Of a DNA stretch of 64,000 bases, positions 1 to 64,000 are shown in pieces. The notes below the pieces were generated by a model. That model worked only from the letters and a program-made list of their open reading frames with translations. It made no database searches and was not told the origin of the DNA. A program made the position numbers and the translations under genes. The stretch spans positions 1-64,000 of the forward strand of contig NZ_JALGYW010000007.1 of NCBI RefSeq assembly GCF_023111095.1, given 5' to 3'. How positions within the stretch are numbered: position 1 is the stretch's first letter; the number at the start of each line of letters is the position of its first letter. Source of the DNA: Maribellus sp. YY47. GTDB lineage: Bacteria > Bacteroidota > Bacteroidia > Bacteroidales > Prolixibacteraceae.

Positions 1-114
1 ATCCTTAGCATATCTCTACTCGACAAAACTCCTATAAAAGAAGTACTTACGAAATACGATTACAAAAATGTCAAAGAACTAAAAAATAAACAATTAATAA
101 TCAGCGGGTTTTAA
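1..114 (+). CDS. C-terminal end of a probable IS4-type transposase (partial)
   Basis: An open frame runs from base 1 to a TAA at 112-114 and gives 37 residues ending in KNKQLIISGF. The stretch SLLDKTPIKEVL resembles the extreme C-terminus of IS4-like transposases common in Bacteroidota, where a 'S-x-F/L-D/E-K-T-P' segment closes the protein. That resemblance is from memory and rests on few residues. The rest of the gene lies outside the window. No terminal inverted repeat could be identified without the other end. Confidence 0.45.
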   Translation: MLSISLLDKTPIKEVLTKYDYKNVKELKNKQLIISGF

Positions 115-212
115 GTGCCCGCTTATGATACTATCTATGAATTAAATACAATTTTTCAGAAGAAAATATGTTCTTTTTACTGGATTTTTTTTCTTTCAAT
201 TGAGAAAAGAAA

Positions 213-986
213 TCAAGTAGACTCGTGCTTTTCAGGAAGATACCGCCAAAACCTCCGCGGCATGTGCTGTAACTGCAAACGAAGGTTTTTACGTTCCTCA
301 ATATTGATATGCTTGAAATAAGAGCGCCACAATTTCAGGTAAAAATCTTCATCTTCATCCAGCAAAGCCTGTTTCACCTGACCGTTAATCGCATTAAATT
401 GTTTCTTCGTTATCTCCACTTCTTCCACCTTGTTTTTATCGTAAAAAACGCCGTAGTTGCGCTGCAGATCGTAAATCAACCATTCTTGGTCGGCAAAACG
501 GTTCTGATAATGCTTGACAACCAAAGGCAGGACATCGAATTTGGGCTCAATTCCACAAAAAAACATACCATCTTTTGTACGCTGAAAACGCACAAACTGC
601 AAGATTCGCATGGCCTCTTTCTTAACTTTCTGCGCCGACTGCACAATGTAGATAACATCAGAGTCGCCAAAATCGGTTTCCAGGTTCATGTATCCGCTGA
701 ACAAACGTCTCAAAAAACGGTAAATTCTCATTTCAATTCCTTCTTCTTCTGACAAATAAGCATAAAACAACAGCTGTTTATTGCCGGCCGATAACTTATC
801 CTGAATACCCTTCCAAACCCGTTCTGCCTTTTGGGGGTCTGTTTGAATATCAACACTCTCGACAAAAAGATACCGCGGTTTGGCGTACCTCGAACAAATA
901 TCAATCGGAAAATCCTTGCGCCGGTAACATTCAAAAACGGCTGTCAGCAATCCTTCAAAGGTATGATCGTATGTGTAAATTTTCAT
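213..986 (-). CDS. TIGR03915/DUF4130-type DNA metabolism protein
   Basis: A 257-residue soluble protein starting MKIYTYDHTFEGLL. It matches the family that almost always accompanies a radical SAM 'DNA modification/repair' protein (TIGR03915 partnered with TIGR03916). The N-terminal half has the typical F-E-G-L-L-T-A-V-F segment, and the C-terminal part (about 90-250) corresponds to DUF4130 and ends in HMPRRFWRYLPE. In some bacteria this domain is fused to a uracil-DNA-glycosylase, which is the basis for the predicted role in DNA repair. No enzymatic activity is established for it. It lies 61 bp downstream of the radical SAM gene on the same strand, so the two are probably one operon. Confidence 0.85.
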   Translation of the reverse strand: MKIYTYDHTFEGLLTAVFECYRRKDFPIDICSRYAKPRYLFVESVDIQTDPQKAERVWKGIQDKLSAGNKQLLFYAYLSEEEGIEMRIYRFLRRLFSGYMNLETDFGDSDVIYIVQSAQKVKKEAMRILQFVRFQRTKDGMFFCGIEPKFDVLPLVVKHYQNRFADQEWLIYDLQRNYGVFYDKNKVEEVEITKKQFNAINGQVKQALLDEDEDFYLKLWRSYFKHINIEERKNLRLQLQHMPRRFWRYLPEKHEST

Positions 987-1047
987 AATTCGATACTGGT
1001 TTTAATGGGCGATTGTAAATCACCCAACCCAACTTTGAACTCTAAAC

Positions 1048-2337
1048 TCAATGTAGCGTTGGCAGTACTGGTTTAAAATCGGCAAACAGCTTCAGTTGAG
1101 TATCAAGCGATTTTTTATATTTTGAATGAGTGTCAATCACCAGTTGCCGCTTTAAACGAACCGGGTCCCAATCGGAAAACTTTGCAGGCAGCTCGTTACA
1201 GGTAATAAAATATTTGGCGCGTTTCAACACCACTCCCAGCTCTTTAAGATTTAAGGTGGTAAGCCGGCGATGACGACGTGCCATGATGATCTTCTGCGCC
1301 GACAGCACGCCAATTCCCGGCACCCGCAAAATCATTTCATAATCGGCTTTATTGATATCCACCGGAAACAGGTGCATGTTTCGTAAGGCATATCCCAGTT
1401 TCGGGTCCACATCCAGATCGAGAAAAGGTTGATCGTCGCTGAGAATTTCCTCTGCTTTAAAATGATAAAAGCGCATCAGCCAGTCGCTTTGATACAAGCG
1501 GTTTTCGCGCACCAAGGGAGGTCGGCTAATCGCCGGAAGTCGCTTGTCGTAATCATTTACCGGAAGATAACCCGAAAAATACACACGCTTCAAATTCTGA
1601 TTTTTATACAATCCCGATGAAAGCAGGATGATTTCCCGGTCGGTTTCAGGTGTGGCTCCCACTATCAGCTGCGTACTTTGGCCCGCCGGGGCAAACTGCT
1701 TTGCACTTCGGTACTTTCTGTGTTCTTCCTTGCTGATCAGAATCGAATTCCGAATCTGAGTCATCGGCGAAATAATGTCGGGGTAATTCTTTTCGGGCGC
1801 CAGTTTTTTCAGGTTGGGCTCGGTGGGTATTTCCATGTTTACACTTAAGCGATCGGCCCAGATACCTGCTTCCTGAATCAACTCGGAACTCGCTCCCGGA
1901 ATGGCTTTCAGGTGAATATATCCATTATAGTTTTCCTCAGTACGCAGTTTTTTCGCAGTCGAAACCATCCGTTCCATCGTGAAATCAGGATTTTTTATCA
2001 CGCCGGAACTTAAGAACAGTCCTTCAATATAATTGCGGCGATAAAAACCAATCGTCAGGTCAACAATTTCCTGTGGGGTGAAAGTCGCCCGCGGACGGTC
2101 GTTGGTACGGCGGTTAATACAATAGGCGCAATCGTAAATACAGTGGTTGGTCATCAAAATTTTAAACAGACTGATGCAACGTCCGTCATCGGTAAAACTG
2201 TGGCAAATGCCTGCATAAACTCCGTTTCCGATTCCATTTCCGGTATTTTTTCGCGTGCTCCCGCTCGATGCACACGAAACATCGTACTTGGCAGCGTCGG
2301 ATAATATCGCCAGTTTCTTCTGAATTTTCTCGTTCAT
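1048..2337 (-). CDS. Putative DNA modification/repair radical SAM protein (TIGR03916)
   Basis: A 429-residue radical SAM enzyme. The [4Fe-4S]/SAM-binding CxxxCxxC motif is C66-IYD-C70-AY-C73. Near residues 330-350 there is a helix-hairpin-helix signature (VPGIGVLSAQKI), a nonspecific DNA-binding element that supports a nucleic-acid substrate. Length and architecture fit TIGR03916. The conserved neighbourhood with the DUF4130 protein immediately downstream is the family hallmark. The reaction is unknown. It is transcribed divergently from a LexA-like XRE/S24 regulator across a 236-bp spacer that holds a strong hairpin and AT-rich half-sites, so regulation by that protein is plausible but inferred. 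Confidence 0.9.
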   Translation of the reverse strand: MNEKIQKKLAILSDAAKYDVSCASSGSTRKNTGNGIGNGVYAGICHSFTDDGRCISLFKILMTNHCIYDCAYCINRRTNDRPRATFTPQEIVDLTIGFYRRNYIEGLFLSSGVIKNPDFTMERMVSTAKKLRTEENYNGYIHLKAIPGASSELIQEAGIWADRLSVNMEIPTEPNLKKLAPEKNYPDIISPMTQIRNSILISKEEHRKYRSAKQFAPAGQSTQLIVGATPETDREIILLSSGLYKNQNLKRVYFSGYLPVNDYDKRLPAISRPPLVRENRLYQSDWLMRFYHFKAEEILSDDQPFLDLDVDPKLGYALRNMHLFPVDINKADYEMILRVPGIGVLSAQKIIMARRHRRLTTLNLKELGVVLKRAKYFITCNELPAKFSDWDPVRLKRQLVIDTHSKYKKSLDTQLKLFADFKPVLPTLH

Positions 2338-2403
2338 TGTTCGTTAATTACAGCTTGCATTTTTCAAATCGTGCCTACTAAAGTTCATCCTTCATGAAGG
2401 CAA

Positions 2404-2429
2404 AAATCCCCGGTCAACACCGGGGATTT
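2404..2429. promoter_or_regulatory. Strong hairpin in the divergent radical-SAM / XRE spacer
   Basis: Two 10-base arms, AAATCCCCGG (2404-2413) and CCGGGGATTT (2420-2429), flank a 6-base loop. Read on the minus strand, the stem runs into TTTTTG, like an intrinsic terminator. Yet it lies 67-92 bases upstream of the minus-strand radical SAM start, with no gene entering from that side. It could be a leader attenuator or a protein-binding palindrome. Confidence 0.5.
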
Positions 2430-2488
2430 GGAACCTAATTATCGGGTATGAACCCACTGGAATTGATGGAAATTGTTTTCATAGCTTT

Positions 2489-2521
2489 GATAATATTATT
2501 ATCATTATTGCCGATAATAAT
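2489..2521. promoter_or_regulatory. Candidate operator: GATAAT/ATTATC half-sites
   Basis: Three copies of one hexamer occur within 30 bp: GATAAT 2489-2494, ATTATC (reverse) 2498-2503 and GATAAT 2513-2518. The outer pair extends to 9-base arms ATTATTATC (2495-2503) and GATAATAAT (2513-2521). The cluster sits 36-68 bp upstream of the -7 box of the XRE/S24 gene and within the spacer shared with the divergent radical SAM operon. It is a reasonable site for autoregulation. Low sequence complexity lowers certainty. Confidence 0.4.
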
Positions 2522-2556
2522 TTAATCATTTACATCGTATCCACAAGAAAAATTTT

Positions 2557-2564
2557 TACTTTTG
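2557..2564 (+). promoter_or_regulatory. -7 promoter box (TACTTTTG) of the XRE/S24 gene
   Basis: Perfect match to the Bacteroidota TAnnTTTG element. It ends only 9 bases before the first ATG (2574), implying a leader of a few bases. Confidence 0.65.
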
Positions 2565-2573
2565 AAAAAATAA

Positions 2574-3383
2574 ATGAATAGGATGAATCATTTCAGCAAC
2601 AATATCAGGCTTTTACGAAACCGGAAAAATCGTACACAAAATGACCTGGCTTTAGCGTTAAATTTAAAGCGTACAACGATCAATGCACTCGAGAATTCGA
2701 TCAGCCAGCCAACGGTTCCGCAGCTACAGGCCTTTTCAAAATATTATGGCATTGCCATCGATACCTTGATCAACATTGATTTGAGCCGGCTTTCAGAAAT
2801 GCAGTTTACCGATCTTCAAAATGGTTTTGATGTTTTTATTCGGGGAACCAATCTCCGCGTCATTGCCACCACGGTTGATTCATCGAACAACGACAACATT
2901 GAGTTTGTAAACGAAAAAGCGCAGGCCGGTTATGTAACCAGTTTTTCCGATCCTGAATACATTGGGAAACTGCCCGTTTTTCAGTTGCCGTTTTTGTCGA
3001 AGGAGAAAAAATACCGGGCATTTACCATAACCGGCGATTCGATGTTGCCTATTCCCAGCGGATCGGTGGTGATCGGTGAGTTTGTTCAGGATTTCCTGGA
3101 CGTAAAAACGGGACAAGCCTGCATTGTGGTTACCCGCGACGAGGGTATTGTTTTTAAGCTCGTGAAGAATGAGATTGCCGAAAAAAGATCGTTGGAGATG
3201 ATTTCGCTGAATGCACAGTTTGAAACTTATGATTTAGCGGTTAGCGAGGTAAAAGAAATCTGGAAATTTGTTTGCTACCTGAATACAGAAATTCCGGAAC
3301 CCGAAAGCGATTTGCAACAGCTGTTGAAAAGTGTAAATGAAATGAAAATGGAATTGCAGCGTTTAAAATCAGGAATGCTGTAA
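2574..3383 (+). CDS. XRE-family regulator with S24 (LexA/CI-like) peptidase domain
   Basis: A 269-residue repressor-like protein. The N-terminal helix-turn-helix (about residues 8-62) contains the XRE pattern TQNDLALALNLKRTTINALE. The C-terminal S24 domain (about 110-230) has a LexA-like Ala118-Gly119 cleavage dipeptide, the nucleophile in G-D-S156-M, and a candidate general-base Lys195 in F-K-L-V-K. It therefore has the parts needed for RecA-stimulated or intrinsic self-cleavage, though that is inferred from family knowledge. A second in-frame ATG lies at 2583. The promoter box at 2557-2564 makes either start possible with a very short leader. It is divergent from the radical SAM repair operon and convergent with ppx. 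Likely role: damage- or stress-responsive repressor. Confidence 0.87.
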   Translation: MNRMNHFSNNIRLLRNRKNRTQNDLALALNLKRTTINALENSISQPTVPQLQAFSKYYGIAIDTLINIDLSRLSEMQFTDLQNGFDVFIRGTNLRVIATTVDSSNNDNIEFVNEKAQAGYVTSFSDPEYIGKLPVFQLPFLSKEKKYRAFTITGDSMLPIPSGSVVIGEFVQDFLDVKTGQACIVVTRDEGIVFKLVKNEIAEKRSLEMISLNAQFETYDLAVSEVKEIWKFVCYLNTEIPEPESDLQQLLKSVNEMKMELQRLKSGML

Positions 3384-3406
3384 TCAAATCAATACCAACT
3401 ATTTCG

Positions 3407-4333
3407 TTATTTCTTCTGGCGTTCGATCAGTTCGAATACCACTCCTTCGCGCAAGGCAAAATCGGTTTGTACAATTTTTTGAATACCTATTTCACGAACC
3501 AGGGTTTCAATCAAAATCACGGCCGGAACAATAAGATCCACCCGCACATAATCCATTCCTTTAAACTGCATCCGTTCGGCGCGGGTCGAAGCAATCAATT
3601 GGTGGTAAACCGTATAAAAATCATCGAGTGTTACTTCCTGCGTAATACGTTGTTTGGTTCCAGGCTCTACCTCATCAATCATATCCACCACAGTATCAAA
3701 AGCACCGGAGCACCCTACCAGCATTTTAACGCCGTGCTGCTTGCAATTAAAAATGGCCTGCACATGTTGCGCTGCAAAATAATCCTGAAGCAATTTGATT
3801 TCATTCTCCTTGATCGGATCGGAAAGACCGAAACGGTTAATAATACGTGCCATTCCGGTTGGCTGACTTTCTTTCCAGATAATATCCGTATCTAAAGCCA
3901 CGATTAACTCATTACTTCCACCGCCGATGTCGAGAATAACTGAAGGATCATCAAGATTTGTGAAAGCCAGCAACACTCCTTTAAAAATCAAGTCAGCTTC
4001 TTTTGCTCCCGTAACAATTTTCACCAGCCAGCCACTCTCCTCTCCCAGTTTTTCGAGAAATTCAGCTTTATTTGCCGCAGTACGAACTGCAGAAGTAGCG
4101 ATTACATACACACGATCCACGCCTCCAAGTTCCCGGATAATATTTTTGTGTTTACGAAACGAGTCAACCGTCCTCGCTGTTGCTGCTTCACTGATTTCAT
4201 TCTCGCGAATCTTGTCGTCGCCCAGTTTTACCAGCTGTTTACTTTGGTGCAAAATCCTGAAATTTCCTTCCAGAATTTCGGCTACCAGTAAATTACAGGT
4301 ATTGGTTCCTAAATCAACAACAGCGATGCGCAT
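3407..4333 (-). CDS. Ppx/GppA family exopolyphosphatase / pppGpp phosphohydrolase
   Basis: Predicted 308-residue cytosolic phosphatase of the actin-like ATPase fold. The N-terminus MRIAVVDLGTNTCNLLVAE carries the phosphate-1 loop (D-L-G-T-N), and LDIGGGSNE further on is the phosphate-2/Gly-rich loop. A longer open frame extends upstream to 4588, but the family starts at this Met (4331-4333) and the extension overlaps the divergent queG gene. The length corresponds to the short, two-domain form lacking the C-terminal HD domain. Polyphosphate and pppGpp specificities cannot be separated from sequence. It is divergent from queG with a 37-bp gap. Confidence 0.9.
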   Translation of the reverse strand: MRIAVVDLGTNTCNLLVAEILEGNFRILHQSKQLVKLGDDKIRENEISEAATARTVDSFRKHKNIIRELGGVDRVYVIATSAVRTAANKAEFLEKLGEESGWLVKIVTGAKEADLIFKGVLLAFTNLDDPSVILDIGGGSNELIVALDTDIIWKESQPTGMARIINRFGLSDPIKENEIKLLQDYFAAQHVQAIFNCKQHGVKMLVGCSGAFDTVVDMIDEVEPGTKQRITQEVTLDDFYTVYHQLIASTRAERMQFKGMDYVRVDLIVPAVILIETLVREIGIQKIVQTDFALREGVVFELIERQKK

Positions 4334-4356
4334 AAATGCTATTAATGAAAGTTTCT

Positions 4357-4364
4357 TAATTTTG
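4357..4364 (+). promoter_or_regulatory. -7 promoter box (TAATTTTG) of queG
   Basis: Perfect TAnnTTTG box ending 6 bases before the queG ATG at 4371. With the usual spacing to the transcription start, the mRNA would be leaderless or nearly so. Confidence 0.6.
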
Positions 4365-4370
4365 ATTTCA

Positions 4371-5303
4371 ATGAAATCCACACAAATATCTGATTTAATC
4401 AAAGAAAAAGCAAAATCGCTTGGACTTTCTGACTGTGCCATTGTTCCGGCTTCTTTTCTCGCGGAAGAAAAGGAACATTTTGAATCCTGGCTTTCAAATG
4501 AAATGCACGGCGAAATGGGGTATATGGCCCGAAATGTGGAAAAACGGCTCAATCCAAAACTTCTGGTTGAGGATGCTCTTAGCATCATCGTCGTACTGCA
4601 GAATTACTTCCCGAAAGAAATGCAACACGACAAAGATGCTCCTGTACTTTCGAAATATGCATACGGTACCGACTATCATTTTGTGTTAAAAGAAAAGCTG
4701 CGTCAGCTTCTGGAGTTTATTAATACTGAAATCGCCCCCTGTTCGGGACGACCGTTTGTAGATTCGGCGCCGGTACTCGAACGTGCCTGGGCCCGAAAAG
4801 CCGGGTTGGGGTGGATTGGCAAAAACAGCAACCTGATTTCACTTCATCACGGGAGCTTCTTTTTTATCGGGGAACTGATCGTCGACATTGAACTCCCGTA
4901 CGACAATCCCAAACCGGTGACCGACCATTGCGGGCGCTGCACCAAATGCATCGATGCCTGCCCAACAAAAGCCATTGTGGCCAACCGGGTGGTGGATGCC
5001 CGCCGCTGCATTTCGTACCAAACCATCGAAGTTAAAGGCGAACTGGATGAAGCTCTGAAAGGCCAATTTGAAAACCGTGTTTTTGGCTGCGACATTTGCC
5101 AGGATGTTTGTCCCTGGAACCTGAAATCGGAACCCCACAACGAAACTTCATTTGCTCCTCATCCTAAATTACTTCAGTTAAATAAAGAAGAATGGGAAAA
5201 CATGGAGCGGCCGCTTTTTAATGAGCTTTTTAAGAACTCTACAGTAAAAAGGGCCGGTTTTGGTGGATTGAAACGCAACCTGAAATTCCTAGGAGATGCC
5301 TAA
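4371..5303 (+). CDS. queG: Epoxyqueuosine reductase QueG
   Basis: Predicted 310-residue cobalamin- and Fe-S-dependent enzyme that reduces epoxyqueuosine to queuosine in tRNA. Visible features: the DUF1730 N-terminal region; the segment V-D-S-A-P-V-L-E-R-A, which holds the conserved catalytic Asp; and two ferredoxin-like clusters, C187-GR-C190-TK-C193-IDA-C197-P and C240-DI-C243-QDV-C247-P. An open frame extends 5' to 3927, but homologues begin at this Met (MKSTQISDL) and the promoter box sits just upstream. The stop codon region overlaps the start of the DUF1905 gene by 8 bases, so the two are translationally coupled. No other queuosine gene is present in the window. Confidence 0.95.
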   Translation: MKSTQISDLIKEKAKSLGLSDCAIVPASFLAEEKEHFESWLSNEMHGEMGYMARNVEKRLNPKLLVEDALSIIVVLQNYFPKEMQHDKDAPVLSKYAYGTDYHFVLKEKLRQLLEFINTEIAPCSGRPFVDSAPVLERAWARKAGLGWIGKNSNLISLHHGSFFFIGELIVDIELPYDNPKPVTDHCGRCTKCIDACPTKAIVANRVVDARRCISYQTIEVKGELDEALKGQFENRVFGCDICQDVCPWNLKSEPHNETSFAPHPKLLQLNKEEWENMERPLFNELFKNSTVKRAGFGGLKRNLKFLGDA

Positions 5304-5766
5304 AAAGTTCGCATATAAAACCGTCCTGATAAAAGGCCCGATGAACGGGGTTTATGCAGAGTTTCCCTTTGACAGCCGTAAGGAATTCGGGACCAAAAAA
5401 CATATCTGGTGTACAGTAATTGTGGAGGGTAAAACCTTCGCCATGAATTTGCTTCCCAACGGGAAAAACGGGCACTGGCTTCATTTGAAAAAGAATATCC
5501 GGGAAATGATCGGGAAACAGGAGGGTGACACGGTTCAAATTGAGCTGGAACAAAACACAAAGCCGCGTACTGTTGCCGTTCCGGATTACCTGCAATGGCT
5601 GCTTGACGACGATCCGCTAATGGCCAAATACTTTGAAAGGCTGACGATTTCGGCTAAAAAATTCTGGATTGCCAACATCGAAGACACAAAAAACGAAGAC
5701 ACAAAGGTGGACAGGATCAATGTTTTTTTTGAATATCTGCATCGGCATTATTCAGGGAAGGTGTAG
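5296..5766 (+). CDS. DUF1905 / YdeI-like (OmdA) domain protein
   Basis: A small soluble protein of 156 residues. The N-terminal ~85 residues form a DUF1905 beta-barrel-like domain (ending G-D-T-V-Q-I-E-L). The C-terminal half, L-L-D-D-D-P-L-M-A-K-Y-F-E-R-L-T-x-S-A-K-K-F-W, matches the YdeI/'bacteriocin-protection' domain. That domain's name comes from an indirect phenotype and the function is unclear. It starts inside the last codons of queG (ATGCCTAA overlap) with an AGGAG-like sequence just upstream, so it is cotranscribed, although a functional link to queuosine is not implied. Confidence 0.82.
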   Translation: MPKKFAYKTVLIKGPMNGVYAEFPFDSRKEFGTKKHIWCTVIVEGKTFAMNLLPNGKNGHWLHLKKNIREMIGKQEGDTVQIELEQNTKPRTVAVPDYLQWLLDDDPLMAKYFERLTISAKKFWIANIEDTKNEDTKVDRINVFFEYLHRHYSGKV

Positions 5767-5816
5767 TAATGTTTGAATAATTCATTAATTTCGGAAACCA
5801 ACTAAATCAGATCGTT

Positions 5817-7271
5817 ATGAAATCAATCTATTGGCTTGCCTTTTTAATCATTCTGTTTTCATCCTGTTCAACCCAGTCTTCAAAAAAAGAAAATGAAAAA
5901 CTGCCCAATTTTGTGGTGGTGTTTATCGACGACATGGGCTATGGTGATGTGGGATGTTACGGAGCCACGGGTTACACAACGCCCAACCTGGATAAAATGG
6001 CAGCCGGCGGTATGCGGTTTACCAATTTCTATGCCGCACAACCGGTGTGCAGTGCTTCGCGTGCAGGACTGCTCACGGGCTGTTATCCCAACCGGATCGG
6101 ATTTTCCGGAGCACTTTCTCCGCACAGCAAGGTGGGCATCAATCCCGACGAAACGACCATCGCCGAACTTCTGAAATCAAAAGGATATGCAACGGGTATT
6201 TTTGGCAAGTGGCACCTGGGCCATCTTCAGAAATTTCTTCCGCTGCAAAATGGCTTTGACGAATATGTGGGTATTCCCTATTCCAACGACATGTGGCCAC
6301 TCGATGATGTAGGCAATCCGCTGCCAGAAGGGCACCGCAGAAGAACGTTTCCCGAACTTCCCATTATGGTTGGAAACGAAGTCGGCGAAAGGGTTACCAG
6401 TCTGCAAGATCAGGATAAACTCACAACGCTTTACACCGAAAAAGCAGTGAATTTTATCAACCGCCACGCCGGCGAACCATTTTTTCTATACCTGCCTCAT
6501 TCTATGGGACATGTTCCACTGGGGGTTTCCGATAAATTCAGGGGGAAAAGCCAGCAGGGAAAATACGGAGATGTGATGATGGAAATTGACTGGAGCGTAG
6601 GCGAAATTGAAAAAGCGCTGGAAAACAACGGAATTGCCGATAACACTGTTTTTATTTTCACAACCGACAACGGCCCCTGGCTGAACTACGGCAACCATGC
6701 GGGATCGGCAGGAGGTTTACGTGAAGGGAAAACCACCAGCTGGGATGGCGGACAACGTGTGCCATTCATCGTTAAATGGCCTGGCAAAATACCTCCAGGA
6801 ACCATTTGTAACAAGCTTGCCTGTGCCATTGATATTCTTCCAAGTTTCGCGCAAATTTCAGGAGCAGATTTACCTAAGAACAAGATTGACGGAACCAGTA
6901 TTGTTGAGCTATGGAAGGGCAATACTGACGCCGAACCTCGCGAAACCATTCTTTTTTACTATGGTAAAAATAACCTGAACGCTGTACGAAAAGGCAACTG
7001 GAAACTGGTTCTACCTCATACCTGGGCTTCTTATAACACCCGGCCGGGGAAAGACGGGCGCGGCGGCCCGCGTGCGAACATGAAGGTTGAAGAACCCGAG
7101 CTTTACAACATGATGCGCGATCCGGGGGAGCAGTACAATGTTATCGAATGGAATCCCGAAAAAGCGGCTGAATTGATGGAGATTGTTGAAGCTGCACGGG
7201 CCGAACTGGGAGACCTGAATGTAGGATTGGAAACCGGAAGCGGCTCACGCGAAATAGGCAGATCCGAATAA
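5817..7271 (+). CDS. Type I sulfatase lipoprotein
   Basis: A 484-residue arylsulfatase-like enzyme predicted to remove sulfate esters from glycans at the cell envelope. The N-terminal lipoprotein signal ends at C17 (LFSSC). The metal-binding FIDDMGYGD segment lies at about 36-44. The formylglycine motif is C78-S-A-S-R (C-x-A-S-R, followed by AGLLTG), and FTTDNG near residue 283 supplies further calcium ligands. Maturation needs an anaerobic or aerobic formylglycine-generating enzyme, which is not encoded here. It is followed after 40 bp by a ThuA-like gene and faces the GH95-GH29 fucosidase pair, so sulfated fucose-containing glycans are a plausible but unproven substrate. Confidence 0.93.
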   Translation: MKSIYWLAFLIILFSSCSTQSSKKENEKLPNFVVVFIDDMGYGDVGCYGATGYTTPNLDKMAAGGMRFTNFYAAQPVCSASRAGLLTGCYPNRIGFSGALSPHSKVGINPDETTIAELLKSKGYATGIFGKWHLGHLQKFLPLQNGFDEYVGIPYSNDMWPLDDVGNPLPEGHRRRTFPELPIMVGNEVGERVTSLQDQDKLTTLYTEKAVNFINRHAGEPFFLYLPHSMGHVPLGVSDKFRGKSQQGKYGDVMMEIDWSVGEIEKALENNGIADNTVFIFTTDNGPWLNYGNHAGSAGGLREGKTTSWDGGQRVPFIVKWPGKIPPGTICNKLACAIDILPSFAQISGADLPKNKIDGTSIVELWKGNTDAEPRETILFYYGKNNLNAVRKGNWKLVLPHTWASYNTRPGKDGRGGPRANMKVEEPELYNMMRDPGEQYNVIEWNPEKAAELMEIVEAARAELGDLNVGLETGSGSREIGRSE

Positions 7272-7311
7272 CCCGCGATATCGACAGTTCGTTACCTTAT
7301 ATCCAACAACA

Positions 7312-8073
7312 ATGAAAAAACAAATATTTTTTATTTTACTGACTTTGACGTGGAACACTATCGTTTTCGCGCAGGAAACAACAGTGAAAGGCAAACGCAT
7401 TTTGATATACACAAAAACAGGAGAAGGCTATGTACACGCCAATATTGCGGCGAGTGTAAACGCCATCCAGGAGATTTGCGACAAAGAACAAATTCGGTAC
7501 GATGTTTCGGACAACCCGGAAACCATGACCAAAGAAAACCTTGAAAAATATGATGCTTTGTTTTTTGCCAATGCATCCAACAAAGTGTTCGAAACGCAGA
7601 CTCAAAGAGATGCATTTCAGGCGTACTGCCGGAGCGGAAAAGGATTTGGAGGTATTCATGCAGCCAATACCGTTGAACGCGACTGGCCGTGGTTTGTACA
7701 GTTGATTGGCGGAAAATTTGTGCGTCACCCAAAGTATCAGGCCTTCGATGTTCTTGTGGTCGACCCCAATCATCCGTCGACCCAACCATTACCCAAACGA
7801 TGGACCGTGGAAGATGAATGTTATTTGTCAGATCAGCTCAACCCTGATATACACATTTTAATGGTGGCTGACCTGAATACACTCGAAGACGATAAGTTAA
7901 ATGAATATCCCGGCAACACTTTCTACCAGTCTTTTCCGCTGGTTTGGTGTCACCAGTTCGAAGGAGGCAGACAATGGTTCTCTGCCTTGGGCCACGATCC
8001 TGAATTTTATAAAGATCCTGTTTTCAGAGCACATATTCGCGGGGGTATCTTATGGCTGCTTGGTGTTGAATAA
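7312..8073 (+). CDS. Exported ThuA-like domain protein
   Basis: A 253-residue protein with a Sec signal peptide (MKKQIFFILLTLTW...FAQ) followed by a ThuA-like glutamine-amidotransferase-fold domain. Recognisable family segments are KRILIYTKTGEGYVHANI at the domain start, G-K-G-F-G-G-I-H-A at about 118-126, and a Trp-Cys-His-Gln-F-E-G-G-R segment near the C-terminus. ThuA proteins occur with sugar oxidoreductases and may act on keto-sugars, but no reaction is firmly established for the exported Bacteroidota type. It shares the strand with the sulfatase 40 bp upstream (likely operon) and converges with the fucosidase operon. Confidence 0.85.
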   Translation: MKKQIFFILLTLTWNTIVFAQETTVKGKRILIYTKTGEGYVHANIAASVNAIQEICDKEQIRYDVSDNPETMTKENLEKYDALFFANASNKVFETQTQRDAFQAYCRSGKGFGGIHAANTVERDWPWFVQLIGGKFVRHPKYQAFDVLVVDPNHPSTQPLPKRWTVEDECYLSDQLNPDIHILMVADLNTLEDDKLNEYPGNTFYQSFPLVWCHQFEGGRQWFSALGHDPEFYKDPVFRAHIRGGILWLLGVE

Positions 8074-8110
8074 ACAAAACCACAAAATAATCCCGCGAAA
8101 TGCTACATCG

Positions 8111-8129
8111 ATAAACGGCAATCGTTTAT
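8111..8129. terminator. Possible bidirectional terminator hairpin
   Basis: ATAAACG (8111-8117) and CGTTTAT (8123-8129) form a 7-bp stem with a 5-base loop between convergent genes. It overlaps the stop codon of the GH29 gene. The stem is AT-rich, so this is tentative. Confidence 0.3.
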
Positions 8130-10336
8130 TTGGTTATCACTCCTATTTCGGCAGCTGAAAAGCGCTTACCACCTCCCAAACTTTTCAGACAACTCAAACG
8201 GATCATACGCGCCGGATATTTTTTGTCGAAACGTTCTTCCTGCAACACAGGGTTGTTTTTGATATTATCAAAAGTTCCGGTTGCCGCTGTTTCCCATTTC
8301 TTACCGTCGCGGCTAACTTCCAATTTATATTCCTGGCAAATTCCGCTTTCATCTTTTGCATCCGGCAGATAGCTAAACCCGTGCAATTTTAATTCTTCGC
8401 CCAGATCTATTTCAATAAACGGAACACTTCCACTTTCTGCACTTTCCCAAACAGTTGATGGATCTGCGTCAATGGCGTTTAACGCTTTATTTCCTTCCAG
8501 CTCTGACGAGACCTTAGCTATTTCCCATTTTGCAGAGCAGATATCAAAATCAACTGAAACTACTTCACTTTGTCCTGAGCCATCCAAAGCATAAGCAATG
8601 GCTTTTATTTTTCCACCTTTCGGAAGATGAATAGACTTTTGATAAACCGGTGAATCTTGCGTGGGTTCGGCTCCATCGGTCGTAAAATGAATTTGTGTGT
8701 TTTCAACAGAACATTGAATGCCAACCTCACCTTCCCTGTTTCGAACAATCTGAGGATTTTCGAACAACTCAATGGTTTTGTAAATTCCGATTTCAGAAAG
8801 CGTAGGTGCAACGCGCGATTCCAGTATCCGAACTCTCACTTTATCCGTTTTTACCATCGGAATCCGACGGATGCTTTTATAACCGATAATGGTGCTGTTG
8901 TCAACCTCCTGCCAGCTTCCGTTTTTCCAAACATCAATAGCAAAAGCTTCCACCCGCTGTCCCTGCGTTCGAATGGCTTCCTGTAAAAGAATCGCATTAA
9001 ACTCTTTCTCTTCCCCCAAATCGATTGTGAAAGAGGCATTGGTTGTTCCGTCTTCCGGTTTCCAGAAAGTGTTTTCATTACCGTCGTTTGCCAATTCTGC
9101 ACCGTGGTCTGCCATGGCTGCCGAAGCACTCATTTTCGCTCCATCTGCCAGATTATCCTGAAACGATTCTTTGATGATCCTTCCCACTTCGCGTAAACGC
9201 GCCGCATCTTTATCGGGTATCAGTCCTCTGCGGTCAGGCGTTAAATTAAGCAACAACACCGTATTTCCGCCAACGGAGCGGTACCACAAGTCGAGCAAGT
9301 GTTCAACGGTTTTCACATACTGTTTGTCATCGCGGTAAAACCAGCCATGCCGAACAGAAGTATTGGTTTCCGCCGGATACCAGTACAAGTATTTGGCGTC
9401 TTTCAGCATTTCCCTGCTTCCCAGATCATCTTTTGTTTTATCGGGCCAGTCGTAATCTGCAGGCGCAACCGGTAATGGCAATACACTCCACTCGGCATTT
9501 CGGGTATGGCCTGCTTCGTTTCCACACCAGCGCACATCCGGTCCTTTGATTGCAATCACAGCTCCCGGCTGCAACTGACGGATCATATCGTACCAGGCTT
9601 TTCGATTATAGCTTTGCCCTGTCCCCGGTTTAGGATTGGCCCCATCAAACCAGACTTCTTCAATCTGCCCGTACTGCGTGAGAATCTCATACAACTGATT
9701 CATAAAAAGGGCATCGTAATCGTCGAGTTCGTACTCAAAAATCTTTTTTGCTGTTTTTTGCAAGTCGGGATCGGAGGGAATCTGAACCTTGTGTGGTTTT
9801 GAACCATTTCCGTAAGTCCCTCCGGGGCGTTCAATCTCGTGAAGATCGGCAGGCGACAAATACAGGCCCACTTTAATATCCTGCTTACGTGCTGCAGCTA
9901 CAAGTTCACCCAATACATCGCCCTTACCGTTTTTCCAGTTCGAGCTTTTTACCGAATGGTCGCTTGTTCGGGTGGGCCACAAACAAAAGCCGTCGTGATG
10001 TTTTACCGTTAGCATGGCCATTTTCATTCCGGCATCTTTCACCACCGAAATCCATTGATTGGCGTCCAGTTCGGTCGGATAAAAATCTTTTGGATCTTCC
10101 TTGCCGGTTCCCCACTCCAAAGCATGAAAGGTATTTTGTCCGAAATGCAGAAAAGCAATGTATTCCAATTGCTGCCACTCGTATTGGCGATCATCGGGAA
10201 CGACCAAAGTCGATTTCCTGACGATTTCATCAAGATCGTCATTCGGTTCTACCTTAATGGTATTTCCGGGTGTTTGCGCGAAAACGTTCAAGTTCAGCAA
10301 ACACAACGTCAGAAAAATGTATCGTTTTAGATTCAT
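8126..10336 (-). CDS. GH29 alpha-L-fucosidase with C-terminal carbohydrate-binding region
   Basis: A 736-residue exported glycosidase (Sec signal, cleavage near FAQ21). The GH29 catalytic barrel spans about 45-390 and shows the substrate-binding KHHDGFCLWPT at 112-122 and the nucleophile Asp231 in E-V-W-F-D-G. The C-terminal part (about 400-510 and 615-735) has F5/8 type C (CBM32-like) features such as 'F-T-I-D-L-G-E' and 'F-I-E-I-D-L-G-E', with a chitobiase-type Ig-like domain (T-T-D-G-A-E-P-T) between. It hydrolyses alpha-L-fucosyl linkages; linkage preference cannot be read from sequence. It lies 13 bp after the GH95 gene on the same strand, hence one operon with two complementary fucosidases. 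Confidence 0.94.
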   Translation of the reverse strand: MNLKRYIFLTLCLLNLNVFAQTPGNTIKVEPNDDLDEIVRKSTLVVPDDRQYEWQQLEYIAFLHFGQNTFHALEWGTGKEDPKDFYPTELDANQWISVVKDAGMKMAMLTVKHHDGFCLWPTRTSDHSVKSSNWKNGKGDVLGELVAAARKQDIKVGLYLSPADLHEIERPGGTYGNGSKPHKVQIPSDPDLQKTAKKIFEYELDDYDALFMNQLYEILTQYGQIEEVWFDGANPKPGTGQSYNRKAWYDMIRQLQPGAVIAIKGPDVRWCGNEAGHTRNAEWSVLPLPVAPADYDWPDKTKDDLGSREMLKDAKYLYWYPAETNTSVRHGWFYRDDKQYVKTVEHLLDLWYRSVGGNTVLLLNLTPDRRGLIPDKDAARLREVGRIIKESFQDNLADGAKMSASAAMADHGAELANDGNENTFWKPEDGTTNASFTIDLGEEKEFNAILLQEAIRTQGQRVEAFAIDVWKNGSWQEVDNSTIIGYKSIRRIPMVKTDKVRVRILESRVAPTLSEIGIYKTIELFENPQIVRNREGEVGIQCSVENTQIHFTTDGAEPTQDSPVYQKSIHLPKGGKIKAIAYALDGSGQSEVVSVDFDICSAKWEIAKVSSELEGNKALNAIDADPSTVWESAESGSVPFIEIDLGEELKLHGFSYLPDAKDESGICQEYKLEVSRDGKKWETAATGTFDNIKNNPVLQEERFDKKYPARMIRLSCLKSLGGGKRFSAAEIGVITK

Positions 10337-10349
10337 AGCTTATGTTGAT

Positions 10350-12746
10350 TTAGATATCCACTCTGTATTCCATCTTTTCACCGGCTTTTAAGGATAATTG
10401 CGAATAATCGTCGTTGTACAACACCCGAATGTCGCCTCCCTTTTCCGAATAAATGCTTGCACTTACCAACCGGCCCTCTTTCCAATTGAAATCGACAGTA
10501 AACCCACCGCGGGCTTTAAAACCCTTAACACTACCGTCTTTCCATTCTGCGGGAAGCGCAGGGAGCAAGTGCAACACGCCGGCCTGACTTTGCAAGAGCA
10601 TCTCGGCAATTCCGGCAGTGGTTCCAAAGTTGGCATCCATCTGAAATGGAGGATGCTGCCCGAACAGGTTGGGCGAAGTGCTTTTGCGCAGAACAGTATT
10701 CAAACTCTTTTGGGCATTGTCACCGTCGAAAACACGGGCATACTGACTGATCAGCCAGGCCGCACTCCATCCGGTGTGACCACCACCGTTGGCAATACGG
10801 TAGTCGAGCGATTTTTTTGCAGCCTCTACCAAATCGGGAGTATCCCATGGATTGATATGTTCTCCGGGATGAACGGCAAACAAATGTGAAATATGACGGT
10901 GTCCGGGTTCAACTTCCGGAAATTCGTGTGCCCATTCCATCAAACGGCCATCGGAACCGATCTTCGGACCTGCCAGTTCATTTTTGGCTTCCGAAACTTC
11001 GCGCACAAAATCGTCTTCAATACCCAACTCGTTTGAAGCATAAATAAAGTCGGTGAACAGTTGCCAGATCACTTCCTGGTCGTGTGTTGGCCCCATGCTT
11101 ATCTGGCTCCGGCTTCCATCGGGTGCAATAAAGGTATTTTCGGGCGACACAGCCGGTCCCGAAACCAGCTTCCCTGTTTCAGGGTCGGTTACCAGCCAAT
11201 CGATGTAAAATTCAGTCGCGCCTTTCAACACCGGGTACATCTTTTTCAGAAAATCCTTATCACCGGTAAACCGGTAATGTTCTGCAATGTGCGTACTGAT
11301 CCAGGCACTCCCCCCGGTATGCATTCCCCAGCTGGCAGCTTCTCCCGGAGCGGTGTAGCCCCAAACGTTGGTAATCGGGTGAATTACCCAACCGCGGTTT
11401 CCGTACTGAACATCAGCTGTTTTTGTGCCGGGCTTTACCAACGACTCCAAAAGGTCAAAAAGCGGCAAATGCATTTCAGAAAGATTGGTCGATTCGGCGG
11501 GCCAGTAATTCATTTGCACATTTACATCGGTGTGATAATCGCCGTTCCAGGGTGTTTGAATTTTATTCGTCCACAAGCCCTGCAAATTGGCAGGCAAACA
11601 TCCCGGACGCGATGATGAGATCAGCAGGTAGCGCCCGTACTGAAACATCAGCTCTACAAGGTGCGGATCGGAATTGCTTTCGCGAAATAACTGAATCCGT
11701 TTGTCGGTGGGAACAGGAGCTACCTCGGCAGGAGTGAGATCAAGCTCCACTCTGTTGAAATAACTTTGATACTCATCCACGTGTTCCTTTAACAATTCCT
11801 TGTATGATTTTTTTGAAGCGTTCTCAATACTTTGTGCTGTTAAACCAACATAATCACGTCCTTTGTACTCGGGATAAGTCAATTTATAATCGGTAGATGC
11901 AGCGAGTAACAAAATCACCTCATCTGAATTTCTTACCACCAATTCAGAACCTTTGCAGGCCACTTCCCCGTTTTTTGCAATGGCTTTCAGGCGAGTCATA
12001 TAATGAAGGTTCTCGCCTCCTTTTCCATCCGATAATGCACCGGACATGATCAACTGATCGTCTTCGGCATAGGTTTTAAAACATTCGGGGCGGTCCATAG
12101 TACAACTAAAAGAAATCTGCCCCGATTGATCGGCTGTGAATTTTGCCACCATCACCTGCCCGGGATAACTGGTAAAAATCTCGCGTTGAAAATTCACGCC
12201 ATCCTGGGAATACTTCACACGCACCACTGCATCGTTTAAATCGAGTTCGCGGTGGTAGTTTTCAAATCCGGAGGTTTTGCCAAAATCGATGCGCAAATCG
12301 CCAAGCGTTTGAAACGAACCAAACGGAACGGTTGAGCCATTTCCGTGACCGCTGCCCGCACCTTTACATATCTGCGTTTTGTTGGTCAGCTCGGTTGCTT
12401 CTTTGTATTTTCCTTCAAACAACAACCTTCTGATTTCCTGCTGAGCTTCGCGTGCTTCGGGATTATCGTTGTCGTCGACACTTCCCGACCACATACTTTC
12501 TTCATTCAACTGAATCCGTTCGTTATTGACATCGCCAAACACCATAGCCCCCATCGAGCCATTCCCCAACGGAAGCGCTTTCAGCCATTCAACATCGTCT
12601 TTCCATCCATTCTTGTCGTCCACAGCCGTTGCATTGGCAGGAGCATCGTACCACAGTTTGAGTTCAGGTTTCTCCTTCGTCGCTGTTGTACAAGAGATCC
12701 ATAAAATAAAAGGAAGAAATAAAGAAAATCTCAGAAAGTGTCTCAT
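10350..12746 (-). CDS. GH95 alpha-L-fucosidase (or alpha-L-galactosidase) lipoprotein
   Basis: A 798-residue lipoprotein (lipobox ending at C19). GH95 signatures are clear: LPLGNGSMGAMVFG (59-71), QLNEESMWSG (79-88) and the catalytic-base region H-T-D-V-N-V-Q-M-N-Y-W-P (405-416). The E-W-A-H-E-F segment later in the barrel should include the general acid. GH95 enzymes are inverting fucosidases, typically alpha-1,2-specific; some prefer alpha-L-galactose. It is first in an operon with the GH29 enzyme and divergent from a lipoprotein oxidoreductase. Confidence 0.94.
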   Translation of the reverse strand: MRHFLRFSLFLPFILWISCTTATKEKPELKLWYDAPANATAVDDKNGWKDDVEWLKALPLGNGSMGAMVFGDVNNERIQLNEESMWSGSVDDNDNPEAREAQQEIRRLLFEGKYKEATELTNKTQICKGAGSGHGNGSTVPFGSFQTLGDLRIDFGKTSGFENYHRELDLNDAVVRVKYSQDGVNFQREIFTSYPGQVMVAKFTADQSGQISFSCTMDRPECFKTYAEDDQLIMSGALSDGKGGENLHYMTRLKAIAKNGEVACKGSELVVRNSDEVILLLAASTDYKLTYPEYKGRDYVGLTAQSIENASKKSYKELLKEHVDEYQSYFNRVELDLTPAEVAPVPTDKRIQLFRESNSDPHLVELMFQYGRYLLISSSRPGCLPANLQGLWTNKIQTPWNGDYHTDVNVQMNYWPAESTNLSEMHLPLFDLLESLVKPGTKTADVQYGNRGWVIHPITNVWGYTAPGEAASWGMHTGGSAWISTHIAEHYRFTGDKDFLKKMYPVLKGATEFYIDWLVTDPETGKLVSGPAVSPENTFIAPDGSRSQISMGPTHDQEVIWQLFTDFIYASNELGIEDDFVREVSEAKNELAGPKIGSDGRLMEWAHEFPEVEPGHRHISHLFAVHPGEHINPWDTPDLVEAAKKSLDYRIANGGGHTGWSAAWLISQYARVFDGDNAQKSLNTVLRKSTSPNLFGQHPPFQMDANFGTTAGIAEMLLQSQAGVLHLLPALPAEWKDGSVKGFKARGGFTVDFNWKEGRLVSASIYSEKGGDIRVLYNDDYSQLSLKAGEKMEYRVDI

Positions 12747-12926
12747 CTTGTTAAGTTTTCAAATGATTCGTTTATTCGTGCAATTCGTTTACATTTCAAT
12801 GCATAAAAATAATGCTTCCTGTAAAACATACTTCAGAATTTTCGGTCAATCCGTCTGTAATGTTTCGTGAACAAGAATATCGCATCAATAATTACGAACA
12901 AAAGCCGCTACCGTGCGGGATTTTTT

Positions 12927-12934
12927 TACTTTTG
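12927..12934 (+). promoter_or_regulatory. -7 promoter box (TACTTTTG) of the lipoprotein oxidoreductase
   Basis: Perfect TAnnTTTG match 34 bp upstream of the chosen ATG at 12969. It lies inside the upstream extension of the open frame, which argues against the earlier ATG at 12867. Confidence 0.7.
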
Positions 12935-12968
12935 GTTACCTATTTCAACATTTAACGAATCAAGAATT

Positions 12969-14372
12969 ATGAAGAATTATTGTATGGTATTTACCCTGCT
13001 GGTTTTGTTAGCTTCCTGTGGAGGAAATACCAAGACACAAAAAGCAGAAGAAACGCAAAAAAATATGTTTACCGGAGCCCGTGGGGAAGTAAAAATCATG
13101 ACACTTGACCCGGGGCATTTTCATGCCGCGCTGGTTCAGAAAAATATGTTTGATCAGGTTGATCCAACGGTGTATGTTTATGCGCCTGAAGGTCCCGATG
13201 TTCAGAGTCATCTGGCATTGATCGAACGCTTCAATACCCGTGAAGAAAATCCGACCAGCTGGAAGGAAGAAGTTTACACCGGCCCGGATTACCTGGAGAA
13301 AATGCTGGCCGACAAACCGGGTAACGTTATGGTGACCGCCGGTAATAATGCGAAAAAAACGGAATACATTTTAAAATCGGTGAAAGCAGGGATAAATGTT
13401 CTGGCAGATAAACCCATGGTAATTTCACCCGAAGAGTTTCCGATACTGGAAGAAGCCTTTAAAGTGGCCGAAGAAAATGGCGTGTTACTGTATGATATTA
13501 TGACCGAGCGCCATGAGATTACAACAATGCTCCAACGTGAATTGTCGATGTTGCCTGAAGTGTTTGGAACACTGCAAACCGGATCGGAAGAAAACCCGGC
13601 GATTACCAAGGAAAGTGTTCACCACTTCTTTAAATATGTTTCGGGAAATCCGCTGGTACGTCCGGCCTGGTTTTTCGACACTCAACAACAGGGTGAAGGA
13701 ATTGTGGATGTGACCACTCACCTTGTGGATATGATTCAGTGGGAAGCGTTCCCCGAAGTGATTTTAAACAAAGCTGATGTGCAGGTTTTGTCGGGCAAAC
13801 GCTGGGCCACTGACCTGACTCCGGAGATGTTTACTAAAGTTACCGGCCTCGCAAGCTATCCCGATTATTTGCAAAAAGATCTGGACGGCGATGTACTTAA
13901 AGTATTTGCCAATGGTGAAATTAACTATACGCTAAAAGGTATTCATGCTAAAGTTTCGGTAATCTGGAATTTTCAGGCTCCCGAAGGAACCGGTGATACC
14001 CACTACTCGATTATGCGGGGCACCAACTGCAACCTGATCATTCAGCAGGGTGAAAAAGAAGGCTATAAACCACAATTGTATGTTGAATCGACCGGCGGTG
14101 ACGTTAAAGCTTTTGCAGGTTTCCTGTACAATGCAGTTGAAGGTCTGACCGCCAAATATCCGGGAATTGCCCTGGAAAAAATAAACGATACCCAATGGAA
14201 ACTAAATATTCCGGATGAATTCAAAGTGGGTCACGAAGCGCACTTTGGACAGGTGACAGAAAAGTACCTGAAATATTTGGTTGACGGAAAACTTCCGGAA
14301 TGGGAAGTGCCGAATATGATTGTAAAATATTACACCATTACCGAAGGCTTAAAGTCGGCATTAGAGAAGTAA
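12969..14372 (+). CDS. Gfo/Idh/MocA-family oxidoreductase, lipoprotein
   Basis: A 467-residue lipoprotein whose signal MKNYCMVFTLLVLLASC ends at C17. The open frame continues upstream to 12867, but the lipoprotein signal and a promoter box at 12927-12934 fix this start. The central part resembles the Gfo/Idh/MocA Rossmann domain (N-V-L-A-D-K-P-M, the conserved Lys-Pro pair) and a C-terminal alpha/beta domain. The usual G-x-G-x-x-G at the fold start is degenerate here (L-D-P-G-H-F-H-A-A), seen in a subset annotated as 'putative oxidoreductase C-terminal domain' proteins. NAD(P) binding is therefore uncertain. Substrate is unknown. It faces away from the fucosidase operon and ends at a strong shared terminator. 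Confidence 0.82.
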   Translation: MKNYCMVFTLLVLLASCGGNTKTQKAEETQKNMFTGARGEVKIMTLDPGHFHAALVQKNMFDQVDPTVYVYAPEGPDVQSHLALIERFNTREENPTSWKEEVYTGPDYLEKMLADKPGNVMVTAGNNAKKTEYILKSVKAGINVLADKPMVISPEEFPILEEAFKVAEENGVLLYDIMTERHEITTMLQRELSMLPEVFGTLQTGSEENPAITKESVHHFFKYVSGNPLVRPAWFFDTQQQGEGIVDVTTHLVDMIQWEAFPEVILNKADVQVLSGKRWATDLTPEMFTKVTGLASYPDYLQKDLDGDVLKVFANGEINYTLKGIHAKVSVIWNFQAPEGTGDTHYSIMRGTNCNLIIQQGEKEGYKPQLYVESTGGDVKAFAGFLYNAVEGLTAKYPGIALEKINDTQWKLNIPDEFKVGHEAHFGQVTEKYLKYLVDGKLPEWEVPNMIVKYYTITEGLKSALEK

Positions 14373-14389
14373 CGTAAACGAATAAAATT

Positions 14390-14422
14390 AAAAAGGCTGA
14401 TTCATTCCGAATCAGCCTTTTT
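14390..14422. terminator. Strong bidirectional terminator
   Basis: Perfect 14-bp stem: AAAAAGGCTGATTC (14390-14403) pairs with GAATCAGCCTTTTT (14409-14422) around an ATTCC loop. It serves the plus-strand oxidoreductase and the minus-strand M28 peptidase, which converge here. Confidence 0.92.
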
Positions 14423-14425
14423 AAT

Positions 14426-16009
14426 TTATTTATTCACCGGTTTATCTACCACAATCCGGTTCTTTTGATTGGCCACTCTGTCTGCCAGCAGAAAAGCATA
14501 CTGAGCCACCCGCTTCATTTTTGTATAATCGATTTTATCCACCTCATCGGTAACTTTATGGTAATCGTCGTGCAATCCGGTGGAAAGCCCAAGAACCGGG
14601 ATATTGTTCTTGTAGAAATGCAAATAATCGCTGCGGTCGATAAAAGCTTTTGACAAGCGATCGTTTAACACCAGGTTTTGTTCTTTGCTGATTTCGTTGC
14701 TCAGTTCCCAGAATTCGGTACTTTGCTTTCCGGTAATCACATACAAGCCGTTGGGCCCCGCCAGTTGTTTTTCCTCGGCAGCATCGGCCGGAGGTTCTGT
14801 TTCAGCTGAGCGCCCCACCATATCAAGGTTAATATCCACCAGTGTTTTTTCGAGTGGAAACACCGGATGCCCGGCATAATACCCGGAACCAAACAAACCT
14901 TTTTCTTCGGCAGTAACCCAGGCAAAAACAATGCTTCGTTTAGGTTTCTTTTTCATGCTCTGGAAAGCCTGTGCAATCTCGAGTAAAGCTACAGTTCCGG
15001 TACCATTGTCATCGGCGCCATTGTACACTTCACCACCGGCATCTACTCCAATATGATCGTAATGCGCAGTAAAAATCACACATTCATTTTTTAACACAGG
15101 ATCGCTGCCTTCGATCACCGCCACCACGTTTTTCCCCTGTACTGCGGTCTTTTCTTTTGGCAACTGAATTTTTGCCTTAATACCTTCAATCTCAAAAGAC
15201 TTTGGAGTTCCGCTTTTGTTGATTTCGTTTTGCAGCTGCGCCAGCGTTTTACCGGAGGGTTTAAGCAACTCACCGGCCAGCCTGGCTGTTCCAAAAATCA
15301 GGTTCATCGGCAGCACCTGCCTTCTTTGGACCCCTTTTAAGGTGATCGTTCCGCCTGTGGCATATTTTTTTACTTCCTCAAATTCTTTGGGATCGGGATT
15401 CAAGGGGTCGGGAACAAGAATCAGGGCTTTGGCGCCACCCAACAGCATCTTGTTCATTTTCTGCATTTCTGTATTAAAATCAAGGTTTTTGGAGGCAGTG
15501 TCGGCACACAGTTCTATATTCCGGCTCATTACCAGAACAATTTTGCCTTTCACATCTATTCCTTCCGTGTCGTTGTATTTGGTTTTATCGTTGTACCAAC
15601 CGTAACCGGCAAACACCACCTCGCTCTCTATCGTATCTCCGTTTGGAGGTCCCATCAGTGCAAAAAAATCATCGGTAAAGGTTTCCAGTACTTCTCCTTC
15701 ACTGGTTTTAATCTGAAAAAATGTGTTGGCCAGGTCGGGTTTCGTCATTTCCATATCAATGTTTTGGAAATAATCGTCAACCCCCGGTTTCAGCCCCATT
15801 AGCCGGCACTGAGCCCTCAAATAATCAGCGGCTAAATCCACTCCCGAAACTACAGTATTAAAATCGCGGCCCAGCATGTCATCGCTGGCAATAAACTCGA
15901 GGTGAGCGCGAAGATCGTTCTCCGTAATGGTTTCCATCTCTTTCTTTTGCGCGAAAAGAACAGTTGATACTGAGAGGCAAAGAAAAGTCAGCAAAAATTT
16001 AGCATTCAT
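14426..16009 (-). CDS. Exported M28-family zinc aminopeptidase (copy 1)
   Basis: About 527 residues with a Sec signal (MNAKFLLTFLCLSVSTVLFAQ). The open frame starts 8 codons earlier, but this Met gives the clean signal peptide. M28 features include an inserted PA-type domain in the middle, then the co-catalytic zinc segments T-A-H-Y-D-H-I-G-V-D, N-G-A-D-D-N-G-T-G and T-A-E-E-K-G-L-F-G-S, and a final W-x-Y-L-H-F-like Zn-ligand region (R-S-D-Y-L-H-F-Y). Likely a periplasmic or surface aminopeptidase. It lies 47 bp downstream of a paralogue with the same layout, so the pair is a tandem duplication and probably an operon. Confidence 0.9.
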   Translation of the reverse strand: MNAKFLLTFLCLSVSTVLFAQKKEMETITENDLRAHLEFIASDDMLGRDFNTVVSGVDLAADYLRAQCRLMGLKPGVDDYFQNIDMEMTKPDLANTFFQIKTSEGEVLETFTDDFFALMGPPNGDTIESEVVFAGYGWYNDKTKYNDTEGIDVKGKIVLVMSRNIELCADTASKNLDFNTEMQKMNKMLLGGAKALILVPDPLNPDPKEFEEVKKYATGGTITLKGVQRRQVLPMNLIFGTARLAGELLKPSGKTLAQLQNEINKSGTPKSFEIEGIKAKIQLPKEKTAVQGKNVVAVIEGSDPVLKNECVIFTAHYDHIGVDAGGEVYNGADDNGTGTVALLEIAQAFQSMKKKPKRSIVFAWVTAEEKGLFGSGYYAGHPVFPLEKTLVDINLDMVGRSAETEPPADAAEEKQLAGPNGLYVITGKQSTEFWELSNEISKEQNLVLNDRLSKAFIDRSDYLHFYKNNIPVLGLSTGLHDDYHKVTDEVDKIDYTKMKRVAQYAFLLADRVANQKNRIVVDKPVNK

Positions 16010-16056
16010 TGTTTTGTTTGTTTTATGGCTCATGAGTAAGCATTTGGGGCTAAAAA

Positions 16057-17604
16057 TTACTCTTCTGTGGTTTTTCTGTGTATCTCGTTACGATTGGCAA
16101 TATCAAGTCCCATCAAAAAGCAAAGCTCTGCCACACGTTTTATTTTTTCGAAATTGATCTTGTCCACTTCATCCCCCACCCGATGATAATCGGCATGATA
16201 ACCGGTGGCATAATTCAAAATGGGAACTCCGCTTTTATGAAAGTTATAATGGTCGCTGGCCCTGATAAAATATTCAGGCAGGCTGGAGTCGGCAACCAGT
16301 CCCAATTCGGCACATTTTTGCTGATTGAGTTCAGCCAGCTTCGGCCATACATTGTTTGAAAGCGTATACAATCCATCAAAATCCTTTACTTTTTTAGGCG
16401 ATTTGTTCCAGATCGAATCCCGGGGTTCGAACACACGCCCCACCATATCGAGGTTGAAACAAGTCACTGTTTTTTCCAGCGGAAATACCGGATGTTGTGT
16501 GTAATAAGTGGAACCAAACATCCCCAGTTCTTCGCAGGTAACCCACAAAAACACCACGCTGCGTTTGGGTTTAGGATCGAGACTGGCAAAAGCCTCAGCC
16601 ACTTCCATAATGGCCACGGCTCCCGAGCCGTTGTCGTCGGCGCCATTATATACCTCTCCGCTTTGGTCTACACCGATATGGTCGTAATGCGCCATAAAAA
16701 CCACACACTCGTTTTTTAACTCCGGATCGGTTCCTTCTACATAACCGACGATATTCCGGGCATGGAGTTCCCCTTTTATAACTGACGATGCGAAAGAAAT
16801 CGTTTTATCTTCAACCTTCAGCCATTCGTGTTGCTGACTTGCAGCAACTGCCGCAAGGTATTTTTTGAATTTTCCTTTTCCACCCAAAACCTTGTCGGCT
16901 AATTTAGGTAAGGCCACCAGAACCGGGATTCCTGCCTGTTCCTGCTCATCGGTCAAGCGATATTGTTCGCGGTTGAGCCAGGCTTTTAGTTCGTTAAATG
17001 CCTGATGGTGATGATCAAGAGGACTAGTAACAACAATAATGGCGGCTGGATTTTTCTTTTCGATTGCACGTATTTTGCTTCGTTCGTCCCGGTTGTTCCA
17101 CGAGAACTTCTTCGTTGTATTAAAATCTTTTGCCTGCCCCTGAGCAAGTATCACCACTTTCCCTCTCCAATCTGTTTCATTGGAAATTTCACCAAAACCG
17201 GCCATAACTATAGAAGCATCGTACAGCGCTTCTTTTGCCATTCTTCCATCGAGCCGGATGAGATCGTTGGTACGAAAAACCGTTCGTCCTTTGTTCCCGG
17301 TAATTTCAATAAAACTCTCCGGATCAGGAACCGAAGTAACCAGGGGCACTTTCTGACTGTATCCCGGCACACCGGGTTTAAGGCCGAGTTTCCGGGCCTG
17401 TTCAACAATATAGTCAGCTGCCATCTCCAATCCGTCGGCCGGTGTTCCCAACCTGCGTCCCTGAAGTTCATCAGACGCCAGGTAAGTCAAATGTTCGTGC
17501 AAATCCGCCGTATCGATTTTGCCGATTGCCGCATGTTGTCCAAAAGCGTTAACAAAAAACAACAGTAAAAATAAACCCGGGAAAGCAGTTTTTTGTATTA
17601 ACAT
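16057..17604 (-). CDS. Exported M28-family zinc aminopeptidase (copy 2)
   Basis: About 515 residues. The start at 17604 (MLIQKTAFPGLFLLLFFVNAFGQ) yields a signal peptide; the open frame extends 18 codons further upstream without one. M28 zinc-site segments are M-A-H-Y-D-H-I-G-V-D, N-G-A-D-D-N-G-S-G, T-C-E-E-L-G-M-F-G-S and R-A-S-D-H-Y-N-F-H. Much of the zinc core is shared with the downstream copy, but the middle PA-like insert has diverged. An imperfect -7 box (TACTTTTA, 17647-17654 on this strand) lies 43 bp upstream. Role: degradation of extracellular peptides. Confidence 0.9.
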   Translation of the reverse strand: MLIQKTAFPGLFLLLFFVNAFGQHAAIGKIDTADLHEHLTYLASDELQGRRLGTPADGLEMAADYIVEQARKLGLKPGVPGYSQKVPLVTSVPDPESFIEITGNKGRTVFRTNDLIRLDGRMAKEALYDASIVMAGFGEISNETDWRGKVVILAQGQAKDFNTTKKFSWNNRDERSKIRAIEKKNPAAIIVVTSPLDHHHQAFNELKAWLNREQYRLTDEQEQAGIPVLVALPKLADKVLGGKGKFKKYLAAVAASQQHEWLKVEDKTISFASSVIKGELHARNIVGYVEGTDPELKNECVVFMAHYDHIGVDQSGEVYNGADDNGSGAVAIMEVAEAFASLDPKPKRSVVFLWVTCEELGMFGSTYYTQHPVFPLEKTVTCFNLDMVGRVFEPRDSIWNKSPKKVKDFDGLYTLSNNVWPKLAELNQQKCAELGLVADSSLPEYFIRASDHYNFHKSGVPILNYATGYHADYHRVGDEVDKINFEKIKRVAELCFLMGLDIANRNEIHRKTTEE

Positions 17605-17738
17605 AGATTTGTCCGTATTTTTGAAGAAATTTACATTTCCGTTCTTTAAAAGTAACAATTAACACGAAATCGGGATTAAATCCGTTTTAAATTGAGTGTA
17701 AAGTCGTAAACAAAGAAACCACATCTAACATTCAGAAT

Positions 17739-19202
17739 ATGAAAGCTACTAAATCGATTTTTTCACTGTTGCTACTTGCAGCGCTAATTTTATTGATTCC
17801 CTCATGTGCTGTAAATCCTGTAACCGGCAAACGGCAAATCATGTTTGTTTCGGAGGAACAGGAAATTGCCATGGGTGCGCAGTATCATCCGTCGGTGGTT
17901 GCCACTTTTGGAATTTATGACAACCCTGCCTTGCAAAAATTTATCGAAGAAAAAGGGACAGAGATGGCCAAAATCTCGCACCGTCCCAACTTAAAATATC
18001 ATTTTACCATTCTCGATTCTCCGGTGGTGAATGCCTTTGCCGTTCCAGGCGGCTACCTCTACGTTACCCGCGGAATTTTGGCGCAGTTTAACAGCGAGGC
18101 AGAACTGATCGGGGTGTTAGGGCACGAAATGGGGCACGTTACAGCACGGCATTCGGCGCAACAACAAACCAACCAAACCATTGGGCAGGCCGTTTTGCTG
18201 GGTGGAATGCTGGCCTCTAAAGAAATTTATGAAATGGCTGATGCGGCGATGGCCGGAATGCAGCTGCTTTTCATGAGTTTCAGCCGCGAAAATGAACGCG
18301 AATCCGACCGATTGGGTGTGGAATATGCCACAAAAATTGGTTACGATGCCCACAAAATGGCCGATTTCTTCCAGGTACTTGAGAAAATGAACATGGCCAG
18401 CGAGCAAGCCGGTGTGCCTACGTTTATGTCGACGCACCCCAATCCGGAAGACCGTTTTAATACCGTCCACAAAATCAGCGACGAGTGGCAGGCTAAATAT
18501 CCCGGAAAAGATTTTATAGTTGACAACAACGACTATCTCAGCATGATTGACGGAATCGTGTATGGTGATGACCCGCGGCAGGGCTTTGTGGAAAACAACA
18601 CTTTTTATCACCCGGAATTGAAATTCAAATTTGCATTTCCATCGGGCTGGACATTGGTAAACTCGCCCACACAGGTGCAGATCGCCGCTCCCGATCAAAA
18701 AGCCGGAATTATCTTTGCACTTTCCGACGAAACCACAGCGGCAGCAGCTTCGCAAAAGGCGATCACCGACCTGAAACTGTCAGGAGTTGAGAGTAAGAAT
18801 GTGCAGGTTAACGGAGCCAATGCAGTAGAAGTCATCTCGCAACAAAGTTCCGAAACACAATCAGGAACTCAGCAGGTGATCAAACTTTGCTCGTATTTTA
18901 TTGAAAAGGGCGGCAAAGTATTCGCTTTCCATGGTATTGCTGCCGATGCCGACTTCAGTAAATACCGGCCTTCTTTCGAATCGACCATGAAAGGTTTTTC
19001 AACTTTAACTGATGCATCGAAGTTAAATGTAAAACCTGACCGGATCAGGATAAAAACGGTTCAAAAAACAAGTACCCTTTCCGATGCTTTTGCTTACTTC
19101 GGTGTTCCCAAAGACCAGTACAAACAACTGGCGCTTCTGAACAACATGGATTTAAACCAACAGCTGACCAGAGGCAAACTGATTAAAGTTATTCTGAAAT
19201 AA
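17739..19202 (+). CDS. M48-family metalloprotease lipoprotein
   Basis: A 487-residue lipoprotein (lipobox ...LIPSC23) of the BepA/LoiP-like M48 group. The zinc motif H129-E-M-G-H133 is followed by R-E-N-E-R-E-S-D-R-L-G, which supplies the third ligand Glu. Other family marks are V-N-A-F-A-V-P-G-G (substrate cleft) and S-T-H-P-N-P-E-D-R. The C-terminal region after about residue 280 lacks TPRs; it ends in a small domain with LysM-like spacing (L-A-L-L-N-N-M-D-L-N). Probable periplasmic outer-membrane-protein quality control. It is monocistronic and converges on the GH5 gene with a 4-bp gap. Confidence 0.92.
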   Translation: MKATKSIFSLLLLAALILLIPSCAVNPVTGKRQIMFVSEEQEIAMGAQYHPSVVATFGIYDNPALQKFIEEKGTEMAKISHRPNLKYHFTILDSPVVNAFAVPGGYLYVTRGILAQFNSEAELIGVLGHEMGHVTARHSAQQQTNQTIGQAVLLGGMLASKEIYEMADAAMAGMQLLFMSFSRENERESDRLGVEYATKIGYDAHKMADFFQVLEKMNMASEQAGVPTFMSTHPNPEDRFNTVHKISDEWQAKYPGKDFIVDNNDYLSMIDGIVYGDDPRQGFVENNTFYHPELKFKFAFPSGWTLVNSPTQVQIAAPDQKAGIIFALSDETTAAAASQKAITDLKLSGVESKNVQVNGANAVEVISQQSSETQSGTQQVIKLCSYFIEKGGKVFAFHGIAADADFSKYRPSFESTMKGFSTLTDASKLNVKPDRIRIKTVQKTSTLSDAFAYFGVPKDQYKQLALLNNMDLNQQLTRGKLIKVILK

Positions 19203-19206
19203 GCAA

Positions 19207-20463
19207 TCACGGTTTCAGCCCCATCGCCTGAATGTATTCATCGTTAACTGTACAATTTTTGAATCGGCAGTTTTCGATGAATTCAAGCATGGCTTTTTTC
19301 ACCACCTCCTGGTCGGGACGGGCAGCACGAATTTCGGCAAAACTACTTCGCGGAGCTTCGGTAAACTCAACGATTACCTCCCAGTTTTCGGGGGTTGGAA
19401 TGGTTGCCATTCCGCGTTCACTTCCCATCTTTTTATAGGGCCAGTAGGTGTATCCAATGTTATTGCGGATCATCAGCCGGGTCCAGGCCGAAATCCACTC
19501 GTTGGTGTTCTCGCCTGTTTCACCCATAAACATAGGCAGGTTTACCGAGTCCCTGAAATCAACAAAATCCTGAATATTGGCCTGCAGCGTATCGCACCAG
19601 TAGCGGTGGCAGGAGTACATGATGTTGTCATCAAACTTCGAATCGGTAAAAACGCTGAAGTTGCTGTTCCACTGCGCACCTCCGAGCATAATAATATGGT
19701 TGTTATCTACCTCGCGAATAGCTTCAACGGCCTTCATATAAACCGGTTCAAGTTGCTTGTTCAGCATTTCCCGTTCTTCTCCGGTAAAATGTGTTGCAAT
19801 GGGTTCATTTAACAGGTCGTAACCTAAAATCACGGGCTCATTTTTATAATGATCGGCAATTCTTTTCCAGATATCGACAAATAGTTTCTGACTGGATTCG
19901 CTTATCATCAGCCACGGATAGCCGTAGCTGTCGTCAATGTTGTCGCCCGTTTGTCCGCCGGGAGCATCGTGCATATCAAGTATCAGGTAAATCTCCGACA
20001 CGCGGCACCATTCCACCAAACTGTCCAAACGTTGAAATCCATCCTGATCACGGGTTAGGCCCATGTAATCTTCATCGGTAAAAAGTTTGTAGTGAAAAGG
20101 TATTCGAATGGTATTGGCACCCGTACTTTTAATGTATTGAATATCCTCCCGCGTTACGTAATTGTCTTTGAACTGCTTCCAGAATTCATCGACAAAATCG
20201 GGCCCTACCATTTCGCGAAATGCCTGATCAATCAACCTGGCCGAGTTGGTTTTCCGGAATTGAAACATATAACCTTCGGGATTCAGCCAATTCCCCAAAT
20301 TCGTGCCCTGAATAAAAAACTTGCTCCCGTCAGGAGCGAGCAGATCAGGTCCGCTAATGGTAATGAATTCAGGCTCGGGATTGCTTACCGGTGTTGTTTT
20401 ACAGGAATAAAAGGCAGCCACCAGTACTGCCAGTAAAATGATCAGTCCAGCATGTCTCTTCAT
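19207..20463 (-). CDS. GH5-family glycoside hydrolase lipoprotein
   Basis: A 418-residue lipoprotein (signal ends FYSC21) with a GH5 (beta/alpha)8 barrel. Catalytic residues are visible: general acid/base Glu220 in Y-D-L-L-N-E-P and nucleophile Glu314 in M-G-E-T-G-E. The barrel's first strand G-T-N-L-G-N-W-L and the D-M-H-D-A-P-G-G segment (about 163-170) fit GH5 endoglucanase/exo-1,3-glucanase types. The substrate is a beta-linked glucan or mannan; the subfamily cannot be set by eye. It is flanked by unrelated genes and its last codons nearly touch the convergent M48 gene. Confidence 0.9.
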   Translation of the reverse strand: MKRHAGLIILLAVLVAAFYSCKTTPVSNPEPEFITISGPDLLAPDGSKFFIQGTNLGNWLNPEGYMFQFRKTNSARLIDQAFREMVGPDFVDEFWKQFKDNYVTREDIQYIKSTGANTIRIPFHYKLFTDEDYMGLTRDQDGFQRLDSLVEWCRVSEIYLILDMHDAPGGQTGDNIDDSYGYPWLMISESSQKLFVDIWKRIADHYKNEPVILGYDLLNEPIATHFTGEEREMLNKQLEPVYMKAVEAIREVDNNHIIMLGGAQWNSNFSVFTDSKFDDNIMYSCHRYWCDTLQANIQDFVDFRDSVNLPMFMGETGENTNEWISAWTRLMIRNNIGYTYWPYKKMGSERGMATIPTPENWEVIVEFTEAPRSSFAEIRAARPDQEVVKKAMLEFIENCRFKNCTVNDEYIQAMGLKP

Positions 20464-20554
20464 ATCGGTTTATATTAGATAATTCCTGAAAATACAAACA
20501 ATCCCCGGAAACGAGATAAAGACGCTGCTCTTTCCGTCAGAAGAAGGTTTATTT

Positions 20555-21724
20555 TCAGAATGTTAGCTTTTCCAAGGTTTCTCCGTCGGTACTTTTTCGA
20601 AGAATTGAAAAGCTGTTAAGATCGGCATTTACCTCCAGCGAGGTGTTGTGCGCATTAATAATGATCGGAAAATCATACAGTCCCGGCTCCGGTTTTAAAT
20701 ATTCGTAGCTATGCAAATGCCCGCACAACATGGCTGTTACGCCCTGGCCGTTTAATACCGGCAAAAACTTATTCCGGATATCGTTGGGGCCGTGCCAGGT
20801 CGATCCTGCCGGAGGAATGTGAATCAGCACCACTTTGTATTTCGCGGTTTTAAAATCTTCGGTTTTGATCAATTCTTTCAGCCACTGCTGCTGTTCGCTG
20901 CGGTAGGCGTCAAATTGTGCCAGCCCCGAATATTCGATATCCGAATCCGGTTTGTCTTCGCCTCCGTCGAGCACAATAAAATATACCGGCCCCTGGCGAA
21001 ACGAATAATAGAGTTTCCCGGTATTCGTCGGAAAATACTCCGGAAAATTAACACTGAACTTACCGCGTGTTTCATGATTTCCGCGGCAATAGTACATGGG
21101 CACTTCGCCGGCAAACATCGTTACGGCGTCGTCCATAAAACCGCTGAAAAACTGTGTCTCGTCGTTCATCGACGAAACCATATCGCCGTTAAAAATGACA
21201 AGATCGGTCTTTCCGTACTCAACCTTTCCCGATAGGTTCTTCAGGTCATCCACCCGGCTGTGGATATCATTTAACATCAGAAATGAAATTGTTTTTTTGT
21301 CTTTATCGAGCGTTGAAAAACGCAAAGGTTTTTTCGAATATACATTCGACGATGCAATGTTTCCGTACAAAACACGGTGCCCTTCGTAACTCCGTACCGC
21401 CTTCGAAAAAATACGGTAACGGTATTCCGTTCCTTTTTTCAAACCTGCAATTTTTATTTTATGCAGCGTTCCCACCACCCGGTTTCCGTTTGAAGTCTGG
21501 TAATACTTCGGGCGTTCGCTGGCATAAAAACTGTCGTCGCCAGCCGGTGCTACTTCCACCCACGAAACGGCGTTGCTATCAGTGGTCCAAACAATGGTTG
21601 CTTCATTTTCCCCAAGTGCCTGAATATACGGCCCATGTGTAATATTTACCTCTTGCGCGTATCCTGCAAGCGAAAAAATAGAAAGGAAAAAAGAGAGAAG
21701 CGGAAATGTTATTGCTCTGTTCAT
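20555..21724 (-). CDS. Exported calcineurin-like metallophosphoesterase with purple-acid-phosphatase-type N-domain
   Basis: A 389-residue exported protein (signal ending AGYAQ). An N-terminal fibronectin-like domain typical of purple acid phosphatases (about 25-130: G-P-Y-I-Q-A, A-T-I-V-W-T-T) precedes the metallophosphoesterase core. The core shows the metal-ligand blocks N-D-I-H, N-G-D-M-V, G-N-H-E-T, L-I-H-I-P-P and C-G-H-L-H. The order and spacing fit a dinuclear metal phosphatase acting outside the cytoplasm on phosphate esters. Specific substrate unknown. It is downstream of the NagA/NagB operon but separated from it by a terminator. Confidence 0.88.
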   Translation of the reverse strand: MNRAITFPLLSFFLSIFSLAGYAQEVNITHGPYIQALGENEATIVWTTDSNAVSWVEVAPAGDDSFYASERPKYYQTSNGNRVVGTLHKIKIAGLKKGTEYRYRIFSKAVRSYEGHRVLYGNIASSNVYSKKPLRFSTLDKDKKTISFLMLNDIHSRVDDLKNLSGKVEYGKTDLVIFNGDMVSSMNDETQFFSGFMDDAVTMFAGEVPMYYCRGNHETRGKFSVNFPEYFPTNTGKLYYSFRQGPVYFIVLDGGEDKPDSDIEYSGLAQFDAYRSEQQQWLKELIKTEDFKTAKYKVVLIHIPPAGSTWHGPNDIRNKFLPVLNGQGVTAMLCGHLHSYEYLKPEPGLYDFPIIINAHNTSLEVNADLNSFSILRKSTDGETLEKLTF

Positions 21725-21832
21725 GATTTTTTAGGTTATCGCTTCAAACTGAATTCCCATCGTTCCATACGATTTGAATTCAATCAAGCTTAGTTGGTAA
21801 AAACAGCTGTGAAATTAGCAAAAAGTGTCAAA

Positions 21833-21870
21833 AGAAAAAGCAGACAAACTTGCGCTTACCTGCTTTTTCT
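21833..21870 (-). terminator. Terminator of the LacI-controlled operon
   Basis: Perfect 11-bp arms AGAAAAAGCAG (21833-21843) and CTGCTTTTTCT (21860-21870) lie 18 bp beyond the nagB-like stop. On the minus strand the stem is followed by further T residues. It closes the eight-gene operon. Confidence 0.8.
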
Positions 21871-21887
21871 GCTATTTCGTTATAAAA

Positions 21888-22661
21888 CTATTCGTTCAGC
21901 AACGAAGCGCTTTCGCCGTCCAAAAACAGAATGGCTTTAGGATGCTGGCGCAAAGCCGTTGAGGGATAGTTCTGATCGACCGTTTGCGTTAACGTTTTTT
22001 GAACAGCCCATGCCTTGGTAAGCCCCGGAACCATACAAAATACAGAAGCAGGACGCATTAAAGTGGGCACCGTAAGTGTAAGTGCATGCGTTGGAACTTC
22101 CTCAATCGCAGTAAAACATCCGTCGTTTACCTGCTGCTGACGGCACGAGAGATCCAGGTCAACCACTTTTACGGTTTCCGGATCGTTGAAATTAGCCACA
22201 TGCGGATCGTTAAACGCAATGTGTGTGTTTTCGCCAATTCCCATACAAACAATATCAGGCTGAAAACCATTCAGCAGTTCGGTATAGCGCACACATTCCT
22301 GCTGCGGATCATCAGCGAGTCCGTTCAAGTAATGTACTTCATGGAACGGCACTTTATCAAATATCCGTTCTTTCAGGAAATTTCCAAAGCCCTGCGGGGC
22401 GTCTGCCGGGAGCCCAATGTACTCATCCATGTGAAAGGCAATCACACGTTGCCAGTCGATGCCCGGCTGAGCGATTAAAGCCTCCAAAAATTCGTTTTGT
22501 GAAGGCGCTGCGGCAAAAATCATACTGATGCGCTCGCGTTCGTCCAGCAAAGTACATATGGTTTCAGCCACCATAAAGGCTGCACTTTCGCCCATTTCGC
22601 GGCGAGTGGAATATATTTTTACAGAAAGGCTATCTTTCTGAAGTTCGGTTTTTATCTTCAT
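21888..22661 (-). CDS. NagB-like glucosamine-6-phosphate deaminase with altered active site
   Basis: A 257-residue sugar-phosphate isomerase/deaminase. Homologue-like sequence begins at MKIKTELQKDS (22661) rather than at the first Met of the frame (22694). The family block M-D-E-Y-I-G-L is present, retaining the Asp that acts as proton shuttle. The second block reads G-I-G-E-N-T-H-I-A-F-N-D-P. Against the E. coli NagB pattern G-x-G-N-D-G-H-I-A-F-N-E, this implies Asp141-to-Asn and Glu148-to-Asp while His143 is kept. A later C-R-Q-Q-Q-V-N-D-G-C-F segment belongs to the same divergent clade. It is last in the operon, directly after nagA, so it probably converts an amino-sugar phosphate made by that deacetylase. 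Confidence 0.85.
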   Translation of the reverse strand: MKIKTELQKDSLSVKIYSTRREMGESAAFMVAETICTLLDERERISMIFAAAPSQNEFLEALIAQPGIDWQRVIAFHMDEYIGLPADAPQGFGNFLKERIFDKVPFHEVHYLNGLADDPQQECVRYTELLNGFQPDIVCMGIGENTHIAFNDPHVANFNDPETVKVVDLDLSCRQQQVNDGCFTAIEEVPTHALTLTVPTLMRPASVFCMVPGLTKAWAVQKTLTQTVDQNYPSTALRQHPKAILFLDGESASLLNE

Positions 22662-22747
22662 TCTTTCAATTTTGTACAATGATTTTACAAGCAAATTGGT
22701 TCCCCAAAAATTACTGCTCCTTTCATTGACTTTTTTATTCTGGTCTG

Positions 22748-23932
22748 TTATAAATTTTGATAGATCATATCGCCTTTTACCAAAGTAGCCAACACCCGAA
22801 TATCAGCATCAAAAATGGTGATGTCGGCATCTTTCCCAATGGTCAGGCTTCCTTTTTGTTTTTCTACACCTGAAATTCGTGCGGGTGTAGAGGTGATCAT
22901 CTGCACGGCATGCAACAGCGGCACCCCCGCCAGCTCGATCATGTTTCGCACCAGGCGGTCGGCCGTAGCCACACTTCCGGCAAATGCAGTACGATCGGGC
23001 AATTTGGCAACGCCATCTTCCACCAAAACGGGCATCCCGTCTTTTGTACTTCCAAGTATGCTTTCGCTTACTTCCTGACCGGCAGCGCGCATCGAATCGG
23101 TTATTAGTGCAATCCGGTTCGGCCCCATTTGTTTGTAGATCAACTGCAACAAACTGGGCGGAAGATGCACGCCATCGGCAATAATTTCAACCGTTAACTG
23201 ATCGTATAAATAGCCACTTTCGATGATCCCGGCATAACGGAAAGCATTGCGACGGGTTACACCCGACATGGCTGAATAAAAATGCGTCAGGTGCGTATAG
23301 CCATTCTCCAGCGCCTCGGCCACCACTTCGGAAGTAGCGTCGGAATGAGCGATTGCCGCCAAAATTCCTCTTTTGCTCAATTCCCGGCCAAATTCCATGG
23401 CGCCGTCCAGCTCGGGAGCGGCACTCCAGCGAATAATATCCGACGATTGATTCAGCAAAGCCAGGTATTCATCGCGTTGCGGACTCCGGATGTAACGCGG
23501 GTCTTGTGCTCCTTTCTGACTCATGGCAAAATACGGTCCTTCGAGATGCAGCCCCAAAAACTGCGCGCCTCCGAAGTTCTCGCTTTTCACCTGCTTGTAC
23601 GATTCCAGCAGTTGCAACAGGTCTTCTTTTTCGGCCGTAAGCGTTGTAGGTACCAGCGCCGTTGTTCCAAAACGGGCATGCGTACGGGCAGCTTCGCGAA
23701 AAGCTTCAACCGTACCGTCCATAAAGTCGTAGCCACCGGCGCCATGCGTGTGCAGGTCGATAAATCCGGGGGAAACATAATTCCCCCCGGCATCCACTAC
23801 CTCTGAGTCCGGAAAAGATATATCTCCCGAACCTACTCCTATAATTGTCCCATTTTCAATCAACAAGGTTCCGTTCTCAATAACCCGGAACGGAGTTATC
23901 AACTTCCCGTTTATTATTTTTATCCGTTTCAT
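22748..23932 (-). CDS. nagA: N-acetylglucosamine-6-phosphate deacetylase
   Basis: A 394-residue amidohydrolase. Metal-site and substrate motifs in order: H-T-H-G near residue 60, H-L-E-G-P-Y near 128 (metal-binding Glu), A-H-S-D-A (metal His), T-H-F-Y-S-A-M (variant of T-H-L-F-N-A-M) and I-T-D-S-M-R-A-A-G (catalytic Asp). The enzyme removes acetate from GlcNAc-6-phosphate in the cytosol. The motif variants suggest a divergent subgroup that may take a modified amino sugar. Position between the sugar transporter and the NagB-like gene supports a phosphorylated intermediate, but no kinase is present in the operon. Confidence 0.92.
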   Translation of the reverse strand: MKRIKIINGKLITPFRVIENGTLLIENGTIIGVGSGDISFPDSEVVDAGGNYVSPGFIDLHTHGAGGYDFMDGTVEAFREAARTHARFGTTALVPTTLTAEKEDLLQLLESYKQVKSENFGGAQFLGLHLEGPYFAMSQKGAQDPRYIRSPQRDEYLALLNQSSDIIRWSAAPELDGAMEFGRELSKRGILAAIAHSDATSEVVAEALENGYTHLTHFYSAMSGVTRRNAFRYAGIIESGYLYDQLTVEIIADGVHLPPSLLQLIYKQMGPNRIALITDSMRAAGQEVSESILGSTKDGMPVLVEDGVAKLPDRTAFAGSVATADRLVRNMIELAGVPLLHAVQMITSTPARISGVEKQKGSLTIGKDADITIFDADIRVLATLVKGDMIYQNL

Positions 23933-23965
23933 TGTGTTCCTTATTTAATTATCCTAAATAACCAG

Positions 23966-25273
23966 CTAGGCTGCCACACCTGGTCTCCACCGTTTGATCC
24001 GGTAACCATAAGCAGCAAAGAAAACCAGGTACATGTAACATGGAATTAAAATCAGGTAGGCCGAACGCACGCTAAAATGATCGGCCATTATTCCGTACAA
24101 TACCGGAGTGAGAGCATTACCACACAAGCCCATAATCATGATGGAAGAACCGAGTTTGGTAAAACGTCCAAGCCCTTTGATGGCCAGGGGCCAAATGTTT
24201 GCATAGATCAGCGAATTGGGTAGCCCCAACGCTGCCAAAAACCAAATGGAGATATCGGTTTGGTGCCCAAATACGTTAACCGATCCGCTAAAGATCAGCA
24301 CCGCTGCAGATAACACCAGTCCAAGTAAAGTACAAACCAATAGCGCATTTCGCTGATTAATAAAACGCGGAATGGTGATCACTCCCACGAAATAACCACA
24401 CATGGTTGCGCCCAACACATACGAAGGAAACACTTTGGCTTCAAGCAAATCCAGTCCCATGGTACGCGCGTAGCCAATAATGGTATCGATGGCAATGATT
24501 TGCGACCCCACATGAAAAAATATGGCCAGCGCTCCTAAAACCAGGTAGGGAAACTGGAAAATACTGGTTTTGCCATGTTCACCTTCCGCCAGTTCTTCTT
24601 TGTTCGATTGTTCGGTATTCAACTCGGGTAGCGGCGAAAAGCGAACCAATATGCCCACTGCAACCAGCATCACTCCCAATACCGAATAAGGAAAAATCAC
24701 TCTGCGGATCAGCTCATCGAGCAGGTGGTTTTTCTCGGCCACAGCCAGCGTTCCGCTTTCGAGTGTCCGGAACAGTTCACTGTCGGTTACCTTCAGTACA
24801 ACAGCAGCAAAAACCAGCGGCGCCAGAATACCGGCTATCTTGTTACAGATTCCCATAATACTGATGCGCTGTGCAGCTCTTTCAATCGGGCCCACAATGG
24901 TCACATACGGATTGGCCGCTGTTTGCAGTAAAGCCAGTCCGGTTCCGATCAGAAACAAACCGGAGAGAAACACCGGGTATGCCCGGGTTAAGGCTGCCGG
25001 AACAAACAAAAATGCGCCGATAGCCATCGAGAAGAATCCAATCATCATACCTTTTTTAAAGCCCACCTTATCCAGCAAAAGCGAAGAAGGTACCGACATA
25101 AAAAAGTAAGCCACATAAAATGCAAAGGCCACCAGGTACGATTGGAAGTGCGTTAATTCGCAGGCAATCTTAAAATATGGAATCAGGATGGCGTTGACCC
25201 AGGAGACAAAGCCAAAAATAAAAAACATGAGTCCAAGGATTGCGATCGATATAATTGATGTTTTGTTTTTCAC
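23966..25273 (-). CDS. FucP/NagP-type sugar:H+ symporter (MFS)
   Basis: A 435-residue inner-membrane protein with about 12 hydrophobic segments and a long cytoplasmic loop around 215-235 rich in Glu. It follows the FucP/NagP/GluP pattern of Bacteroidota: F-F-I-F-G-F-V-S-W-V-N-A at helix 1, followed by L-L-Q-T-A-A-N-P-Y-V-T. These transporters take up monosaccharides (fucose, GlcNAc, glucose or galactose). The neighbouring nagA and nagB-like genes point to an N-acetylated amino sugar. This is inference from context. Confidence 0.9.
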   Translation of the reverse strand: MKNKTSIISIAILGLMFFIFGFVSWVNAILIPYFKIACELTHFQSYLVAFAFYVAYFFMSVPSSLLLDKVGFKKGMMIGFFSMAIGAFLFVPAALTRAYPVFLSGLFLIGTGLALLQTAANPYVTIVGPIERAAQRISIMGICNKIAGILAPLVFAAVVLKVTDSELFRTLESGTLAVAEKNHLLDELIRRVIFPYSVLGVMLVAVGILVRFSPLPELNTEQSNKEELAEGEHGKTSIFQFPYLVLGALAIFFHVGSQIIAIDTIIGYARTMGLDLLEAKVFPSYVLGATMCGYFVGVITIPRFINQRNALLVCTLLGLVLSAAVLIFSGSVNVFGHQTDISIWFLAALGLPNSLIYANIWPLAIKGLGRFTKLGSSIMIMGLCGNALTPVLYGIMADHFSVRSAYLILIPCYMYLVFFAAYGYRIKRWRPGVAA

Positions 25274-25314
25274 AAACTTGATATATTATTCTTATTGACT
25301 CGCAATAAGAGAGT

Positions 25315-26910
25315 TTAGATAATCTTTTTATTTACTTCGTCCCACTCCACGCATCGTTTTTCAACATAAGCGCGGTGAGCCATAATACAGGTAATACCTT
25401 CTTCAAAAGCCATGTCGATATTGGCGCTGGTTGTTCCGCCGTTTCGAATACAACCCAGCCACTCTCTCAGGTGAAGGTGCGTTACATCAACATTTCTCCC
25501 GTTAAGAGTGGTTGTTGTAAGTCCGCGCGAAGCATAATATTTCTCAGAAGCCGAACTCACTGCATCAATTTGCTGTGAAGCCGGATTGTAAGTTAAAAGT
25601 GGCGAGCCGGTATCGATCGCCCCCGATTTTATTTGCTCTTTGTAACGTGTCGATCCCGAATCGGCATGAATGATGACATTGCTTCCGAGTTCCATCGAGG
25701 CATCGTGCCCCATAAAAACCCGTCCGCGGCTGCGACTCGATGCCAGGTTTCCGCTGTACATCAGCGTAAGGTCATGTTTCGGATATTCAAAAACACAATT
25801 CAGCGAATCGGGCATTTCGCGGCCGTCTTTCCAGAAGTACACCCCGCCTGACGAAACCACTGATTTTGGAATACCCACACGTAGCAGCTGATTTACCGCA
25901 TCAAATTCGTGGGTAAACAATTGCCCGATCATGCCAGTATCGTAATCAAACCATTGAGTCCAGTTGTAAAAACGTTCCACACTAAAGGGCACCTCGGGCG
26001 CTTCGCCAAGCCACTGTTTCCAGTCGATGCTTGATTCGCTGCCGGGTTTCAGGTTTCCTTTGGCATCGAGATGCCTCACCCAGGCGCCGTTTGCCGAATT
26101 CCGGTTCGATGTGGTTTCGATCAGGGTAATTTTGCCAAGAATATTCTTTTTGACAATTTCTTTGGCTTGCTGAAAGACCACACTTTGCGGAATTTGATGA
26201 CCGAGCTGAAAAACAACCGCGCTGTTTTTTACGGTGGCGTACAACTCGTTGAGCTCGTCTTCGTGAAGCGCCACACTTTTCTCGCAATAAATGTGTTTTC
26301 CGGCTTTTGCCGCATCAATCGAAATGCGGGCATGATGGTGATCGGGCGTCGCCACAATCACGGCATCAATGTCTTTGTCGGCCAGCATTTCGTGGTAGGT
26401 GCGATAGCGTTTTACCGGTAATTTGGGAGCGCTGTTGCCTCCCGGGCGCGTATAGTTTTCGGCAGTAGCCAGTCCGTCTTCGGCATGGTTATCGAAAACA
26501 TCGCAAATGCCTGTGATGGCTACATTCAAATACTCCTGTTGCAACCAGTCGTTAAGCAAATTTCTTTGCTGCCACGATTTCATATCCTCGGGATGAATAA
26601 AACCGAGCGCACGCGATAATTGCCGGGCACGCGTGCCAAAGCCGATAAATCCGACCCGGATTAAGTCGCCCTGCGGTTTCGTTTGTCCGTAATCTGATTT
26701 TGGAAGCTCCAGCGAATCCAGGCCCAACTCTTTTATAATGGAATTCTTTTTAGAAAGATCGTACTCCCGCTTATTGAGTAAGCCGATTCCAAACAAGCCC
26801 AAAACAGGCAATCCGGCCATCGCTTTCAAAACAGTTCTCCGTTTCATATCCCGGTTAATTCCAAGATTTTCGCGTAACGAAGGTCCCTGATCCGTTTTTT
26901 TATCACTCAT
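25315..26910 (-). CDS. Gfo/Idh/MocA-family oxidoreductase with Tat-like signal
   Basis: A 531-residue enzyme with an N-terminal K-R-R-T-V-L-K twin-arginine-like motif (about 23-29) and a following hydrophobic stretch (L-P-V-L-G-L-F-G-I-G-L-L), so it is probably folded with cofactor and then exported. The Rossmann dinucleotide site is V-G-F-I-G-F-G-T-R-A, and the catalytic Lys-containing block reads H-I-Y-C-E-K-S-V-A-L (Lys-Ser rather than the usual Lys-Pro). The C-terminal alpha/beta domain has a D-Y-D-T-G-M-I-G-Q-L-F-T-H-E-F-D segment. The substrate is presumably a sugar or inositol. It is adjacent to doxX (1-bp gap) in the operon. Confidence 0.88.
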   Translation of the reverse strand: MSDKKTDQGPSLRENLGINRDMKRRTVLKAMAGLPVLGLFGIGLLNKREYDLSKKNSIIKELGLDSLELPKSDYGQTKPQGDLIRVGFIGFGTRARQLSRALGFIHPEDMKSWQQRNLLNDWLQQEYLNVAITGICDVFDNHAEDGLATAENYTRPGGNSAPKLPVKRYRTYHEMLADKDIDAVIVATPDHHHARISIDAAKAGKHIYCEKSVALHEDELNELYATVKNSAVVFQLGHQIPQSVVFQQAKEIVKKNILGKITLIETTSNRNSANGAWVRHLDAKGNLKPGSESSIDWKQWLGEAPEVPFSVERFYNWTQWFDYDTGMIGQLFTHEFDAVNQLLRVGIPKSVVSSGGVYFWKDGREMPDSLNCVFEYPKHDLTLMYSGNLASSRSRGRVFMGHDASMELGSNVIIHADSGSTRYKEQIKSGAIDTGSPLLTYNPASQQIDAVSSASEKYYASRGLTTTTLNGRNVDVTHLHLREWLGCIRNGGTTSANIDMAFEEGITCIMAHRAYVEKRCVEWDEVNKKII

Positions 26911-26911
26911 C

Positions 26912-27412
26912 TTATTTCTCCTCCTTCTTTTTTTTCCATCCCGCCATCAGTGCATCCATTCCCAAAATTCTGGAAGTTGGGAAAAAGGCGAGTACAGCCA
27001 GTGCAAAAGCCTCGATCAGCGTTTTATTGACAATCAGGTTGTTCCCATCGGCCGGCAACGAGTATTCGATACCCACCAATGGCGGACAATTGAAGTAATA
27101 CACCACCAATAGCACAAATCCGGACAGTGCAGCAACTCTGAAAAACATCCCCAGAATAAGCCCCAGCCCGATGGCAATCAGCCCCCAGGTATTCAGGAAA
27201 TCAACCGCACTCAGGATCGACGGATCGCTGATCACCCATTTCGCAAATCCGGATAAAATCCACTGCGATTCTTTTAAAAATCCGATGGATGACCATTGTG
27301 GATTCAACAGTTTTGCAATCCCTTCGTACAACAGGTGCCATCCGATCAGAAATCGCAAGGCCATCAGAAAAAGCAGTTGCCAACGGGTATAAGTATTTTT
27401 CATGTTAAGCAT
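26912..27412 (-). CDS. DoxX-family inner-membrane protein
   Basis: A 166-residue protein with four predicted membrane helices, beginning M-A-L-R-F-L-I-G-W-H-L-L-Y-E-G-I-A-K-L and ending in a Lys-rich tail (K-K-K-K-E-E-K). The pattern is that of DoxX/DoxD-like proteins, which in some systems pass electrons from a substrate oxidoreductase to quinone. A second ATG three codons in (27403) is also possible. It lies between two Tat-signal oxidoreductases, with 1 bp and 21 bp spacings, which suggests that it works with them. Confidence 0.88.
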   Translation of the reverse strand: MLNMKNTYTRWQLLFLMALRFLIGWHLLYEGIAKLLNPQWSSIGFLKESQWILSGFAKWVISDPSILSAVDFLNTWGLIAIGLGLILGMFFRVAALSGFVLLVVYYFNCPPLVGIEYSLPADGNNLIVNKTLIEAFALAVLAFFPTSRILGMDALMAGWKKKKEEK

Positions 27413-27433
27413 CGAAAAAGTAAATCAAGGGTA

Positions 27434-28777
27434 CTACAATTTCATTTCCCAGCCTTTTTCATACTCACGTGTCCACAGTTTGCTGGCTTCCTTGTCTTTT
27501 ATGATATGTCCGTTAGTCGGATCAATGTCCAAAGAACGGCCTACACGCTGAGCAATATTTCCCAACTGCACCAGGAGAGTACTTTTGTGTCCTGAATCAA
27601 TATCCGATCTAAGTTTTTCTCCTTTTAAAATGCCGTTAAAAAAGTTTTGAATGTGCAAAGCATCCAACTGCTGAGCAGGGCTGGCGGCATTACGCGGATC
27701 AATTTTAGCTTTGTCTTCTACTTTTTTAAGTTCTTTCCCGGCATTGTCGAAAAGGGTGTATCCGTTTCCTCCGGTAATCAGTAAAGAACCTTTATCGCCG
27801 TAAAACATGGCACCAACCGACGAACCTTCAATAGGGCTGCCGTTGCAGCTGCGCCCCTCCCAGGTCATGGTAAAGCCTTCTTCAAAATCCATACTGATTA
27901 CTTGTGTATCGGGCGTTTCCCAGTCGTCCTGATAATGGTATCTTCCTCCGTTTGAGCTTACACGAACGGGGTAATTCACTTCCATTCCCCAGCGCAGCAA
28001 GTCGACCATGTGTGTTCCGTTATTTAATGCTTCTCCGGTACCCCAGCGCCAGAACCAGTGCCAGTTATAATGTACAAAATTATCTTTAAACGCTGTACGC
28101 GGAGCCGGTCCTTGCCACAGCTCCCAGTTCAACCAGTCAGGAACAGCTACATTTTGTCCAACTCCAATTGATGCACGGGTATTGGTATACCAGCTTTTCC
28201 CAAAATAGGGTTTCCCGATGGATCCAGCTTTAATTTCCTCGATTCCTTTAATCACGTTAGGCCACGAACGACGCTGATTTCCCATCTGCAAAACCCTGCC
28301 GTAACGAGCAGCAGCTTCCACCAGCATTTCTCCCTCTGCAGGACTGTGACTACAGGGTTTCTCCAGGTAAACCTCTTTGCCGGCTTTCATGGCGAGCAAA
28401 GCTGCCGGTGCATGCCAGTGGTCGGGTGTTGCAATAACCATCGCATCAAGGTCTTTATCCTCTAATGCTTTCCTGAAATCGCCATAGATTTTAGGACGAC
28501 TCGCTGATACTGCTGAAACCTCTCCAACACAGCGTTCTGCAGCTCTGCTGTCGACATCCGAAACCGAGATTAAATTACAATTTTCCTGCATTGCAAAGTT
28601 TTTTGCCAATGCCAATCCCCTGGAGTTAACTCCAATTGAGCCCACATTAATCCTATCGTTGGCTCCTAAAATGTTCCGGTAGCTTTTTGCAGCCATTCCT
28701 GGCAAAATTCCGCCAAATGATAAAGCTGCAGTTCCAAGTGCTGCTGTTTTTATAAAGGTTCTTCTATTGTTTTCCAT
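27434..28777 (-). CDS. Tat-exported Gfo/Idh/MocA-family oxidoreductase
   Basis: A 447-residue enzyme with a clear twin-arginine signal (N-R-R-T-F-I-K followed by A-A-L-G-T-A-A-L). The dinucleotide-binding start is I-N-V-G-S-I-G-V-N-S-R-G. The catalytic Lys-Pro pair lies in V-Y-L-E-K-P-C-S-H, and an active-site-like N-N-G-T-H-M-V-D-L-L-R-W follows. It belongs to the exported glucose-fructose-oxidoreductase-like group, where NAD(P) is bound tightly and recycled. A GH109-type NAD-dependent hydrolase was considered, but the expected His-Gly-rich catalytic segment is not apparent. It is the third gene of the operon. Confidence 0.9.
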   Translation of the reverse strand: MENNRRTFIKTAALGTAALSFGGILPGMAAKSYRNILGANDRINVGSIGVNSRGLALAKNFAMQENCNLISVSDVDSRAAERCVGEVSAVSASRPKIYGDFRKALEDKDLDAMVIATPDHWHAPAALLAMKAGKEVYLEKPCSHSPAEGEMLVEAAARYGRVLQMGNQRRSWPNVIKGIEEIKAGSIGKPYFGKSWYTNTRASIGVGQNVAVPDWLNWELWQGPAPRTAFKDNFVHYNWHWFWRWGTGEALNNGTHMVDLLRWGMEVNYPVRVSSNGGRYHYQDDWETPDTQVISMDFEEGFTMTWEGRSCNGSPIEGSSVGAMFYGDKGSLLITGGNGYTLFDNAGKELKKVEDKAKIDPRNAASPAQQLDALHIQNFFNGILKGEKLRSDIDSGHKSTLLVQLGNIAQRVGRSLDIDPTNGHIIKDKEASKLWTREYEKGWEMKL

Positions 28778-28794
28778 AATTTTTCGTTTGATTG

Positions 28795-29820
28795 TTATAA
28801 TTTGATTTTCTTTTTGCTCTCTTTCTCTGCCTTTTTCATCACATCGGCAATTGAAACCGGGACTCCCCCTTTTTTCTTACTTAGATCGGCAGCTTCCATG
28901 AAGGCCAATATTTCCAGCGTTTCTTCTTTTATTACCGGCACTTCTCCTGTTTCAAAAAAATGTACAATTTTATCCAGCAAAGGAGTATATCCGTTGTAAG
29001 AACCTAATGAAAGAATGCCTTTCTCTCCGTAAACAACACCACCGTATCCATCTTTTCCGCTACGAATTCCGCGAAACGAGCCAATTCTTCCGCCAGCCCA
29101 GGTTCCCACTGTCACATCAGTATCCGGCGTGTTAATACGCACTACCGTTTCACAACCGGTTCCCATTGCGGTAAACAAAGTTTCTACCCCGTGAATTCCG
29201 TACCAAAAGAAATCGGGATGTGTAGCTTCCAGTTTACAGGGGCTGTATGTTTCGGCGCCTAGCACTTTACCGATACTTCCGCTGGCAACTTCATCCATCT
29301 TAACAATGTAACGAAGCGACGAAGCCGAAAAAACAGGAAGATTATAGTGTTCTGCTGCGCTAAAAATTGCCATTGCATCGCTTAACGATGCGGCCATCGG
29401 TTTATCAATAAACATGCGTTTCCCGGCAGCCAGTACCGGCAACGCCTGCTCCAGGTGACGGCGACCATCGTTTGTTTCCAACAGCACCACGTCCACTTTG
29501 GTAAGTAATTCTTCAACAGAACCTACGATCTCCACATCAAGTTGCTTCATTTGCTGAGTATAGCCTTCAATCCGGTCGACTGCCGACTTAATATCCAAAC
29601 TTCCCTGCGGATAAGCCGCCACCACTTTATAATTCAGAAAAGTATCTCCGGCCGATGGGTCATTCATCGCCTTTGTAAAAGCAATACTGTGTGAGGTATC
29701 CAGGCCAATAATTCCTACCCGTTTCCCTTTCAACACCGGCTGCGCGATGCTAAAACTGCTCAAAAAGGCCATTACTATCAGCAATACGCCTACTTTCATC
29801 GAAATCAATCTTTTAGTCAT
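28795..29820 (-). CDS. Exported Gfo/Idh/MocA-like oxidoreductase (short form)
   Basis: A 341-residue protein with a Sec-type signal (V-L-L-I-V-M-A-F-L-S-S-F-S-I-A-Q). The domain start is R-V-G-I-I-G-L-D-T-S-H, where the usual second and third Gly of the nucleotide loop are replaced by D-T-S-H. This 'DTSH' variant recurs in a distinct Gfo/Idh/MocA branch. The conserved Lys-Pro pair is present (M-F-I-D-K-P-M-A). Because the loop is altered and the protein is exported unfolded by Sec, NAD(P) use is uncertain. It is the second gene of the operon, 17 bp upstream of the Tat-type paralogue. Confidence 0.82.
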   Translation of the reverse strand: MTKRLISMKVGVLLIVMAFLSSFSIAQPVLKGKRVGIIGLDTSHSIAFTKAMNDPSAGDTFLNYKVVAAYPQGSLDIKSAVDRIEGYTQQMKQLDVEIVGSVEELLTKVDVVLLETNDGRRHLEQALPVLAAGKRMFIDKPMAASLSDAMAIFSAAEHYNLPVFSASSLRYIVKMDEVASGSIGKVLGAETYSPCKLEATHPDFFWYGIHGVETLFTAMGTGCETVVRINTPDTDVTVGTWAGGRIGSFRGIRSGKDGYGGVVYGEKGILSLGSYNGYTPLLDKIVHFFETGEVPVIKEETLEILAFMEAADLSKKKGGVPVSIADVMKKAEKESKKKIKL

Positions 29821-29844
29821 AATATCTTTTTTATGGTTTTATAT

Positions 29845-31071
29845 TTATTGTCCTTCCAGTTTGTTCTTGCGCTTCAAAAAATAGCTAAAAAACGCATATA
29901 TCTGCTTATTCGATTCTTTATTCGGAGCATGTTCCGGCCGGTTGGTCATGCCCACTCTCCCGTTATATCCGAGTAATGCATTCACTTTCACGGCATGATT
30001 TAATGCCACCCAGCGTTCGGGCGGGTCTTCCGAACCTCCCGATACCAGGAAGGGTCGCGGAGCCATCAAAGCGTGCAGTTCCGTCAGATTATATCCCTCC
30101 GTTCTAAGTTTCGGATAAAGTCCCCTGGCCGGATTATCTTCCGTAATCATTCCCCTTTTTCTCCACGGTTTGGGATGATAACCCAGATACCAGGGCTCCC
30201 AGTAATTTACAGACTCACGCGATTCTTCGAAAACAATCCCGGGATCGGACCAAACGGCACAGGCAAACTTCTCGTACAAACACGATGCAAACATGGCCCA
30301 CTTTCCGCCAAACGAATGTCCCACAATTCCAATCCGGGTAGAATCAACGCCTTCAACCCGGGCTAACACATTCCAGGCATTGGCTGCGGCATAGCCCAAC
30401 ATCGACAACGGCTGAACCTGTGCATTCTCAATTGAAGGATAATACAGCGAAAAGTTATTGGCTTTTGATGCCTCGCGCGTTCCCAACGACAAGGTAACAA
30501 AACCGCGCTGCGTAAGTTGATTGGCAAAATCGCGGTAAGGCTTCGCTCCTTCGGCTCCGATAGCCGTCTCGGGCTCATAATAAACCGTAATTACCGCAGG
30601 CTTTAGCCCTTCGCCATCCGGCACCAGCAGATAGGCATCTGTTTTCTCGTTGGGTGTCCAGTAAAAACGAATGTGATGTTGCGTGAAATTTTCGCGCCGA
30701 GTTGTCTCCAAATACTCTGGTTCCTGATTTTTAATGATCGCCGGCCACTCTCCCATCATCCCATGCCAGCGAGTAAGTATTTCGTTTCTGCGGTTGCTCC
30801 AGTCAGTAGTTGTTTTTACCGGAGTACCATCATAAAATTCAAGAGGAGAACGCAATTCACCATACGCCTCTGCATATTTTTCAGGAGGGCAAAAAACCGA
30901 ATCCGGAAGCCGAGGTGCAGTATCTTGTTCTGTGATCTTAATCTCACCGGCGCGAAAGAATGATCCTGCCAGATTCTGACCGGCTTTTCCGGCAATACCG
31001 GCACCGCGAAAAAGAAGGAAAGCAAACGCTACTCCGATCGGTATAAGCACAATTATCATGAATCTTTTCAT
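29845..31071 (-). CDS. Exported alpha/beta hydrolase (acetyl xylan esterase / dienelactone hydrolase type)
   Basis: A 408-residue protein with an N-terminal hydrophobic signal or anchor (M-I-I-V-L-I-P-I-G-V-A-F-A-F-L-L). The nucleophile elbow is G-H-S-F-G-G, a candidate acid region is V-S-G-G-S-E-D-P-P-E-R-W, and the catalytic His is probably in R-P-E-H-A-P-N. This order fits carbohydrate esterases related to AXE1 and glucuronoyl esterases, although the CE15 elbow sequence is not matched. It would remove acyl groups from an incoming oligosaccharide. It is the first gene of the operon, directly behind the LacI operators. Confidence 0.8.
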   Translation of the reverse strand: MKRFMIIVLIPIGVAFAFLLFRGAGIAGKAGQNLAGSFFRAGEIKITEQDTAPRLPDSVFCPPEKYAEAYGELRSPLEFYDGTPVKTTTDWSNRRNEILTRWHGMMGEWPAIIKNQEPEYLETTRRENFTQHHIRFYWTPNEKTDAYLLVPDGEGLKPAVITVYYEPETAIGAEGAKPYRDFANQLTQRGFVTLSLGTREASKANNFSLYYPSIENAQVQPLSMLGYAAANAWNVLARVEGVDSTRIGIVGHSFGGKWAMFASCLYEKFACAVWSDPGIVFEESRESVNYWEPWYLGYHPKPWRKRGMITEDNPARGLYPKLRTEGYNLTELHALMAPRPFLVSGGSEDPPERWVALNHAVKVNALLGYNGRVGMTNRPEHAPNKESNKQIYAFFSYFLKRKNKLEGQ

Positions 31072-31114
31072 AGCACAGAAAATTACAGCGCTCTGGCACT
31101 CTTCTAATAATCAA

Positions 31115-31122
31115 CAAAAATA
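31115..31122 (-). promoter_or_regulatory. -7 box (TATTTTTG) of the eight-gene operon
   Basis: Perfect TAnnTTTG on the minus strand, about 40 bases ahead of the hydrolase start. A TTTG -33 element lies 19 bp upstream at 31142-31145, and it is one half of the proximal LacI operator. Confidence 0.8.
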
Positions 31123-31141
31123 AAAAACAAAACGAACTACG

Positions 31142-31151
31142 CAAACGTTTG
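31142..31151. promoter_or_regulatory. Proximal LacI-type operator (CAAACGTTTG)
   Basis: A perfect 10-bp palindrome with the central CG typical of LacI/PurR-family sites. Its minus-strand TTTG half coincides with the predicted -33 element of the operon promoter, so binding of the regulator would directly block RNA polymerase. Confidence 0.85.
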
Positions 31152-31217
31152 TCTTCCAAATATGTTTCTATTAAAGTTTTTTATAGAGCCCCTTAAAAAA
31201 TTGAGAATTACTAACAG

Positions 31218-31229
31218 ACAAACGTTTGT
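31218..31229. promoter_or_regulatory. Distal LacI-type operator (ACAAACGTTTGT)
   Basis: A perfect 12-bp palindrome containing the same CAAACGTTTG core as the proximal site. The centres are 77 bp apart, about 7.3 helical turns, which would allow looping by a regulator that can bridge two sites. It lies 44 bp past the lacI-type gene's stop codon. Confidence 0.85.
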
Positions 31230-31272
31230 TTCCAGCTATCAAAAAAAATGTCCCAAAAATCAAGTTCCGGTT

Positions 31273-32313
31273 TCAATCTGCGGTAAGCTTCTGTTTTAAG
31301 GTCGACTCCCTCACCACCAAATCGTTTCGAATAATAATGGTTTCCGATGCAATATCCTCCTGAGGTTGTTCAATCTGACGAATCACCATTCGGGCAGCTG
31401 CCTGCCCCATTTCAAACGCATGGTCGTCGATAGTTGTGAGTGCCGGCTCTACAATCAACGACACGGGTGTATTACTAAAACCAACCACTGCCATATCATC
31501 TGGGACTTTGCATCCAGTTCTTTTGACTTCCTGAATAACACTGATGGCACTGGTATCGTTTGAACAAAAAACTCCGTCGGGACGAGATGGCATCTCCAGG
31601 AACCTTCGGGCGGCTAAGGCTCCTTCCTTGCCACTCAAGTCTTCGGTATAGTAAATCAATTCATCTTCCTGCGCAAGGTTGTTCCTTCGCAAAGCCTCCT
31701 GATAACCCCGCAGGCGATCTCTGAAAATAGCGATTTGCTGGTTTCCGGCCACATGCGCAATTCGCTTGCATCCGATCGAAATCAGGTGCTCGGTTGCTTT
31801 CATCGCTGCTCCAAAATCATCAATAACCACTTTGTGGGTTTCAAGCTCGTAACATACCCTGTCGAAAAATACCAACGGAACATTATTGTTTTTAAACGCA
31901 AGCAAATGATCGTAGTTATTGGTTTCCATCGCCAAACAGGCAATTACTCCATCGGCCTGGCTACTCATTAACATGCGTGCATTCTCTTTTTCTCTTTCGT
32001 AGGAATTGTTGGATTGGAAAATAACAACATAATACCCGGCTTTACTCGCCACTTCTTCAATACCACTAATGGCCGACGACTGAAAATGCCGGTCAATCCG
32101 GGGAATAATTACACCGATCAGGTTGGTTTTGTTTCTTCGGAGATTGGCAGCAAGTGAATTCGGGTAATATCCCAATTTTTCTGCGAGTTTATGCACCTCC
32201 TGGGTCATCTTCTTTCCGATACTGGGATGATTTTGCAGAGCCCTTGAAATGGTAGACGGAGAAACCTTAAGCCTTTCTGCCATCTCCTTAATTGTTACTT
32301 TTGACCTCTTCAT
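31273..32313 (-). CDS. LacI-family transcriptional regulator
   Basis: A 346-residue repressor or activator. The N-terminal helix-turn-helix V-T-I-K-E-M-A-E-R-L-K-V-S-P-S-T-I-S-R-A-L and hinge (L-A-A-N-L-R-R-N-K-T) are canonical LacI features. Residues from about 60 to the end form the periplasmic-binding-protein-like effector domain (N-L-I-G-V-I-I-P-R-I...; D-G-V-F-C-S-N-D-T-S-A). It is upstream of, and on the same strand as, the sugar operon. The two CAAACGTTTG palindromes between them are the likely binding sites. The inducer is presumably the sugar or sugar phosphate handled by that operon. Confidence 0.94.
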   Translation of the reverse strand: MKRSKVTIKEMAERLKVSPSTISRALQNHPSIGKKMTQEVHKLAEKLGYYPNSLAANLRRNKTNLIGVIIPRIDRHFQSSAISGIEEVASKAGYYVVIFQSNNSYEREKENARMLMSSQADGVIACLAMETNNYDHLLAFKNNNVPLVFFDRVCYELETHKVVIDDFGAAMKATEHLISIGCKRIAHVAGNQQIAIFRDRLRGYQEALRRNNLAQEDELIYYTEDLSGKEGALAARRFLEMPSRPDGVFCSNDTSAISVIQEVKRTGCKVPDDMAVVGFSNTPVSLIVEPALTTIDDHAFEMGQAAARMVIRQIEQPQEDIASETIIIRNDLVVRESTLKQKLTAD

Positions 32314-32507
32314 AGCCTGACGTAAAATTTTTTAGCTATCCGCAAATTAAAGCAAAAGCTCACACTTATTGACTACATCTGCTCAACATAAAGTTACTAT
32401 AAAACGTCAAACATCAAAAACAACGACATATGCACTTCATAATAAACCGATGATTTTCTATGCATTACCTCACACTGCATCCGGCAATGACAGCTGCCAA
32501 AGACCAT

Positions 32508-32543
32508 AAAAAAAGCTCCACAATTTCTTGTGAAGCTTTTTTT
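32508..32543 (-). terminator. Terminator of the tRNA Gly-Leu-Gly unit
   Basis: A-rich left arm with GCTCCACAA, a TTTC loop and TTGTGAAGC followed by T residues; one mismatch in the stem. On the minus strand it directly follows the last tRNA-Gly, leaving a run of seven T residues. Confidence 0.85.
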
Positions 32544-32545
32544 CG

Positions 32546-32618
<73 letters not shown>

Positions 32619-32621
32619 ATT

Positions 32622-32708
32622 TGGTACCCGGAGGGGGACTTGAACCCCCACGATCATAATGATCATTGGATTTTAAGTCCAACGTGTCTACCATTCCACC
32701 ATCCGGGC
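32622..32708 (-). tRNA. tRNA-Leu (UAA)
   Basis: 87 nt including an encoded CCA. Class II tRNA with a long variable arm (TGATCATTATGATCGT), acceptor GCCCGGA / TCCGGGT (first pair G-U), and anticodon TAA. It is 3 bp from the downstream tRNA-Gly, so one transcript is processed. Confidence 0.97.
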
Positions 32709-32738
32709 ATCCTTATGATCTTGAACGAACGGGCAGGT

Positions 32739-32766
32739 GACGTCCCAATCCTCTTTTCGGATTAGG
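32739..32766 (-). other. Hairpin in the spacer between tRNA-Gly and tRNA-Leu
   Basis: On the minus strand, CCCTAATCC and GGATTGGGA pair around GAAAAGA (8 pairs with a U-G). It resembles an orphan stem-loop in the 86-bp spacer and may be a processing signal or the relic of a lost tRNA. No full cloverleaf is present. Confidence 0.35.
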
Positions 32767-32794
32767 GATAGACATTTCCTTCCCTTCTGTTATG

Positions 32795-32867
<73 letters not shown>

Positions 32868-32898
32868 ATGTATTAAAGAACGTTTTTAAAAAGCGTTG

Positions 32899-32929
32899 CA
32901 AATATATTGCTATTTTTTAATCTCGCAAA
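32899..32929 (-). promoter_or_regulatory. Promoter of the tRNA Gly-Leu-Gly unit
   Basis: The -7 box TATATTTG (32899-32906) and -33 TTTG (32926-32929) on the minus strand are separated by 19 bp, an ideal Bacteroidota promoter. Confidence 0.85.
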
Positions 32930-32945
32930 ATATAAATGCACAGCT

Positions 32946-35564
32946 TTATTTGATTCCGGTTAATTTCTTTATTTCATTCAGTTTATTCAAGGCTTCGAGT
33001 GGCGTCAGATTATTTACATCCAACCCTGCTATCTCGTCTCTAACCTGCTTTAATACAGGATCGTCGAGCTGAAAAAAGCTCAACTGAAGTCCTTCTCTTT
33101 TTTCACCGATCTCTTCCAAAGGTTTCGCCAAATTTTCTTTTTCTTTTCCGCCTTCCAGCTTCGTTAATATCTGTTCGGCCCGTTTTATTACCGATTTTGG
33201 CATCCCTGCCATGGCGGCCACATGAATACCAAAACTGTGATTACTGCCTCCGCGAACCAGTTTCCGGAGAAAAATCACCTTATTCGCTACCTCTTTAATC
33301 GAAACATTGTAGTTCTTCACCCGCGGAAAAGCGCCCTCCATTTCGTTTAACTCGTGATAGTGCGTGGCAAAAAGTGTTTTCGCTTTTGCATACGAATGTT
33401 CGTGCAGATGCTCGACAATCGACCACGCGATGGAAATACCATCATAGGTAGAAGTTCCGCGCCCCAATTCGTCAAACAAAATCAGGCTACGGTTCGATAC
33501 GTTGTTCAGAATACTGGCGGCCTCATTCATTTCCACCATAAAGGTTGATTCGCCCAGCGAAATATTGTCTGACGCGCCCACCCGCGTAAATATTTTGTCG
33601 ACAAAACCGATTTTTGCCACTTCTGCCGGTACAAAACTTCCCATTTGTGCCAGTAAAACAATCAGGGCTGTTTGCCGCAGCAAAGCCGATTTACCCGCCA
33701 TGTTGGGCCCGGTAATAATAATAATCTGCTGATCGTCCTGATCGAGCTTTACATCGTTCGCAATGTATGACTCCCCTATCGGCAACTGATGTTCAATAAC
33801 CGGATGCCGGCCATTTCGAATATCGATATCGGTAGCTTCGTTCACCTCGGGACGGAAATATTTATATTGAACCGCACACGTGGCATACGACAACAAGCAA
33901 TCGATTCGGGCCAGGATATTCGAGTTTAGCTGAATAGCCGAAATGTATTCCGACAAAGCCATCACCAAATCGTTAAACAACCGGGTCTCGAGTACCTGTA
34001 TTTTTTCTTCCGCTCCCAGAATCTTTGATTCGTATTCCTTTAGTTCTTCGGTGATGTAACGTTCGGCATTCACCAGCGTTTGTTTACGGATCCACTCTGG
34101 CGGAACTTTATCCTTGTGCGTATTCCGTACTTCGATATAATAACCAAACACATTATTAAAGGCAACCTTCAGCGAAGTAATGCCGGTTCTTTCACCTTCG
34201 CGCTGCTGAATTTTCAGCAAGTAATCTTTCCCTGAATAAGCCAATAAACGCAAATCATCCAATTCTTCCGAGACACCATCAGCAATTACTTTTCCTTTAT
34301 TGATCGCCGTTGGCGGATCGCCAGCAATTTCTTTCTGAATCCGTTCCCGAATCAGGTTACAGGTATTCAACTGTTCGGCAAAGCGGTTTAATGCCGGATT
34401 ATCAACCACTGCACAGGCCTCTTTTATGGGACCAATAGCATTCAGCGCATTCATTACCTGAACCACTTCCCTCGGGTTAATCCGTCCGACAGCTACTTTT
34501 GAAATCAGCCGCTCCAAATCACCAATCTGCCGCAAATGTTCCTCCAGGTTTTCTTTTACATCCGGATTTTTCATAAACGTCTCTACCACTTCCAGACGCT
34601 CGGTGATTGGGCCAACGTCTTTTAATGGCAATGCCATCCAACGCCTGAGCAAACGGGCGCCCATGGGGGAAATGGTTTTATCGATCACCTCAATCAATGA
34701 TTTTCCTCCATCGTGAAGCGGAGAGAAAAGCTCCAGGTTTCGAATGGTAAAACGGTCGAGCCAAACGTAGTGTTCCTCCTCAATCCTACTCAAACCCGAG
34801 ATATGACTTAAATGCTGATGCTGGGTGAGGTCGAGATAATGCAACACCGCCCCTGCAGCAATTACCGCGAGCTGCAAAGTCTGCACACCAAATCCCTTTA
34901 GCGAGCTGGTTTCAAAATGACGGGTTAAGCGATCGTTGGCAGCATCCCTGGTATACACCCAATCTTCCATGTTGAAGGTGTAGTATTTCGATCCAAACAG
35001 CGTCTGAAAATCGTTTCCCCGTCCGCGTTGAAAAAGCACCTCTTTGGGCTGGAATGAAGTCAGCAGTTTATCGACGTATTCATGCGTCCCTTCGGCTGCC
35101 AAAAATTCACCGGTTGAAATATCGAGAAAAGCTACCCCTGCGCGTTTTTTATCAAAATGAACCGATGCCAGAAAGTTGTTTTCCCTGTTTTCGAGAATAT
35201 TGTCGTTTATGGAAACACCGGGTGTCACCAGTTCGGTGATCCCCCTTTTTACAATCTTTTTGGTAAGCTTGGGATCTTCGAGCTGCTCGCAAATGGCCAC
35301 CCGCTGCCCTGCCCGCACCAACTTCGGCAAGTAGGTGTCGAGTGCATGATATGGAAATCCGGCCAGTTCCACATAACTGGCAGCTCCGTTGGCCCTGCGT
35401 GTAAGTGTTATCCCCAGTATTTCGGAAGCCTTTATAGCGTCTTCGCCAAATGTCTCGTAGAAATCGCCTACCCGAAACAACAAAATTGCTTCCGGATGTT
35501 TCTCTTTGATGTCGTAATACTGTTTCATCAAAGGTGTTTCCACGTATTTTTTCTGTCCTGTCAA
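32946..35564 (-). CDS. mutS: DNA mismatch repair protein MutS
   Basis: About 872 residues with all MutS domains. The mismatch-recognition motif [13 protein letters not shown] (Phe-x-Glu wedge) is N-terminal, the connector and lever follow, and the ATPase carries Walker A G-P-N-M-A-G-K-S and [12 protein letters not shown]. It recognises base mismatches and recruits MutL. No ATG fits the N-terminus well: the frame opens at TTG 35636, and the first ATG (35528) would cut off the conserved K-Y-V-E-T-P-L lead. A -7 box at 35586-35593 implies transcription starting near 35582, so the TTG at 35564 is the best start. It is not in an operon. Confidence 0.94.
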
Positions 35565-35585
35565 ATCAATTTGTTTTAAGCGAAA

Positions 35586-35593
35586 CAAAGATA
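35586..35593 (-). promoter_or_regulatory. -7 promoter box (TATCTTTG) of mutS
   Basis: Perfect TAnnTTTG on the minus strand. It excludes the far upstream TTG at 35636 as a start and supports the TTG at 35564. Confidence 0.65.
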
Positions 35594-35671
35594 AAAGTTT
35601 AGCTACGGAAAGGAAATCCAGGGCCAGATTGTTCAAAGATTTTTTTCAACAATACGGCAGAATAAAGGAAC

Positions 35672-35700
35672 AAAAAAAGCAGAACACTTTTGCATTCTGC
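35672..35700 (-). terminator. Terminator after the DUF1761 gene
   Basis: On the minus strand GCAGAATG...TGTTCTGC forms a stem followed by seven T residues (A run at 35672-35678). It lies 23 bp past the DUF1761 stop. Confidence 0.75.
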
Positions 35701-35722
35701 CCACCAAACTCATGCCGGTCAA

Positions 35723-36145
35723 TCAATGCCAGGCACCGAGTACTGCCCCCATAATGATGTAGATTACAAGGGTGTACCCCAGGTTAATGAGGTAAAGTTT
35801 AAACGGTTGCCGTTCGTACAAGACATCATTCAGGCGACTGGTGCCGATCCAGAACAGAGCAATCATAAAGCCGGCAAAAATACCAAAGTGCATGTCGGCT
35901 GCGCTGCCAATAAACATTGCAATGGCAAAAGCTGCCAAAACAGTGGCAATGTAGTTGATGATCATCACCAACGGCATAGCCATTCCTTTACCGTCGCGTA
36001 ACATTTCTTCGGTGAAACCATTTAGCTTCATCCACAGTTTCCCAAACAACAATCCGTACCAAAGCCAGCCCACAATAAAAGCGCTAAAGGCAGCCACTAA
36101 AACCGCCCAAACATTAATCGTAGAAAGGATTTCAAACATATTCAT
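35723..36145 (-). CDS. DUF1761 integral membrane protein
   Basis: A 140-residue protein with four hydrophobic helices. The opening I-N-V-W-A-V-L-V-A-A-F-S-A-F-I-V-G-W-L-W-Y-G-L-L-F-G pattern, with W-Y-G, and the later A-L-F-W-I-G-T-S-R-L-N-D-V-L-Y-E-R segment are typical of DUF1761. Function unknown. It is a single gene with its own terminator, divergent from ricT. Confidence 0.85.
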   Translation of the reverse strand: MNMFEILSTINVWAVLVAAFSAFIVGWLWYGLLFGKLWMKLNGFTEEMLRDGKGMAMPLVMIINYIATVLAAFAIAMFIGSAADMHFGIFAGFMIALFWIGTSRLNDVLYERQPFKLYLINLGYTLVIYIIMGAVLGAWH

Positions 36146-36293
36146 ACTTATAGGTATTAATTTAGACGGTATTTAAATTACGATATTCAATTCTTTTTTC
36201 AATCTTTGTACCCAAATATTTTCAGTGAGCGTATCATGCAACTGATTTTGAAAGTGCAGGATAACAGGCTGAAAGAAAAAGTGGAGAGGATAT

Positions 36294-37505
36294 ATGAGTT
36301 GTAACGGATGTTCATTAAACAACGATTCGACCAATACAGTAAAAGGATACGACTGGCTGAGCGATCTGCCGGACACCTCAGATAAATCAGATATTGTTGA
36401 AGTCAAATTTAAAACTACCCGGAAGGAGTATTTTAAAAACATAGACCGCCTGCCTGTAAAAAGGGGCGATAAAGTGGTGGTAGCCACTTCTCCCGGACAC
36501 GATGTGGGCGAAGTAACTTTAACCGGTTATCTGGCGGAGAAACAATTTAAACTTCGGATTAAAAACCCTTCAAGATATACCTTGAATCCGGTTTACAGGA
36601 AGGCTACCGAATCGGATATCGAGAAGTTAAAAGAAGCCCGCGGCCGCGAGAAGGAAACCATGATCAAGGCACGGCAGGCAGCAGCAGAGCTGGGCCTGGA
36701 CATGAAAATTGGTGATGTGGAATACAGAGGCGACAACAAAAAAGCCATATTTTATTACATCGCCGAAGGACGGGTTGACTTTCGCGAGCTTATCAAAATT
36801 TTCGCACGCGATTTCCGCATTAAAATCGAGATGAAGCAGATTGGCGCACGCCAGGAAGCCGGACTGGTTGGTGGAATCGGATCGTGTGGCCGCGAACTGT
36901 GTTGCTCGAGCTGGCGTACCGATTTTTCAAGTATCTCATCCGAAGCAGCATTGAGACAGGGTTTATCGCCGTCGGCACAAAAAATGGCCGGCGCCTGCGG
37001 AAAACTGAAATGCTGCCTGCTATACGAACTGGATGCTTATGTGGAAGCCGGGAATGAGTTTCCAAGAGAACTGCTCGACCTGGAACTGGCCAAAGGCGTG
37101 GCCAAACCGTTCAAAACCGATTACCTGAAAAAAGAGATTTGGTATGCACTTGCAGGAAGTATGGGAACCACTTTCAACCTTTCTCTGAAACAGGTCAAAG
37201 ACATCATTCAACAAAACAAACGGGGCATACAGCCCGAGGTTGACCTGCTCGGTAAGAAAGTAAAAGAATCGAGCCAGATGGAAGTAACGCTGGACGGAGA
37301 ACTCGATCGTTTCGACAAGAAAAAGACGCGCAATAAAAGTAAGGAACGCCGCGGAAACAACCGTGGTCCCCGAAACAACCAGCAGGAGATGAGAAACAAA
37401 AACGTGCAGGAAAATGGCACGTCGAATGAGTCGAACCCCAACAAGAACAACAGCCGGAACAGAAACCGGAAACCACGGTTTAAGGCAAAAAACAAAGCCG
37501 AATAA
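36294..37505 (+). CDS. ricT: RicT/PSP1-domain protein
   Basis: A 403-residue protein with an N-terminal M-S-C-N-G-C-S motif and a PSP1 domain at about 40-230. Cysteine pairs in C-G-R-E-L-C-C and C-G-K-L-K-C-C match the Fe-S-binding RicT (YaaT) family, which in Bacillus works with RicA and RicF on RNA maturation; RicA and RicF were not seen here. The last ~60 residues are a low-complexity Asn/Lys/Arg tail (N-K-N-N-S-R-N-R-N-R-K), likely disordered and RNA-binding. It is convergent with the O-methyltransferase gene, with a 2-bp gap. Confidence 0.9.
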   Translation: MSCNGCSLNNDSTNTVKGYDWLSDLPDTSDKSDIVEVKFKTTRKEYFKNIDRLPVKRGDKVVVATSPGHDVGEVTLTGYLAEKQFKLRIKNPSRYTLNPVYRKATESDIEKLKEARGREKETMIKARQAAAELGLDMKIGDVEYRGDNKKAIFYYIAEGRVDFRELIKIFARDFRIKIEMKQIGARQEAGLVGGIGSCGRELCCSSWRTDFSSISSEAALRQGLSPSAQKMAGACGKLKCCLLYELDAYVEAGNEFPRELLDLELAKGVAKPFKTDYLKKEIWYALAGSMGTTFNLSLKQVKDIIQQNKRGIQPEVDLLGKKVKESSQMEVTLDGELDRFDKKKTRNKSKERRGNNRGPRNNQQEMRNKNVQENGTSNESNPNKNNSRNRNRKPRFKAKNKAE

Positions 37506-37507
37506 AT

Positions 37508-38146
37508 CTATTTTTTTCGGATCAACGTCATACCATCGCGTAGTGGAAGAATCACCTTCTCTACGCGATTGTCGTTTTTAAGCAGTGTATTGAAATCCAG
37601 GATTCCCAGGGTTTGATAATCATCGGTACGCGGCGTATCAAGCACTTTCCCGCTCCACAGCGTGTTATCGGCAATAATATAAGCGCCGCTCTCCAGACGG
37701 TCGATCAGCAAATTATAATAATCTGTGTATTCGCGTTTGTCGGCATCAATAAAAACCAGGTCGAACTTTTCTTTCAGGGTAGGAATAATTTCCAGCGCCG
37801 AACCAATGCGTTGTGTCACTTTATCCTGAATTCCCGCTTTCTTGAAATATTTCGCGGCCATGCTTTCCAGCTCATCATCGATTTCGATGGTAACGATCTT
37901 TCCCCCCTCCTGCAATCCTTTCGCAAGACAAATGGCCGAATAACCAGTGAAAGTTCCCAACTCCAAAATGTATTTTGGACGGATCATCCGGGAGATCATC
38001 GACAGAACCTGTCCCTGCAGGTGCCCGGACAACATGCGTGCTCCCAGCACTTTTAAATGCGTTTCACGATCGAGTTCTTTCAGTACTTCGTCTTCCTGAT
38101 CTATGTGATCTCTGATGTACTGATCTATGTCTTTTTGCCGGTTCAT
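37508..38146 (-). CDS. SAM-dependent O-methyltransferase (class I, CCoAMT-like)
   Basis: A 212-residue cytosolic methyltransferase with the SAM motif L-E-L-G-T-F-T-G-Y-S-A at about 65-75. The acidic loop I-V-T-I-E-I-D and the metal-site-like F-I-D-A-D-K-R-E-Y and A-D-N-T-L-W-S-G segments match the caffeoyl-CoA/catechol O-methyltransferase group. The physiological substrate is unknown. It follows the M16 peptidase gene by 17 bp on the same strand and is likely cotranscribed. Confidence 0.9.
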   Translation of the reverse strand: MNRQKDIDQYIRDHIDQEDEVLKELDRETHLKVLGARMLSGHLQGQVLSMISRMIRPKYILELGTFTGYSAICLAKGLQEGGKIVTIEIDDELESMAAKYFKKAGIQDKVTQRIGSALEIIPTLKEKFDLVFIDADKREYTDYYNLLIDRLESGAYIIADNTLWSGKVLDTPRTDDYQTLGILDFNTLLKNDNRVEKVILPLRDGMTLIRKK

Positions 38147-38163
38147 TTTCGAAAACGTTCAGA

Positions 38164-39393
38164 TTACTTATAAATCAAGGTACTCATCTGGTTTTTATCG
38201 AGCACCAGGTTGGCCACTTCCAACAACTGTTCCGCAGTGATTTCTTCGATGGTTTTAAACACCACGCGCAACGGATCTACCTTATCGTACAACAGGTAAC
38301 TTTTCGCAATCGACAGCATCATGTCGTCGTGGCTTTCGGTAGCAATTGCAATCTGTCCGATCAGTTGTTTCTTGGCATTGCTGAGCTGCACTGCACCCAG
38401 TTTTTTAGAACGCAACAGATCAAACTCTTTTTGGACCAGCGCCTGCGCTTTATCAAGATTTTCCTTGTCAGTACCAAAATACACGCTGAAAAGCCCGGTA
38501 TCGGAGTAAGCCGTGTAACCCGATTCCACATTGTAAGCCATTCCCCGGCGTTCGCGTAAAGCAAGGTTCAACCGTGAATTCATAGCCTGACCTCCCAAAA
38601 TATTATTGAGTAAAACCATTACCGTTCGCAGCGGATGATTGGCATCGAACGAGGTATTACCAATGATACAATGCGACTGAAAAGTATCCTTTTGTACCAC
38701 CAGCTGTTGCGGTTTATAATTATCAAACTGAACGCGTGTATTGTTTCGCAGTTTGGCAGGCGCCATTCCAAAATACTTTTCGAGCATTTTAACAAGCACG
38801 CCAAAATCGACATTCCCCACCGAGCTGATCACCATTTGATCGGTGTGGTAGTTGTTTTCGATAAACCGGAAAATCGAGTCGCGAGTAAATGCCCTGACAT
38901 TTTTCTTGGTTCCCAAAATATTCCGTGCAATAGGATGACCGTCAAAAACCAACTCTTCAAATTCATCAAAAATAAGCTCCGATGGCGAATCCTTATACGA
39001 ATTGATCTCCTCAACCACTACTTCTTTCTCGCGCTTTAATTCTTTCTCGGGATAAACGCTGTGAAACAAAATATCGCTGAGCAACTCTGCCGAACGCTCG
39101 TAATAATCGGTTAAAAAGGTCGCATACAGAACGGTTTCTTCCTTGGTAGTATAGGCATTTAGCTCTCCTCCCACTCCCTCAATCCGCGACAGAATATGAA
39201 AAGCTTTTCTTTTTTGGGTTCCCTTAAACACCGAATGCTCGATAAAATGAGCCAAACCGTGTTCCTCCTCCTGTTCATCGCGCGATCCCGCATTAATCAA
39301 TACCCCCAGGTGCCCTACCGGCGAGTCGGTAAACTGGTGAATAATGCGAATTCCGTTACCCAATGTATGTGTCAGAAAATCAGTCTCTACCAT
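38164..39393 (-). CDS. M16-family zinc peptidase
   Basis: A 409-residue single-chain peptidase. The inverted zinc motif is H49-F-I-E52-H53, followed by the conserved L-N-A-Y-T-T-K-E-E-T segment and, later, R-E-R-R-G-M-A-Y-N-V (R/Y pair of the C-terminal half). It has no signal peptide, so it is cytosolic, akin to PqqL/YmxG-type processing peptidases. A perfect -7 box lies just upstream (39414-39421). It heads an operon with the O-methyltransferase. Confidence 0.93.
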   Translation of the reverse strand: MVETDFLTHTLGNGIRIIHQFTDSPVGHLGVLINAGSRDEQEEEHGLAHFIEHSVFKGTQKRKAFHILSRIEGVGGELNAYTTKEETVLYATFLTDYYERSAELLSDILFHSVYPEKELKREKEVVVEEINSYKDSPSELIFDEFEELVFDGHPIARNILGTKKNVRAFTRDSIFRFIENNYHTDQMVISSVGNVDFGVLVKMLEKYFGMAPAKLRNNTRVQFDNYKPQQLVVQKDTFQSHCIIGNTSFDANHPLRTVMVLLNNILGGQAMNSRLNLALRERRGMAYNVESGYTAYSDTGLFSVYFGTDKENLDKAQALVQKEFDLLRSKKLGAVQLSNAKKQLIGQIAIATESHDDMMLSIAKSYLLYDKVDPLRVVFKTIEEITAEQLLEVANLVLDKNQMSTLIYK

Positions 39394-39413
39394 TATGTAT
39401 TATAATCAGCCTG

Positions 39414-39421
39414 CAAAAGTA
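39414..39421 (-). promoter_or_regulatory. -7 promoter box (TACTTTTG) of the M16 gene
   Basis: Perfect match on the minus strand, leaving a leader of roughly 17 bases. Confidence 0.65.
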
Positions 39422-39546
39422 AGAAAAGTATTCAATTGCGAACTCACGATTTCGGGGAAACCCATGAATGATGACAAGCGCCGCCAGTCGTAAAAACCAG
39501 CCATGAAAAACAATGATTGATTTTTTTTCAAATTCTGCATTTTTTC

Positions 39547-39576
39547 TTTGGAGTTTCAAAAAAATGTCTACTTTTG
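39547..39576 (+). promoter_or_regulatory. Promoter of tRNA-Phe
   Basis: -33 TTTG (39547-39550) and -7 TACTTTTG (39569-39576) with an 18-bp spacer, 18 bp ahead of the tRNA. Confidence 0.85.
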
Positions 39577-39594
39577 CAACACCAAAATAAAAAC

Positions 39595-39667
<73 letters not shown>

Positions 39668-39668
39668 C

Positions 39669-39702
39669 AAAAAAGGGGAAAACGAGAGTTTTTCCCTTTT
39701 CT
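39669..39702 (+). terminator. Terminator of tRNA-Phe
   Basis: AAAAGGGGAAAA (39671-39682) pairs with TTTTTCCCTTTT (39689-39700) with one mismatch, around a CGAGAG loop. Confidence 0.75.
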
Positions 39703-39882
39703 GTTTTCCAGACTAGGATACATTTCATCGCTCAAGATTAAAGCCTTCAGAAATCAATTCAGGGGAGTTCGCGATATTCGTTTCTTCCTGTTTAGACTAG
39801 CCAAAATATATGCTTGAAATTTGTTTCCCCACAGAAAGTTTAATTGATCACATGGAATGGGTTATTAAGGAAATCCAGAGAT

Positions 39883-39917
39883 AAAAAAAAGGAACCCACT
39901 TTTGTGAATTCCTTTCG
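39883..39917 (-). terminator. Terminator of tRNA-Gln (UUG)
   Basis: AAAGGAACCCAC (39888-39899) and GTGAATTCCTTT (39904-39915) form an interrupted stem around TTTT. On the minus strand it ends in a run of T residues. Confidence 0.7.
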
Positions 39918-39921
39918 TTAT

Positions 39922-39997
39922 TGGTTGACCTGCCAGGGCTCGAACCTGGACTCTTCTGAACCAAAATCAGACGTGTTGCCAGTTACACCACAGGTCA
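39922..39997 (-). tRNA. tRNA-Gln (UUG)
   Basis: 76 nt with an encoded 3' CCA. Acceptor TGACCTG / CAGGTCA, anticodon loop TTTTGGT (anticodon TTG) and T-arm CAGGTTCGAGCCCTG. Apart from three anticodon-loop bases and the CCA it is the same as the tRNA-Gln (CUG) at 61724. Confidence 0.98.
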
Positions 39998-40028
39998 GTC
40001 CTTTAATGCCCTTTTGTTAAGGACGGTG

Positions 40029-40057
40029 CAAAAGTATAAAAAAAATTTATTCTGCAA
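40029..40057 (-). promoter_or_regulatory. Promoter of tRNA-Gln (UUG)
   Basis: -7 TACTTTTG (40029-40036) and a TTG -33 element (40055-40057) with an 18-bp spacer on the minus strand. Confidence 0.75.
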
Positions 40058-40234
40058 GGGTCGCATAGATATTTTTTGAAAATTCATTCTTTTCGACTGT
40101 GAATGTGGCTGTTACCGTATGCAAATGCGGTTCAATATCCCCGGATGGCAGTAAAATGCCTGTAGTGAATAGTTTGCATCGTATCAACCATGGATACCGG
40201 ATATATTTTAAAGACGTTAATTGGTTTAAAACTT

Positions 40235-40242
40235 TATCTTTG
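40235..40242 (+). promoter_or_regulatory. -7 promoter box (TATCTTTG) of the DUF2723 gene
   Basis: Perfect TAnnTTTG box 22 bp upstream of the ATG at 40265. Confidence 0.65.
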
Positions 40243-40264
40243 CCATTAATCAAAAAAGTCGATC

Positions 40265-43200
40265 ATGCAACGCACCCAACTTATCAATAATATTCTTGGC
40301 TGGATTGTATTTATCATTGCTGCCATCACCTATTTGTTAACGATGGAACCTACCGTTAGCTGGTGGGATTGTGGCGAATTTATTACCAGTGCTTTTAAAC
40401 TGGAAGTTGGACACCCTCCCGGGGCGCCGACTTTTATGATTTTGGGTCGCATTTTCACCTTGTTCGCACCCGATGCCAGCAAGGCGGCTGTAATGGTAAA
40501 CGCGATGTCGGCGCTGGCCAGCGCAGGTACCATTATGATTCTTTACTGGACCATTGTACACCTTGCCCGAAAACTTTTTACAGATGAACAACTTTCTTCC
40601 GGTGAACAAATTGCGGTTTGGGGAAGCGGTTTGCTTGGCGCGCTGGCGTTTACATTTACCGATTCTTTTTGGTTCTCAGCGGTTGAAGGAGAAGTGTATG
40701 CCTTGTCGTCATTTTTCACGGCGCTGGTTTTTTGGGCGATTTTGAAATGGGAAAACGTAGCCGAAGAAAAAAACTCGAACCGCTGGCTGATTTTAATTGC
40801 CTACCTCGTAGGACTGTCGATAGGCGTTCATCTGTTGAATTTGCTCGCCATTCCTGCAATTGGATTGGTATATTATTTCAAAAAATATGAATTTTCGTGG
40901 AAAGGAGTGATCACAGCTTTAATCGCCTCAATGGGTATTCTGCTGGGTATTCAGTATGGAATTATTCCCGGTTTGCCTAGGATCGCTTTTGTAATCGACC
41001 GTATTTTTGTGAATGGTTTTGGATTACCGTTTAATTCCGGAATCATTTTCATGTTTGTTTTACTCGCAGTAGCCGCCTTTTGGGGACTTCGATATACCCG
41101 GAACCGGAATATGGTGATTTGGAATACCGCCATCACCATGGTAATGGTAATTATCATTGGCTATTCTTCGTTTGGCCTGATTGTTATTCGGGCATCTGCC
41201 AATCCTCCAATGAATCAGAATGCACCGGATAATGCCTTTTCGTTGGTGCGTTACCTGAACCGCGAACAGTACGGCGATCGTCCGTTGTTTTACGGGCCGT
41301 ATTACAATGCATCGCCCATTGCCAACGGCGAACCCAAAGTTCAATACAATAAAGTTGACGGGAAATATAAAATGACGGGATCAATGCCCGGTTCATTAAT
41401 TTACGACGAGAAGATGGAAACCATTTTCCCAAGAATGTACAGTAGCGCCGATAACCACATCCAGGCATATAAAGACTGGGGAAAAGTAAAAGGTACTCCT
41501 GTTCGGGTAAATGAGCGCGGTGAGGTTAAAACTTTGATGAAACCCACATTTGCGGAGAATCTGCGTTTCTTTTTCTCCTATCAGTTGGGGCACATGTACA
41601 TGCGCTATTTTATGTGGAACTTTGTTGGAAGACAAAACGATATTCAGGGACATGGAGGATTTGAAAACGGTAACTGGGTAAGCGGTATTGAGTTTTTCGA
41701 CAAGGTAAAAGTCGGTCCGCGCGATGAAATGCCCGATTTTATGAAAAACGACGCCAGCCGGAATGTCTATTATTTTCTGCCCCTTCTATTTGGTCTGATC
41801 GGATTGTTTTTCCAGTACAATCAGGGGAAAAAAGGAAAGGAAACATTTGCGGTTACCATGATGCTTTTTGTTTTAACCGGAATTGCAATTGTAGTTTACC
41901 TGAATCAGTATCCGTATCAGCCCCGCGAACGCGATTATGCTTATGCCGGTTCGTTTTATGCGTTTGCAATCTGGATCGGTTTGGCGGTGCCGGCATTTTA
42001 CAGCGTTATCAGCAAGGTGCTGAAAGGAGCGCCGGGAGCCGTTTTGGTCACTGTTTTGTCGCTGGGTTTGGTGCCGGGCGTACTGGCCTCGCAAAACTGG
42101 AATGACCACGATCGGTCGGGTAAATACATGACCCGTGATTATGCGAAAAACTACCTGGAGTCGTGTGCGCCAAACGCCATTTTGTTTACCTATGGCGATA
42201 ACGATACTTTCCCGCTTTGGTATGTGCAGGAAGTGGAAGGCGTTCGTCCCGATATCAAAATCATCAACATCAGCTACCTGGGGATGGATTGGTATATTTA
42301 TCAGCAACAATTTACCACCAACGATGCTCCCCCCATTCCGTTCACGTTCAGCCGCGATAAATATTATATGGGAAGAATGGATGCGATTTTGATTCACGAA
42401 CGCTTTAAAGAATCGGTGGAACTGAGCGATGCCATGGAATTTCTCGGAAGCGACGATGTGCGCACCAAGGTTAAAGTCACGTCTGGCGAAACGATTGATT
42501 ACCTTCCTTCAAAAGAATTTCATATTACGGTGGATAAACAAAAAGTGCTCGATAGCGGAACCGTAAAAGCCAAAGATGCTGATTTAATTGCGGATCGTGT
42601 CGAAATTAAAATCAATAAAAGTATGATCGGCAAAAGCGAAATGGCGCTGCTGAACATGATTGCTGCCAATAACTGGGAACGCCCTGTTTATATCGATCAC
42701 AGTTTGCTTTATACCGGAAATGTGCATTTCCTGGATTGGTTGCAGTTCGAAGGTCTGGCCTATCGTTTTGTCCCGATTCAAACCAAGCGTCAGGGAATTA
42801 TGAGTGGTCGCATTGATACCGATATTCTGTACGAAAATGTAATGAACAAGTATGTTTGGGGGAATGTAAACAGTCCGGATATTCATATGGATGAATACAA
42901 CCGGAAACAGATCAACATTATGCAAACCCGCTATATGTTTGCCCGATTGGCTGAAGCGTTGGTTCAGGAAGGCAAAAAAGACAAAGCGATTGAAGTGGTT
43001 GATCGGATGTTTGAGCTTTTCCCCAACGAGATTATTCCCTACACCTATGATTCTTTCCCGGCAGTGGAACAATACTACCGTGCCGGAGCAGCAGATAAAG
43101 CCAACGAAGTGGTTCGTACAATGGCCAAAAACAGTCTGGGTATTTTGAACTATTACGCTTCGTTGCCCGATAACATGGCTGCATCGATTGAATCGGAGCA

Positions 43201-43321
43201 GAACAGGGAAATTGCCAACCTGAAAAACCTCATAGTGATTACGCGTAATTACAAGCAGGAAGAACTGAATAAGGAAATCGACGAACAGTTGCAGACGCTG
43301 ATTGATAAGCTTTCGAGCTAA
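40265..43321 (+). CDS. DUF2723 membrane glycosyltransferase-like protein
   Basis: A 1018-residue protein. The N-terminal ~590 residues have about 12-14 membrane helices with the DUF2723 signatures E-P-T-V-S-W-W-D-C-G-E-F-I (acidic residues in the first loop) and V-G-H-P-P-G-A-P-T-F. The C-terminal ~400 residues are soluble and probably periplasmic. DUF2723 is related to the human TMEM260-type O-mannosyltransferases (GT117), so a lipid-sugar-dependent protein O-glycosyltransferase role is likely. That would fit Bacteroidota general O-glycosylation, but it is inference. An R-E-R-D-Y-A-Y-A-G-S-F segment in the middle is also typical of the bacterial family. Monocistronic. Confidence 0.9.
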   Translation: MQRTQLINNILGWIVFIIAAITYLLTMEPTVSWWDCGEFITSAFKLEVGHPPGAPTFMILGRIFTLFAPDASKAAVMVNAMSALASAGTIMILYWTIVHLARKLFTDEQLSSGEQIAVWGSGLLGALAFTFTDSFWFSAVEGEVYALSSFFTALVFWAILKWENVAEEKNSNRWLILIAYLVGLSIGVHLLNLLAIPAIGLVYYFKKYEFSWKGVITALIASMGILLGIQYGIIPGLPRIAFVIDRIFVNGFGLPFNSGIIFMFVLLAVAAFWGLRYTRNRNMVIWNTAITMVMVIIIGYSSFGLIVIRASANPPMNQNAPDNAFSLVRYLNREQYGDRPLFYGPYYNASPIANGEPKVQYNKVDGKYKMTGSMPGSLIYDEKMETIFPRMYSSADNHIQAYKDWGKVKGTPVRVNERGEVKTLMKPTFAENLRFFFSYQLGHMYMRYFMWNFVGRQNDIQGHGGFENGNWVSGIEFFDKVKVGPRDEMPDFMKNDASRNVYYFLPLLFGLIGLFFQYNQGKKGKETFAVTMMLFVLTGIAIVVYLNQYPYQPRERDYAYAGSFYAFAIWIGLAVPAFYSVISKVLKGAPGAVLVTVLSLGLVPGVLASQNWNDHDRSGKYMTRDYAKNYLESCAPNAILFTYGDNDTFPLWYVQEVEGVRPDIKIINISYLGMDWYIYQQQFTTNDAPPIPFTFSRDKYYMGRMDAILIHERFKESVELSDAMEFLGSDDVRTKVKVTSGETIDYLPSKEFHITVDKQKVLDSGTVKAKDADLIADRVEIKINKSMIGKSEMALLNMIAANNWERPVYIDHSLLYTGNVHFLDWLQFEGLAYRFVPIQTKRQGIMSGRIDTDILYENVMNKYVWGNVNSPDIHMDEYNRKQINIMQTRYMFARLAEALVQEGKKDKAIEVVDRMFELFPNEIIPYTYDSFPAVEQYYRAGAADKANEVVRTMAKNSLGILNYYASLPDNMAASIESEQNREIANLKNLIVITRNYKQEELNKEIDEQLQTLIDKLSS

Positions 43322-43327
43322 AACAGC

Positions 43328-43858
43328 TTAGAGTTTCCGAATTTGCTGCTGAAGTTTTCGCGTAAGTTTTTTACCCCGGCTGATGATGCCGGGTGTAGGG
43401 TGAAATTCCATTTCCTGTAAAATTATTTCACACAATTCAGGTTTTAACGCCGGTTCGGTTTCCGATATATTGAAAAGAATTTGCATGGCGTGAACCCGGT
43501 TGGCCACAGGCTCTTTGTCCGAAGTGAAAGTATTCATACAGTAATCGAGTAAAAAACCAAAAGTGTCGGGATGTATCTGATTCTGACTGATCAGTTTTAG
43601 CAGATGGCGTTTTTTCCCGTGATGCTGTTCCCTTTTCAATTGTTCGATCATCTCCGGAACATAAGGTGCAATTTGCCGGGGATGAAGGTCATGCAATTTG
43701 TCGGCCAGATATAAGGCACGCCAGCTGTTGGCTTGGTCGCTGTAAATGGCCACTTTCATTAAAACAGGGATGTATTCAGGATTTTGCTCCAGCTCTCGAA
43801 GAGCAAAATGGAAATTCTGCCAGCTTTCTACAACATTCAGTATGTCGGATTCTGTCAT
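43328..43858 (-). CDS. HEAT-repeat-like hypothetical protein
   Basis: A 176-residue soluble, strongly helical protein with no recognised catalytic motif. Repeated helix pairs of about 35-40 residues (for example S-W-R-A-L-Y-L-A-D-K-L and V-A-N-R-V-H-A-M-Q-I-L-F-N-I) resemble HEAT/ARM repeats, so a protein-binding scaffold role is possible. It has its own -7 box and ends 6 bp from the convergent DUF2723 gene. Confidence 0.72.
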   Translation of the reverse strand: MTESDILNVVESWQNFHFALRELEQNPEYIPVLMKVAIYSDQANSWRALYLADKLHDLHPRQIAPYVPEMIEQLKREQHHGKKRHLLKLISQNQIHPDTFGFLLDYCMNTFTSDKEPVANRVHAMQILFNISETEPALKPELCEIILQEMEFHPTPGIISRGKKLTRKLQQQIRKL

Positions 43859-43874
43859 GCCCGATGGTTTTGAA

Positions 43875-43882
43875 CAAAGATA
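43875..43882 (-). promoter_or_regulatory. -7 promoter box (TATCTTTG) of the HEAT-like gene
   Basis: Perfect TAnnTTTG on the minus strand, with a predicted leader of about 13 bases. Confidence 0.6.
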
Positions 43883-43925
43883 GCCAGAAAGCCGGATTGC
43901 CGTGAAACTTTTCTATTTTTAGAAA

Positions 43926-44333
43926 ATGATCCGGGTAGCATGTGCAATCATCATTCAGAAGGGAAAAATCCTGCTGGCGCAAAACAGGGCCGATTCTGAT
44001 CACGCCTTTCAATGGGAGTTTCCGGGAGGCAAGATTCGCGATCACGAAACAGAAGAAGAATGTATTGTTCGGGAGATTAAAGAAGAACTCGAGCTGGAAA
44101 TTTTGGTCGTAATGAAGCTGGAGCCAATCGAACACGATTATGGCCACAAACAAATAAGGCTGATTCCTTTTGTGTGTTCAGTGACAGGCGGAGAAATGGT
44201 TTTAAACGATCACCAAAGTATTAAATGGTGTAAACCCGATGAAATATTGAAGCTGGATCTTGCAGGAGCCGACAGAGCCTTGCTGGAGAAAACATTGAAC
44301 CGGGAAAGATTAAAAGAATACGCGGGGAAATAA
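43926..44333 (+). CDS. Nudix hydrolase (MutT-like)
   Basis: A 135-residue enzyme with the Nudix box G-K-I-R-D-H-E-T-E-E-E-C-I-V-R-E-I-K-E-E-L (split here: G-x5-E-x7-R-E-I-x-E-E), in which the last Gly of the consensus is replaced by Glu, as in many Bacteroidota members. The N-terminus V-A-C-A-I-I-I-Q-K-G-K-I-L-L-A-Q-N-R and the W-C-K-P-D-E-I segment match MutT/CTP-pyrophosphohydrolase types. Likely sanitation of oxidised nucleotides. Its last 24 bases overlap the 3' end of the convergent membrane-protein gene. Confidence 0.92.
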   Translation: MIRVACAIIIQKGKILLAQNRADSDHAFQWEFPGGKIRDHETEEECIVREIKEELELEILVVMKLEPIEHDYGHKQIRLIPFVCSVTGGEMVLNDHQSIKWCKPDEILKLDLAGADRALLEKTLNRERLKEYAGK

Positions 44334-44810
44334 ATGTATAATTCCGGAATAAACACCTGCCCAGCCAACAATCGACAGAATCATATAAAAAACAATGTTT
44401 TTGCGGCGCGAATAGTATTTATTGGCCAAAAAAGCACCAACCGGGATAGTCAGAAATAGCGGTGTGGCAATTATAATTCCCCACAATCCGTAGGTGGTTT
44501 TCATTTTCACCAGCAAGCGTTTTTTGCGCGTAAAGCGTTTTTTCGGCTTTGTGCTTTTATTCGGGCAAAAAAACTGAAGGCGTTGTTTGAATCCTGACGG
44601 AACACGTTGACAAATCTGAGGACGTAAAAAACGCCAACCTTTCAAAACCGGTTTCGTGAGGTAGTAAAAGAAAAGAAAACCTCCGATTCCACCACCCAGC
44701 AAAGCCAGAATGGCATATTTATACTCCATGCCGATGATCATTGCGTAAGGCAAGGTCAACATGTATTTTACCGAAGCAAGTATTACAATATGAAGGACTT
44801 TTAACGCCAT
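44310..44810 (-). CDS. Small integral membrane protein, unknown function
   Basis: A 166-residue protein with about four hydrophobic segments and a basic middle loop (K-P-K-K-R-F-T-R-K-K-R-L). The first membrane segments include L-L-G-G-G-I-G-G-F-L-F-F-Y-Y, and the later pair W-G-I-I-I-A-T-P-L-F-L-T-I-P-V-G-A-F-L-A resembles small multidrug-export or DedA-like proteins, though not clearly. It overlaps tail to tail with the Nudix gene by 24 bp. An internal Met at residue 17 or 28 could be the real start. Confidence 0.62.
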   Translation of the reverse strand: MALKVLHIVILASVKYMLTLPYAMIIGMEYKYAILALLGGGIGGFLFFYYLTKPVLKGWRFLRPQICQRVPSGFKQRLQFFCPNKSTKPKKRFTRKKRLLVKMKTTYGLWGIIIATPLFLTIPVGAFLANKYYSRRKNIVFYMILSIVGWAGVYSGIIHLFPRVFF

Positions 44811-44984
44811 GAATTTTCTGTATCCAAACTTTTTCTACAACGTTTATGGCTTTTGATTTGTTGCATGAAAACTGCAATCAATTCATCAGTTTTAACGTTT
44901 TTTCTAAAAACAGAAGCAATTTAGCATCCAAACCATGAAGCGCATAAGTATTATGATTAACAGCGACTTATAATTGATGTTTTC

Positions 44985-45935
44985 TTAATTTACGACATTA
45001 ACCGGGCTCCCGTTAACAAATGCGCGTAGATTATTTACCGCTATTTCCATCAATCGCTGGCGGGCTTCAAAGGTGGCCCAGGCAATATGCGGGGTAATGT
45101 AGCAGTTTTTGGCTTTGGGAAGCGGATTATCGGGCGTGGCCGGTTCTATCGACAGAACATCCAGTCCGGCACCGGCAATTATTCCTTTGTTCAGAGCATC
45201 GGCCAGGTCCTGTTCATTTATCAAGGGTCCCCTTCCCGTATTCACCAAAAAGGCCGTTCTCTTCATTTTCTGAAGTGTTTCACTGTTAATAAAACCCTTA
45301 TTCTCTTCTGTTAACGGGCAGTTAATGCTAATGAAATCACTTTCAGAAAGCAATGTATCCATATCAACCTGTTGTGCTTCAATGGTGGTTGATTTTACAC
45401 TTCGGTTGTTAAAAAGCACTTTCAAGCCAAACGCCAGGGCGATGCGGGCAACGGCCTGCCCGATCTGACCAAAACCAATAATTCCCAGCGTTTTCCCGGC
45501 CAGTTCAATTTGCGGACTAACCGAATAACTAAAGTCGATGCTTTGAGCCCATTTCCCGTTCGACACGGTTCCAGCATGTCCGGCAACGTTCTGCGTAAAA
45601 TGAAGAATATGGGCAAACACCATCTGCGCCACCGAATCGGTGCTGTAGGCGGGTATGTTTGTAACGGTAATGCCTGCGGTCCGGGCAGCTATTGTGTCAA
45701 CAACGTTATAGCCGGTAGCCAGCACTCCAATGAATTTCAGGCCAGGGAGCTGACGGATAATGTTTGCATCGATAATCACTTTATTGGTGAAAATTGCTGT
45801 AGCTTCTTTCGCTCGTTCCACCACCAGCTCTTTGGGAGTACGGTCATAAATATCGCACTCTCCTGTTTCTTTTAAGGCATCCCAGCTAAGATCTCCCGGG
45901 TTTAATGTGTATCCGTCCAGTACAACTATTTTCAT
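44985..45935 (-). CDS. D-2-hydroxyacid dehydrogenase (glycerate/hydroxypyruvate type)
   Basis: A 316-residue NAD-dependent enzyme. The dinucleotide motif is L-G-I-I-G-F-G-Q-I-G. The catalytic trio is seen as Arg in N-T-G-R-G-P-L-I, Glu in D-V-L-S-I-E-P and His in T-P-H-I-A-W-A. It reduces 2-keto acids such as hydroxypyruvate or glyoxylate; the exact substrate is not set by sequence. It has its own -7 box and no obvious operon partner. Confidence 0.93.
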   Translation of the reverse strand: MKIVVLDGYTLNPGDLSWDALKETGECDIYDRTPKELVVERAKEATAIFTNKVIIDANIIRQLPGLKFIGVLATGYNVVDTIAARTAGITVTNIPAYSTDSVAQMVFAHILHFTQNVAGHAGTVSNGKWAQSIDFSYSVSPQIELAGKTLGIIGFGQIGQAVARIALAFGLKVLFNNRSVKSTTIEAQQVDMDTLLSESDFISINCPLTEENKGFINSETLQKMKRTAFLVNTGRGPLINEQDLADALNKGIIAGAGLDVLSIEPATPDNPLPKAKNCYITPHIAWATFEARQRLMEIAVNNLRAFVNGSPVNVVN

Positions 45936-45967
45936 TTTACGTTTTTTTGATTCGTCTGCGTTCTTGC

Positions 45968-45975
45968 CAAAAGTA
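45968..45975 (-). promoter_or_regulatory. -7 promoter box (TACTTTTG) of the hydroxyacid dehydrogenase
   Basis: Perfect TAnnTTTG on the minus strand, about 32 bp ahead of the ATG. Confidence 0.65.
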
Positions 45976-46107
45976 AATAAAACAAGTCATTTCATTGCTT
46001 GCTGTTGATTGTTGTATTAAAAGTTTATCTTTAAGCTTTCTTTCCGGAAACGGAAAACCAAGGGACGTTTTTTCAAATAGATAATTTTTTAATGTATTAG
46101 TAGGGAG

Positions 46108-46500
46108 ATGGAAGAATCCATAAAGGATAAAGCCAATAGGAGTCGTAGGATTCTTGTGGCCGAGGACGATAAAATCAATCAACGTTTATTCTTCTACTTA
46201 TTAAAGGACGTGGCAGATGAGTTAATCTTCGCCGACGACGGAGCGGAAGCATTTCGGAAATATACAGAAGGTGGGGACTTTGGACTGGTATTGATGGATA
46301 TTAAAATGCCGGTAATGGACGGTTACGAAGCTACCCGGAAAATTCTGGATCATGATCCGGCGGCGAAAGTAGTTGCATTGTCGGCTTATGCTTTTGAACA
46401 CGAGCAAAACAAGGCAATTGCGGAAGGATTTATTGATTATATCACGAAACCGGTTCAGCGCGAGCGACTGTTGGACGCAGTAGAAAAGTACCTTCAGTAA
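46108..46500 (+). CDS. Single-domain response regulator (CheY-like receiver)
   Basis: A 130-residue stand-alone receiver. The acidic pocket V-A-E-D-D-K, the phospho-acceptor Asp in V-L-M-D-I-K-M-P-V-M-D-G, the Ser in A-L-S-A-Y and the Lys in I-T-K-P-V are all present. It has no output domain; it probably acts by protein contact or as a relay for a hybrid kinase, as receivers of this type often do. A GGGAG sequence directly precedes the ATG. No histidine kinase is adjacent. Confidence 0.93.
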   Translation: MEESIKDKANRSRRILVAEDDKINQRLFFYLLKDVADELIFADDGAEAFRKYTEGGDFGLVLMDIKMPVMDGYEATRKILDHDPAAKVVALSAYAFEHEQNKAIAEGFIDYITKPVQRERLLDAVEKYLQ

Positions 46501-46573
46501 TCATAGTTTCTAAATCTTATTCCTGTCTGTTACATAATAGTGGATGGATCCAACGGCGAATAAAACAGAGCAT

Positions 46574-46592
46574 TGATTCGTTTTACGAATCA
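46574..46592. promoter_or_regulatory. Inverted repeat upstream of the GH106 promoter
   Basis: TGATTCG (46574-46580) and CGAATCA (46586-46592) with a TTTTA centre. It lies 18 bp upstream of the -7 box, where a regulator would overlap the -33 region. It could also be a weak terminator for the receiver gene, but no T run follows. Confidence 0.4.
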
Positions 46593-46609
46593 GAATAAGG
46601 CCTCAACCT

Positions 46610-46617
46610 TATTTTTG
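46610..46617 (+). promoter_or_regulatory. -7 promoter box (TATTTTTG) of the rhamnosidase locus
   Basis: Perfect TAnnTTTG box, giving a leader of about 74 bases before GH106. Confidence 0.65.
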
Positions 46618-46694
46618 GTTCTGCGAGATTGTGGTTGGTTGATATTTTATGAATAGCTTTAGGGACAGTTATATTTAACTTAAACCTTTACCTA

Positions 46695-49600
46695 ATGACT
46701 AAAATACTAACCGGTCTCTCTTGCTGTGTCTTTATTTTGTTGATGGTTTTGCAGGGGCTCGCACAAACTGAAGTGGCTCCCGTAGTTCCATCGGCAACTG
46801 AGTTGAACGCGCCTTTCAGCGACAATGATATTGCAACGTTTAAGAATCCTCCGAAAGTTTATCATCCGGAAACGTGGTTTCATTTTATCGGAGGGAACGT
46901 AGCTAAAGAAGGAATTACTGCAGATTTGGAGGCTATTGCGAATGCGGGCCTCTCCGGTATTCATTTGTTTCACGGACAATTTGGTGGTCCCTGGCCTGGC
47001 GTGAGCCCCCAGATTGCCTGCCTGAGTGAATCGTGGGATGATGCTGTGCGCTACACTGCCGAAGAATGCCGGAGATTAGGCTTGCGTTTTACCATGCAGA
47101 ATTGTCCGGGCTGGGCCATGTCAGGTGGTCCGTGGATCGAACCTTCCAATGCTATGCGAAACCTCGTTTGGAGCAGGACAGATGTTACCGGTGGTCAAAC
47201 CTTGGAAGTTTTGCCTGTACCACAGCCAAGTGCTGAAGACTGGAGAGATTACAAAGACATTGCCGTGCTGGCATTTCCCACGCCAAAAGGTTATGAGGAA
47301 GAACAGCTAAAACCTGAAGCGGTTAAAAGCGACACCTTGTTGCCCTGGAAAGAGTTTTTGTTGAGTGAACACAACGGTTCATTCAATTTAAAACCATCTA
47401 CTGAAGCAAATCCACATTGGCTGGAAGTTACTTTCTCCAAACCGGTGGAAATGCGAACCATCGAATTTTCCGATGTGCAGAAATTCAATCATGCCTGGTG
47501 TTTTACTCCCGACGTTCAGGTAAAAGTGACTGCTATTTTACCCGACGGAACGGCTCGGGAAATTCTGAACATCCCGATGCCGATGGCATCCTGGCAGTCT
47601 GATCATCCGATTTCACTGGCCTGCGATGAAACAGGAGGAGCTCAAACCTATCGTATCGAAATTGTTAATCAGCACGATATGAACCTGCGGTCGCTGCGCT
47701 TGCTTTCGGCGGCCCGCAAAAACAATTGGGAGTCGGAAGCTGCATGGACCCTGCGCAGCATCGTGCGAAACAGCGAAAATCCACGTCAGTCGGAGGACGC
47801 ATTTGTTAAATCAGGAGATGTGCGGGACATCTCATCCTTCATGGATAAAGATGGAAAATTGAATTGGCAGGCTCCCGAAGGGAAATGGACGATATTGCGT
47901 ATCGGGCATGTAAATGCGGGGCGAAAAAACGGACCTGCACCTGCCGAAGGAACCGGATGGGAGTGCGACAAACTTTCGGAATCGGGGCCAAAAGCACAGT
48001 TTGCAGGCTACATCGGGCGACTCAATGATGGCCCGCTGAACGGTGGATTGCTAAACGGAATGCTGATGGATAGCTGGGAATGTTACACACAAACCTGGAC
48101 AAACGAAATGGAAAGCGCGTTTAGTCAGTCAACCGGATATGCGTTGAGAAAATGGCTGCCGGCGGTTTTTGGCTATGTGGTAGACAGCCCGGAAACCACC
48201 AGTCGGTTTTTGCGCGACTGGCGCGGAGTGATCGGTGATTTGTTTGCGAACAAATTTTACGGAGGAATGGCTGGCCTGGCTCAAAAGAACGGGCTGAACA
48301 TTATTTATGAAACCGCAGCTGGCGATGTTTTCCCCGCCGATATCATGGAATATTTTAAATACGCCGATGTGCCGATGTGCGAATTCTGGCATCCCTACTC
48401 CGATTCGTATGTAGGGGCAATCAATTTCAAACCGATAAAACCAACAGCTTCGGCAGCCCGGATGTACGGAAAACCCCGCGTTTCGGCGGAGGCTTTTACC
48501 TCATTCAATCTTACCTGGGACGAACACCTGAGTATGTTGAAAGAAGTCGCCAACCTTAATTTTATTGAAGGCGTAACACATTTGGTGTTTCATACCTACA
48601 CACATAATCCACGAACCGATTGGTTACCGCCGGGTACTTCTTTTGGGTCGGGAATTGGTACACCATTTTTACGGGGGCAAACCTGGTGGAAACACATGCC
48701 TGAGTTTACGACTTACCTGGCCCGGTTGAATTATCTGTTAGAACGGGGAAAACCTGTTTCGGATGTACTTTGGTATTTAGGCGATGAAATCAACCACAAG
48801 CCTGATCAGGAAGCACCTTTCCCAAAAGGCTTTAAATACGACTATTGCAATCCCGACGTCCTTTTGAATCGTCTTTCGGTGCGCAACGGGAAGATTGTTA
48901 CTCCCGAAGGTTTGGAGTACAAGGTATTGTGGTTGCCCGATAATGAGCGGATGTTGCCGGAAACACTTGTGAAATTACAGGAGCTGGTGCGTGCCGGAGC
49001 AACGGTAATCGGAAACGCTCCCCGTGGACTTGCAACCTTAAAAGATGGACAGGCTGCGCAGCAACGCTTCAATAAGGCTGTTTCTGATATGTGGGGAGAT
49101 GGAAGTGAAAAAATCCGAAGCATTGGAAAAGGAAAGGTACTGGCAGGTTTTAGCATCGATGAAGCATTGGCTCAGCTTGATATGGCTCCCGATGTTGCTG
49201 GAAACGATGCTTTGTGGATGCATCGTCAGATTGACGGTGCCGACTGGTATTATGTTTCTGCACCATTTGGAAGAGGGTTTCAGGGCAAGTTGAGCTTTAA
49301 TAACAAAGAGGTTCCTGAAATATGGAATCCGGTGAGCGGAGAAATAGAACCGGCAATGGTAGTTGGGCAAGAAAACGGCAGGACGACTGTTTTGTTTGAT
49401 TTGCCCAAATCGGGATCGTGCTTTGTGGTTTTCAGAACAAAGGGAAAAGTTGCGGTAAAACCGGTGACTGCTGAAAATACAACTGAAACCCTTGCAATTT
49501 CAGGCCCGTGGACACTTTCTTTTCCTGCCGGATGGGGAGCCCCGGAATCGCTTGAGACATTAGAATTAAAGGCATGGAAAGAACTGGAGACAAGTCCAGA

Positions 49601-49964
49601 AGCAAAAGCGTTCTCGGGAACGGTAACTTATACAACCAACTTTGAAGCAGGGAAAATAAAGAAGAATGAAGTTTTCACCCTAAATTTAGGGAATGTGGAA
49701 ATGATTGCCGAAGTAACACTCAACGGAAAGCCGCTGGACACATTGTGGACACCGCCGTATTCGCTTGATATTACCGATGCACTTAACTCAGGAAAAAACA
49801 CGCTGGAAGTAAAAGTTACGGGAACCTGGTTCAACCGCCTGGTTTACGATGCAAATCAACCGGAGGAAAAGCGAAAAACCTGGACGATTAGTGGTCCGAA
49901 CAAAGACGAAGCATTGCGTGAAAGTGGCTTGCTGGGGCCTGTCGTTTTAACCAAAAGATTTTGA
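46695..49964 (+). CDS. GH106-type alpha-L-rhamnosidase
   Basis: A 1089-residue exported enzyme (Sec signal ending L-A-Q). The opening of the mature protein, W-F-H-F-I-G-G-N-V-A-K-E-G-I-T-A-D-L, followed by M-Q-N-C-P-G-W-A-M-S-G-G-P-W, is characteristic of GH106. The family is an inverting, calcium-dependent alpha-L-rhamnosidase with a large catalytic barrel and beta-sandwich domains; the C-terminal ~120 residues (E-V-F-T-L-N-L-G-N-V..., A-E-V-T-L-N-G-K-P-L) form a GH2-like sandwich. It leads the plus-strand polysaccharide locus. In Bacteroides such enzymes attack pectic RG-II or rhamnose-rich gums. Confidence 0.9.
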   Translation: MTKILTGLSCCVFILLMVLQGLAQTEVAPVVPSATELNAPFSDNDIATFKNPPKVYHPETWFHFIGGNVAKEGITADLEAIANAGLSGIHLFHGQFGGPWPGVSPQIACLSESWDDAVRYTAEECRRLGLRFTMQNCPGWAMSGGPWIEPSNAMRNLVWSRTDVTGGQTLEVLPVPQPSAEDWRDYKDIAVLAFPTPKGYEEEQLKPEAVKSDTLLPWKEFLLSEHNGSFNLKPSTEANPHWLEVTFSKPVEMRTIEFSDVQKFNHAWCFTPDVQVKVTAILPDGTAREILNIPMPMASWQSDHPISLACDETGGAQTYRIEIVNQHDMNLRSLRLLSAARKNNWESEAAWTLRSIVRNSENPRQSEDAFVKSGDVRDISSFMDKDGKLNWQAPEGKWTILRIGHVNAGRKNGPAPAEGTGWECDKLSESGPKAQFAGYIGRLNDGPLNGGLLNGMLMDSWECYTQTWTNEMESAFSQSTGYALRKWLPAVFGYVVDSPETTSRFLRDWRGVIGDLFANKFYGGMAGLAQKNGLNIIYETAAGDVFPADIMEYFKYADVPMCEFWHPYSDSYVGAINFKPIKPTASAARMYGKPRVSAEAFTSFNLTWDEHLSMLKEVANLNFIEGVTHLVFHTYTHNPRTDWLPPGTSFGSGIGTPFLRGQTWWKHMPEFTTYLARLNYLLERGKPVSDVLWYLGDEINHKPDQEAPFPKGFKYDYCNPDVLLNRLSVRNGKIVTPEGLEYKVLWLPDNERMLPETLVKLQELVRAGATVIGNAPRGLATLKDGQAAQQRFNKAVSDMWGDGSEKIRSIGKGKVLAGFSIDEALAQLDMAPDVAGNDALWMHRQIDGADWYYVSAPFGRGFQGKLSFNNKEVPEIWNPVSGEIEPAMVVGQENGRTTVLFDLPKSGSCFVVFRTKGKVAVKPVTAENTTETLAISGPWTLSFPAGWGAPESLETLELKAWKELETSPEAKAFSGTVTYTTNFEAGKIKKNEVFTLNLGNVEMIAEVTLNGKPLDTLWTPPYSLDITDALNSGKNTLEVKVTGTWFNRLVYDANQPEEKRKTWTISGPNKDEALRESGLLGPVVLTKRF

Positions 49965-50029
49965 GCGTTAAAGGTTTTAGTGTCTTCCGGAAAAATGAAG
50001 AAAGTTCAGGAAAAACTGTTCGAATAACG

Positions 50030-50044
50030 GATTCTACAGGATAC
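50030..50044 (+). repeat. 15-bp direct repeat GATTCTACAGGATAC, copy 1
   Basis: Located 79 bp upstream of the GH43 start. An identical copy precedes the next gene (51239-51253). Confidence 0.7.
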
Positions 50045-50123
50045 TGAAACAAAAGCTATTCTTTTATTTTAACCGACAATGTTTTACTTGGCATGTTGCC
50101 TAAATCAAATAATTGCTTAACCG

Positions 50124-51185
50124 ATGAGACTTTTTTCTGTGTTGTTTCTTTATTGGTGGACATTTTTGTTAGCGCCGTCTGATTATGATTTTCCTGTGAA
50201 TTCCGGCATTGAATCCGTTACAGAAAATCAACGGAAGACCTATTCGAATCCGTTGAAAACAATCGACGGTGCCGAAATTTTTGTTGCCGATCCGTTTGTT
50301 TACGAATACAAAGGAACTTATTATCTGACAGGGACCACCAACTTGCCAGAAGGTGAGGGTTTTGCATATTATATTTCAACCGATCTTATTACGTGGGAAT
50401 ACAAAGGAGCATTATACACCCGCCCGGCTGATCATATCGGCACGACTGCATTCTGGGCGCCGGAAATAGAATATTACAAAGGAAAGTTTTACCTGACATA
50501 CAGTTGCTATGTTCCGGCAAAAAAGCATTTGCAAACTTGCCTGGCAGTTAGTGAAAAGCCCGGAGGGCCTTTTGTAGATATTCATACACCCTGGTTTGAC
50601 CTGGGATATTCAGCAATTGATGCTGATATTTTCGTAGATGATGATGGTACTCCATATGTTTATTTTAGCAAAAATGGTATGCAGGATACATTAGCAACCG
50701 GAGAACTTTATGTTGCTAAGTTGAAAAAGGATCTTTCCGGCCTCGACGGCGATCCTGTATTTATTTCCAGGGCATCTCAGCCTTGGGAAAAAGTTAACTG
50801 GAACAAAAACCGTTGCAACGAAGGCACTTTTGTTTTTAAACGAAAGGGAACATATTATATGACTTACTCTGCCAATGACACTGGATACGAATATTACGGA
50901 GTGGGTGTTTCTTATGCAAAAAATCCCTTGGGGCCTTGGAAAAAGGACGATAATAACCCGTTGATGACCACCGATCTTGCAAGGAATATTTCTTCTCCGG
51001 GGCACAATTCAATAGTGGAAGCTCCCGACGGCAACCTCTACATTGTTTATCATCGCCATGCTGATGCCAATTGTCGAAAACCAAACTGGGACCGTGTGGT
51101 TTGTATCGATCGATTGTATTTCGACAAAGACGGGCAATTAAAAATGGAAGGCCCGACCAGTACCCCGCAAAAAGTTGCATGGTAA
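50124..51185 (+). CDS. GH43-family arabinosidase/xylosidase-like enzyme
   Basis: A 353-residue exported protein with a five-bladed GH43 propeller. All three catalytic acids are visible: base Asp56 in F-V-A-D-P-F, pKa modulator Asp168 in A-I-D-A-D-I-F and acid Glu233 in C-N-E-G-T-F. The signal region is short (F-L-Y-W-W-T-F-L-L-A). It would release alpha-L-arabinofuranosyl or beta-xylosyl units; arabinan-type activity fits the rhamnosidase neighbours. It sits 159 bp after GH106. Confidence 0.92.
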   Translation: MRLFSVLFLYWWTFLLAPSDYDFPVNSGIESVTENQRKTYSNPLKTIDGAEIFVADPFVYEYKGTYYLTGTTNLPEGEGFAYYISTDLITWEYKGALYTRPADHIGTTAFWAPEIEYYKGKFYLTYSCYVPAKKHLQTCLAVSEKPGGPFVDIHTPWFDLGYSAIDADIFVDDDGTPYVYFSKNGMQDTLATGELYVAKLKKDLSGLDGDPVFISRASQPWEKVNWNKNRCNEGTFVFKRKGTYYMTYSANDTGYEYYGVGVSYAKNPLGPWKKDDNNPLMTTDLARNISSPGHNSIVEAPDGNLYIVYHRHADANCRKPNWDRVVCIDRLYFDKDGQLKMEGPTSTPQKVAW

Positions 51186-51238
51186 TAACATCAGGAATTG
51201 GCAAGCTAATTCGTGATTTCGACCGCTGTCAGCAAACA

Positions 51239-51253
51239 GATTCTACAGGATAC
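51239..51253 (+). repeat. 15-bp direct repeat GATTCTACAGGATAC, copy 2
   Basis: Located 71 bp upstream of the first GH78 gene, at nearly the same distance as copy 1 from GH43. Confidence 0.7.
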
Positions 51254-51324
51254 CCAAGTGGATTTATCCAACTAAATTTGATGCAAAAGCATAAAATTAG
51301 CAACCTAAAGTAAATGAATCGGAA

Positions 51325-53775
51325 ATGAATAAACGGACTAATCCAATTATAAACAGAGTTGGCATTTTGATGCTGGTATTTCTGTTTTCTGTTTCCCTAA
51401 CATCCTGCAATTCTCCAAAGCCTGCCGAGCCGGGGCTAATAAAAAAGGCTCTCCCGGTATGGGCCAAAGGCCGGGAGACTGAAATGAACCTGAATCTTGG
51501 GTTTCACGGAATTTTTAGCGCTGAAAAAGGACAAGATATAAAACTGAAAATTACAGGTTCAACGCTTTACCGTGTTTTCCTGAACGGAAAATACCTGGGC
51601 TATGGCCCCGCACGAACAGCTCAGGGCTTTTTTCGTGTGGATGAATACCAACTGAGCGAACGCCTGAAGCCGGGAACGAACGTCGTGGCAGTTGAAGTGG
51701 CCGGGTACAATGTAAATTCATATTACACCATCGATCAGCCTTCGTTTCTGCAAGCCGAGGTGGTGGTTGGTGACGATGTTTTGCTAGCAACCGGGGAAGA
51801 ATCCGGATTTAGCGCTTTCGAGCTAAAAGAACGTTTGCAAAAAACCGAACGTTACAGTTTTCAAAGGCCCTTTACCGAATATTATCGTTTAAACGAAAAT
51901 GCGCGTGCCTGGAGAAGTGCAGAAACAAAACCAACAGAGACATTGGAGTTGGCCGTACAACCCGAAGGAGAGCTGCTTCCGCGTAATGTATTGCTTCCTG
52001 ATTTTGCTGTAGTTCGCCCGCAAAAAATCCATTCTACGGGAACGCTCAGGAAAATAATTCCGGCAAATTACAGAAAAGACCGTGCGCTTACCGGCATCAG
52101 TCCCATTTTCAAAGGCTACCCGGAAAACGAACTGGAAACTGTTCCTTCGCTTTGGCTACAGGAAATTGAGACTGCTGCGCAGGAAATCGCAGAAGAAAAG
52201 TATCATACCTCTTTTGTCGTTACCGCGAATTCGTTCATAACCTGCGACCTGGGAACTAACCTTTCCGGATTTATCGGAGCTAAAGTGAGCTGTTTGGAAC
52301 CATCAAAGCTGGTTTTTATTTTTGATGAAACACTTACCGAAGCCGATGTGCAACCCAAAAAACGCATGGCGGATGTCAACAATTATGTAGTATACGAACT
52401 GCAACCGGGAAATTATGATTTGGAGTCGTTCGAAAGTTATACCTTAAAATTTTTGAAGATAATGGTGTTGGAAGGCGAATGTACCTTGGAAGATGTTCAC
52501 CTTCGTGAATATGCATATCCTGAACACCCGCTGGCCGATTTTAACTGTGACAACGATAAGTTAAATGCCATTTACAAAGCTGCTGAGCAAACATTCCGTC
52601 AAAACTCGGTGGATATTTTCATGGACTGTCCTTCGCGCGAGCGGGCCGGCTGGCTGTGCGACAGTTATTTTACCGCCATTATGGAAAAGGATTTCACAGG
52701 AAAGTCGGCAATTGCACATAATTATTACGAGAATTTTGCACTGCCCGATAGCTTTGCCTTTCTGCCCGATGGAATGCTGCCCATGTGTTTTCCGGCCGAT
52801 CATAACGATAAGGTGTTTATTCCCAACTGGGCGATGTGGTTTATTGTGCAGATTGAAGATTATGCCAGCCGCGGCGGCGATCCGGAACTAATTGCAAAAC
52901 TGGAGCCCCGTGTTGCCAAATTGCTTGATTATTTTGTTCAGTTCGAAAATGAAGACGGACTGCTGGAAGACCTGGAAAGCTGGATTTTTGTGGAATGGTC
53001 GAGAGCCAACGATTTTGTACAGGATGTAAATTACCCCAGCAATATGCTTTACAGTGCTGCGCTTGAAAAAGCCGCGAAATTGTATCAAAATAAACTCTGG
53101 GAAGAAAAAGCGGAAAAAGTAAAACAAACCATTTTGAAACAGTCGTTTAACGGAAGTTTCTTTGTGGACAATGCCGTTAGGGAAGCAGATGGCAAACTTC
53201 AGGTGACCAATAATACCACGGAGGCATGCCAGTATTATGCTTTCTTCTTTAATGTGGCCACACCGGAAACGCATCCTGAATTGTGGAAAAAACTGACCTC
53301 TGCTTTTGGCCCCAAACGCGACGATAAAGTGACTTACCCCGATGTTTTCCGTGCCAACGCTTTTATCGGCAACTATCTTCGGATGGACATCCTGTCGCGT
53401 TACGGTTTGCAAAAACAAATGCTGGGCGAAATTCAGGATTACTTCTACTACATGGCAGAACAAACGGGGACGCTGTGGGAAAATGTAGGTGCGTATGCAA
53501 GCTGCGACCATGGATTTGCTTCATTTTTGGGGCATGTTTTATACCGCGACGTATTGGGAATAAGTTCCGTGGATTACCTGAAAAAAGAAGTAAGCATTCG
53601 CTTCTCCGATCTCGATTTGAACAGATGTAGTGGAGTATTACCGGTGGAAGACGATGCCATTGAGTTAAAGTGGGAACGTTCCGGGAATCAGCTAAATTAT
53701 TCGTTGAAAGTGCCTGCAGGTTTCAAAGTCAACATTGAAAACCTGAGTTCGCTGGAGTTAAATAAAGTAAGCTAA
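51325..53775 (+). CDS. GH78-like alpha-L-rhamnosidase lipoprotein (1)
   Basis: An 816-residue lipoprotein (lipobox S-L-T-S-C28) of the bacterial rhamnosidase family. N-terminal beta-sandwich domains (for example Y-R-V-F-L-N-G-K-Y-L-G-Y-G-P-A-R) precede an (alpha/alpha)6 barrel. The hallmark D-C-P-S-R-E-R-A-G-W-L-C-D lies at about 431-443, where the Glu and Asp are candidates for catalysis. It differs from the usual D-x-R-x-E-R-x-G-W-x-G-D form by Leu-Cys in place of x-Gly, as in one recurring subclade. It lies 10 bp upstream of the deacetylase-like gene. Confidence 0.88.
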   Translation: MNKRTNPIINRVGILMLVFLFSVSLTSCNSPKPAEPGLIKKALPVWAKGRETEMNLNLGFHGIFSAEKGQDIKLKITGSTLYRVFLNGKYLGYGPARTAQGFFRVDEYQLSERLKPGTNVVAVEVAGYNVNSYYTIDQPSFLQAEVVVGDDVLLATGEESGFSAFELKERLQKTERYSFQRPFTEYYRLNENARAWRSAETKPTETLELAVQPEGELLPRNVLLPDFAVVRPQKIHSTGTLRKIIPANYRKDRALTGISPIFKGYPENELETVPSLWLQEIETAAQEIAEEKYHTSFVVTANSFITCDLGTNLSGFIGAKVSCLEPSKLVFIFDETLTEADVQPKKRMADVNNYVVYELQPGNYDLESFESYTLKFLKIMVLEGECTLEDVHLREYAYPEHPLADFNCDNDKLNAIYKAAEQTFRQNSVDIFMDCPSRERAGWLCDSYFTAIMEKDFTGKSAIAHNYYENFALPDSFAFLPDGMLPMCFPADHNDKVFIPNWAMWFIVQIEDYASRGGDPELIAKLEPRVAKLLDYFVQFENEDGLLEDLESWIFVEWSRANDFVQDVNYPSNMLYSAALEKAAKLYQNKLWEEKAEKVKQTILKQSFNGSFFVDNAVREADGKLQVTNNTTEACQYYAFFFNVATPETHPELWKKLTSAFGPKRDDKVTYPDVFRANAFIGNYLRMDILSRYGLQKQMLGEIQDYFYYMAEQTGTLWENVGAYASCDHGFASFLGHVLYRDVLGISSVDYLKKEVSIRFSDLDLNRCSGVLPVEDDAIELKWERSGNQLNYSLKVPAGFKVNIENLSSLELNKVS

Positions 53776-53785
53776 ACTCAAAAAG

Positions 53786-54583
53786 ATGAATCAAATCCGA
53801 TGTATTGTTCTGTTGATTTCAGCTGCACTGTTGCTGCCTTTGTTCGGGGGTTCGCAAAATAAGATCCAGAAAATTCCGGATAAACTGGTGGTTCTGACTT
53901 TCGATGATGCATCGATCAGTCAGTACAGTTTTGTGGCGCCGCTGTTAAAAAAGCACGGTTTTGGAGCTACTTTTTTCGTATGTGAGTTCCCTCCGAATTT
54001 TAGCGATAACACAAAGTATATGAGCTGGAAACAGATGAAATTGCTCGACGATATGGGGTTTGAAATTGCCAATCATACCCGAACACATCCGGCAGTTGCA
54101 AATATTTCGAAAGAAGAGTTGCTGAAGGAGCTTGTTTACATCGAAAACAAATGTGATTCAATGGAGATTCAGAAACCGGTTTCGTTTGCCTACCCGGGCT
54201 ACAGTTTGAGCGAAGCGGTGGTGGAAGTTTTGGCCGAAAAAGAATATCGTTTTGCAAGAGCCGGAGGGAATCGCGCCTACGATCCTGCAGCAGATCATCC
54301 TTTACTGATCCCAAGCTGGTCGATGGTGAACGACAACAATCCTCAAATTATGCAGGCTTTGGATCAGGCAAAAGACGGCAAAATTGTAGTACTCACCATT
54401 CACGGTGTTCCGGATATTGAACATCCGTGGGTGACCACTTCTCCCGAACTATTTGAAGAATACGTGAAGTTTCTCGCTGATAATCATTTCACAGTAATTG
54501 CGATGCGCGATTTGAAAAAATATGTTCGTTTAAAGGATACGAAGTTTCTGGAAGCCGATTTTGAAAAACCTTTGCGAAACTGA
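53786..54583 (+). CDS. Polysaccharide deacetylase (CE4-like), exported
   Basis: A 265-residue exported protein with a NodB-type barrel. The T-F-D-D motif (Asp40-Asp41) and zinc-site His97 and His101 in N-H-T-R-T-H are intact, as is the Y-P-G motif (A-Y-P-G-Y). A C-terminal T-I-H-G-V-P segment contributes the last His. It removes acetyl groups from polysaccharide. Being 10 bp after GH78(1), it is in the same operon and may deacetylate the pectin-like substrate rather than peptidoglycan; this is inference. Confidence 0.88.
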   Translation: MNQIRCIVLLISAALLLPLFGGSQNKIQKIPDKLVVLTFDDASISQYSFVAPLLKKHGFGATFFVCEFPPNFSDNTKYMSWKQMKLLDDMGFEIANHTRTHPAVANISKEELLKELVYIENKCDSMEIQKPVSFAYPGYSLSEAVVEVLAEKEYRFARAGGNRAYDPAADHPLLIPSWSMVNDNNPQIMQALDQAKDGKIVVLTIHGVPDIEHPWVTTSPELFEEYVKFLADNHFTVIAMRDLKKYVRLKDTKFLEADFEKPLRN

Positions 54584-54662
54584 TAATGCCCGTTTGATAA
54601 GGATCAAAAATTGTGTCATTTTTATATAAAATATTGAACTCGAATTAAATAACCTAAATCCG

Positions 54663-57356
54663 ATGAAAACCGTTTTATCCGTCTTTGTGGCTGTCATGTT
54701 ATTTTCGTGCAGCCCGCAATCTGTCGATTTTGCACCCGAAAATCTGAAAAGTGAATACCTCGAAAACCCGATAGGAATCGACACAAAAAATCCGCGATTC
54801 ACATGGCAACTGCAGACCAATCAACCAGGAATTTCGCAACAGGCTTACCAGGTGGTTGTGGGGACTGATTCTTCAGCTGTAGTTGATGGTACGGGAGATG
54901 CATGGAACTCGACAGATATTCAGTCGGAAACCATTCCCGTAAAATACGCAGGCGAAGAACTGCTGCCTTTTACAAAGTATTTCTGGAAAGTAAAAGTTCA
55001 GCTTCAGAATGGTAGCTGGACCGCTTATTCAAAAGTTGCCAGTTTCGAAACCGGGATAATGGATCAGTCGAACTGGAAAGGAGACTGGATTTCAGATTCG
55101 TATGATTTTAATATTAAACCGGCTCCGTATTTCAGGAAAGAATTCAAGGTGGAAAAGAAGATCAAATCGGCGCGGGCATACATTGCTGTTGCAGGTTTGT
55201 ATGAACTGTACCTGAATGGTGAAAAAGTGGGCAATCATCGTTTGGACCCGATGTACACCCGTTTCGATCGCCGCACACTTTATGTAACTTACGATGTTAC
55301 CAGAAGTATTTCTGAAGGGAAAAACGCGGTGGGAGTCATTCTCGGAAATGGCTGGTACAATCATCAATCAACTGCTGTTTGGTATTTCGACAAAGCCCCT
55401 TGGCGCGCACGCCCCAAGTTTTGCATGGATTTGAAAATTCAATATGAAGACGGAACGGAAGAAACGCTTTCTACCGATCAGGACTGGAAGACTTCGCTAT
55501 CGCCGGTTATTTTTAACAGCATTTACACCGCAGAACATTACGATGCGCGTTTGGAACAGGCGGGTTGGAACAAAGCAGGTTTTGACGATTCAAAGTGGAG
55601 AGGTTCGATGAAAACCAACGCTCCTTCCAAAAATATTACAGCGCAGGTTTTACATCCGGTCAGAAATGTTACTGAAATTCCCGCAAAGACCGTTACAAAG
55701 TTCAGCGATCATAACTATGTGGTTGATTTTGGACGCAATATGGCCGGCGTAACAAAGCTGAAAATCAAGGAGGCTGCCGGCACAACTGTTCGTTTGAAAC
55801 ATGGAGAACGTCTGTACGACGACGGACATGTGGATATGTCGAACATTGATGTGCATTACCGCCCAACCGATGATTCCGATCCTTTTCAAACCGATATTGT
55901 GATTCTGAGTGGCAACGATGATGTTTTTATGCCAAAATTCAATTACAAAGGATTTCAGTTTGTGGAAGTTACTTCAGATAAACCGATAGAATTTGCGGAA
56001 AAGAATCTGACGGCTTATTTTATGCACAGCGATGTTCCTCCGGTGGGCGAAATTAATTCCTCGAACGAAACGCTGAATAAAACATGGAAGGCGGCCAATT
56101 CATCTTACCTATCGAATTTGTTTGGCTACCCGACCGACTGTCCGCAACGTGAGAAAAACGGCTGGACCGGCGATGCACAGATCAACATTGAAACCGGTTT
56201 GTATAACTTCGATGCAATCACCGTTTACGAAAAATGGATGGCCGATCACCGCGATGAACAGCAACCCAATGGAGTGCTTCCGGCAATTGTTCCGACCGAT
56301 GGCTGGGGATATACCTGGGCAAACGGCCCCGACTGGACCAGTACTATTGCCATTATTCCGTGGAATATTTACCTGTTTTACGGCGACACAAAAATTCTGG
56401 AAGACTGCTATGAAAACATCAAACGCTATGTCGATCATATCAACGACTTGTACCCGACCGGAATTACCGATTGGGGATTGGGCGACTGGGTTCCGGTGAA
56501 ATCAAAAGCCCCGAAAGCGTTTACGTCCACTGCTTATTATTTTGTGGATGCCACCATTCTTGCAAAAACAGCCCGGATTTTAGGTAAACAGGCCGAGGCT
56601 GAAACTTATTTTGCGCTGGCCGATAAAATAAAAAACGCATTGAACAACAAATACCTCGATCGCGAAACCGGAATCTACGGCAACGGGCTTCAAACTGAAT
56701 TGAGTTTTCCGTTGCAGTGGGGTTTGGCCCCGGATGACATGATTGAAAAAGTGGCTGCTAACCTGGCCAAAAGAGTGGAAGCGGATGGCAAACACATCGA
56801 TGTGGGGCTGTTAGGAACAAAAGCTATTTTGAATGCAATGAGCGAAAACGGTTATGCTGATCTGGCTTACGAAGTGGCAGCCCAGGAAACTTTTCCGTCG
56901 TGGGGATGGTGGATCGTAAACGGAGCCACCACGTTTTACGAAAACTGGCCGCTGGATGCAAAAAGCGATATTTCGATGAACCACATCATGTTTGGTGAAA
57001 TCAATGCCTGGTACTATAAGGCTTTGGGCGGAATTTTCCCCGACGAAGAAAAACCCGGCTTCAAAAACGTGATACTAAAACCCAACTTTGTGACGGGGCT
57101 CGATCATTTTGAGGCGAAACACGAAAGTCCGTATGGAGAAGTCGTATCGGCCTGGAAAAAATCGGGAGATGAAGTGGAATACAAAGTGCAAATTCCTGCG
57201 AATAGTTCGGCCACACTTTTTATCAACGCTGCAGAACTTTCCGAAAGCGACAAAGATATTTCGGAAAACAAAAACATTGTGATAGAGCAAAACGATAGCA
57301 GTCAATTGAAAATTCAACTTGCTTCCGGAACTTATTCTTTCAAAATAAAACAGTAA
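54663..57356 (+). CDS. GH78 alpha-L-rhamnosidase lipoprotein (2)
   Basis: An 897-residue lipoprotein (lipobox L-F-S-C16). The domain order is canonical: N-terminal fibronectin-like module, sandwich with G-L-Y-E-L-Y-L-N-G-E-K-V-G, then barrel with D-C-P-Q-R-E-K-N-G-W-T-G-D-A at about 491-504 and a C-terminal beta domain. The Asp/Glu in the R-E-K...D-A block correspond to the catalytic and substrate-binding acids of GH78. It is the closer match to characterised GH78 enzymes of the two GH78 proteins here. Confidence 0.93.
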   Translation: MKTVLSVFVAVMLFSCSPQSVDFAPENLKSEYLENPIGIDTKNPRFTWQLQTNQPGISQQAYQVVVGTDSSAVVDGTGDAWNSTDIQSETIPVKYAGEELLPFTKYFWKVKVQLQNGSWTAYSKVASFETGIMDQSNWKGDWISDSYDFNIKPAPYFRKEFKVEKKIKSARAYIAVAGLYELYLNGEKVGNHRLDPMYTRFDRRTLYVTYDVTRSISEGKNAVGVILGNGWYNHQSTAVWYFDKAPWRARPKFCMDLKIQYEDGTEETLSTDQDWKTSLSPVIFNSIYTAEHYDARLEQAGWNKAGFDDSKWRGSMKTNAPSKNITAQVLHPVRNVTEIPAKTVTKFSDHNYVVDFGRNMAGVTKLKIKEAAGTTVRLKHGERLYDDGHVDMSNIDVHYRPTDDSDPFQTDIVILSGNDDVFMPKFNYKGFQFVEVTSDKPIEFAEKNLTAYFMHSDVPPVGEINSSNETLNKTWKAANSSYLSNLFGYPTDCPQREKNGWTGDAQINIETGLYNFDAITVYEKWMADHRDEQQPNGVLPAIVPTDGWGYTWANGPDWTSTIAIIPWNIYLFYGDTKILEDCYENIKRYVDHINDLYPTGITDWGLGDWVPVKSKAPKAFTSTAYYFVDATILAKTARILGKQAEAETYFALADKIKNALNNKYLDRETGIYGNGLQTELSFPLQWGLAPDDMIEKVAANLAKRVEADGKHIDVGLLGTKAILNAMSENGYADLAYEVAAQETFPSWGWWIVNGATTFYENWPLDAKSDISMNHIMFGEINAWYYKALGGIFPDEEKPGFKNVILKPNFVTGLDHFEAKHESPYGEVVSAWKKSGDEVEYKVQIPANSSATLFINAAELSESDKDISENKNIVIEQNDSSQLKIQLASGTYSFKIKQ

Positions 57357-57412
57357 AGAATCGGAAAAAAGCAGGTCTGTTCAAAAGCCTGTCAAATAAA
57401 ATAACTTATAAG

Positions 57413-59101
57413 ATGAACAAAGCAGGAGTTTTTATCGGATCGTTACTGAGCATCGTAATGCTTGTTTCGTGTTCGGCACCCCAGCCAAAAGAGACGGTTC
57501 AGGCATCGGAGAATGACAAACCAAAGATCGTTAACATCATCAATTTTATTCGTTTGCTGGAGCCCCGGAGCGAAGAAATCACCGAAGATGTGCTTTATCA
57601 AACCGTGGTAAAACAGGTGGAGATGATGCAAAAATACCGGCTTGGAGGGACATTTTTGCTGCAATACGATGCTTTGCTTGATTCCCGTTATCAGACTCTT
57701 TTAAAAAGTCTTCCCGATAGCTCATTCGAAATAGGTGGATGGTTTGAAATTCCGCAGCCGCTGGTTGAAAATGCAGGAATGAAATGGCGCGGACGTTATC
57801 CGTGGGATTGGCATGCCGATGTTGGTTTTGCCACCGGTTACACACCCGAGGAGCGCGAAAATCTGGTGGATGTTTACATGGAAGATTTCAAAAAGATTCT
57901 TGGCTACTACCCCAAATCGATGGGTTGCTGGTTTATCGATGCACACTCGCTGAAATACATGTACGATAAATATGGAATTGTTGCCTCGTGCAATTGCAAA
58001 GACCAGGTGGGAACCGATGGTTACACGATGTGGGGTGGTTACTGGAGTCAGGCTTATTATGCAAGTGCAAAGAATGCCTATATGCCGGCACAAAACGCCG
58101 AAAACCAGATTCCGGTACCTATTTTCCGCATGCTGGGAAGCGATCCGATCCATCAGTACGACAATGGTTTGGGGACGAGTCATCAGGGAGTTGTGTCGTT
58201 GGAGCCGGTTTATACCGGAGGTGGCGGCGATTCAACCTGGGTAAACTGGTATTTTAAACATTTTGTTGAAGGAGAATGCCTTGAATTTGCCTACGTGCAG
58301 ACCGGACAGGAAAACTCTTTTACCTGGGGCAGCATGAAAAAAGGTTTTGAAATTCAGATTCCGTTAATTGCTCAATTGAGGGACGAGCATAAAATAAAGG
58401 TGGAAACACTTGCCGAGTCGGGAGAATGGTTTAGTAGGAAATACAAAACCACCCCGGCAACGTCTGTAACTGTTTTGGAAGATGTACCCGGCAGCAACCA
58501 GAAAACGGTGTGGTTCAACAGCCGGTTTTACCGCGCCAACCTGAACTGGGACAAAGGAACACTTCGTTTCCGAGATGTACATCTTTTTGACGAAAACCTG
58601 GCTTCGAAATATCTTACTGAAAGGGGAACTTCAACGCAGTGTATTTATTATACGCTTCCGTTTGTAGACGGATATTTCTGGAGTTCACGTAAAACAACAG
58701 CCGGTTTGTGGTTTAAAGCTGAAAAAGACGGGAAAGAGATTCTTTTAAAAGGCGCGGAGCTTTCAACAGCTCATTCAGAAAACGAAACGTTAAACGTGGT
58801 TTGGAAACTGGACGACGGATCAGGCACTTTTACGATCAGTCTGGACGAAAACAATACGAAAGTGACTTTTGATGGCGACAGCGACCTTAAGTGGTATTTG
58901 ACCCTGGATGTGGCTGAAAATGCAGAGCTTCCTTTTACTTCGGTGGAAGCACAAAACGCGAAGATGAACTTTGAAAATATCGATTACAAAGTAGAAGCCG
59001 GAAGAGGGAACTTTGTTGTTCACGCAGCAAGCAAGGTTTTCCGCATTCTTCCCGATAAAAATGAGGTGGTATTAAATTTTTCGGACCGGGCAGTGGATTA
59101 A
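57413..59101 (+). CDS. Unrecognised 562-residue lipoprotein
   Basis: A lipoprotein (signal ends L-V-S-C20). I do not recognise the family. The N-terminal half (about 35-330) has the rhythm of an alpha/beta barrel: I-N-F-I-R at an opening strand, G-T-F-L-L-Q-Y-D-A-L-L, I-G-G-W-F-E-I, and M-G-C-W-F-I-D-A-H-S-L-K-Y-M, with conserved-looking acidic and His residues (W-H-A-D, I-D-A-H). That is reminiscent of GH57/GH38-like or NodB-related barrels, but no catalytic motif is secure. The C-terminal ~200 residues look like a beta-sandwich. It is the last gene of the rhamnosidase cluster, 56 bp after GH78(2), so a new glycan-active enzyme is plausible. Confidence 0.75.
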   Translation: MNKAGVFIGSLLSIVMLVSCSAPQPKETVQASENDKPKIVNIINFIRLLEPRSEEITEDVLYQTVVKQVEMMQKYRLGGTFLLQYDALLDSRYQTLLKSLPDSSFEIGGWFEIPQPLVENAGMKWRGRYPWDWHADVGFATGYTPEERENLVDVYMEDFKKILGYYPKSMGCWFIDAHSLKYMYDKYGIVASCNCKDQVGTDGYTMWGGYWSQAYYASAKNAYMPAQNAENQIPVPIFRMLGSDPIHQYDNGLGTSHQGVVSLEPVYTGGGGDSTWVNWYFKHFVEGECLEFAYVQTGQENSFTWGSMKKGFEIQIPLIAQLRDEHKIKVETLAESGEWFSRKYKTTPATSVTVLEDVPGSNQKTVWFNSRFYRANLNWDKGTLRFRDVHLFDENLASKYLTERGTSTQCIYYTLPFVDGYFWSSRKTTAGLWFKAEKDGKEILLKGAELSTAHSENETLNVVWKLDDGSGTFTISLDENNTKVTFDGDSDLKWYLTLDVAENAELPFTSVEAQNAKMNFENIDYKVEAGRGNFVVHAASKVFRILPDKNEVVLNFSDRAVD

Positions 59102-59196
59102 GCAATGGCCTCGTAATGAGAATAAAGAAAGCAAATGGGATGGCAGTTGGTTTTCCCATTTTTTTTATTCAGTCGGAAGTGTTTGTTAAAAAGAAA

Positions 59197-59334
59197 GAGG
59201 GTGGCCAAAAAAAGATAAAATCACCCTCTCGCAAAGACGCGCAAGAAACGCAAAGGTCGCAGATTGCTATTTTTCATGTTCTGTGTGCGCGTTCTTTTGA
59301 GAATACCCTGGCGTGAAATTTTTTGGCCACCCTC
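59197..59334. repeat. 138-bp element bounded by 16-bp inverted repeats
   Basis: GAGGGTGGCCAAAAAA (59197-59212) and its exact complement (59319-59334) enclose 106 bp with GCAAAG/GCAAG/GCAAAGG reiterations near 59231-59256. A second internal CACCCTC (59223-59229) can pair alternatively with the left arm. The element lies between convergent genes and may be a MITE or REP-like repeat that also ends transcription. Confidence 0.6.
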
Positions 59335-59385
59335 CTGTGAATTATAGTATTCGAATGAATCGACTTTGCGGTCGATCATTTTTGT

Positions 59386-60465
59386 CTATTTCCCGGTAAG
59401 GCTTTTAATTAAATCAACTTCCTCCTGTTTGTAGGGTGTTCCGTCGGGATGAAAAACTTCATGAAACCAAAGTTCCGGTTCCGATCCGTCAGGAATAGGT
59501 TCGTCCCAGGCATATTTGGTGTTCGATTTGCCGGCTACCAGTCCCCAGTTTATGGCAGCGATATTTTCGTTCTTTAGAATCGGCATGATGTTCGTAAACA
59601 GACTGTTGTTACGGCGTGCCATGTACTCGGTGCAAACGAGCGGACGACCGTAGGTTTTCAAGGTGTCGATGGCAGCCTGATGTTGCTCCGGCCCTTCGTA
59701 ATTGTGGTAGGTGATAATATCGGAGTTTTCGAGTTGAAACTTATTTAAGTCGGTTAACGACGCTTTCCACACGCCTGCCGACAGTGGCTGAGAAGGGCGG
59801 ATTTCCCATCCCCATTCGAAAACTTTCTTCAGAAGTGGCATCGATTTGTTGTCGTATCCCGAATTGCCCGGCTCGTTGTAAAGATCCCACAGTGCGATGC
59901 GTTTGTCGTCTTTGAAGGTTGATAAAACATCTTTTACATATGTTTCGAGCGTGGTCATCAGCGTTGAATCCCGGTGTAACAGGTCACCCGGATCGCGCAC
60001 CCATCCCGAATTGTGAACACCAGGTTTCGGTTCGGGTTGTTTGCCGGCCTCGTACTCCGGATTCCAACAGTCGTCGAAAAAAACAAAAATGGTTTTTATC
60101 CCATGGCTGTTGGCTATGTCAAGGTATTTGTCCATGCGGCTTTTAAAGCCTTCCTGGTCCACTTCCCAGGCAACATGGTGCAGGTAAACACGCATGCAGT
60201 TCAGACCAATGTCTTCGGCCCAGCCTAATTCGCGGTCAATGGTTTCCGGGTCAAAGGTTTCGGCTTGCCAGTTTTCCAACTGGTTAATGGCCGTACTCGG
60301 ATTAAAGTTGCAACCCCGTAACCAACCGTTTTCAGTCTGCCAGTTTTGAGCTTGTTCTGCCGTCCATTTTTTTGAAATCGTTTCCTTTTGGGGTGTCGCA
60401 TTCTGGCAGCTTGTGAAAGCAAATAAAGCCGCCATTACAATCAAGTAAATCGGGTTGTTTTTCAT
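59386..60465 (-). CDS. GH5-like (clan A) glycoside hydrolase lipoprotein
   Basis: A 359-residue lipoprotein (lipobox F-T-S-C20) with a clan GH-A barrel. General acid/base Glu198 lies in W-D-L-Y-N-E-P, and nucleophile Glu280 in L-V-C-T-E-Y. The R-V-Y-L-H-H-V-A-W region near residue 92 and I-F-V-F-F-D-D-C-W-N fit the barrel. It is often annotated as 1,4-beta-xylanase or cellulase in this form, but the substrate is unset. It is oriented against the rhamnosidase cluster. Confidence 0.88.
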   Translation of the reverse strand: MKNNPIYLIVMAALFAFTSCQNATPQKETISKKWTAEQAQNWQTENGWLRGCNFNPSTAINQLENWQAETFDPETIDRELGWAEDIGLNCMRVYLHHVAWEVDQEGFKSRMDKYLDIANSHGIKTIFVFFDDCWNPEYEAGKQPEPKPGVHNSGWVRDPGDLLHRDSTLMTTLETYVKDVLSTFKDDKRIALWDLYNEPGNSGYDNKSMPLLKKVFEWGWEIRPSQPLSAGVWKASLTDLNKFQLENSDIITYHNYEGPEQHQAAIDTLKTYGRPLVCTEYMARRNNSLFTNIMPILKNENIAAINWGLVAGKSNTKYAWDEPIPDGSEPELWFHEVFHPDGTPYKQEEVDLIKSLTGK

Positions 60466-60621
60466 TTTGTTAAGGTTATTTGTGAAATATGATATCCGTA
60501 TCGGTAAAGGTTTAGCTTGTTTGCCGTAAAGATAAAAACGAAATCCGAAATTGCATTCTCTTTTTATTTCGATAAAGGGTACAGGCGTTATTGCTGAAAG
60601 CGAACAATCAGAAATACGCTG

Positions 60622-61473
60622 TTATTTAAGAATCACAATTCCATTGGCGACGGTGCGTGCGCCTTCGTGGTCAAAAAGCTTGTTATCCGAAGGATAATTC
60701 ACAACTCCCTCTTCTTGCAGCCATAGTGTGGTAGAACCTCCCCCATCCAGATTCATGGCATTTTTGCAGTTCAACGCTTCCATTAAAATACCAAGTTCTT
60801 TCATAGATAGCCCAACAGCTTTGTCTTTGTGTCTTCCGTCAGCCGTCACCAGTAACAACTGATAATCAGGTGTGATTCCAACTGCCGAGCGAGGATGCTT
60901 AGTGGTATTAAAGGCAACAGAATCCGGTTCAACTAATTTCCCATCTTTTATCAGCATGGGCCCCGAAACCATGATGTCTTCGAAAGCAGGGTGCCAATTC
61001 CCCCATTCCTCTTTGGGAAATTCCACAACACGAACAGAATCTCCGACTACAAAAGCCGCTTCCCGAATCATTGCCCCGGCTTCGGGATTGGGCGGCGTTA
61101 TTATTGTATCATCCACTTTTAGAAACACCACCGATCCCCCTTTTTTCATGTCGAAAAATGTTCCGTTTATGGCAGCCAAGGCATCTTTATCTTCAGCCAT
61201 CTCACTCAAAAGAACGCGTGCAGAATCGGAATAAACCATTGACACATCGTAGCGGTGTTTTCTCAGGTCTATCTTAACAACATTAATACTCTGCGGCTCC
61301 CCGAACAGTTCACCGCTTTTTAACTGATACCACGTAATTTGTTTGTTTACCTTCTCCTTCGACCAATCTTTTGGCGAGAAAGATTTCTCACTTAATCCGG
61401 TTTGCAGCTCCTGCGAAAAAGCAGTTCCGCAAACAACAACCAACACCAGCCAAAGCAGTATTTTATTTTTCAT
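60622..61473 (-). CDS. Phosphodiester glycosidase (NAGPA) domain protein
   Basis: A 283-residue exported protein (signal M-K-N-K-I-L-L-W-L-V-L-V-V-V-C-G-T-A-F-S). The open frame continues 35 codons upstream, but only this Met (61471-61473) gives a signal peptide. The NAGPA/EpsL-like domain shows A-I-N-G-T-F-F-D near the middle, R-S-A-V-G-I-T, and the terminal N-L-D-G-G-G-S-T-T-L block. Members cleave N-acetylglucosamine phosphodiesters or act in exopolysaccharide turnover; function here is unknown. Confidence 0.9.
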   Translation of the reverse strand: MKNKILLWLVLVVVCGTAFSQELQTGLSEKSFSPKDWSKEKVNKQITWYQLKSGELFGEPQSINVVKIDLRKHRYDVSMVYSDSARVLLSEMAEDKDALAAINGTFFDMKKGGSVVFLKVDDTIITPPNPEAGAMIREAAFVVGDSVRVVEFPKEEWGNWHPAFEDIMVSGPMLIKDGKLVEPDSVAFNTTKHPRSAVGITPDYQLLLVTADGRHKDKAVGLSMKELGILMEALNCKNAMNLDGGGSTTLWLQEEGVVNYPSDNKLFDHEGARTVANGIVILK

Positions 61474-61706
61474 GATCTGTTCTCTTTCTATTTCGTAATG
61501 CAAGCAGTTTTTCGGATATCTGAATTCCCATATCCCTTTATTCGGCTTAGAAGTTATACCCCCAAACGCAAAAAACAACTTATGTTATGTTAAAATTTTC
61601 ACCTTTGCTGTACAGAACAATTCCACGTTAAGGAATAGGTTAAATACCGAAACAATTTTCCGATGAATATTTTTGATAAAAGAACAATTTATTTTCAGAG
61701 TTTTCT

Positions 61707-61714
61707 TATTTTTG
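61707..61714 (+). promoter_or_regulatory. -7 promoter box (TATTTTTG) of tRNA-Gln (CUG)
   Basis: Perfect TAnnTTTG box 9 bp upstream of the tRNA; no convincing -33 element. Confidence 0.65.
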
Positions 61715-61723
61715 CAGCCACAT

Positions 61724-61796
61724 TGACCTGTGGTGTAACTGGCAACACGTCTGACTCTGGATCAGAAGAGTCCAGGTTCGAGCCCTGGCAGGTCAA
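61724..61796 (+). tRNA. tRNA-Gln (CUG)
   Basis: 73 nt. It equals the tRNA-Gln (UUG) gene outside three positions of the anticodon loop (CTCTGGA instead of TTTTGGT). CCA is not encoded, unlike in that gene. Confidence 0.97.
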
Positions 61797-61806
61797 CTAA
61801 AAAATA

Positions 61807-61844
61807 AAAAAGCCTGTTAATTTTTCAATTAACAGGCTTTTTTA
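61807..61844 (+). terminator. Terminator of tRNA-Gln (CUG)
   Basis: Perfect 17-bp stem: the left arm (61807-61823, AAAAAAGCCTGTTAATT) pairs with the right arm (61828-61844) around TTTC. Confidence 0.9.
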
Positions 61845-62437
61845 TTTTTTGCTTGTAAATGATAATTGAGAGGTGTCGCCGTATACTTAAATAGCTATGC
61901 ACCGCCCACCAATCTCCTACATAAATAAATTCTCGTTTGGGCCGAATCAAAATTGCGTTACGAAATATATAATCAATCTAAATTCTGAAGCAATAAGATG
62001 TAAACTAAAAAATAAGTGCTAAAAACACACTCAATAACCCACTATATATCAGTAACTAAAAAGCCATTACAGACATTCTACCCAAAGATTTAAAGTTGAA
62101 TCAAATCATTATAAGAGTCATATTTTTATAAAGAATGACTATCTTCATCGCCAACTAAACCTGACAAAATGGAGAATCAAACGTAAAAATTAGATTCCTA
62201 TTCACTTCCCCTTGTCAGTACTAAAGTTTTATAAATTAGTAGTACAGCTACTGTTGTTGGAGTTTTATTATCAATATTGCCAACAAAATTTATAAAAAAG
62301 ATTTTTTAAAGAATTTGCTGATATTAAAGATCAAAGTAAAAAGATACTTACAGTAATCTAAAAATTTGGATTCGGGTAAGAACGCAATTAAAAACGTTTC
62401 TGGATTTTAAACCATTAGTTTTAAATGAATATTTAGA
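61845..62437. other. AT-rich gene-free stretch before the ECF sigma gene
   Basis: 593 bp without a convincing coding frame; only very short open frames occur on either strand. It is visibly richer in A and T than the flanks. No perfect TAnnTTTG box was found near 62438. No repeat of the tRNA-Gln 3' end was seen, so an integration boundary is not supported. Confidence 0.5.
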
Positions 62438-62995
62438 ATGAACAATTCAGATCGACTTATTTTAAACGAATTACAAAAGCACAACAAAAAAGTTTTTGAG
62501 GCTATTTTTTACGAATATCATCAGGCATTGTTGAGATTTGCTGAACGTATTGTGTTTAATAAGGATGTGTGCGAAGACATTGTTCAGTCGGTATTTATCT
62601 CTTTATGGGAAAACGCAGGTTCCGTAGAAATTCAGAAATCTTTAAAATCGTGGCTATACCAGGCAGTCCGCTACAAGGGGCTAACCTATCTCAGGAACAT
62701 GAATATCTATGATAAGCATAAGCTAATTTATCTGGAATACGAGATTTCAGAGCTTATCGAGTCCGAGGCGCAAGATCCTTCGGAACTAACAAAAAAAATT
62801 AATATTGCTATTGAGACACTCCCATCCGAAATGCAAAAAATATTTCGCATGAAATATCTTGACGGGTTAAAAGTCAGGGAAATTGCTGAACAGTTCAATA
62901 TCTCGGAGAACACAGTAAAAACACAGTTAATGCGCGCCAAAACCAGCCTTCGCGAGGTACTTTCCAAAGTTTCATTTATATACTTCTACTTCTAA
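62438..62995 (+). CDS. RNA polymerase sigma-70 factor, ECF (FecI-like)
   Basis: A 185-residue sigma factor. Region 2 (about 15-85) includes F-Y-E-Y-H-Q-A-L-L-R-F-A, D-V-C-E-D-I-V-Q-S-V-F-I-S-L-W and S-W-L-Y-Q-A-V-R. Region 4 (about 120-175) includes L-P-S-E-M-Q-K-I-F-R-M-K-Y and the HTH V-R-E-I-A-E-Q-F-N-I-S-E-N-T-V-K-T. It is paired with the FecR-like anti-sigma gene starting 105 bp downstream. Such pairs in Bacteroidota respond to a SusC-type TonB receptor and switch on glycan-utilisation loci. Confidence 0.95.
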   Translation: MNNSDRLILNELQKHNKKVFEAIFYEYHQALLRFAERIVFNKDVCEDIVQSVFISLWENAGSVEIQKSLKSWLYQAVRYKGLTYLRNMNIYDKHKLIYLEYEISELIESEAQDPSELTKKINIAIETLPSEMQKIFRMKYLDGLKVREIAEQFNISENTVKTQLMRAKTSLREVLSKVSFIYFYF

Positions 62996-63100
62996 CAGAT
63001 TTTTTTCTCCGTGTTTGTCACCCATTTTGTCTTCTCGCGAGACATAGGATTAAACATCTCTGCAAAAGGTGTTTGATACAATTTGCGACAAACCAAATTA

Positions 63101-64000
63101 ATGAACGGAAAAAAGAATATTGATTTTAGTCTTATCTGGAAGAAGATACACAAGAAAAACTTCGAAGACAAAGACTTGAACGAATGGCTGAACGACTCTA
63201 ATAAAAAGAAAGAACTCTTTACTAGTGCCAAACAGTTTTACGAAGAAGGTTCATCTTTTGACAGGAATCCGGTCGATTCGAATGCCTCGTATCGCCAGCT
63301 TATAAATAAAATAAGAAGGCGAAAATTCATAAAGGTGGGAACATCAGCCGCTGCGGTTCTGGCCCTTGCTGTTTCGATTTTTATAACCGTTAATAATCAG
63401 CGCTCAGAGAATACTAATCCAAACAATATTATCACCCCCGGCACAGACAAAGCCATTCTCGTCTTAAATAATGGTACTGAAATAGATCTCTCTCAAAAGA
63501 AGGAAATTCATCTGAAAGAGAAGGATACAAAAATTGCCAGCAATGGGAAGAAATTAGAATATCACCGGGAAAAAAAGGAAGAAGTTCATAAGGCTGAAAT
63601 AATTTATAACACCTTAAAAGTACCACGTGGGGGTCAATTTTTTCTTGTACTGTCCGACAGTACAAGGGTATGGCTAAATTCTGAATCGGAACTTCATTAT
63701 CCTGTTACTTTTCCAGATAAAAGAAGAGAAGTTACCTTGGTTGGCGAAGCCTATTTTGAAGTGACCAAAAACAAAAACAAGCCCTTTATCGTGCATTCCG
63801 ATAATCAGCAAATAGAAGTTCTGGGAACTTCATTTAATGTATCGGCCTATCAAAATAATGAATCAATTAAAACCACTCTGGTTGAAGGACGAGTAAAAGT
63901 AAACAGCTCGTCCCAGGAATTATTTCTCGACCCTTCTTTCCAGGCAGTTGTTGACCGCGCAAACGGAAATCTAAGTAAACAACTCGTAAAACCTGAATTA
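63101..64000 (+). CDS. FecR-family anti-sigma factor (partial, runs off the end)
   Basis: 300 codons without a stop from the ATG at 63101 to the window edge. The N-terminal cytosolic part is helical (I-W-K-K-I-H-K-K-N-F). A single membrane segment lies at about 85-103 (A-A-A-V-L-A-L-A-V-S-I-F-I). The periplasmic FecR domain includes V-P-R-G-G-Q-F-F-L-V-L-S-D-S-T-R-V-W-L, G-E-A-Y-F-E-V and V-L-G-T-S-F-N-V. Typical full length is about 380 residues, so roughly 80 are missing. It holds the upstream sigma factor until a receptor signals; a SusC/SusD pair is expected just outside the window. Confidence 0.95.
   Translation, partial: MNGKKNIDFSLIWKKIHKKNFEDKDLNEWLNDSNKKKELFTSAKQFYEEGSSFDRNPVDSNASYRQLINKIRRRKFIKVGTSAAAVLALAVSIFITVNNQRSENTNPNNIITPGTDKAILVLNNGTEIDLSQKKEIHLKEKDTKIASNGKKLEYHREKKEEVHKAEIIYNTLKVPRGGQFFLVLSDSTRVWLNSESELHYPVTFPDKRREVTLVGEAYFEVTKNKNKPFIVHSDNQQIEVLGTSFNVSAYQNNESIKTTLVEGRVKVNSSSQELFLDPSFQAVVDRANGNLSKQLVKPEL

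Follow-up and report, generated by a model that had tools for sequence, protein, structure and literature searches.

Computational analysis of the window, the whole 64,000-nt stretch of DNA under study, revealed a DoxX-family membrane protein that forms a conserved pair with a neighbouring Gfo/Idh/MocA oxidoreductase, here termed Gfo1. Gfo1 shares a membrane anchor with natural DoxX fusions, and 3-keto-glycoside genes lie near the pair in many relatives. That DoxX and Gfo1 work together is, in our judgement, nearly certain. The reading that fits best makes DoxX the membrane subunit, and probably the quinone side, of a nicotinoprotein dehydrogenase that is held at the membrane by an anchor; for a role of DoxX in electron transfer from Gfo1 to quinone, in which the quinone step is one that we infer, the probability is estimated at about 0.5.

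The gene run and the DoxX protein

DoxX (166 aa) is encoded at 26912–27412 on the minus strand and, as the earlier note had correctly recorded, is flanked by two Gfo/Idh/MocA genes on the same strand, with gaps of 1 nt to Gfo1 (531 aa; 25315–26910) and 21 nt to Gfo2 (447 aa; 27434–28777). The same gene run contains Gfo3, a PF01408 protein by profile match (28795–29820), and an alpha/beta hydrolase-like protein as the first gene of a probable operon (29845–31071; Pfam matches below the cut-offs). A LacI-type regulator, likewise assigned by profile match, is encoded upstream (31273–32313). On the 3' side of Gfo1, genes were found for a gluP/NagP-like MFS sugar transporter (23966–25273; TIGR01272, 248.4 bits versus a cut-off of 202.55, with the NagP model below cut-off), the N-acetylglucosamine-6-phosphate deacetylase NagA (22748–23932; TIGR00221, 276.1 bits versus 225.65) and a glucosamine-6-phosphate deaminase-like protein (21888–22694; below the nagB cut-off), all of these on the minus strand.

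A profile search identified the window DoxX as a member of PF07681 (30.1 bits, above the curated cut-off of 23.6). No other Pfam family, including DoxD, was matched at E ≤ 0.001, no NCBIfam match was obtained, and phmmer against the PDB returned nothing at E ≤ 10. Alignments of relatives, of which there are at least 572, revealed the signature GWHLLYEG at residues 24–31 (27320–27343, minus strand), and the proteins bearing GWH[FL]LYEG constitute one subfamily. In and around it, residues R20, G24, W25, H26, L28, E30, G31 and K34 were identical in all 18 relatives of one alignment; in an alignment of 59 sequences, H26 was kept in 54 and E30 in all. Conserved charged or polar residues within the helices are R20, H26, E30, K34 and E134. 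The C-termini of the DoxX proteins are basic, and their outer loops are not.

Pairing of DoxX with Gfo1 across genomes

The earlier proposal that DoxX and a Gfo/Idh/MocA oxidoreductase are functionally connected at this locus is supported by conserved adjacency, co-occurrence, correlated divergence, fusions via a like anchor and export-type signals, and the DoxX–Gfo1 coupling is well supported. Within the order (198 genomes), 36 of 63 subfamily DoxX adjoin Gfo1, 24 continue into a soluble domain of a second kind as fusion proteins and 3 show neither arrangement. Coordinates placed Gfo1 on the 3' side of DoxX in 33 of the 36 adjacent cases, and on the 5' side in 3; in the pair of locus L037 (genome G145), Gfo1 lies 3' of DoxX. 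A further match, in genome G004, was spurious, with no such ORF present in locus L101, and was dropped, so that the order set comprises 63 DoxX rather than 64. The named loci are not a random sample but the 80 most similar to the window DoxX out of at least 572; in them, 81 DoxX were found, with Gfo1 on the 3' side in 69 (one across an NN gap), another Gfo on the 5' side in 3, a fusion in 6 and neither in 3. Locus L110 was ruled out as a single DoxX–Gfo1 fusion and was tallied as an adjacent pair, because two N occupy the junction where the DoxX stop is expected. L076, at a contig end, was classed as 'other' though its frame enters an anchor-like stretch.

The association expected by the earlier note in other genomes was thus recovered for the signature-bearing DoxX of the order, as opposed to 0 of 27 signature-less DoxX genes with a Gfo neighbour in flanks of some 1.5 kb, or less where a contig ended. 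This control was composed of 29 new loci plus L001 and L004 (31), minus 4 with the signature; L002 and L003, both signature-bearing, were excluded, and most matches of the control search came without a locus. All 33 genomes with a close Gfo1 were found to carry a subfamily DoxX, where 6.2 were expected among the 198 genomes (P ~1.6e-33, without correction for kinship). Across 93 pairs, the distances of DoxX and Gfo1 correlate with r = 0.76, whereas none of 1000 permutations exceeded 0.14; shared ancestry of the hosts would by itself produce some correlation. There is overlap between the order set and the named set, the 123 rows of the DoxX tree representing 119 different sequences.

Each partner was also encountered alone, which speaks against the best reading. 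Gfo1 without DoxX nearby was found at G007:C58 (65%; no relative in the order search was closer) and at G125:C4, while a contig end cuts the neighbourhood of the Gfo1 at G046:C117. DoxX had no partner nearby in L036 and L126, which are probably one locus, and in L120; in L066, a transposase-like gene takes the partner position.

Anchor, fold and fusions

Gfo1 matched PF01408 with 56.8 bits (cut-off 24), and its model showed the Gfo fold (9m3d, Z 33.2, rmsd 2.6, 329 aligned). GxxGxG, K211 and H334 were kept in 50 of 50 relatives. In the catalytic motif of Gfo/Idh/MocA proteins, Lys plus Asp-x3-His, residue 330 takes the aspartate position; it was D in 31 of the 50, Q in 18 including the window protein, and H in 1, and the Q of the window protein speaks against the best reading. 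The nearest named relatives are mostly sugar dehydrogenases.

Residues 24–50 of Gfo1 (26761–26841, minus strand) comprise a twin-arginine motif, a hydrophobic helix that would serve as the membrane anchor, and then basic residues, a stretch of low confidence in the model. R24 and R25 were invariant in 50 of 50 relatives; Pfam TAT_signal is not listed for Gfo1, and its twin arginine rests on conservation. RR-type N-termini are present in both Gfo1 and Gfo2, and TatC is encoded in the genome (228.2 bits). Consistent with the earlier premise that the oxidoreductase is not cytosolic, these signals are, as far as sequence tells, of the export type. A P-x-x-G mark after RR was found in 86 of 93 Gfo1 anchors, in 20 of 23 fusions and in 0 of 23 BT2158-type Tat signals, the 23 fusions being those in which the scan found RR (in 5 of 28, it lay before the scan start).

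Of the 30 fusions, 28 were examined, and all 28 contain RR, a helix and basic residues, with a mean of 2.68 K/R in anchor residues 21–27. This order, with RR ahead of the final helix and basic residues behind, is typical of dual Sec-Tat membrane proteins, a comparison that here concerns the fusions and not the window gene pair. In the accessible part of PMC5449189, dual Sec-Tat proteins are described with internal RR, basic residues behind the last helix and a less hydrophobic last helix. Low hydrophobicity of this kind was only partly seen: the best 17-residue hydropathy means over the 28 fusions were 1.36 for the anchor and 1.25, 2.23, 1.58 and 1.74 for DoxX helices 1–4, with the anchor less hydrophobic than these helices in 10, 27, 20 and 25 of 28 fusions, respectively. 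The fused domain gave no Pfam match (3 proteins) and no NCBIfam match (4 proteins); phmmer of one fused protein against the PDB found none at E ≤ 10, and Foldseek of the domain model none at E ≤ 0.001. The best rows for this model (pTM 0.53) were aldo-keto reductases (AKRs), which have a barrel fold (Z 13.2, rmsd 3.8, 211 aligned), but an epimerase reached Z 12.0. A single origin of the fusions is not firmly shown by the DoxX tree (support 46/70). Because Gfo1 and the fusions share the twin-arginine anchor helix, their catalytic domains should, judging from the sequences, be periplasmic.

We infer that DoxX and Gfo1 would constitute one membrane-bound periplasmic dehydrogenase. Gfo1 would take up a nicotinamide cofactor as it folds in the cytoplasm and then be exported via Tat, staying anchored through its twin-arginine helix packed on the four-helix DoxX, whose periplasmic side would lie beneath the active site. 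The group oxidised would be a hydroxyl of a sugar or glycoside, and the electrons of the bound reduced cofactor would pass via DoxX to the menaquinone pool, at a conserved polar site to which His26, Glu30, Lys34 and neighbouring residues contribute. No conserved cysteine was found in DoxX across the 59-sequence alignment and no flavin or haem motif could be named, so that electrons would have to go from nicotinamide to quinone directly. To our knowledge, there is no proven precedent for such a transfer in a DoxX protein.

Enzymes of the Gfo type can be redox-neutral and operate without an outside acceptor, as is the case for glucose-fructose oxidoreductase and NAD-dependent glycosidases; cofactor reoxidation by DoxX is therefore plausible, not required. 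DoxX may instead keep Gfo1 at the membrane as a partner in structure, assembly or export, with Gfo1 being a redox-neutral nicotinoprotein that recycles its own cofactor. Close folds to the Gfo1 model were 8qc8, an NAD-dependent glycoside hydrolase (Z 32.4), and 1ofg, glucose-fructose oxidoreductase (Z 30.6), and likeness to redox-neutral NAD enzymes of this kind (8qc series, 1ofg) would fit a self-contained Gfo1 equally well. The Gfo1-like protein of L096, which has no DoxX neighbour, possesses an altered anchor with an internal arginine and no basic cluster after it, in line with a holding function, though that of L095, also without DoxX, keeps the anchor. We consider such a supporting role of DoxX rather unlikely: the residues R20, H26, E30, K34 and E134 in its helices exceed the apparent need of an anchor partner, and this type of DoxX also works with another soluble domain that is unlike Gfo1.

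Sugar context, direction of flow and known systems

Genes of the 3-keto-glycoside pathway were searched for in flanks of 6–7 kb with one query per gene at E ≤ 1e-5 (BT2158 type, E < 1e-100), and the resulting counts are lower bounds, because the flanks are often cut by contig ends. Of the 36 order loci with Gfo1, 24 had such genes, as opposed to 0 of the 24 fused order loci; in the 'other' class, none of 3 loci in the order set and 1 of 4 in the named set had one. Among the loci with a Gfo partner, the flanks of 12 of the 36 in the order set and of 44 of the 71 in the named set showed no such gene, which speaks against the best reading; the window is one of these loci. In L043, the DoxX–Gfo1 gene run includes a true BT2158-family member (798.9 bits versus 750). 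The 3-keto pathway is reportedly the subject of a 2024 Nature paper. DoxX–Gfo1 operons also contain transporters and hydrolases, with the window and L157 having an MFS transporter of their own.

Electron flow could also run in reverse, from quinol via DoxX to the Gfo1 cofactor and on to a periplasmic keto-sugar or another carbonyl that would be reduced, like MsrQ feeding MsrP. A Sec-inserted membrane protein with a Tat-exported partner, split or fused, is the pattern of MsrPQ and NapGH in the accessible part of PMC5449189. Given the 3-keto-glycoside genes near Gfo1 in the 24 order loci, keto-sugars may be at hand. Against this direction, which appears distinctly improbable to us, stands the prevalence of sugar dehydrogenases among the named nearest relatives. 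Moreover, judged from redox potentials, quinol has little power to reduce NAD, so that reverse flow would be uphill unless the potential of the bound cofactor is shifted.

The function of DoxX proteins is poorly known, and the transporters and hydrolases of the operons would suit a DoxX that moves a proton, a sugar or a keto-sugar through the membrane or helps to detoxify a reactive keto-sugar. We regard this as very unlikely, since an MFS transporter is already present in some operons (23966–25273 of the window; L157) and a transporter would leave the common anchor unexplained.

Gfo2 matched PF01408 with 57.3 bits (cut-off 24) and Pfam TAT_signal with 20.0 bits, below the cut-off of 22.7; its Tat-like signal is of the ordinary kind, it is probably soluble and periplasmic, and it is distantly related to glycoside 3-dehydrogenases. 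DoxX flanked by Gfo genes on either side is rare, with 6 of 144 cases (63 + 81), and in 4 of these 6 the Gfo2 type was present, namely in the window, L102, L103 and L121. Of the suggestion that both oxidoreductases are DoxX partners, the Gfo1 part holds, this being the conserved neighbour, whereas Gfo2 is a local one. A chance neighbourhood in one lineage is a reading that stands for this Gfo2 side of the trio, but for DoxX and Gfo1 it is refuted by the adjacency, control, co-occurrence and distance-correlation counts and deserves practically no credence.

Returning to DoxX as the membrane subunit of a dehydrogenase, our literature search turned up no account of this module, and no paper on DoxX with Gfo/Idh/MocA proteins or with polysaccharide utilization. 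'Electron acceptor' does not occur in the accessible text of PMC9007349 and PMC11501099, and in that of PMC11300592 it occurs twice, where FabX is discussed. The module suggests an undescribed route from sugar oxidation outside the cell membrane to the respiratory chain. We know of no free NAD pool outside the cytoplasm, which raises the question of how periplasmic nicotinamide enzymes that are not redox-neutral become reoxidised. The conserved pair of genes, together with the natural fusions of its membrane component to another catalytic domain, renders this testable. Tentatively, and with rather less than even confidence, we propose a widespread undescribed class of respiratory dehydrogenases, in which a Tat-anchored periplasmic enzyme with captive nicotinamide would hand hydride equivalents via DoxX to quinone, with interchangeable domains (Gfo1, a second Gfo type and the fused barrel-like domain), and which would be the missing electron outlet of 3-keto-glycoside pathways. 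If true, this would provide a function for the large DoxX subfamily and the Pfam-less fused domain, and would equip the 3-keto-glycoside operons of Bacteroidota, Marinimicrobia and further phyla with an electron outlet.

Among known systems, the glucose-fructose oxidoreductase of Zymomonas shares the Gfo fold (Z 30.6, as above) and is Tat-exported with its bound cofactor, yet is soluble and redox-neutral, with no membrane partner. DoxD and DoxX probably have a common origin. Thiosulfate:quinone oxidoreductase (TQO, DoxD/DoxA), according to the accessible parts of the sources, contains DoxD and uses quinone (PMC8551704), its subunits being fused in Acidithiobacillus and separate in Acidianus (PMC8551704, PMC6335251). 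It thus resembles the DoxX module in family name, in being a membrane enzyme that couples substrate oxidation to quinone, and in its split or fused subunits; the window protein differs in lacking a DoxD match, in having a Gfo/Idh/MocA or barrel-like partner and in the sugar genes around it.

BT2158 is a periplasmic glycoside 3-dehydrogenase in the accessible part of PMC11300592. Its family (NF058561; Alistipes AL3, PDB 8tdf/8tdh) belongs to the same superfamily and gave the best PDB sequence match for Gfo1 and Gfo2, but these reached only 102.9 and 159.4 bits versus the equivalog cut-off of 750, and the anchor mark is absent from all 23 BT2158-type signals. The lactose 3-dehydrogenase LacABC resembles the proposed enzyme in its membrane-bound periplasmic glycoside 3-oxidation beside 3-keto-disaccharide hydrolases, and differs in its set of proteins; the accessible main text of PMC9007349 does not name DoxX, nor does that of PMC5449189 for the dual Sec-Tat proteins. 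With the latter (MsrPQ, NapGH, Rieske, Sco3746), as far as the accessible text describes them, the DoxX proteins have in common an internal RR ahead of the final helix, the basic residues that follow this helix, a cofactor domain that would lie outside and the occurrence of fused and split forms. They differ in that the anchor of the DoxX fusions is on average no weaker in hydrophobicity than helix 1 of DoxX, that DoxX replaces the haem or iron-sulfur membrane parts, and that a nicotinamide-type domain would take the place of Moco, haem or Fe-S.

The DoxX locus and its gene run

As the earlier note had placed them, three genes were found on the minus strand, namely Gfo2 at 27434-28777, the DoxX membrane protein at 26912-27412 and Gfo1 at 25315-26910, separated by gaps of 21 nt (Gfo2 to DoxX) and 1 nt (DoxX to Gfo1). 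They belong to a tight same-strand run of genes for an alpha/beta hydrolase-like protein, Gfo3, Gfo2, DoxX, Gfo1, a GluP/NagP-like transporter, NagA and a NagB-like protein, with a LacI-type regulator upstream. Maribellus sp. CM-23 (locus L102) keeps this gene order between the hydrolase-like gene and the transporter, beyond which two genes encode 394 and 256 aa; a Prolixibacteraceae genome (L103) keeps it until the contig ends inside the transporter.

No 3-keto-disaccharide-type hydrolase was found in the window at 20000-34000, but the genes 3' of gfo1 (21888-25273) comprise, besides the transporter, nagA and a nagB-like gene; the substrate of the operon may therefore be an amino sugar. In the genome of the window (G000), DoxX is paired with Gfo1 three times and fused once (contigs C51, C15, C55 and C43).

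Association of the DoxX subfamily with Gfo1

Relatives of the window DoxX gave 64 matches in 38 of the 198 genomes of the order; the match in genome G004 was spurious, leaving 63 genes in 37 genomes. The relatives have the signature GWH[FL]LYEG in common. R20, G24, W25, H26, E30, G31, K34, W40 and E134 were invariant in 18 aligned sequences, and in a set of 59 E30 was conserved in 59, E134 in 57 and H26 in 54. A motif-derived pattern scan of named genomes revealed at least 572 relatives, of which the best 80 loci, holding 81 DoxX, were used as the named set; the record titles of these best 80 include Bacteroidota, Chlorobiota, Marinimicrobia, KSB1, Aminicenantes, Latescibacterota, Sedimentisphaerales, Kiritimatiellales, Ignavibacteriales and others. 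Another kind of long DoxX-domain protein, with reading frames of roughly 370-470 aa, is also common, occurring at many places in the order; the examples in control loci lack the signature.

Of the 63 DoxX genes in the order set, 36 adjoin a Gfo1 relative, which lies 3' of DoxX in 33 cases and 5' in 3, and another 24 carry a soluble domain fused to their C-terminus. The remaining three are neither paired nor fused (L036, an orphan; L066, with a transposase-like neighbour; L076, at a contig end). Among the best 80 of at least 572 named relatives, Gfo1 lies 3' of 69/81 DoxX, including one across two N (L110), a Gfo of another type lies 5' of three (L130, L135, L176), six are fused, two of them in L148, and three are neither (L120, L126 and L162, the last at a contig end). 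For control, 31 loci with DoxX by profile were used: the 27 without the signature had no Gfo in the examined flanks, and the four with it were Gfo1-adjacent (three) or fused (one).

Of the 33 genomes that have a close Gfo1 match at E up to 1e-60, every one also contained DoxX, against 6.2 expected without correction for kinship. Over 93 pairs, the distances between DoxX proteins correlated with those between Gfo1 proteins (r 0.76), the maximum in 1000 permutations being 0.14; common ancestry of the hosts would account for some of this correlation. Three Gfo1 matches had no DoxX nearby (G007:C58, G125:C4 and, at a contig end, G046:C117).

Gfo genes on both sides were found for only 6 of 144 DoxX, four with the Gfo2 type; hence, Gfo1 is the conserved partner and Gfo2 a local companion. 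Of the two oxidoreductases proposed as DoxX partners, only Gfo1 is thus supported.

Several individual loci were observed besides. The subfamily DoxX (61% identical) of L036 (5955-6467) and L126 (6986-7498), probably one locus, has no Gfo nearby and is flanked by genes resembling yebC and secA by eye only. In L066 (240-2676; G131:C105), a gene transposase-like by eye lies directly 3' of DoxX at the expected Gfo1 place. Among matches in the order, the Gfo1 relative most similar to that of the window (65%; L095 1312-2910, G007:C58) keeps the anchor with no DoxX beside it, and adjoins a gene resembling, by eye, the window's own nagB-like gene.

Anchor, topology and catalytic domains

The Gfo1 N-terminus reads RR-x3-K-x-L-A-x-x-P-x-x-G, followed by a short hydrophobic stretch and basic residues, with R24, R25 and P35 invariant (50/50). 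The P-x-x-G mark was present in 86/93 Gfo1, in 20 of the 23 fusions with RR found by that scan, and in 0/23 BT2158-type signals. In each of the 28 fusions examined, of 30, an internal RR is followed by a helix and then by basic residues (mean 2.68 in 7). Measured alike, anchor hydropathy (1.36) was below that of DoxX helices 2, 3 and 4 (2.23, 1.58, 1.74), but not below that of helix 1 (1.25). For membrane proteins that Sec and Tat insert together, a 2017 study describes a Tat-dependent, weakly hydrophobic last helix followed by basic residues (PMC5449189); the DoxX fusions match this account for motif and charge, and in part for hydropathy. TatC is encoded in the window's genome. In a Gfo1-like protein with no DoxX neighbour (L096 4429-5808, G125:C4), an arginine lies inside the hydrophobic stretch of the RR segment, and the basic cluster that would follow is missing.

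Over 36 sequences, basic residues are frequent at the DoxX C-terminus (4.25 in about 20) and scarce in the two presumed outer loops (0.31 in 21 for one, 1.25 in 32 for the other), a distribution that puts both DoxX ends inside and the catalytic domains, by prediction from sequence, outside.

The Gfo1 model (pLDDT 80.3, pTM 0.81; the N-terminus including the anchor modelled less well) is of the Gfo fold. Structure comparison gave DgpA1 9m3d (Z 33.2), 3db2 and YjhC as top rows, and the first 50 rows include NAD-dependent glycoside hydrolases, levoglucosan dehydrogenase and glucose-fructose oxidoreductase; the nearest solved relatives by sequence are the Alistipes glucoside 3-dehydrogenase structures 8tdf and 8tdh. 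In 50 sequences, GxxGxG, K211 and H334 were invariant, and position 330 was D in 31, Q in 18, as in the window, and H in one.

In L003 (1480-2976, G000:C43) and 23 further order loci, an RR anchor connects DoxX with a barrel-like soluble domain, and one Kiritimatiellales contig (L148) has two nearly alike fusion copies (DoxX branches 0.037 and 0.0085). In the proteins scanned, neither Pfam nor NCBIfam matched the fused domain, and its model was weaker than that of Gfo1 (pLDDT 71.6, pTM 0.53). As aldo-keto reductases came first in structure comparison (Z 13.2) but a ribulose-phosphate epimerase followed at 12.0, the modelled domain appears to be a barrel, aldo-keto reductase-like at best.

Relatives of 3-keto-disaccharide hydrolase, the IolE-like barrel or BT2158-type dehydrogenase were counted as 3-keto-glycoside genes in the flanks read. 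They accompany 24/36 Gfo1-type, 0/24 fused and 0/3 other order loci and, among the best 80 of at least 572 named loci, 27/71 with a Gfo partner, 0/5 fused and 1/4 others. BT2158 is described in PMC11300592 as a periplasmic glycoside 3-dehydrogenase; L043 encodes a full member of its family (798.9 bits versus 750) in the gene run of its DoxX-Gfo1 pair.

Putative electron route and known systems

We favour, with a probability of about one half, a DoxX-Gfo1 complex in which the reduced cofactor held by Gfo1 would be reoxidised by quinone at DoxX; the module is observed, and its chemistry is what we infer. By the topology proposed here, the polar invariant residues of DoxX lie mostly towards the outer helix ends, which would suit such a site. 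Alternatively, electrons may flow through DoxX-Gfo1 in reverse, DoxX may be purely structural with Gfo1 redox-neutral, or DoxX may act in transport.

In the open-licence literature, bioRxiv preprints excluded, no paper was found joining DoxX with Gfo, Idh and MocA, nor with polysaccharide utilization. For the quinone reading, TQO offers a comparison: this DoxD-containing enzyme uses quinone, as stated in a section of PMC8551704, and its two subunits occur separate or fused, as stated in one of PMC6335251. Joint Sec-Tat membrane proteins bear folded cofactor domains outside and also occur split, for example as MsrPQ and NapGH, according to PMC5449189. The plan of a quinone-side membrane part and a Tat-exported catalytic part, split or fused, is known; what we rate as new is its construction from DoxX and a nicotinamide-type dehydrogenase.
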